IMG/VR virus record: IMGVR_UViG_3300027749_005041
Coordinates: 1 to 22,328 of that record
Reading direction: 5' to 3' (one strand)
Source: a virus
Length of the DNA stretch: 22,328 nt
The notes beneath the pieces were generated by a model, which ran no database searches, was not told the origin of the DNA, and saw nothing but the letters and a program-made list of their open reading frames with translations. Both the position numbers and the translations under genes were made by a program. Numbering within the stretch: the stretch's first letter is position 1; the number at the start of each line of letters is the position of its first letter. Below are positions 1 to 22,328 of the stretch, piece after piece.

Positions 1-2
1 CA

Positions 3-617
3 GGAACCCAATCTTCATTTACACAGACACAAAGCTCAATAGTTTCTTTACAGGGTGGTCAACAATCAAGTAATGCATCTAATGTCGCAAGAGTACAGCA
101 GTCAATTAACAGCAGTGTAAGTTCGCAATCTAATATTTTAAATTTTACTGGAATGACTACACAACAAAGTAGCTACCAAAACACTACAAGACAAGAAGTT
201 ACTGTAGCTATAGCGATACCTGTTGTTTCATATAACTTAGTTGCGCCTACAAGACAATCTATTCAACCTCAAGTTGAAATACCGGTGCTTGAAGGTATAA
301 AATTTGGGGTTAAAAATGCTGTAGACTCTGCAATGGAATCAAAACCATTTGTACCACAAATGAATGACAGTCCCCAACAAAATGATAGTGTCAAAAGAAA
401 TATTGAAAATAACGAATTAGCTGGTAACATAACGATTGAATCTATCGCAAAACAACCTACAAATTATTCGCAATATTTTTTCATGATACCTGATGTAGCA
501 TTTTATGCACCTAAAGAAATATATAAAAATCAAACAACAGTAGATAATGTTAGAGCATTAAGACAATTGAGTTCTGATAGATTACATCAACAAATGGTTG
601 ATCAACAATACAAATAA
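3..617 (+). CDS. Gln/Ser-rich protein, C-terminal part (5' truncated by window edge)
   Basis: The frame is open from base 3 to the TAA at 615-617, so an internal ATG at 153 is not the start; the gene begins outside the window. The visible 204 residues open with a low-complexity Gln/Ser/Asn stretch (about residues 1-65), continue with a Val/Ile/Pro-rich segment and a flexible Asn-rich part, and end in a compact motif-rich tail (FYAPKEIYKNQ...VRALRQLSSDRLHQQMVDQQY). I do not recognise a named domain. The low-complexity body with an ordered C-terminus would fit a virion or tail-associated protein, but that is inference. It heads a plus-strand run with two small membrane proteins, 2 nt before the next start. 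Confidence 0.75.
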   Translation, partial: GTQSSFTQTQSSIVSLQGGQQSSNASNVARVQQSINSSVSSQSNILNFTGMTTQQSSYQNTTRQEVTVAIAIPVVSYNLVAPTRQSIQPQVEIPVLEGIKFGVKNAVDSAMESKPFVPQMNDSPQQNDSVKRNIENNELAGNITIESIAKQPTNYSQYFFMIPDVAFYAPKEIYKNQTTVDNVRALRQLSSDRLHQQMVDQQYK

Positions 618-619
618 AA

Positions 620-808
620 ATGTACTTACTTGCATATTTTATGATAGGGTTTGGATTTGGAATAGCGTTTTATTATATGTTTTATTATGACGATTCAATT
701 ACAAAATTAGAACGTATGAAACACGATGTAGCAATGTGCAAAGAATGGTTTAGAATGTTATCGGATCAAAAATTAAAAGAATTAAAATGGCCAGCGGGCT
801 GGTCTTAA
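620..808 (+). CDS. small single-pass membrane protein, 62 aa
   Basis: A short ORF starting 2 nt after the previous stop. No strong ribosome-binding site is visible, so it is probably translated by coupling to the upstream gene. Residues 3-24 (YLLAYFMIGFGFGIAFYYMFYY) form one hydrophobic, aromatic-rich membrane helix, followed by a charged cytoplasmic-type tail ending in KWPAGWS. The family is not recognised. The same-strand neighbour that follows is also a membrane protein, so the three may act together at the envelope or in the virion; that link is only positional. Confidence 0.65.
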   Translation: MYLLAYFMIGFGFGIAFYYMFYYDDSITKLERMKHDVAMCKEWFRMLSDQKLKELKWPAGWS

Positions 809-822
809 AATAGGAACTAAAA

Positions 823-1410
823 ATGGCAGAAGAAATAAAAGACGTCAACGCTAAGATTGACGAAGCCGAAGCAGCTATGAAGAAGTATGCTTCTAAAGAC
901 ACCGTTATCAGTATCGGTGGTTATGAATTCACTCCAGCAAAATTAATGGTAGCAGCAACTATCGTATCATCTACCCTTGGTGGGCTTTATGGTGCGTTTG
1001 AAGTATATAAAGACTATCAAAGCATGAAGAAGAAAATTGCAGAATATGCTGCCCCTGATTTAAGCGGCTTTGATAAACGACTGGCTGTTATTGAAGAAAA
1101 CTCTGGTAAAACAAGCGACTATACACGTGACATTAAGAACGATCTTAAGAGTGATATTCGTCGCAATGAATTAGTTACTGAACAAGTTGAGCGCAGTGTT
1201 AAGACGGTACAACGTGAGACTGAAAGTGAAATGAGAGATATGCGTAAAGCAGTTCGCGAAGACTTAGAAAAAGCTCGTAATGAAGCTAATATTATTCGTA
1301 AAGAAATGGCTGATACGCGGAAAGAAATTGAACGTGAAGTGGTTCAATTAAAGAAAGAAGTTGATACTAAGATTCAAAAAGCTGTTGATAACCCATTAGC
1401 TAACAAGTGA
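823..1410 (+). CDS. membrane-anchored coiled-coil protein, 195 aa
   Basis: Starts at an ATG preceded by GGAACT. Residues 1-35 are charged, residues about 38-62 are a hydrophobic segment with small residues (LMVAATIVSSTLGGLYGAF) that should cross the membrane once, and residues about 80-190 are rich in Lys, Glu, Arg and Asp with heptad-like spacing, predicting a long coiled coil. No enzymatic motif is visible. Base composition is slightly less AT-rich than the two upstream genes. The 3' end overlaps the convergent racemase gene by 15 nt. Function unknown; an envelope or tail-associated structural role is possible. Confidence 0.75.
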   Translation: MAEEIKDVNAKIDEAEAAMKKYASKDTVISIGGYEFTPAKLMVAATIVSSTLGGLYGAFEVYKDYQSMKKKIAEYAAPDLSGFDKRLAVIEENSGKTSDYTRDIKNDLKSDIRRNELVTEQVERSVKTVQRETESEMRDMRKAVREDLEKARNEANIIRKEMADTRKEIEREVVQLKKEVDTKIQKAVDNPLANK

Positions 1411-2091
1411 GTGTCTTTGTATAGCAGCCTTAACCAGGCTGTCTATACTGTTAACTATTGGTATATTTTTATAAGTTTTATCTTTAATAGCAAGGGGCAG
1501 CTCGGTACATCCTAATACGATTGCCTGAACTCCCCATTGTTCTAAATTACCTATAACTTGTAATAACAAGTCACGAGCTGCTTCGATATTATTTGCTTTA
1601 ATTAGATCAATAGCTGGCTGTACATAATTATCAATATCTGTTCTACTTGGAGTAATGCATGTCCATCCCTGCTTACTCAAATAATCTTGATATAAACCTA
1701 ACCTCATAGTCGCCTTGGTACCTATCACACCAATTGTACCGGTGTATATTTTTAACGACTTTAATTCATCAGCTACACTACCAACAATATGAGTAATTGG
1801 TGCTCCTAGCTGTACCATTCTATCATACCAAAAATGAGCTGTATTACAAGGTATAACAATGTGATCACACCCTGAGCTCTTAAGACCTATAATACCTTGT
1901 TTAAGCTTATCCCAAGGGAAATCGTCTCGGTTCATTAAACTGGTACTACGATCGGGGACTGTAGGGTCACTCCATAGAACAAAAGGTATGTGTTCCTGAT
2001 CACAAGTGGCAGGAGTTTGATTAATTAGTCTAGTTACAAACTCTGCTGAAGCCGCAGGCCCCATTCCCCCAAGTATACCTAACTTTTTCAT
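1396..2091 (-). CDS. aspartate/glutamate racemase family protein
   Basis: A PLP-independent amino-acid racemase of the Asp/Glu/hydantoin racemase superfamily, 231 aa, full length for the YgeA-like group. The N-terminus has the family glycine-rich start (LGILGGMGPAAS). The two catalytic cysteines are present: Cys82 in PCNTAH and Cys195 in LGCTELPL. It should interconvert L- and D-forms of aspartate, glutamate or related amino acids in the cytoplasm; which one cannot be read from sequence. The start ATG overlaps the stop of the upstream membrane-protein gene (TAATG), so it is the last gene of a four-gene operon with an amino-acid symporter and binding protein. A racemase is unusual cargo for a T4-like phage. 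Confidence 0.9.
   Translation of the reverse strand: MKKLGILGGMGPAASAEFVTRLINQTPATCDQEHIPFVLWSDPTVPDRSTSLMNRDDFPWDKLKQGIIGLKSSGCDHIVIPCNTAHFWYDRMVQLGAPITHIVGSVADELKSLKIYTGTIGVIGTKATMRLGLYQDYLSKQGWTCITPSRTDIDNYVQPAIDLIKANNIEAARDLLLQVIGNLEQWGVQAIVLGCTELPLAIKDKTYKNIPIVNSIDSLVKAAIQRHSLVS
1419..1448. terminator. candidate transcription-stop hairpin at a convergent gene junction
   Basis: An 11-bp stem (GTATAG-CAGCC against GGCTG-T-CTATAC) with one bulged T and a 7-nt loop lies 9 nt after the stop of the plus-strand coiled-coil gene and inside the 3' coding end of the convergent racemase gene. No T-run follows on the plus strand, so it may be a weak or factor-assisted stop, or only an RNA-stabilising hairpin. 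Confidence 0.4.
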
Positions 2092-2699
2092 TACTGTTTC
2101 TTAGAATACAATAAACCAGAAGCAACACCCATTACTGTTTGAGCAATATCTATCTCTGGAGGTTCTTCCTTCCAACCAACACTTATCTGACCAATAAAAA
2201 GACCTGGTTCTACTGGTACACTAATACGACACATAAATTGAGTGCCGTTCTCTTTGTAAGTAAATCCAATATAGCTTTGTGGTCTGGCATACGGACCGCA
2301 AGGTATTTTACCTGACATTAGACCAATAACGTCTTGGTTGTTATCATAATTTTTAGTTAATAATCCTACTTCGGCACCATCATGATCGGTAATTCTACCT
2401 TTAGAACGTGTAGCTAAGAATACTAATTTTCTTGAATTAAGTAAAGTATTAACTTCAAAAATAGCTACTAATTCGGCTTGAGAATTTTTAAATATAAAAT
2501 TACTGGCTGCCTGATAGTTATTATTCATTTTAGGAAGAGCTTGCTGTGCCCGATAAGATGCCATAAATGTATCTTTTTCGGTATACGCAACCCAACCAAC
2601 AAACCCTAATATACTAAGAATAATAACTGCAAACAATCGGAAAGGACTGGATCCTATCCAGCCCAATATATCCAATAACGTCTGCTTTAACTTATCCAT
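2091..2699 (-). CDS. membrane-anchored protein of unknown function, 202 aa
   Basis: One transmembrane helix at about residues 19-38 (SPFRLFAVIILSILGFVGWV), a short cytoplasmic N-terminus, and a soluble domain of about 160 residues that would lie in the periplasm. The soluble domain has two cysteines (in KIPCGPYARP and QFMCRISVP) that could pair, and alternating hydrophobic strands, suggesting a beta-rich fold. No family recognised. It overlaps the symporter gene upstream by 8 nt and the racemase start downstream by 1 nt, so it is translated within the same operon and could be an accessory subunit of the transport system. That role is inference from position. Confidence 0.8.
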   Translation of the reverse strand: MDKLKQTLLDILGWIGSSPFRLFAVIILSILGFVGWVAYTEKDTFMASYRAQQALPKMNNNYQAASNFIFKNSQAELVAIFEVNTLLNSRKLVFLATRSKGRITDHDGAEVGLLTKNYDNNQDVIGLMSGKIPCGPYARPQSYIGFTYKENGTQFMCRISVPVEPGLFIGQISVGWKEEPPEIDIAQTVMGVASGLLYSKKQ

Positions 2700-3960
2700 T
2701 TACTTTCTCTTTGTCACAGACAAAGGCTGTAACAGCAACATTACCGTGAACGTGACTTGCAGTACGAATCATATCCATTAAAGGATCGACTGCAATTAGT
2801 AACACCAGAACTGCTTCACTTGGAAGCTTCAATAAGTCACAAACAACTGCAACTGTAGCAACTGTAAGAATACCGGTTGTACCGGCTGATGCAAGACCTG
2901 CCAAGATACTACCCAGCAATACTACTAGCAACCCTGTTACACCCAGAGGTGCATCATAGATGTTAGCAATAAAGACGGTTGCTATAGCATAGTATACAAT
3001 ACTACCAATACGGTTAACGGTAAAGCTTAGAGGAACGGTCAGCTCAACCCCACCCTTATCAAAATGTAGTTTATGCAATGCTTCTTGTGCATAAGGAATA
3101 CAAGCAAGTGAGCTACGTGAGCTAATAGCAACGATCAAAGTTTCTTTAGTTTCTTTAATAACAGTCATTAAACTTAATCCGCTACGATACCAGATCATAG
3201 CAGTAGCTGCGGCAACCACCAGTACGCCGCCAATAAACTGTTGCATAACAAAATCAAACATTGTTAAGAAAATACCTACACCCACTTTACCAACTTGAGC
3301 AGCAATCATTGCCAATAAAGCAATGGGTAAGAAGTAGTTTAAAAACTTAAAAATACTAATACTTGCTTGTTGAATACTCTTTAGAACTTCAACCAACATA
3401 CGCTGGCCTTCTGTCTGTAGATGTCCAAGAGCAACACCAAAGATTAAACAGAAGATAACAATTTTTAAACTTTCACCATTGTTTAGTGTGTTAAAAATAT
3501 TTTCTGGAATAAACTTTTCAGCCATTTTACCTGCGCTAACTGGTGCGGCTGTTGGCATTGGTTCTTTAAGAGTAATGTTTAAATCAGTACCACTATCTTT
3601 ATCATTAACTAAAGCACCAAGTTGTGTCTTCTTTTCAGGGGTCATTTCTGAACCGGTAATGACCACTGTACCTACACCAATGGTAGCAGCAATAAACATA
3701 CTGCATATAAACCCAACAATAATTTTTCGAATTAGTGTCTGACTACCTTCTTTTTGTAGTAGTCCAATAATACCAACTAAAATAGTTGCAAGTAGGAATG
3801 GAAGAACTACAACTTTAAGTAAGCTGATATAAATGGAACCTAAGCTTTCAAAGTTTAAACTAAACTCCGGAGCATACACCCCGCTCAGTACACCTACAAC
3901 AATTGAGCCTAGAATAGTCCAGGGACTAACTAGGAAACTTTTTAAATGTGATACAGTCAT
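2692..3960 (-). CDS. dicarboxylate/amino acid:cation symporter (DAACS/SDF family)
   Basis: An inner-membrane secondary transporter of the glutamate/aspartate/C4-dicarboxylate symporter family (GltPh, DctA, GltP relatives), 422 aa, complete, with many hydrophobic helices. The serine-rich re-entrant hairpin HP1 is visible at residues 278-284 (AISSRSS), HP2 at about 357-364 (ASAGTTGI), and the helix-8 signature DPLMDMIRT (392-400), where D396, R399 and T400 match the substrate-contacting D394, R397 and T398 of GltPh. Cation-site residues differ: the helix-7 NMDGT motif reads NRIGS (316-320), and GltPh N401 and D405 correspond to H403 and N407. The retained arginine suggests an acidic or zwitterionic substrate; the coupling ion is uncertain. 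Second gene of a late operon. Confidence 0.93.
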   Translation of the reverse strand: MTVSHLKSFLVSPWTILGSIVVGVLSGVYAPEFSLNFESLGSIYISLLKVVVLPFLLATILVGIIGLLQKEGSQTLIRKIIVGFICSMFIAATIGVGTVVITGSEMTPEKKTQLGALVNDKDSGTDLNITLKEPMPTAAPVSAGKMAEKFIPENIFNTLNNGESLKIVIFCLIFGVALGHLQTEGQRMLVEVLKSIQQASISIFKFLNYFLPIALLAMIAAQVGKVGVGIFLTMFDFVMQQFIGGVLVVAAATAMIWYRSGLSLMTVIKETKETLIVAISSRSSLACIPYAQEALHKLHFDKGGVELTVPLSFTVNRIGSIVYYAIATVFIANIYDAPLGVTGLLVVLLGSILAGLASAGTTGILTVATVAVVCDLLKLPSEAVLVLLIAVDPLMDMIRTASHVHGNVAVTAFVCDKEKVNG

Positions 3961-3969
3961 TTTATAACC

Positions 3970-4788
3970 TTATTTCTTTTCAGCTTTATATCGATCCATT
4001 AACTTTTTAGTGTCAATGTTATTGTATTCATTCTTAATAACGTAATTAACAACACTTAACAATTGAATCGCTTTTGGATTCACAGCTATAGCAATATTGT
4101 CTACGCTATCTGAAATTGTAATACTCTTAGTACTAATTGCAGCCTCTGGTTTTTCAAAAGCAATTTTCTTAATTTCAAATTCATCGCGATAAGCGGCTGC
4201 AATTTCACCCTTTACAACTTTATCAATAATCACATCCCATTTATCTTCGGGAAGGAATTGAGCGTTAGGAAAGTTAACACGAGCAAACGTATCATAACTT
4301 GAGTTACGGATAAAACTTATCTTACCGTTGAAGTCTCTAATGACTTGATAAACCTCTCTACCTTGACTGTTTTGACTTAGCCATAAACGATTGACAACCA
4401 AACTTTGTCTTAGTTTAATATAGGGGTCACTGAACCTAACAACTTGTAAACGTGGACCAGTTACTGATAGTTTACTAACTGCTATATCGGCTTTACCCTC
4501 CCGAACTTGCTCTACAACTTCTGCAAAGCTTTCTGCATCACGTCTGAATTGAACTGGTACACCAAGTAGGACCCCAATTCGTCGAGCAATCTCAACATCG
4601 AGACCATGAATAGTTTCCTCATCACCACTGAAAAATGGGGGATTGTCTTTTTTGGTCATAGCTACAATAAGAACGTTGGCTTTCTTAATTGCGGCAACAT
4701 CTGGGGGAAAGGGAACTGTTGATGTTGGTAATTGCGCACTTACCAATGTTGAAAACGCCAAGAACATCATGGCTAATAGATTCTTCAT
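3970..4788 (-). CDS. periplasmic amino-acid-binding protein (solute-binding family 3)
   Basis: A 272-aa secreted solute-binding protein of the type that binds polar amino acids. Residues 1-18 (MKNLLAMMFLAFSTLVSA) are a signal peptide with a probable cleavage after SA. The two-lobe family pattern follows: start strand VLIVAMTKKDNPPFF, GLDVEIARRIGVLLGV (lobe 1 helix), ADIAVSKLSVTGPRLQVVRFSDPYI, which contains the family R before V-x-FS-PY, and GEIAAAYRDEFEI in lobe 2. No lipobox cysteine, so it should be free in the periplasm. Such proteins normally serve ABC importers; here the next gene 9 nt downstream is a DAACS symporter, an atypical pairing. First gene of an operon behind a late-promoter box. 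Confidence 0.9.
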   Translation of the reverse strand: MKNLLAMMFLAFSTLVSAQLPTSTVPFPPDVAAIKKANVLIVAMTKKDNPPFFSGDEETIHGLDVEIARRIGVLLGVPVQFRRDAESFAEVVEQVREGKADIAVSKLSVTGPRLQVVRFSDPYIKLRQSLVVNRLWLSQNSQGREVYQVIRDFNGKISFIRNSSYDTFARVNFPNAQFLPEDKWDVIIDKVVKGEIAAAYRDEFEIKKIAFEKPEAAISTKSITISDSVDNIAIAVNPKAIQLLSVVNYVIKNEYNNIDTKKLMDRYKAEKK

Positions 4789-4809
4789 TATTATGACTCC
4801 ATAAATAAT

Positions 4810-4817
4810 TATTTATA
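4810..4817 (-). promoter_or_regulatory. T4-type late promoter box
   Basis: A perfect TATAAATA on the minus strand, 21 nt before the ATG of the binding-protein gene. In T4 relatives this octamer at -10 is the whole sequence requirement for late transcription by the gp55 sigma factor. A second, weaker box (GATAAATA) lies at 4831-4838. The intergenic region 4789-4879 is divergent; TATAAAAT near 4851 on the plus strand could serve the opposite genes. Confidence 0.65.
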
Positions 4818-4879
4818 ACAAGCTTCTGTTTATTTATCCTTATGATAACTGTTATAAAATTAACCAAAAAGGAAAAATT

Positions 4880-4996
4880 ATGCTAGATACACTATTATGG
4901 ATCGCAATCGGTGCATTTGTTGGGTGGAATTTCCCCCAACCATTCTGGGCTAAGATAATGCAAGAGAAATTGCAAGCAATGATTGCTAAAAAGTAA
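4880..4996 (+). CDS. small membrane peptide, 38 aa
   Basis: A short ORF with a good ribosome-binding site (AAAAAGGA, 8 nt before ATG). The peptide has one hydrophobic segment with aromatic residues (residues 4-23, TLLWIAIGAFVGWNFPQPFW) and a basic amphipathic end rich in Lys and Gln. The next gene follows after 10 nt with its own AAGGA that overlaps this stop codon, so the two are likely co-transcribed. Unknown function; small single-helix proteins like this are common in T4-like phages. Confidence 0.7.
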   Translation: MLDTLLWIAIGAFVGWNFPQPFWAKIMQEKLQAMIAKK

Positions 4997-5006
4997 AGGA
5001 AATAAA

Positions 5007-5555
5007 ATGGCAGAAGAGAAAAAACCCCTAAGTAGGAGCGAACGTGAAGCTCAAATCAAAGATAAAGCAGGGTGGCTTATTACAGTACTTGCGGCTCTTT
5101 TGGCCATTAATACCTATATTGCTAGTGGCCTTAGTGGTAAAGTACTTAACAATACAATAAAGGCAAACGATACTTGGGCATTCTATCAAGCTAAATCAAT
5201 TAAACAAACCTTGACTGAAATGCGGATGGATGACGCTGTCACCCAGAAGGACTTCAAAAAGGCGGATAAGCTTAAAGAAAAAATTGACCGTTACGAATCA
5301 GATCCAGCAACTGGTGAAGGTAAGAAAGAGTTGATGGCAAAGGCTCGCAATTTGGAAGAAGAACGGGATTCTATTCGCAAGCAGACACCTTGGTTGACAT
5401 TTTCAGGTTCTGCATTCCAAATTGCTATTGTGTTGTTGTCAGCTAGTATCTTAGCTGTTGCACCTGCCCTTTATACAGCCAGTGTTGTAGTTGGTGCAAT
5501 TGCTGCACTACTAATGAGCCAGGGTCTATGGCTCTGGATACCGTTAACTCTGTGA
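5007..5555 (+). CDS. DUF4337-like membrane protein, 182 aa
   Basis: The start at ATG 5007 is preferred over an in-frame ATG 24 nt upstream because AAAGGA lies just before it and the upstream start would overlap the previous gene. Layout: charged N-terminus (about 1-20), a membrane helix (about 23-42), a soluble charged coiled-coil-like middle with NDTWAFYQAKSIKQ (about 54-67), the motif that marks DUF4337 proteins, then two hydrophobic helices near the C-terminus (about 132-180). DUF4337 proteins occur in bacteria and some phages; their function is unknown. The gene end overlaps the convergent peptidase gene by 12 nt. Confidence 0.75.
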   Translation: MAEEKKPLSRSEREAQIKDKAGWLITVLAALLAINTYIASGLSGKVLNNTIKANDTWAFYQAKSIKQTLTEMRMDDAVTQKDFKKADKLKEKIDRYESDPATGEGKKELMAKARNLEEERDSIRKQTPWLTFSGSAFQIAIVLLSASILAVAPALYTASVVVGAIAALLMSQGLWLWIPLTL

Positions 5556-6251
5556 TACAATAAACTCGGCTTCAGGTATTCGTACCTTGCCGTTTTTACT
5601 TCCAAGTACAATAACAATACGGCGGCCAACTTCCGTATCTAACATCATCACAATGCAGCCCCCGGCTGCATTTGTTGTTCCGGTCTTACTAACAATAAAA
5701 CTATGACGTTTACCAACGATAGGGTTGGTGTTATTAAATGTTTGTATTTTCTTTCCTACCTGAATACTTAAGACAGCGGTACGACTGGCTTGAATTATTT
5801 CTGGGTAATGACTTGCTTCAAATACTAGTTTTAATAAATCAAGCGCAGTACTGATATTCATTGGACTGAGTCCTGTTGGCTCTATAAACTTAGTTCTCAA
5901 CATACCCAAGTAGTTTGCTTTCTCGTTCATGTAGCGAACACATTCAAAACGACCACCTGGGAAGTTATCGCACAATACCATTGCAGAATTATTATCTGAC
6001 TTTACCAATGCCAGTTGAATGTGTTGTTCTCTGGTATACTTACCAATCTTTTCTTGCATGTTCTGATTATTATCTAGAACGGCCATGACTGTCATTAACT
6101 TGGTAATGCTTGCAATAGACCGAACCTCGGTAATGTTTGATCCTTCAATCAAGTTACCTTGATCGTCGGTCTCCAACCAGCTGTGAGCAGTTATGTTGAC
6201 CGCGAACGCATTACTAGCAAATAGTAATGCTGAGAGTATAAGCGCTCTCAT
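5544..6251 (-). CDS. D-alanyl-D-alanine endopeptidase/carboxypeptidase, S11 (PBP7-like)
   Basis: A penicillin-binding-protein-type serine peptidase acting on peptidoglycan in the periplasm. Residues 1-17 (MRALILSALLFASNAFA) form a signal peptide. All three active-site motifs are present in order: S48-I-T-K51 (nucleophile Ser48), S85-D-N87 and K189-T-G191. At 235 aa it is shorter than typical host DacA enzymes and lacks the C-terminal membrane-anchoring domain, so it is closest in form to PbpG/PBP7 endopeptidases, which cut D-Ala-mDAP cross-links. A phage could use it to loosen the wall for lysis or to remodel it against superinfection. It follows the fMet-like tRNA by 35 nt. Confidence 0.88.
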   Translation of the reverse strand: MRALILSALLFASNAFAVNITAHSWLETDDQGNLIEGSNITEVRSIASITKLMTVMAVLDNNQNMQEKIGKYTREQHIQLALVKSDNNSAMVLCDNFPGGRFECVRYMNEKANYLGMLRTKFIEPTGLSPMNISTALDLLKLVFEASHYPEIIQASRTAVLSIQVGKKIQTFNNTNPIVGKRHSFIVSKTGTTNAAGGCIVMMLDTEVGRRIVIVLGSKNGKVRIPEAEFIVSQS

Positions 6252-6286
6252 TAGTTGTAACCGAGTATGATATTAGGATTAGGGGA

Positions 6287-6357
6287 TGCGGGGGAAGGTT
6301 GCGCGCCTCCGACCTCTGGATTATGAGTCCAGCGCTCTACTACTGAGCTACCCCGCG
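6287..6357 (-). tRNA. tRNA with CAT anticodon, initiator-like acceptor, abnormal D and T loops
   Basis: Cloverleaf on the minus strand: acceptor CGCGGGG/CCCCGCA (6351-6357 with 6287-6293) with a C1-A72 mismatch, the hallmark of bacterial initiator tRNA; D arm GCTC-AGTAGTA-GAGC; anticodon arm CTGGA-CTCATAA-TCCAG; T arm GGAGG-CGCGCAA-CCTTC. CCA is not encoded (TCC follows). Oddities: the T loop lacks TTC, having C54, G55 and C58, and the D loop has A where G18 is expected. The anticodon stem lacks the third G:C pair of true initiators, and 11-24 is C:G. It may be a divergent fMet-like tRNA, an elongator, or a decaying gene. Its 5' end contains the stop codon of the glycosyltransferase gene. Confidence 0.75.
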
Positions 6358-7100
6358 TTATTGGTATATTGGTTCCAGGGATATTTGTCGGAATAAATTT
6401 CCGCATATTTTCGGTTCCCTTCAAAAAAGAATCCGGCTTGAACTGATCCATCATTTCCCCCTAACCTGTAATTGAGTGTGTATTTACCTGTGCACGCATA
6501 ATTATCGTGCTTAATATGATCTTTTAAAATAGTATAAAATCTTCTATCCCCACCCCACCCGTAATCCCAAAGGTGGCAAACTTGACGATAAAAGTCTGTC
6601 CTAAAACAATATGAGCTTGTATCAATAAGGTAAGCATCCTTGTTTACCCATGCTGGCCATCTACCTAAAGACTCACAATTATCTGCTGTAACGTAGTTTT
6701 TATCTTTATCAAAAATTTGTCTGAGTGAATAAGCCCAATCAAGTTTTTTACTCTCAATAATATTTATCAGTGTGTCTACGTGATCGGGTTCAAACCAATT
6801 ATCCTGATCTAGAAAGAGAACATAATCGTGATTGATAAGATGGCCAAACCCAGCCATGATTCTGTGACCGTAAAAGCCCCCGCTACCGGTGTTAAATGGT
6901 AAGTCAATTCGTCTAAGTTTTCCATTCGTTTTAATTCCTGCATCATATAATGTATTATCTACTCGATTTGAAAAACGAACACCGTCAACAACTAAGAGAT
7001 GTTCAACTATTTTATTCGTCTGATTCTGTACAGACTTAATTGCATCTACTAGTTCAGGTGACCCTGTTGTAGGTGTAATAACTAAAATACTCAATCCCAC
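6348..7100 (-). CDS. glycosyltransferase, GT-A fold (family 2-like), 250 aa
   Basis: A cytoplasmic nucleotide-sugar-dependent glycosyltransferase. The N-terminus has the GT2 pattern (LSILVITPTTG, then AIKSVQNQT and a strand LLVVDG), with the donor-binding acidic motif in YVLFLDQDNWFEPDHV (about residues 92-107). It ends NNAG at a TAG that lies at positions 8-10 of the fMet-like tRNA, an overlap of 10 nt. The start overlaps the stop of the upstream gene by 10 nt. It sits about 5 kb from the main glycan cluster and probably modifies a surface glycan or phage protein; acceptor unknown. Confidence 0.85.
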   Translation of the reverse strand: MGLSILVITPTTGSPELVDAIKSVQNQTNKIVEHLLVVDGVRFSNRVDNTLYDAGIKTNGKLRRIDLPFNTGSGGFYGHRIMAGFGHLINHDYVLFLDQDNWFEPDHVDTLINIIESKKLDWAYSLRQIFDKDKNYVTADNCESLGRWPAWVNKDAYLIDTSSYCFRTDFYRQVCHLWDYGWGGDRRFYTILKDHIKHDNYACTGKYTLNYRLGGNDGSVQAGFFFEGNRKYAEIYSDKYPWNQYTNNAG

Positions 7101-7699
7101 AACCCCTGATAGTACTTACCAAATAAACGGAAGCCGTTTTTCTTTCGATCTTGATGAATCTTAAGACCTTCTTGATCAATTTTAATCTTATGAAGATTTT
7201 TACCAAAGTCTTTTTCTTTCTCATCCCACTCGGCATGATCAAAAAACTTTTCCTCACTCTTATCATCTAGGTTTTGTTCAAACGCCCAGATCATTTCATT
7301 AAGAGCCCAATCCCATCGTTTAAAATGATTTTCATCAATATCGTAATCATTTTCTTTTGGAGGGGCAGATGTACTCTTTAGTTCTTCAGGTACATCTTCA
7401 TCATCTACAAAAGGAGATCCATGCTTCGTCTCTTTAAGCTGTTTAAGCATCGGTACAATAATGTGGGAAAGAGTATAATCCATACTCCATGTATCCCATC
7501 GATCAATTTTAACGTAATTAATCTTAGGGTGAATAAAGTCAAGAACTTTTTGAATACCTTGACAAATAGGCGTTAGACGATCTGACCATTTATCAATGAT
7601 AGGTTCGTCGTAATCAATCTTACGCCAGAAGAAAACTTTTTCCAGTACCGTATATGGACTAATCCAATGGTAGCGGTATTTGCTCAAATATACCTTCAC
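7091..7699 (-). CDS. conserved phage protein of unknown function, 202 aa
   Basis: Starts at GTG 7699, preceded by TAGGAATAG as ribosome-binding site. The protein is soluble, rich in Trp, Asp and Lys. Its most distinctive part is a Trp-rich segment (DRWDTWSMDYTLSHIIVPML, about residues 67-86) followed by KQLKETKHGSP and an acidic insert, then a helical charged C-terminal half. I recall similar proteins in other myoviruses but no assigned function. It overlaps the AbrB-like gene by 41 nt and the glycosyltransferase by 10 nt, which argues for one transcript. Confidence 0.75.
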   Translation of the reverse strand: MKVYLSKYRYHWISPYTVLEKVFFWRKIDYDEPIIDKWSDRLTPICQGIQKVLDFIHPKINYVKIDRWDTWSMDYTLSHIIVPMLKQLKETKHGSPFVDDEDVPEELKSTSAPPKENDYDIDENHFKRWDWALNEMIWAFEQNLDDKSEEKFFDHAEWDEKEKDFGKNLHKIKIDQEGLKIHQDRKKNGFRLFGKYYQGLWD

Positions 7700-7868
7700 G
7701 TCTATTCCTATCTAAGTTTTTCATTTTAATGGCACCGTCAATAACTTCCATAAGGATACGATCTCCCTCACGCCAGTCATCTTCTTTACAGAAGTCTTCT
7801 GGTAATTGAAGTATACCATCTCCAGATCCGTCATCGGCGTCTAATATTTCAGCAGTATATGTTTTCAT
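7659..7868 (-). CDS. AbrB/MazE-like small protein, 69 aa
   Basis: ATG 7868 is chosen over GTG 7880, because the GTG lies inside the tRNA. The body (about residues 6-48: EILDADDGSGDGILQLPEDF, then WREGDRILMEV and a closing strand AIKMKNL) follows the swapped-hairpin SpoVT/AbrB pattern, with the signature of a strand, a small helix after LPEDF, then GDRI. Such proteins bind DNA as dimers; a regulatory role is likely but the target is unknown. No ribosome-binding site lies between the tRNA and the start, only 4 nt, so after tRNA 3' processing the message would be almost leaderless. Confidence 0.65.
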   Translation of the reverse strand: MKTYTAEILDADDGSGDGILQLPEDFCKEDDWREGDRILMEVIDGAIKMKNLDRNRREGIFEQIPLPLD

Positions 7869-7872
7869 AATG

Positions 7873-7948
7873 TGGTACACCCGAAGGGACTCGAACCCCT
7901 AGCCAAGGGATTATGAGTCCCCTGCTCTAACCATTGAGCTACAGGTGT
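7873..7948 (-). tRNA. tRNA, CAT anticodon (elongator Met or Ile2), CCA encoded
   Basis: A canonical cloverleaf on the minus strand: acceptor ACACCTG/CGGGTGT, D arm GCTC-AATGGTTA-GAGC, anticodon arm GGGGA-CTCATAA-TCCCT, T arm AGGGG-TTCGAGT-CCCTT, discriminator A and an encoded CCA at 7873-7875. A CAT anticodon means either elongator Met or, if the host lysidine synthetase modifies C34, isoleucine at AUA codons. AUA appears often in this low-GC DNA, which would make Ile2 useful, but identity is not settled here. It sits 1 nt after the stop of the secreted-protein gene and 4 nt before the AbrB-like start. Confidence 0.95.
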
Positions 7949-7949
7949 G

Positions 7950-8252
7950 TTATTGTTTGACACAAGTCATTACTTCGTTACGTACTGTACGCGTAATGGG
8001 GTCGTATACCTGAACTAAACAGTTGTACGTGTTTGGTTGATAAATTGGTTGTTGAATAATAATAGGAGGCTGAGGTGCAGGTTGATTTGCACGAGCCGCA
8101 TCTGTGATCACAGCACCAATAATGGCGCCACCAATAAGAGGAGCAACCCAGTTACCGCCACCACCATAGTAACGAGGACCATGACCGTGATGATATTGAG
8201 CGAAAGCGCTAGTTGATAGTAGCATCATAACAGTTACGAGAAACTTTTTCAT
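7950..8252 (-). CDS. secreted Gly/Pro-rich small protein, 100 aa
   Basis: Residues 1-18 (MKKFLVTVMMLLSTSAFA) are a signal peptide. A His/Gly/Tyr-rich linker follows (about 20-35), then a glycine-zipper-like hydrophobic segment (VAPLIGGAIIGAVITDAA, about 36-53), a Pro/Gln/Ile linker and a short C-terminal domain with two cysteines (Cys78 and Cys97) that may form a disulfide. The start has AAGGAAAAG before it. Small exported glycine-zipper proteins occur in phages and hosts, with unclear roles at the envelope. Confidence 0.75.
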   Translation of the reverse strand: MKKFLVTVMMLLSTSAFAQYHHGHGPRYYGGGGNWVAPLIGGAIIGAVITDAARANQPAPQPPIIIQQPIYQPNTYNCLVQVYDPITRTVRNEVMTCVKQ

Positions 8253-8282
8253 GACTTTTCCTTAGTTAGTGAGTCAATTATA

Positions 8283-8290
8283 TATTTATC
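8283..8290 (-). promoter_or_regulatory. possible late-promoter box (7 of 8)
   Basis: GATAAATA on the minus strand, 30 nt before the start of the secreted-protein gene, differs by one base from the T4 late box TATAAATA. It lies in the 56-nt gap 8253-8308, the only sizeable non-coding gap in this stretch. Confidence 0.35.
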
Positions 8291-8308
8291 CCTAGTTACT
8301 TGCCACTG

Positions 8309-8488
8309 TTACTTTTTGCGTAACGCTTCTTTACGCATTGATACTGAATGTCTCATATAGGGTTTACGTACCTTTACGTATTCTACCCCATCAATGAAAC
8401 GAATGTCTGAGTAATCCTCACAAAACCATTCCTCCGAATTAATCGGATTTACTAGGATTACCGGTTGAGGTTTCTTTTCTTTTTCCAT
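8309..8488 (-). CDS. small basic protein, 59 aa
   Basis: An uninterrupted short ORF starting 6 nt after the stop of the Sm-like gene. The sequence has a short Lys/Pro-rich start, a middle with SEEWFCEDYSDIRFIDGVEY and a strongly basic C-terminus (SMRKEALRKK). The phrase DIRFIDGVEYVKV looks like a small beta-hairpin module that I associate with other T4-like aquatic phages, but no function is assigned. Close packing with its neighbours supports it being real. Confidence 0.65.
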   Translation of the reverse strand: MEKEKKPQPVILVNPINSEEWFCEDYSDIRFIDGVEYVKVRKPYMRHSVSMRKEALRKK

Positions 8489-8494
8489 AACTCA

Positions 8495-8779
8495 TTATAG
8501 ACCGGCCAGCTGAATACCTGAACCGAAAGCAGAATTGTATTGGTTGTAAAGTTCTTTAACTGGTTTTGCATCCCAGACGATTTTGCTTATATCTACATCA
8601 ATACAATGATTTTCAGTATAAGCGGCATACGGAAACATTCCCATCATAGGCTGATCGGGATTATTGCGAGAAGGAACCATTTGCAAAGCACACGGCTTAC
8701 TCAACGTCATAGTAATATCACCACCCGTCACATCAGCAATCAACTCTTCACCGGTAATCAGTTTTACAATTTTAATCAT
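8495..8779 (-). CDS. Sm/LSm-like phage protein, 94 aa
   Basis: A small soluble protein beginning IKIVKLITGEELIADV, then a beta-rich region with GGDITMTLSKPCALQMVPSR. This opening, a strand, a TGEE turn and a strand, followed by a KP-x-x-L-x-x-V strand, is the pattern of small Sm-like barrel proteins encoded by T4-like aquatic phages. Such barrels often bind RNA, but RNA binding by these phage forms is not established to my knowledge. The start codon overlaps the stop of the upstream 58-aa ORF (ATGA), indicating translational coupling. Confidence 0.7.
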   Translation of the reverse strand: MIKIVKLITGEELIADVTGGDITMTLSKPCALQMVPSRNNPDQPMMGMFPYAAYTENHCIDVDISKIVWDAKPVKELYNQYNSAFGSGIQLAGL

Positions 8780-8952
8780 GTTACAACAATCTCTTCTATA
8801 AATTTATAAGCACATTCTTCATTATAAAATATTTTAAAGAAGTATGCAAGTGTTAACGGGTTGTGAAAAAACACTAATATCTGATCATCAAAAACACTGG
8901 CTTTTATGACCCAGTTTTTTCTTCTGACAGGTATTAGTGAAAGTATTATCAT
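8776..8952 (-). CDS. small protein, 58 aa
   Basis: A short ORF linked on both sides by 4-nt ATGA overlaps: its start overlaps the stop of the 27-aa ORF and its stop overlaps the start of the Sm-like gene. The sequence is hydrophobic and aromatic in the middle (VFDDQILVFFHNPLTLAYFF) and ends in an acidic helix (YNEECAYKFIEEIV). It may be a small alpha/beta domain. No family recognised. The double coupling is the main support for it being translated. Confidence 0.65.
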   Translation of the reverse strand: MIILSLIPVRRKNWVIKASVFDDQILVFFHNPLTLAYFFKIFYNEECAYKFIEEIVVT

Positions 8953-9032
8953 GACCCTTTTAATCGTTTCAAATGGCGTTTAGCTATAGCTGTTCTAACT
9001 TCGATAACAATATTTAGTAATTTTTTTAACAT
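8949..9032 (-). CDS. very small basic amphipathic peptide, 27 aa
   Basis: ATG at 9032 preceded by AAAGGAAAAG at good spacing. The peptide (MLKKLLNIVIEVRTAIAKRH, then LKRLKGS) would be a single amphipathic basic helix. It ends in an ATGA overlap with the next ORF. It lies just downstream of the hsp20 terminator and is the first ORF of the following group. It may act as a leader that loads ribosomes for the coupled ORFs, or be a functional small peptide. Confidence 0.55.
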   Translation of the reverse strand: MLKKLLNIVIEVRTAIAKRHLKRLKGS

Positions 9033-9060
9033 ATCTTTTCCTTTATCTTTTGAATAAATT

Positions 9061-9080
9061 AAAAAGCCCCAATAGGGGCT
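9061..9080 (-). terminator. intrinsic terminator after hsp20
   Basis: On the minus strand AGCCCC-TATT-GGGGCT forms a perfect 6-bp GC-rich hairpin followed by TTTTT, 5 nt after the hsp20 stop codon. It closes the RegA/phasin/Hsp20 transcription direction and separates it from the small ORFs downstream. Confidence 0.9.
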
Positions 9081-9085
9081 CAGTC

Positions 9086-9595
9086 TTACAGTTCGAGACC
9101 TTGTGGGTCTTCTGTAAGTAGTTGGGGTTTAGTTTTTTTAGGTTTAGCTTCTGAAGTATCTTTAACTTCGATCTTCTTAGGCTTTTTATGTTCAGGAATA
9201 ATACGCTCAAGGAAAACCTTTAGCATACCATTGAACATTTCGGCATTTTGAACTTCAATTTGATCGTCGAGTGCAAAAGTACGAGTGAAGGCACGATTGG
9301 CGATTCCCTTAAACAGGAAATTTTCTTCGGCTTCGTTTGATTGAACATTACCCTTGATTAACATCTTACCATCAACAAGTTCGATCTCGATATCTTGTCT
9401 AGCGAACCCTGCAACAGCTACTTCAACAACGTAAGTATTGTCGCCTGTCTTTTTAATGTTATATGGGGGGTAGTTAGGAATATTTTTTGTCATATCGTCA
9501 TGCATTTTAGCAAGACGAGTGAACTGGTCATCAAAACCAACAAAAAATTTATCCATGTCCTTAAAACCAGGACCAAATGTCTGAAGTAAAGTCAT
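9086..9595 (-). CDS. Hsp20 small heat-shock protein (IbpA-like)
   Basis: A 169-aa small heat-shock chaperone. The N-terminal arm (about 1-45) contains the IbpA-type YPPYNI motif just before the alpha-crystallin domain (about 46-135), which includes VAVAGFARQDIEIELVDGKM and the conserved GMLKVFLE (G-x-L-x-V-x-L) with the RIIPEHKKPKKI tail of bacterial class A Hsp20. The C-terminus is extended and Lys/Pro/Thr-rich. It should bind unfolding proteins in the cytoplasm, and aquatic T4-like phages often carry such a gene, perhaps for capsid assembly. Its start overlaps the phasin-like gene by an ATGA, so the two are translationally coupled. Confidence 0.93.
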   Translation of the reverse strand: MTLLQTFGPGFKDMDKFFVGFDDQFTRLAKMHDDMTKNIPNYPPYNIKKTGDNTYVVEVAVAGFARQDIEIELVDGKMLIKGNVQSNEAEENFLFKGIANRAFTRTFALDDQIEVQNAEMFNGMLKVFLERIIPEHKKPKKIEVKDTSEAKPKKTKPQLLTEDPQGLEL

Positions 9596-9819
9596 ATTAA
9601 GCCCCTTTTTTTTGTAGTACCTGTAATAGCATTAGCAAACGTTTCTGTAGCTAATGTAATAACATCATTTGCAGACTTAGCAATTTGCTTTGTAAAGACA
9701 CGTTGTGCTTCTACAAAATCTACTAAAGGTTTTTGAAGGGATTCTTCCTTAACGGTTTGTTTGAGGAAGTTGATTTTGGCGTTTTGAATGGAATCAATAG
9801 CCATGTTTGAATAAAACAT
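9592..9819 (-). CDS. phasin-like small helical protein, 75 aa
   Basis: An alpha-helical, amphipathic protein with a phasin-like pattern (QKPLVDFVEAQRVFTKQIAK, then SANDVITLATETFANAI). Phasins coat polyhydroxyalkanoate granules in host cells; this one is shorter than most host phasins (usually over 100 residues). AGGAGA precedes ATG 9819 at ideal spacing. It is coupled to Hsp20 by an ATGA overlap, so chaperone-like cooperation is more likely than granule binding in a phage, though both are inference. A coiled-coil protein unrelated to phasins remains possible. Confidence 0.65.
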   Translation of the reverse strand: MFYSNMAIDSIQNAKINFLKQTVKEESLQKPLVDFVEAQRVFTKQIAKSANDVITLATETFANAITGTTKKRGLI

Positions 9820-9844
9820 ATAGTTTCTCCTATTAAGCGAGTTT

Positions 9845-9965
9845 AAAATTCGATACCCCGAAGGCGTATCATTAATCCAGCTTACCGACTACTGGGGTGC
9901 CTTATCGTTGCACCGGCTTTAGACGCTCCTAAGGTAGAAGAGCCTGTAACGTTCCCATCCCGGGG
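9845..9965 (-). ncRNA. structured RNA leader or small RNA of unknown family
   Basis: The 166-nt gap between regA and the phasin-like gene has no convincing ORF and is more GC-rich than its surroundings. On the minus strand it can form consecutive hairpins: GCTC...GAGC (9925-9943), GGTGC...GCACC (9896-9914), CCAG...CTGG (9877-9895), and GATAC-G-CC-TTCG-GGGTATC (9852-9870), the last with a C(UUCG)G tetraloop and one bulged G. Each spans 19 nt. A CCCCG near 9961-9965 could instead pair with the CGGGG of the last hairpin, giving an alternative fold. It could be a riboswitch-like or thermosensor leader of the phasin/hsp20 pair or a free small RNA. Confidence 0.55.
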
Positions 9966-9972
9966 ATATAAT

Positions 9973-9978
9973 ATTATA
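9973..9978 (-). promoter_or_regulatory. possible -10 element before the structured RNA
   Basis: TATAAT on the minus strand inside a very AT-rich stretch (9966-9980), placed so that transcription would begin near 9966, at the first bases of the GC-rich structured segment. No good -35 element is seen at the normal distance. Confidence 0.35.
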
Positions 9979-9985
9979 TATGCTT

Positions 9986-10417
9986 TTACTCGTCAGAATC
10001 TACTCTTTTTTTACCAATATTATACTTGGTTTGTAGATCCCATTCATGCTTATCTTTATGTGCAATTACTTTAATCTGCGATAAAGGAGCAAGCTCGGTA
10101 AACTTCGTAGCATCTATAATCTTAACCAGACCCCAATCGGATAGGAGTTTGGCAATTGTATTTCTACGTTCTAGATCGTTATCAGATAAGTCAGCTTGCT
10201 TCCCATCTAAGGCAAAGAGCTCTTTAAAGTGAACGATATAGTATTTTCCTTGTTTATGTAAAATGTGGCAAGATTGATATAAAATCTTATCTTTTCTTGA
10301 AGCAACACCAATTCTGGTTAACGTTTCTCTAACTTTAAGAAAATCATCTGGTTGAACGAGAAGGACTTCTAGGGGCGCATATCCAGGCAAGTCAATCTTG
10401 AAGTACTCGTTTGACAT
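9986..10417 (-). CDS. regA: RegA translational repressor
   Basis: RegA is the T4 RNA-binding protein that represses translation of early and replication messages by binding at their initiation sites. The core matches T4 RegA closely in order and wording: DDFLKVRETLTRIGVA, DKILYQSCHILHKQGKYYIV, HFKELFALDGKQ, RRNTIAKLLSDWGL and the closing KHEWDLQTKYNIGK. At 143 aa it is about 20 residues longer than T4 RegA (122), mostly at the N-terminus and tail. ATG 10417 is preferred to GTG 10429 because AAAAAGGTGG lies before it. It overlaps the end of the gp62 gene by 26 nt, matching the T4 order 44-62-regA. Confidence 0.95.
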   Translation of the reverse strand: MSNEYFKIDLPGYAPLEVLLVQPDDFLKVRETLTRIGVASRKDKILYQSCHILHKQGKYYIVHFKELFALDGKQADLSDNDLERRNTIAKLLSDWGLVKIIDATKFTELAPLSQIKVIAHKDKHEWDLQTKYNIGKKRVDSDE

Positions 10418-10847
10418 TATTAATTCCACCTTTTTCTAATTTTTGTTTTATCAGGTCAATTTGGGATTGATCCAGAAGGGGAAGTACCTGGCGTGCCTTA
10501 TCTGTGCTATAACCATAGTATTGTTTAATTACTTCTATCGACTCAATCTTCTCAGCTTTGATCCACTTGTTATAGCGTTTCTTAGGCCTAATGTTATTTA
10601 TTAGAAATTGGAATTGGAGTTTTTTGTCTAGATGTGGTCTAGAATTCATCTCATTTGCCTGTATTACGGTATCAGCGCCGTACGAAAGTCCTTTATTTAC
10701 AATATATGGAACATACTGCTTTTCAGCCCAATCATCTACCATAATGTCATTCTTATTATAGGTGATTGCATTTATAAAATCAAAAGGTGAAATAGCTGGC
10801 GCCTTATACGGCTCAATAACTATTTCTGCTTTAGGTTCTCCAAACAT
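10392..10847 (-). CDS. 62: clamp-loader small subunit (gp62-like)
   Basis: The non-ATPase subunit that, with the gp44 tetramer, opens and loads the sliding clamp at primer ends. Identification rests on position between gp44 and RegA and on the central motif PKKRYNKWIKAEK, which resembles RGKRYGKWAKLVE of T4 gp62, followed by VIKQYYGYSTDKARQVLPLL. At 151 aa it is shorter than T4 gp62 (187), as is common in aquatic relatives. Its start overlaps the stop of the membrane-protein gene upstream (TAATG). Confidence 0.85.
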   Translation of the reverse strand: MFGEPKAEIVIEPYKAPAISPFDFINAITYNKNDIMVDDWAEKQYVPYIVNKGLSYGADTVIQANEMNSRPHLDKKLQFQFLINNIRPKKRYNKWIKAEKIESIEVIKQYYGYSTDKARQVLPLLDQSQIDLIKQKLEKGGINNVKRVLQD

Positions 10848-11134
10848 TAGAACATCATCCTAATTAAACCGATTGTGTCGATCGTTGTGAGTAAGAGGTA
10901 GTTGGCGAGCATTCCAAATGATTTCCTAGTGTAAGCAGCCCAAGCGTAGAGAGCACAACCACTAATCCAAATAGGATACAATACAAGAAGCGGAGGATTA
11001 GGGACGGTGACAGCCATAGTAATACTGCACCCAATACTAATAGCCCAAGCAAGCAACTCGATAACAAAGCGTAGAGGATGAGAGTTCCAGTCATCTTTAA
11101 TCCATTCGAATGTAGGTTTTAATAAGTCGTTCAT
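10847..11134 (-). CDS. small membrane protein inserted between gp44 and gp62, 95 aa
   Basis: A protein with three likely membrane helices (about 21-43, 46-68 and 72-94), with conserved-looking Trp and Pro residues (VPNPPLLVLYPIWISG). It is not part of the T4 clamp loader. ATGA and TAATG overlaps tie it to gp44 and gp62, so it is made in step with them. I recall similar small membrane ORFs at this spot in other aquatic T4-like phages, but no function. It might tether replication to the membrane, which is inference only. Confidence 0.8.
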   Translation of the reverse strand: MNDLLKPTFEWIKDDWNSHPLRFVIELLAWAISIGCSITMAVTVPNPPLLVLYPIWISGCALYAWAAYTRKSFGMLANYLLLTTIDTIGLIRMMF

Positions 11135-12063
11135 TTAAGTTCTACCGATGCCATTATTTCAGTTAAGCATGCAACGAGATTAATTTCTTGATCGGCAACA
11201 AATGCAGACTTATATTGGTAGTCAGCTATCGTCAGTACCAGCTGAGGAACTTGATTAGTTATAGGTACGAACGTATCATATATTTTACGGAATAGAGATA
11301 CGGGGTCGTTATCTAAATTATTAACAACCCATGACCTCATTTTCTTCCAGTCTTTATCTTTAACGGCATCTACCAGTTCTTTCATGTTAGCTTCACTAAC
11401 ATTAACCAGTATACCTTCGTCAATAGAACCAGATTGAGAGTAGCGCTGAAGTTCGTTTAGAGTTCTACGGAAGTCAGGAAAATGCTTCTGAACAACCTTA
11501 ACTACAACCTTCTGATCAAAAGGAATAGATTCCTGTTCTAGAATATTACAAACTCGTTTAAAAAAGTTAGCTGCAATAGTAGGCTTATCAGCACTAGGTA
11601 TCTTAAACTCAATTACCGCACACCTTGAATGTAGAGGTGGTATAATACGATTTTTAAAATTACAAGTTAAAATGAATCGGCAGTTGCTTGCAAACTCTTC
11701 AATAAACCCGCGCAGGGCAGGTTGAGTAGAGTTAGGGTTTAGATAGTCAGCTTCGTCTAGAATAACTACTTTAGTATTACCCGTAAAGGAAACAGTGGAT
11801 GCAAATTGCTTAATCTTTGTACGTAGTACATCAATACCTGACTCTTCTGATCCGTTAATGATCATATAGTCGGTTTGTAATTCCTCACACAAGGCTCTTG
11901 CAACAGTAGTTTTACCAGTACCTGCAGTACCACATAATAACATATTTTGAATCTCACCTTTAGCAACCATTTGCTTAAAGTATTCTTTTTGAGACTCAGG
12001 TAATATACAGTCGTCAATTTTCCTAGGGCGATATTTCTCAACCCAGATAAAATGCTCAGTCAT
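11131..12063 (-). CDS. 44: clamp-loader ATPase large subunit (gp44)
   Basis: An AAA+ ATPase, 310 aa, close to T4 gp44 (319). Domains in order: WVEKYRPRKIDDCILP (the clamp-loader opening), Walker A CGTAGTGKTT (about 44-53), Walker B VVILDEADYL (about 98-107), sensor-1 region RFILTCNFKNRI, the SRC motif with the arginine finger (LHSRCAVIEF), then the lid and helical collar domains. It hydrolyses ATP to load gp45 onto DNA and is needed for replication and, in T4 relatives, for late transcription through the clamp. It lies 9 nt after the gp45 gene in the usual order. Confidence 0.97.
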   Translation of the reverse strand: MTEHFIWVEKYRPRKIDDCILPESQKEYFKQMVAKGEIQNMLLCGTAGTGKTTVARALCEELQTDYMIINGSEESGIDVLRTKIKQFASTVSFTGNTKVVILDEADYLNPNSTQPALRGFIEEFASNCRFILTCNFKNRIIPPLHSRCAVIEFKIPSADKPTIAANFFKRVCNILEQESIPFDQKVVVKVVQKHFPDFRRTLNELQRYSQSGSIDEGILVNVSEANMKELVDAVKDKDWKKMRSWVVNNLDNDPVSLFRKIYDTFVPITNQVPQLVLTIADYQYKSAFVADQEINLVACLTEIMASVELK

Positions 12064-12072
12064 ACGTTACCC

Positions 12073-12744
12073 TCAAACTACTGAGCCAGGTTCGGCGGCA
12101 ATCCAGTATTGAAGTTGTCTTGATTCGTGTTTAAAGTGAAGGAACTTAGCCTTACCGTTAGGAGTCTTAGCAACTGTAATATCATACGCATCAGGAATAA
12201 CCTTTAAGTTCTCTACTGCAATGAATACGTCAAAGTCGTCAAATGATGTACCAATACTTTTCTTAAAGTTAGATGATGTATCGTTCTTACGATCACTTAC
12301 AGATAAAGTGACTGCTTGGTTCTTACAGGTAACAGAGATAGTAGGAGCCCCAGTGATGGCGGCCGCTTTCATAATCATCTGAATATCTTCTGCAGTTACC
12401 TTGAACTTATAAACGTCAGTATGTTCAATCTCATTGGTAGGTGCAGCAGTTACAATCTCTGGGTTCGAATAATAATATTCAAACTTACCTGCTGGGCTCG
12501 TAATACCAATACACTTATCGCCAAAGTCAATCTCTTGACTATCGGTCAACGTCCACATAGCAAGAAGAGAGTTAAGATCGTAGATAGCAAACTCTTTAGG
12601 AATAGTTTCCTTAATAGTAGCCTTAGCAAAGATGTTCTTTGCGTTAGAGATAGTACTTACAGCGTCACCCTCTTTAAATACAATGTTAGTATTAATAGAT
12701 GCAAAGTTCTTCAACAACGCAATAGTTTCATTTCCAATTTTCAT
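12073..12744 (-). CDS. 45: DNA polymerase sliding clamp (gp45)
   Basis: The trimeric processivity clamp, 223 aa against 228 in T4. Identity is given by size, the gene order 45-44-62-regA, the opening MKIGNETIALLKNFASINTN and the PCNA-like alternation of helices and strands (IYDLNSLLAMWTL, then KFEYYYSNPEIV, and a C-terminal YWIAAEP strand). Besides replication, gp45 is the mobile activator of late promoters in T4 relatives, which connects it to the TATAAATA boxes here. GAGGACT lies before the ATG at good spacing. Confidence 0.93.
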   Translation of the reverse strand: MKIGNETIALLKNFASINTNIVFKEGDAVSTISNAKNIFAKATIKETIPKEFAIYDLNSLLAMWTLTDSQEIDFGDKCIGITSPAGKFEYYYSNPEIVTAAPTNEIEHTDVYKFKVTAEDIQMIMKAAAITGAPTISVTCKNQAVTLSVSDRKNDTSSNFKKSIGTSFDDFDVFIAVENLKVIPDAYDITVAKTPNGKAKFLHFKHESRQLQYWIAAEPGSVV

Positions 12745-12766
12745 AATGTAGTCCTCATAATCACAT

Positions 12767-12772
12767 ATTATA
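12767..12772 (-). promoter_or_regulatory. possible -10 element of the replication operon
   Basis: TATAAT on the minus strand, 22 nt before the gp45 start, in the 31-nt gap after the glycosyltransferase gene. No -35 hexamer or T4-type MotA box is evident upstream, so the promoter class is uncertain. Confidence 0.3.
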
Positions 12773-12775
12773 GTA

Positions 12776-13516
12776 TCATTTCCAGCTCAGTGCTACTTCT
12801 TTCGTTGGCATGGTACCATTATACTTGTCAATACAGTACTGTCTTTCTTTTGCGTCTAATTCCTGAAATTTAGGATCGCGGAAGGCAGAAGAGCCGTGCT
12901 CTCTAAAGCAAACCAAAACATCATCTAGCATAATAGGGTCACCATGGTAGTAATAAGACCGGTAGAAATATTCACCGTCTACTATCCAGAGTAAGTCATC
13001 GTCCATTTCAATTGCGCAATTATTTCTTACTGCATAATTTGAAGGATTACCAGTAGTATTATCACCATTGACGTACTTGTTACCGTACCAGGGGCGTCTG
13101 GTATCAAAGAACTGGGTCCGGTCTTCATTACTGTGAGTGAACCCGGATATAAACCATTTACCGTCTGGGTTATTATCAAATGCATTAGAGATTTTAAGTA
13201 ATGCATCCTGATCTACGAAGTAATCATCCATGTAGAGTAATTTAATTATCTCCCCTGTAGCATGCTTGACTGCATTGTTTACATTATTGGCAGCATTCTT
13301 TTTATTACTGGTATTTTTAATATACCTAATATCTAGAACGTGTGAAAATGTATCACAGATGGTTTTAAGGTTATCACCTTCACTTTGATCAGATATTACA
13401 ACATCGAAATCTTTAAACGTCTGATACATCAGATGTGAAAAATATTCTACTAAGAATCTCTCAGCAGTTTTATTTTTCATTGTGTATACAGGACAACAAA
13501 TAGATATTTTAGACAT
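12776..13516 (-). CDS. glycosyltransferase family 2, 246 aa
   Basis: A GT-A fold enzyme with the family opening SKISICCPVYTM, the nucleotide-binding strand VVISDQSEGDN, and the catalytic acidic motif ATGEIIKLLYMDDYFVDQDA (about residues 88-107, with MDD in place of DxD). ATG 13516 is chosen over an in-frame TTG six bases upstream. It overlaps the GDPD-like gene by 8 nt and is the last gene of the glycan cluster in transcription order. Donor and acceptor sugars are unknown. Confidence 0.87.
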   Translation of the reverse strand: MSKISICCPVYTMKNKTAERFLVEYFSHLMYQTFKDFDVVISDQSEGDNLKTICDTFSHVLDIRYIKNTSNKKNAANNVNNAVKHATGEIIKLLYMDDYFVDQDALLKISNAFDNNPDGKWFISGFTHSNEDRTQFFDTRRPWYGNKYVNGDNTTGNPSNYAVRNNCAIEMDDDLLWIVDGEYFYRSYYYHGDPIMLDDVLVCFREHGSSAFRDPKFQELDAKERQYCIDKYNGTMPTKEVALSWK

Positions 13517-13949
13517 AATCAACGCATACCCCGTGTATACCTAATAGTTTATATTTTTCAAAATTTACATTTGGATAAAAATCCAGAAGAACTTGATTAT
13601 AGGAAAATACGTTTTGAGGCTTAGGGTAAGTCCAAACATTTCCTTGAGAAGTCAAAGTATAATTATCTTTATCATGAAAGAAATAATTAAACCCTCTGTA
13701 CCTATACAACTCTGCACTTGCTTGGAGGTTCTTACAATGTATCCATAATCTTGTCTTCATTGATATAAGATAATCCATAGGGACGGGGTATGTCGGTTCA
13801 TCATGTCCAAGATAAAGATCGTTATTATGAACCCAAAGATCAATTTCTATATCGTGCCCTTGATTGATACAATAATCAATTACTTCGGGTTTATTTTCAT
13901 TATCTGGATCAGGTCCAAATGTATTACCTCGATGACAAATAATTTTCAT
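13509..13949 (-). CDS. glycerophosphodiester phosphodiesterase-like (GDPD/PI-PLC fold), 146 aa
   Basis: Shows the GDPD signature: His6-Arg7-Gly8, the metal-binding Glu35 and Asp37 in DIEIDLW, and His49 in YLGHDEPT. Full GDPD enzymes are about 240-300 aa, so at 146 aa this is a short form that may lack the second half of the barrel and its later metal ligand. It lies in an operon with a sugar nucleotidyltransferase and an SDR, which suggests work on a phosphorylated or glycerol-linked sugar, such as making or trimming a glycerol-phosphate substituent; that is inference. The 3' end overlaps the following glycosyltransferase. Confidence 0.8.
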   Translation of the reverse strand: MKIICHRGNTFGPDPDNENKPEVIDYCINQGHDIEIDLWVHNNDLYLGHDEPTYPVPMDYLISMKTRLWIHCKNLQASAELYRYRGFNYFFHDKDNYTLTSQGNVWTYPKPQNVFSYNQVLLDFYPNVNFEKYKLLGIHGVCVDYV

Positions 13950-14605
13950 TAGATTAGCTTAGGTGCGCCTAGTGGTTGTACGTTAAGGTACTTCTTCCAG
14001 GGTTGACCTTTATCAACACGCTTAAGTTTAGTAAAACCTTTTTTACGGATAACAATATTATCACCTGGTTCGTACTTACCGTCAATACACTCTTTTACCA
14101 CTTCAGCAACTTGTAGTGTAGAAAGTCTGGTACGCTTATCCTCACCGGGGTAATCGTTTTCTCTCATCTTAGTATCTACACGCCCAGGGCTAACAGAATA
14201 CGCTTTATAGCCCTCAAAACCTAATGACTGTACAAAAGAAATAACTCCAGATTTAGAAGCTGAATAACCACTGTGTTCAGGTTTACCGTACATACCGGCT
14301 ACCGATGCAATAAAGATCATAGTTTTAACCCCGGAATTAATTGATTCTCTAGCAACAATAAAGCTACCAACTAAATTAACATCAATTTCTTCTTTCCAAT
14401 AATCAATGTTAGAATCTTTTACAACTTGAACATGAGAGATACCCGCACAGTTAACAATTACATCTGGCTTGTATTTCTCTAACGTGTTACGTACCTGTAA
14501 AGCATCTCTAACATCACATTCTCCTTTTGGAATGTTTACTGTGTCAGGGTAAAGTTGTTTAATACCTTCACCTATATCACTCTTACCAAAAATTAATACT
14601 TTCAT
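13949..14605 (-). CDS. short-chain dehydrogenase/reductase, 218 aa
   Basis: Classical SDR fold. The cofactor loop reads FGKSDIGEGI (residues 6-15), a variant of TGxxxGIG; NCAG is at 52-55, and the catalytic set is N77 (DVNLVG), S101 (IASVAG), Y114 and K118 (YSASK), all present. It should oxidise or reduce a hydroxyl or keto group on a small substrate with NAD(P), probably a sugar nucleotide given the neighbours. It touches the GDPD-like gene by 1 nt and overlaps the nucleotidyltransferase gene by 4 nt, so the three are coupled. Confidence 0.9.
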   Translation of the reverse strand: MKVLIFGKSDIGEGIKQLYPDTVNIPKGECDVRDALQVRNTLEKYKPDVIVNCAGISHVQVVKDSNIDYWKEEIDVNLVGSFIVARESINSGVKTMIFIASVAGMYGKPEHSGYSASKSGVISFVQSLGFEGYKAYSVSPGRVDTKMRENDYPGEDKRTRLSTLQVAEVVKECIDGKYEPGDNIVIRKKGFTKLKRVDKGQPWKKYLNVQPLGAPKLI

Positions 14606-15327
14606 AATACAACGTCCCCGTTTTCAACTTTATCTAAAAAAATTTCTAATTCATAAGGTGTACCAAGCATATGTTTTTTGTTAACATCAACTTCGTATAT
14701 CGACACATTACCTAACCCTGCAATCAACTCATTGTATGCAGGTGCAATATAAAACTCATTATTAGTTCTAATATTTTTAGCAATCATCATAACTACACTT
14801 TCGATATACTCATTACCCTGTCGGAAGTAATAGATGCCCGCGCATGCTTTATCGGAAATAACTTTCTTTTCAGCTACTTCTATAACTTGACCTTTTTTAA
14901 CCTTAGCATAACTGTGATGGGGGTTGGTTGAATTAAATACTACCAGAGACCCATCCCGCACCTTAGATTGTTCTAAGAAGTCATCAAAGTCCCATTCAAG
15001 ATATTGATCACAGTTTGCAATAACTAACGGCTTAGAATTATTAATATAAGGTAGTGCCATCAACGTGGTGCACGCAGCACCCTCAGTAACAATATCCAAA
15101 GGAATAATTGTACCTTGTTGCTCAAGAAATTCTTGAAGCCCGTTATCTAAATGTTCTTTCAATGCAATAAAAATAAAATTACATTGGCTATGTTTAGAAG
15201 TAAGAGAATCAATGACTCGTTTAATCATTGGAACGCCAACTACATCAATCATTGGTTTAGGTTCTTTGTAACCACTTTCAACAAATCGCTGACCTCTACC
15301 GGCCATTGGAATAACTACATTAATCAT
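14602..15327 (-). CDS. sugar-phosphate nucleotidyltransferase, 241 aa
   Basis: Activates a sugar-1-phosphate (or similar phosphorylated alcohol) to its nucleotide form. Signature motif VIPMAGRGQRFVESGYKEPKP (about residues 5-25) carries the G-x-G-x-R nucleotide loop and the KP lysine; ANCDQYLEWD (about 99-108) supplies the Mg-binding Asp. The size matches stand-alone RmlA/CTP-type transferases. AAGGAT precedes the start. The exact nucleotide cannot be told; pairing with an SDR and a GDPD-like protein would also fit a CDP-linked substrate. Confidence 0.9.
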   Translation of the reverse strand: MINVVIPMAGRGQRFVESGYKEPKPMIDVVGVPMIKRVIDSLTSKHSQCNFIFIALKEHLDNGLQEFLEQQGTIIPLDIVTEGAACTTLMALPYINNSKPLVIANCDQYLEWDFDDFLEQSKVRDGSLVVFNSTNPHHSYAKVKKGQVIEVAEKKVISDKACAGIYYFRQGNEYIESVVMMIAKNIRTNNEFYIAPAYNELIAGLGNVSIYEVDVNKKHMLGTPYELEIFLDKVENGDVVL

Positions 15328-15338
15328 TTAAATCCTTA

Positions 15339-16016
15339 TTATGGAAATCTAGCTAAGATTTCTTCGTTTATTGGAATTTTGCTGCGCAGACGATCGCAAT
15401 AATCTCTGGTACATAAACTTGTTAGTAGGTGACCACTCAATTGTGGTTCCTCACTCATAAAGTGAATATTTTCGGCACCCATGATAGGAGCAAGTATAGA
15501 GTAGAAGTTGTGCATATGATTAAAATCATACTTAACTTCACCGTTAGTAAGTACATTAAAACCTTGAACTACTTGATCGTGAAGTCTCTTTGGCCATGCA
15601 TAAAATGTATCCCCTACAAACTGCTGACTTTCCCAAAAACCATTTCCTTCTCGGGAAGTAATATTAAACTTATCCCAATCCAAATTAAATTCTTCTAAAC
15701 TTTTATTGTAATGAATGTCAAATCTTGTCATAATATAGAAATCAATATAATCATTACCTGTTACTGTAGAGGCTTTTGTACGGGTAGTATTTTGATGACT
15801 ACCTTCAAATGATATGCTAATTAATTTCTTAGGATTAAGTAGTTTATTAACTTCATCCATTCTATCGTTATCATACGTAACGACATAATTATGTACAGAA
15901 TGGTTTTTTTTAAGAGGTTGGATTATGTTGCGGTCAATATTAGGAAAACAATGATTAAAGTCTCTTTCTGATTTATGACCGAATGATATACCTACAAATA
16001 TTAATGCAACATTCAT
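15339..16016 (-). CDS. putative glycosyltransferase-like protein, 225 aa
   Basis: Not clearly assigned. The N-terminus is a Rossmann-like strand (MNVALIFVGISFG) and the middle has YNYVV-type strands and DFYIMTRFDIHYNKSLEEF (about residues 91-109), where TRFDI resembles the acidic donor-site motif of some polysaccharide glycosyltransferases. The C-terminal part has QFVGDTFYAWP. Its place between a nucleotidyltransferase and a glycosyltransferase supports a glycan role. A perfect late-promoter box lies 21 nt before its ATG, so this gene and those downstream may be switched on late. Confidence 0.65.
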   Translation of the reverse strand: MNVALIFVGISFGHKSERDFNHCFPNIDRNIIQPLKKNHSVHNYVVTYDNDRMDEVNKLLNPKKLISISFEGSHQNTTRTKASTVTGNDYIDFYIMTRFDIHYNKSLEEFNLDWDKFNITSREGNGFWESQQFVGDTFYAWPKRLHDQVVQGFNVLTNGEVKYDFNHMHNFYSILAPIMGAENIHFMSEEPQLSGHLLTSLCTRDYCDRLRSKIPINEEILARFP

Positions 16017-16036
16017 ATGACCCTTTAATTAAATTT

Positions 16037-16774
16037 TTATTTATAATTAAATTGCTGCATAAATGGTTCTTGAGCTAATTCTTTACTATGTGACAGGTAA
16101 TCTTGGTAAATAGCATTCAGCTTTTCTTCATTAGTATTATGCTGTGTACCATAGCCCTTAGCAAAATCTGATGGGGGTATTTTAGTTTGTATTTGTAGTT
16201 TTCTTTTAACTGCTTCTGTATTATACGGTGAGAATCCATACCAGAGAACAACCATTTTTTCTGTTGTATGTGGCGTATCAAAATGTCTGCCAAGAGGATA
16301 AACATATAAACGTTTACTATGAATAACTCTTGATCTTCTTATTTTAGATGCACCATCGTTATAATGCATACCATATGTCTTTTGTTCAACCAAGGACTTA
16401 GTAGGGGCTGGAATAATTTCTGGCTTATCGTCTACCATTACACAGCAAGGAAGAACCAGATTATCACTCGTTGCATTATCAAGAATAGAATAATCACCAA
16501 CTAAAAATTCTGTGACATTAAGACACATTTTCCAACCAGGGTATTGACTTTCATAATCAATTACCTCGTCATCACAAAGTTTAGCATCAAAGAATTCATT
16601 CCTTGATTTAACAATAGTCCATGTCGGGCATATCTTTTTAATAATCTCAACAGATGAATCGGTAGAATTATAATCGATCATAACCCCGTGATCAAAATAC
16701 TTCTTATGATGCTCAAGCCACCAAGGGAGTAAATACTCTTCATTAAAAAAATGAGTAACAACGGTTTTACGCAT
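16037..16774 (-). CDS. glycosyltransferase, family 2/92-like, 245 aa
   Basis: The start KTVVTHFFNEEYLLPWWLEHH (the N-E-E-x-L-L-P-W-W-L-x-H-H form) is the signature of the Glyco_tranf_2_4 group, followed by a strand with the acidic site VMIDYNSTDSSVEI (about residues 31-44). The remainder has many conserved-looking aromatic and His residues. It should act in the cytoplasm on a surface glycan. The stop codon TAA lies within the TATAAATA late box of the next gene. Confidence 0.85.
   Translation of the reverse strand: MRKTVVTHFFNEEYLLPWWLEHHKKYFDHGVMIDYNSTDSSVEIIKKICPTWTIVKSRNEFFDAKLCDDEVIDYESQYPGWKMCLNVTEFLVGDYSILDNATSDNLVLPCCVMVDDKPEIIPAPTKSLVEQKTYGMHYNDGASKIRRSRVIHSKRLYVYPLGRHFDTPHTTEKMVVLWYGFSPYNTEAVKRKLQIQTKIPPSDFAKGYGTQHNTNEEKLNAIYQDYLSHSKELAQEPFMQQFNYK
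16038..16045 (-). promoter_or_regulatory. T4-type late promoter box
   Basis: A perfect TATAAATA on the minus strand, 21 nt before the ATG at 16016, the same spacing as at 4810-4817. It overlaps the stop codon of the upstream gene, so it would be an internal late promoter dividing the glycan cluster. Confidence 0.55.
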
Positions 16775-16783
16775 AATTAACTT

Positions 16784-17332
16784 TCAAAATTTTGGATCTA
16801 ATTTATAATCTTCAAACGACATAGCGTTTTTATCTTTATCGGAGATTATAGCTTTATTTCTTGCAAAAGGCAAGTCAAGCATCAACGTAGTATCAAGGGG
16901 GCATATTGCACTTTCCGATTCAGCGTTGTGTACGGCAGAACAACTGTAACAGAAGTGAGTCTCTTCTTCTAAAGAAATAAACGCATGACCGAACCCAGGT
17001 GGTACCCAGACTTGTTTAAAATTATCTTCCGATAGGTACACCATAACGTATTTACCGAATGTAGAAGAATTAGCACGCAAGTCAACCGCTACATCTATAC
17101 CTGCACCTTTTACTACTCGACATAACTTACCCATCGGGTTATTCCATTGATAATGGATACCCCTGATAACATATTTGTGAGACATAGAGTGATTGTCTTG
17201 CACGAACGTCACACCAAGTATTTGTTCAACAAGAGGGTTAAGAGACTCAGTAAAGAAACCACGGTGATCAGAATAAACTGGTCTTTCGATTATCTTAACA
17301 TCTGGTATAAAAGGATTAGATTCAATTTTCAT
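16784..17332 (-). CDS. RmlC-like sugar 3,5-epimerase (cupin), 182 aa
   Basis: A dTDP-4-keto-6-deoxysugar epimerase-type cupin. Family motifs: DHRGFFTES (22-30), QDNHSMS (45-51), RGIHYQ with catalytic His60, GKLCRV with Lys69, IDVAVDLRANSSTFG, and WVPPGFGHAF (109-118). The position that normally holds the catalytic tyrosine (as in the SAPYNP context of known enzymes) reads SAVHNA, with His135. Loss of this tyrosine is expected to change which carbon is epimerised, or to leave a different chemistry. It is full length. Neighbours suggest a deoxysugar or amino-deoxysugar product. Confidence 0.9.
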   Translation of the reverse strand: MKIESNPFIPDVKIIERPVYSDHRGFFTESLNPLVEQILGVTFVQDNHSMSHKYVIRGIHYQWNNPMGKLCRVVKGAGIDVAVDLRANSSTFGKYVMVYLSEDNFKQVWVPPGFGHAFISLEEETHFCYSCSAVHNAESESAICPLDTTLMLDLPFARNKAIISDKDKNAMSFEDYKLDPKF

Positions 17333-17334
17333 AA

Positions 17335-18054
17335 TTAATATTTCTGTATAATATTTCTCAAGTCTTGTTTAGACTGCTCATTCCATCTTCTATGTGAACC
17401 TGCCACGTAGTGCATACCCATTAAATTACCTAATTCATTTTTAAAATAGCAATCACCATAATAGGTAGCATCAGTCTGCCAGGCTAACGTTTTAATTTGG
17501 TTATCTAAGATGTGTTTTCTTATTTTCCAACCAACTTCGACAAACCCTGTTGACCGATTTTGATCTACTTCTTGTTGCGTTAATACCCAGCTCTTAGATC
17601 TTGCAAGGTTGATGTCATAGTATGAACCAAAACAACAAGGTATGTTTTTAAAATTATCTGGATTAATATTTACCCATTGGCTGGTATCCTTGCCATCGTT
17701 GTATTCCGTACCTACGGCTTTATACCCTTGTTCGAATTTATCTATAATGTAGTAATGTATATTATTATTTAATACAAAGTAATCAGAATCAATAATAGAT
17801 ACTATACCTGTAGTACAAAACGTTAAACCGTAATCTATAGCCCTACCGTGGGAAAGACCGTCAAAGGTTGGAGTACTGTTACAGTACACATATTGATAGT
17901 CTTCAGTTTCCGGTAAAACTCTTTTTTCAGAGTTCGGGGTATTGTCTACTACAATTAAATTGTAATGTTTTCTATCGAATCTCTTCTTGAAATTTTCAAC
18001 CTGTAGTTCTAGTAGGTCATAATTCCTATAGATTACTGTTACATAATCAATCAT
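17335..18054 (-). CDS. glycosyltransferase family 2, 239 aa
   Basis: GT-A fold. The N-terminus has DYVTVIYRNYDLLELQVENF, then a strand LIVVDNTPN (about residues 33-41) and the acidic donor site VSIIDSDYFVL (about 87-97, with DSD as the DxD motif). The C-terminal part has WQTDATYYGDCYF and a His/Trp-rich end (MHYVAGSHRRWNEQ), likely in acceptor binding. It overlaps the epimerase gene upstream by 8 nt and ends 2 nt before the RmlC-like start codon, so all are co-transcribed. Confidence 0.87.
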   Translation of the reverse strand: MIDYVTVIYRNYDLLELQVENFKKRFDRKHYNLIVVDNTPNSEKRVLPETEDYQYVYCNSTPTFDGLSHGRAIDYGLTFCTTGIVSIIDSDYFVLNNNIHYYIIDKFEQGYKAVGTEYNDGKDTSQWVNINPDNFKNIPCCFGSYYDINLARSKSWVLTQQEVDQNRSTGFVEVGWKIRKHILDNQIKTLAWQTDATYYGDCYFKNELGNLMGMHYVAGSHRRWNEQSKQDLRNIIQKY

Positions 18055-18937
18055 TATATTCTATATAATCTTTTCTAATTACAACGTTTGTCGATGGATC
18101 TTTGTAACATTCAATAACACTATTAACAGTTGACTCAATTGTTTCTGTAAACTTAAAGTCATAGTCTTTGCAAAGCTTATCTGTATTAATATCGAAGTTA
18201 TATGCTCCTGCAGTATTGCCTTTATCTACAATTTCAATTCCTAGCTTCTTACTAACATAACTAGAAATCTCGTCCACTGTAGCAGTAAATGAAGCCATAT
18301 TATACATACCAGGAATAAAGTTATGTCTGCCTTGGTATACTATGCGCTCGACAGCCCGCACAAGATCTTCAATGCATAGGATAGAACGATTAATATGTTT
18401 ATTAGCAACCGTAATCTTACCTTCATTAAGTGCATTATACACCATCATATTAATCATAAGGTCGCGGCGAATAACAGGGCTTCCTCCATTAACTGTACCG
18501 AATCTTAAACCTAAGAGCTGTCTGCCTTGGGCAAGATATTTTTGAGCAGCAATATCTAGAGTAATTTTAGTAAGATCGTAGTTATTAAGAATTTCTAACG
18601 ACATTTTATTTTCAAAAGACATATTATCTGAATTACCGTAAACAGATGCACTGCTTGCGTAAATAATTTTAGTATCCTTAGAAGTCTTTTCTACAAGGTT
18701 AATAAAATTACGGACGTTATTATGCCATGGTGATCTGATATCACCAACACACATCTGTACACTTGAATGCCCAGCTAAAAGAATAATTGTCTTAAATGGT
18801 TCAAGAAACTTTGTAGTAAGTTTATTATAGTCATTAGATCTATTACCATAAACTTCTACTTCATGATTATGACTTCTTAAATAAGGTACTAAACGCGAAC
18901 CAATATAGCCGCTACCACCAATTACTAAAATACTCAT
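18047..18937 (-). CDS. NAD-dependent sugar epimerase/dehydratase (extended SDR), 296 aa
   Basis: Extended SDR of the GalE/RmlB/WcaG type. The NAD loop GGSGYIG is at residues 7-13, the SSASVYG strand with the catalytic Ser at about 95-101, and the YxxxK pair at Y120 and K124 (YDLTK). LRFGTVNGG and NRSILCIEDLVRAV are further family marks. It is slightly short for GalE (about 330 aa). The product cannot be fixed; it could supply the keto or epimerised sugar used by the adjacent DegT aminotransferase. Confidence 0.9.
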   Translation of the reverse strand: MSILVIGGSGYIGSRLVPYLRSHNHEVEVYGNRSNDYNKLTTKFLEPFKTIILLAGHSSVQMCVGDIRSPWHNNVRNFINLVEKTSKDTKIIYASSASVYGNSDNMSFENKMSLEILNNYDLTKITLDIAAQKYLAQGRQLLGLRFGTVNGGSPVIRRDLMINMMVYNALNEGKITVANKHINRSILCIEDLVRAVERIVYQGRHNFIPGMYNMASFTATVDEISSYVSKKLGIEIVDKGNTAGAYNFDINTDKLCKDYDFKFTETIESTVNSVIECYKDPSTNVVIRKDYIEYND

Positions 18938-18938
18938 A

Positions 18939-20018
18939 TTATGTTCCTGTATATTCGTTCAACGTCTTAATAATGTGTTCAGTATCAGCAAGATTCAGCC
19001 ACCACCCGTTAGGTATACAAACTTGTGTATCTGTAAACGCTGATACACCAGGTAAGTCACCTTCTCTGAATTGAGTAATACTACTATACATGTCATTTCT
19101 AAAATGAACCGGGCTTGATGCAATAAAATTTTCAGTTAAGTATTGAGTAAAGTGATCTTTAAGGCCAGGCTTGACATGCATACTGAATAACCAGTATGAA
19201 CAGTTAGGATCCCATTCAGGCAAGGTCAATAACGGGTTTTTAACCTTGTTAATATATTCTCTAGAATTTCTTCTGCTACAAGTTACAGAGTATTCTGCTT
19301 TACTAATATTAGATAAACCAATAGAGGCATTAATATCGTTCATATGATACTTAAACCCAACTTTAGTAATGTCTTGCGTACATCTAAAAGACTCATTTTT
19401 GGTTCTGTCTAAACCATACCAGCGAAGTGTTCGTGCTTCGTTTTCTGTATCAGGTGGGCATATTAAAATACCACCGTCCCCTGTAGTCAAAAATTTAATT
19501 GCTTGAAAACTGTAGCAAATATAATCTCCGCGTTCTAATATATCTGTTGCATGCACATCCCAGCAATGAGCAGCATCTTCAATAACCGGGACACCTGTTG
19601 CCTTGAGAGCTTTATAATCACAAAACTTACCAGCCCAGTTAACAGCTAAAATAGCTTTAGTTTTAGGTGTAACTAATTTTTTAACTGACTCAGGATCAAT
19701 CAAGCCTGTCAAAGGATCAATATCAGCCCAACGAATTCTTGCACCACGATGAATTGCACCAACATTAGAGGCAAAACACGTCTGTGGCGTAGCAATAACC
19801 TCATCCCCAGGTTTAATACCGATTATATCCAGAGATAGATCAATAGCAGCGGTACAGGAATTAACTGTCACCGGTCTTGTCTTACTACCTAATACTTTCC
19901 ATAGTTCATCTTCAAACTCTTCTACAACAGGACCTTGACCGATAAAACCGGACTTTAAAACTTCTGTAACTCTGTCTGCGGTAACGTCAGACATTCCTAC
20001 TTTAAATAACGGAATCAT
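18939..20018 (-). CDS. DegT/DnrJ/EryC1 family PLP sugar aminotransferase, 359 aa
   Basis: Transfers an amino group, usually from glutamate, to a keto-sugar nucleotide. Start ATG 20018 gives the family opening IPLFKVGMSDV; an ATG further upstream lies well inside the GNAT gene. Motifs: SGFIGQGPVVEEFE (23-36), NSCTAAIDL (53-61), PLP-contacting Asp148 in VIEDAAH, and Lys175 in SFQAIKFLTTGDGG for the Schiff base. Full length. Between an epimerase/dehydratase and a GNAT acetyltransferase, it should produce an amino-deoxysugar that is then N-acetylated. Confidence 0.95.
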   Translation of the reverse strand: MIPLFKVGMSDVTADRVTEVLKSGFIGQGPVVEEFEDELWKVLGSKTRPVTVNSCTAAIDLSLDIIGIKPGDEVIATPQTCFASNVGAIHRGARIRWADIDPLTGLIDPESVKKLVTPKTKAILAVNWAGKFCDYKALKATGVPVIEDAAHCWDVHATDILERGDYICYSFQAIKFLTTGDGGILICPPDTENEARTLRWYGLDRTKNESFRCTQDITKVGFKYHMNDINASIGLSNISKAEYSVTCSRRNSREYINKVKNPLLTLPEWDPNCSYWLFSMHVKPGLKDHFTQYLTENFIASSPVHFRNDMYSSITQFREGDLPGVSAFTDTQVCIPNGWWLNLADTEHIIKTLNEYTGT

Positions 20019-20466
20019 ATTGATACTCCATAAAAAATAAATTATCGTTTTCACCTGTTACTTTAAAGTTCAGGCCTTCGTATGTTTTAAATGCTCGTGT
20101 ATTAGTTTTTAATACTTCAAGCCGAATAGGTAATGATTTGTGACATTGGTCAACAAGAAACTTAAAAATAACTTTACCTAATCCTTTGTCTCTGTATTCA
20201 GGTACCAGTCCCCCTGTTAATAAAAACTCATCTTCATTTTTATGAACGACACCAAAACCAGCATCAACAATACATACCCCGTGTTCGATAGCATATGCAA
20301 TGTAAAGATCGTATTTACGGAACGCAGTCTTAAACCACTCTTCTTGCTGCTCTGGGGTAATGTAGTCTGTACTACGCGTCATATATTCCCTACACTTATT
20401 ACGTATAGTACGAAGGATTTCTGCCTCTGCAGGCGTTGTAACTCTTTTAAAAACTATCTGTGTCAT
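20002..20466 (-). CDS. GNAT N-acetyltransferase, 154 aa
   Basis: Acetyl-CoA-dependent N-acetyltransferase. The GNAT core is visible as a beta strand with DAGFGVVHKN, the strand LLTGGLVPEYR and the CoA-binding loop RDKGLGKVIFKFL (R/Q-x-x-G-x-G/A, about residues 92-104), then a helix and the final strand with FKVTGENDNLFFMEY. Its end overlaps the aminotransferase start by 17 nt and its start overlaps the glycosyltransferase by 4 nt. Acetylation of the amino sugar made next door is the simplest role. Confidence 0.88.
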   Translation of the reverse strand: MTQIVFKRVTTPAEAEILRTIRNKCREYMTRSTDYITPEQQEEWFKTAFRKYDLYIAYAIEHGVCIVDAGFGVVHKNEDEFLLTGGLVPEYRDKGLGKVIFKFLVDQCHKSLPIRLEVLKTNTRAFKTYEGLNFKVTGENDNLFFMEYQYDSVI

Positions 20467-21413
20467 AGAAACACCTCTTTAAATTTATTCATTACAGGTA
20501 CAGGTTTAAATTGCTCTACCCTCTTAGTCCAATCTTCTTTAAAGTCAGGAAGATTGTGAAGTAGGTAATTCAAATGACTTGCATCATTATATAATAGACC
20601 GCTATCTTTTAACATATCTAAATGGTTTAAATCGTGACCATTGTTCCATGCAAGGACCGGTTTATTAAGCGATAAGAACTCGGCAATAGATAGACCGAAA
20701 CTCTCCCCTCTTTCCCTTGCATGTAACATCACATCACAAGTATTAATAAAGTCTGCTTTACGTTGAACGTCATGAATTTCGTTAATGAACTTTACATTAG
20801 GATGAGATACGAAAGGCTCGGTACCCATCATAAGAAAAACAAACGTATCATTGTCTTTAACCAACTTGGTAATATAATCTTTTACGAATTTAATATCAAA
20901 AGTAAAATAACCGCCCAAGCGACCAATTACAATTTGATCTGGTCTGATACCCAACGCTTCTCTATAATCTTTTTTCGGTTCCGGTAGGTTAACAATATGT
21001 GGAACAAACGGCATCTTACCATCTGACATTTTATTAGATAACCACTCAGAAATATATGCATACTTGTCACCATGAGGTTCATAATGCTGAAAGACTGCAT
21101 GTATAGCTGTCTTAGTATTAGTTACAAGGTCACCCTCTTTGTGACCGGCTCGGATAAAGTAAGCCATGTCTACTTTTTCTTTATCTACAAGATTTTGTAA
21201 CTGGCCGTCTTTATAACAAACGATTTTAAAACGTTGCTTAAGGTTATGGAGTACTACTGCTTCTGTACCCATGTCTTTTTCATAGCCTAGACTTTCGTTA
21301 TAAACAATGACACTCTCATTACCGAGAATCTCTTCATTGTACCTTGCGTAATCTGTTACCGCTACTGTTGTACCTCGGTAGTTTAATGTATTTGCGTGGA
21401 ATAAAATTTTCAT
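20463..21413 (-). CDS. glycosyltransferase, GT-B fold (GT4-like), 316 aa
   Basis: Opening ILFHANTLNYRGTTVAVTDYA fits the acceptor half of a GT-B enzyme with its glycine loop. The C-terminal half has VIGRLGGYFTFDIKF, a strand TFVFLMMGTEP and the donor-site motif ARERGESFGLSIAEFLSLNK (about 229-248), which contains the E-x7-E pattern (ESFGLSIAE) of retaining GT4 enzymes, followed by PVLAWNNGHD. It is shorter than most GT4 enzymes but seems complete. It is the only GT-B enzyme in the cluster; the others are GT-A. Confidence 0.87.
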   Translation of the reverse strand: MKILFHANTLNYRGTTVAVTDYARYNEEILGNESVIVYNESLGYEKDMGTEAVVLHNLKQRFKIVCYKDGQLQNLVDKEKVDMAYFIRAGHKEGDLVTNTKTAIHAVFQHYEPHGDKYAYISEWLSNKMSDGKMPFVPHIVNLPEPKKDYREALGIRPDQIVIGRLGGYFTFDIKFVKDYITKLVKDNDTFVFLMMGTEPFVSHPNVKFINEIHDVQRKADFINTCDVMLHARERGESFGLSIAEFLSLNKPVLAWNNGHDLNHLDMLKDSGLLYNDASHLNYLLHNLPDFKEDWTKRVEQFKPVPVMNKFKEVFL

Positions 21414-22075
21414 ACTGTAAATGTTGTAGCTGATGTAAAAAATTCAGTTGTAAATTCGTCTCTAATAACTTGATCGCAACGTTTAACAAACATCTCGATA
21501 TTTTCAGCCATTCTTGACTGATAGAGGTGGTAGATAGAATTATCAAACACTGTACCAATACCATAGTAGCCAAGATTACTTAAAGGCCAAATACCTTCTG
21601 AAGAAGGCTTCTCAAAATATGTAGGCATCAGTGCACGGTACTTCATACCTTTTTCTTCAGCCATATAACATATTTCTTCAGCTGTATCTGAACGACGTGT
21701 TTCAGTAAATGACGGGCGGTCTAGCCTATCATATGCTTTCTTAGAGATTGCATAGAAGCCGGGTGCAGCGTAGATATGAGATTTAGGGGGGATGTGATTT
21801 GAGACTTGAGCAATGCCAACAAACGTTCCGTCTCTGTATGTATACTTAATATATTCTAAGTAGTTCTTATTGAGAGGAATACAATCGGGTTCCATAAACA
21901 CAATAACATCACTTTTAGAATTATTAATTACCCATTGCATCCACATGCCATGATTATGACCATCGCGGTTATCATAATTCATTGGAATTTTAAAATAATC
22001 CATAACACGTTGATGTGCCGATAGCATATCCTTGTCAACGTTATTCCAATGTAACGAATTAAACTCAACTTTCAT
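21410..22075 (-). CDS. glycosyltransferase-like, GT-A fold, 221 aa
   Basis: The N-terminal part (VEFNSLHWNNVDKDMLSAHQ) and the acidic site VIVFMEPDCIPLNKNYLEY (about residues 55-73, EPD as the DxD-like motif) are typical of GT-A enzymes that handle a metal-bound sugar nucleotide. YAAPGFYAISKKAYDRL and a later acidic segment (TRRSDTAEE) follow. The start overlaps the upstream gene by 11 nt and the stop overlaps the GT-B gene by 4 nt. Acceptor and donor unknown. Confidence 0.78.
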   Translation of the reverse strand: MKVEFNSLHWNNVDKDMLSAHQRVMDYFKIPMNYDNRDGHNHGMWMQWVINNSKSDVIVFMEPDCIPLNKNYLEYIKYTYRDGTFVGIAQVSNHIPPKSHIYAAPGFYAISKKAYDRLDRPSFTETRRSDTAEEICYMAEEKGMKYRALMPTYFEKPSSEGIWPLSNLGYYGIGTVFDNSIYHLYQSRMAENIEMFVKRCDQVIRDEFTTEFFTSATTFTV

Positions 22076-22328
22076 TCAAACCTCTTTTATGTAAATAATT
22101 ATAATTAGCTAAATTTAAGTAATCTCGGTGACTCGTTACAGTACAATTTTTTATAGAATTATAGACCTCGATAGCCCTGTCACGGTTAATGTTATTGTAT
22201 GTTACTCTGTTTAAATTTAAACTCTCAGTTAATAAATTTTTATCTATTAAATTAAGGCCAGCGGCAACTTGATAAAAATTAGCTAATTTAAACATGTAGT
22301 TATCTTTATATTCTGTATTTAAAAAAAT
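22065..22328 (-). CDS. C-terminal part of a helical protein, 5' cut by the window edge
   Basis: The frame is open from the right edge of the window to the stop at 22065. An internal ATG at 22295 has no good ribosome-binding site, and coding potential continues upstream (FLNTEYKDNY), so the gene most likely starts outside. The visible part is helical, rich in Asn, Leu and Tyr (FKLANFYQVAAGLNLIDKNL and DYLNLANYNYLHKRGL), resembling tetratricopeptide-type repeats, which are often found in multidomain phage glycosyltransferases. No function can be assigned from this fragment. Confidence 0.6.
   Translation of the reverse strand: MFLNTEYKDNYMFKLANFYQVAAGLNLIDKNLLTESLNLNRVTYNNINRDRAIEVYNSIKNCTVTSHRDYLNLANYNYLHKRGLNES

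Follow-up and report, generated by a model that had tools for sequence, protein, structure and literature searches.

What does a T4-like phage gain from a late operon that encodes a secreted amino-acid-binding protein, a transporter of the glutamate-transporter fold, a membrane-anchored protein and an amino-acid racemase? These genes lie on the minus strand of the window, which is the whole 22,328-nucleotide stretch of IMG/VR record IMGVR_UViG_3300027749_005041 that was analyzed. An earlier note, made from the letters of this DNA, had read them as a late operon whose products capture, transport and racemize amino acids. We characterized the four products together with their relatives in viral and bacterial genomes. 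We give about even chances to the view that the operon holds a two-part acidic-amino-acid transporter, which was acquired horizontally, was built into the late lysis unit of T4-like phages and imports late. The gene structure and linkage are well supported, and the function is what we infer from them.

Operon structure and late promoter

The operon consists of the following features.

4817-4810, minus strand: T4-type late promoter box TATAAATA, 21 nt ahead of the first ATG and conserved in related loci
3970-4788, minus strand: SBP, secreted family-3 amino-acid-binding protein of 272 aa (Pfam PF00497)
2692-3960, minus strand: SYM, transporter of the SDF/DAACS fold, 422 aa (Pfam PF00375)
2091-2699, minus strand: P202, putative diverged T4-type holin (gpT), assigned from a profile-profile match, the predicted fold and lysis-gene neighbors
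1396-2091, minus strand: RAC, two-cysteine racemase of the Asp/Glu type (Pfam; NCBIfam NF052483)

All four ORFs called in the window are intact and follow one another with gaps of 9, -8 and -1 nt, which confirms the tight spacing behind a late box that had been described before. The box TATAAATA alone is not significant in the window (two matches versus 4.3 expected by shuffling); of 59 distinct related loci, 33 have it no more than 130 nt ahead of the first gene, against a background of 0.007, and CATAAATA is found upstream of the first gene in many of the others. In many relatives (L022, L024, L071, L098, L099 and others), the late box is just 13-15 nt from the ATG, and leaderless late mRNAs are therefore predicted. 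PHROG matches in the window include T4-type genes, namely those for a sliding clamp, both clamp-loader subunits and a RegA-type repressor. Taken together with the Pfam identities of the products and the conservation of the late box, they uphold the earlier view of these genes as a late operon with which a T4-like phage captures, transports and racemizes amino acids. Because the third gene is identified below as a probable T4-type holin gene, the gene order reads as a capture, transport, holin and racemase unit.

Several other genes surround this unit. A gene for a DUF4337 membrane protein (4983-5555) is divergent from the operon and recurs beside it, and a gene for a secreted S11 D,D-carboxypeptidase (5544-6251) has relatives near the operon in several other phages. 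The stretch at 6306-6361, which shares 91-94% identity with tRNA-Met genes from Rhizobium phages and was not called by ARAGORN, is possibly a tRNA remnant; the tRNA-Met that ARAGORN called in the window is located at 7873-7948. An Hsp20-type small heat-shock protein is encoded at 9086-9595, and 12776-22295 is taken up by a long series of genes of the glycosyltransferase, nucleotide-sugar and aminotransferase-like kinds, which probably serve surface-sugar synthesis.

Conservation of the operon in viral genomes

The possibility that these genes are never co-located elsewhere, which had been raised with the original reading, was decisively refuted by a search for co-occurrence across viral and bacterial genomes. 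With the transporter as the query, IMG/VR yielded 40 loci; with an alignment as the query, it yielded at least 86, down to 62% identity. Related operons are thus present in more than 80 IMG/VR loci, mainly on large T4-like contigs, some of which reach 350-525 kb. The viral contigs are metagenomic, and their IMG sample numbers suggest that the phages are of freshwater origin. In one 524-kb contig (IMGVR_UViG_3300027749_002876; loci L075 and L119), the complete operon occurs twice, in differing copies about 195 kb apart, which may be real or the product of a chimeric assembly. A tblastn search of a phage database returned only distant transporter matches, several of them in records resembling bacterial contigs.

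Gene maps showed that the order of binding protein, SDF transporter and third gene is kept in essentially every sufficiently long locus. The transporter and third genes overlap in 53 of the 59 distinct loci and are at most 50 nt apart in the rest. A chance gene order was rejected, as this arrangement is maintained in more than 80 loci. The dN/dS ratio was about 0.04-0.07 in the comparisons for which dS could be computed.

These results bear on the simplest alternative, plain nutrient scavenging, in which the adjacency to a holin gene is an accident of gene order. In its favor, the gene order of long late operons is stable in T4-like phages, and transport genes occur in many phages. However, the order is constant while the flanking genes and the orientation vary among the viral loci, and the transporter pair and the holin are found together on varied backgrounds at 50 to 98% identity. 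We consider an accidental adjacency improbable.

Binding protein and transporter

SBP matches SBP_bac_3 (PF00497, 8.1e-18), its PDB matches are amino-acid-binding proteins, and a Sec-type signal peptide was recognized by eye (MKNLLAMMFLAFSTLVSA, followed by Q at the predicted cleavage site). Arg113 and Asp202 correspond to the usual α-carboxylate and α-amino ligands of the family; both are present in 107 of 107 phage homologs, and in 24 and 22 of 24 bacterial homologs, respectively. SBP is hence a family-3 solute-binding protein by its PF00497 match and its ligand Arg and Asp. Pairing with an ABC importer was ruled out, since neither the window nor the related loci that were read have an ABC permease or ATPase gene beside the one for SBP. 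The earlier note had called the combination of a family-3 binding protein with an SDF protein unusual, and this view stands. We found no prior description of the operon, or of the type VI link presented below, in open-access papers. The arrangement is similar to TRAP and TTT systems, in which a secreted binding protein likewise serves a secondary-type permease, but the permease there is DctM or TctA and the phage unit has no small membrane subunit. No DctM/DctQ permease adjoins SBP, and the sole permease that does is the SDF protein.

SYM gave an SDF match (PF00375) of 6.5e-68, with 230 bits versus a cut-off of 27.9. It shares with DAACS/SDF proteins (GltPh, GltTk, DctA and GltP) the fold and the TM8 substrate Arg and Asp, and these residues, Asp396 and Arg399 (D394 and R397 in GltPh), are kept in 110 of 110 phage homologs. 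Unlike these proteins, SYM has an obligate binding-protein neighbor and, in the alignment to GltPh, the sequence NRIGS in place of the Na+-site motif NMDGT (the Na+ sites of SDF transporters are defined in PMC5110648). The Na3 Asp (D312 in GltPh) is replaced by Ile, Val or Leu, and M311 by Arg, in all 110 phage homologs, so that the canonical NMDGT with its Na3-site Asp occurs neither in SYM nor in any of them. Ordinary SDF proteins of the bacterial order in which relatives of the operon occur mostly retain this Asp (20 of 25). A change of the TM8 Asp405 to Asn is common in ordinary SDF proteins of the same bacteria and hence not distinctive.

Transporters of other folds are known to have become Na+-independent through an Arg that stands in for a bound cation, and the residues of SYM suggest that it is likewise Na+-independent. 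The label of DAACS symporter given to this protein was accordingly right as to the SDF family and doubtful as to symport, because the canonical Na+-site residues are gone. SYM represents an SDF subfamily that always adjoins a binding protein.

Identification of the third gene product as a probable holin

The third product had been described as a membrane-anchored unknown. The membrane helix was borne out, and profile, fold and neighbors now point to a T4-type holin. With P202 as the query, Pfam gave no match above the cut-off (DUF4383 was rejected as below the cut-off and patchy) and a PDB sequence search found nothing. When the P202 family was compared by hhalign with a profile of ten T4/T5-type holins, the two matched with Prob 91.7 and an E-value of 7.6e-7 and were colinear over 162 columns. 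A narrower profile gave 89.7%, and unrelated controls gave 0.3-1.0; the comparison was negative with T4 T alone and positive only with the family profile that includes T5-type holins. PF11031, which represents the classical T holin, matched 0 of 27 P202 family members and had no match in 13 large contigs, 11 of which contain a GH19-like gene.

The AF2 model of P202 (pLDDT 90) shows helices at residues 2-16 and 19-54 followed by an α/β domain, and in every family member a short N-terminal helix precedes one membrane helix and a periplasmic domain. This predicted topology is that of gpT, with a short cytoplasmic part, one transmembrane helix and a periplasmic GAF-like domain. In Foldseek, the model matched the crystal structures of the periplasmic domain of T4 holin T (6px4, 6psk and 6pxe) with TMt values of 0.61-0.67 (0.67 for 6px4), although other GAF domains matched too; it also resembles annotated viral holins in fold. 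A P202 relative at a locus without the transporter (L278) lies between Rz1-like and GH19 endolysin-like genes, both weakly matched, and another, in phage MW202825, is located upstream of a lysozyme gene. We conclude that P202 is a diverged T-type holin with a predicted capacity for hole formation, which would make the operon part of a lysis unit. A second holin-like gene, 28% identical, follows the racemase gene at two loci (L072:8599-9351 and L082:4100-4852).

P202 thus matches T4 holin T in profile, topology and fold, and both are encoded with a secreted partner. They differ in that P202 is outside PF11031, that its secreted partner is an amino-acid-binding protein with a fold unlike that of antiholin RI, and that the phage operon additionally holds a transporter and a racemase. 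In T4, secreted RI binds the periplasmic GAF-like domain of T (PMC11413866), and this domain is required only for regulation (PMC12162936). Because T4 uses a secreted protein to regulate its holin via this same domain, ligand-controlled lysis is the main rival to uptake. The binding protein, alone or via the SDF protein, would take the role of RI and signal the presence of amino acids outside the cell to the holin by way of its periplasmic domain, shifting lysis earlier or later, while the bacterial counterparts would report the lysis of prey or kin to the type VI machine. The holin gene is the sole other gene never separated from the binding protein/transporter pair, and the altered ion sites of the SDF protein, its pairing in bacteria with a second, more degenerate member, and the embedding of the bacterial copies in type VI operons would all suit such sensing. 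However, metabolism is indicated by the intact substrate residues of the phage transporters and by the presence of a racemase or dehydrogenase partner. In addition, the pair is missing next to some holin relatives (at 6 of the 56 loci whose upstream sequence was long enough), and contact between the binding protein and the holin is hypothetical. We regard lysis control by ligand sensing as possible, if doubtful.

Racemase and its replacement

RAC matches Asp_Glu_race of Pfam (2.9e-38), its PDB matches are aspartate racemases, and both Cys motifs are present (PCNTAH with C82 and GCTELP with C195). The model of cysteate racemase CuyB (NCBIfam NF052483) gave 211 bits, above the curated cut-off of 190, which all racemases tested exceeded. 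In contrast, models of glutamate racemase MurI gave 26-29 bits versus cut-offs of 147-328. RAC therefore resembles CuyB and aspartate racemases in passing the curated model and in having two catalytic cysteines; the context of CuyB is cysteate degradation, whereas that of RAC is lysis and transport. GltTk and EAATs carry D-aspartate besides L-aspartate (PMC6482001), so that a racemase would suit an SDF transporter as a partner.

The four-gene set proposed at the outset holds in part, as the racemase gene is common but optional. It follows the holin gene at most loci, after an insertion at three, and is missing from the clade of the most divergent phages (L106-L113) and a few other loci. At L088 (7936-9111), the position of the racemase gene behind the binding protein, transporter and holin genes is taken by a gene for a DadA-like D-amino-acid dehydrogenase, whose best match (434 bits) is below the cut-off of 494.

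The presence of a racemase at most loci, and of this dehydrogenase at one, would fit a change in the envelope, in which altered D-Asp and D-Glu pools weaken the wall before lysis or block superinfection; so would the D,D-carboxypeptidase gene at 5544-6251, which is two genes from the operon. This explanation is quite unlikely in our view, since the racemase is of the cysteate/aspartate type and not MurI, the divergent phages have none, and the carboxypeptidase gene belongs to a separate unit that is not always near the operon.

Bacterial relatives and type VI secretion operons

Among bacteria, the closest relative is one Burkholderiales MAG that carries a close binding protein/SDF pair (63 and 65%) without a holin. 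In the SYM tree, its transporter is sister to all phage transporters (100/96) and nested among bacterial ones, a position that fits acquisition by phages from a bacterium of this kind. Searches within the same order turned up more distant relatives, and 16 genomes carry a block of binding protein, SDF, (racemase) and second SDF genes after those for TssG, ClpV, VgrG, a MORN protein and DUF4280; where the sequence was read further, TssK, TssL and TssM were identified downstream by Pfam. The block, of which we found no description in open-access papers, has the gene types, order and motif of the phage operon, but has a second SDF gene where the phage has a holin gene and is situated between the DUF4280 and TssJKLM genes. 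At one of these loci (L152:11546-13015), an MscS-type channel with a cyclic-nucleotide-binding domain is encoded directly after the second SDF protein. Two loci (L209 and L210) have binding protein, SDF and racemase genes with no type VI genes in the stretch read, and neither the window nor the related phage loci that were read show Tss genes beside the module. The binding protein/SDF pairing is fixed in this bacterial lineage, mostly inside type VI operons.

The TM7 Arg is present in 20 of 22 first and 10 of 16 second bacterial SDF proteins; a further 5 of the second ones have Lys at this position. Some bacterial relatives show weaker conservation of the substrate residues, which have for the most part been replaced in the second SDF proteins. 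The type VI racemases, except for an outlier (L161), form their own clade (95/94) apart from the phage racemases. Derivation of the phage racemase from type VI operons was rejected on account of this separate clade, whose join to the phage racemases the tree does not resolve; separate recruitment of the two is therefore possible.

A broader idea would cover both settings: the binding protein and an ion-independent SDF protein may form a ligand-gated control unit in two unrelated killing decisions, type VI firing and holin triggering, whose timing is set by the amino acids of lysing neighbors. We offer this as speculation that is rather unlikely to hold.

Proposed function

In the uptake reading, to which we return here, one late mRNA would give the secreted binding protein, the SDF-fold transporter, the T4-type holin and usually the racemase. 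The binding protein would collect an acidic amino acid in the periplasm, at a site shown by conservation, and hand it to an SDF trimer, whose retained substrate Arg and Asp are consistent with import. Transport is probably not driven by three Na+, given the invariant Arg for the Met of NMDGT and the loss of the Na3 Asp, and would depend on the binding protein as in TRAP, with an unrelated permease. The racemase, judged by its family, may interconvert D- and L-forms of aspartate, cysteate or glutamate. The overlap of the transporter and holin genes would tie the dose of uptake to that of the holin, so that uptake may peak just before lysis, when L- and D-amino acids released by neighbors could feed late synthesis.

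This reading is supported by the linkage in more than 80 loci, the gene overlap, the low dN/dS, the invariant ligand and substrate residues, the racemase or dehydrogenase partner, and the same pairing in bacteria, often with a racemase. On the other hand, a cell that will soon lyse has little time to benefit, and the strict linkage to holin or type VI genes exceeds the needs of nutrient uptake. The lack of a racemase in the most divergent phages and the weaker conservation of substrate residues in bacteria also argue against it, and the acidic substrate is itself deduced from sequence.

If the uptake reading is correct, the operon would extend the binding-protein-dependent secondary transporters by a third kind, based on the fold of glutamate transporters, and phage lysis would be tied directly to amino-acid uptake or sensing. 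Related parts of the same uptake system occur inside type VI secretion operons.
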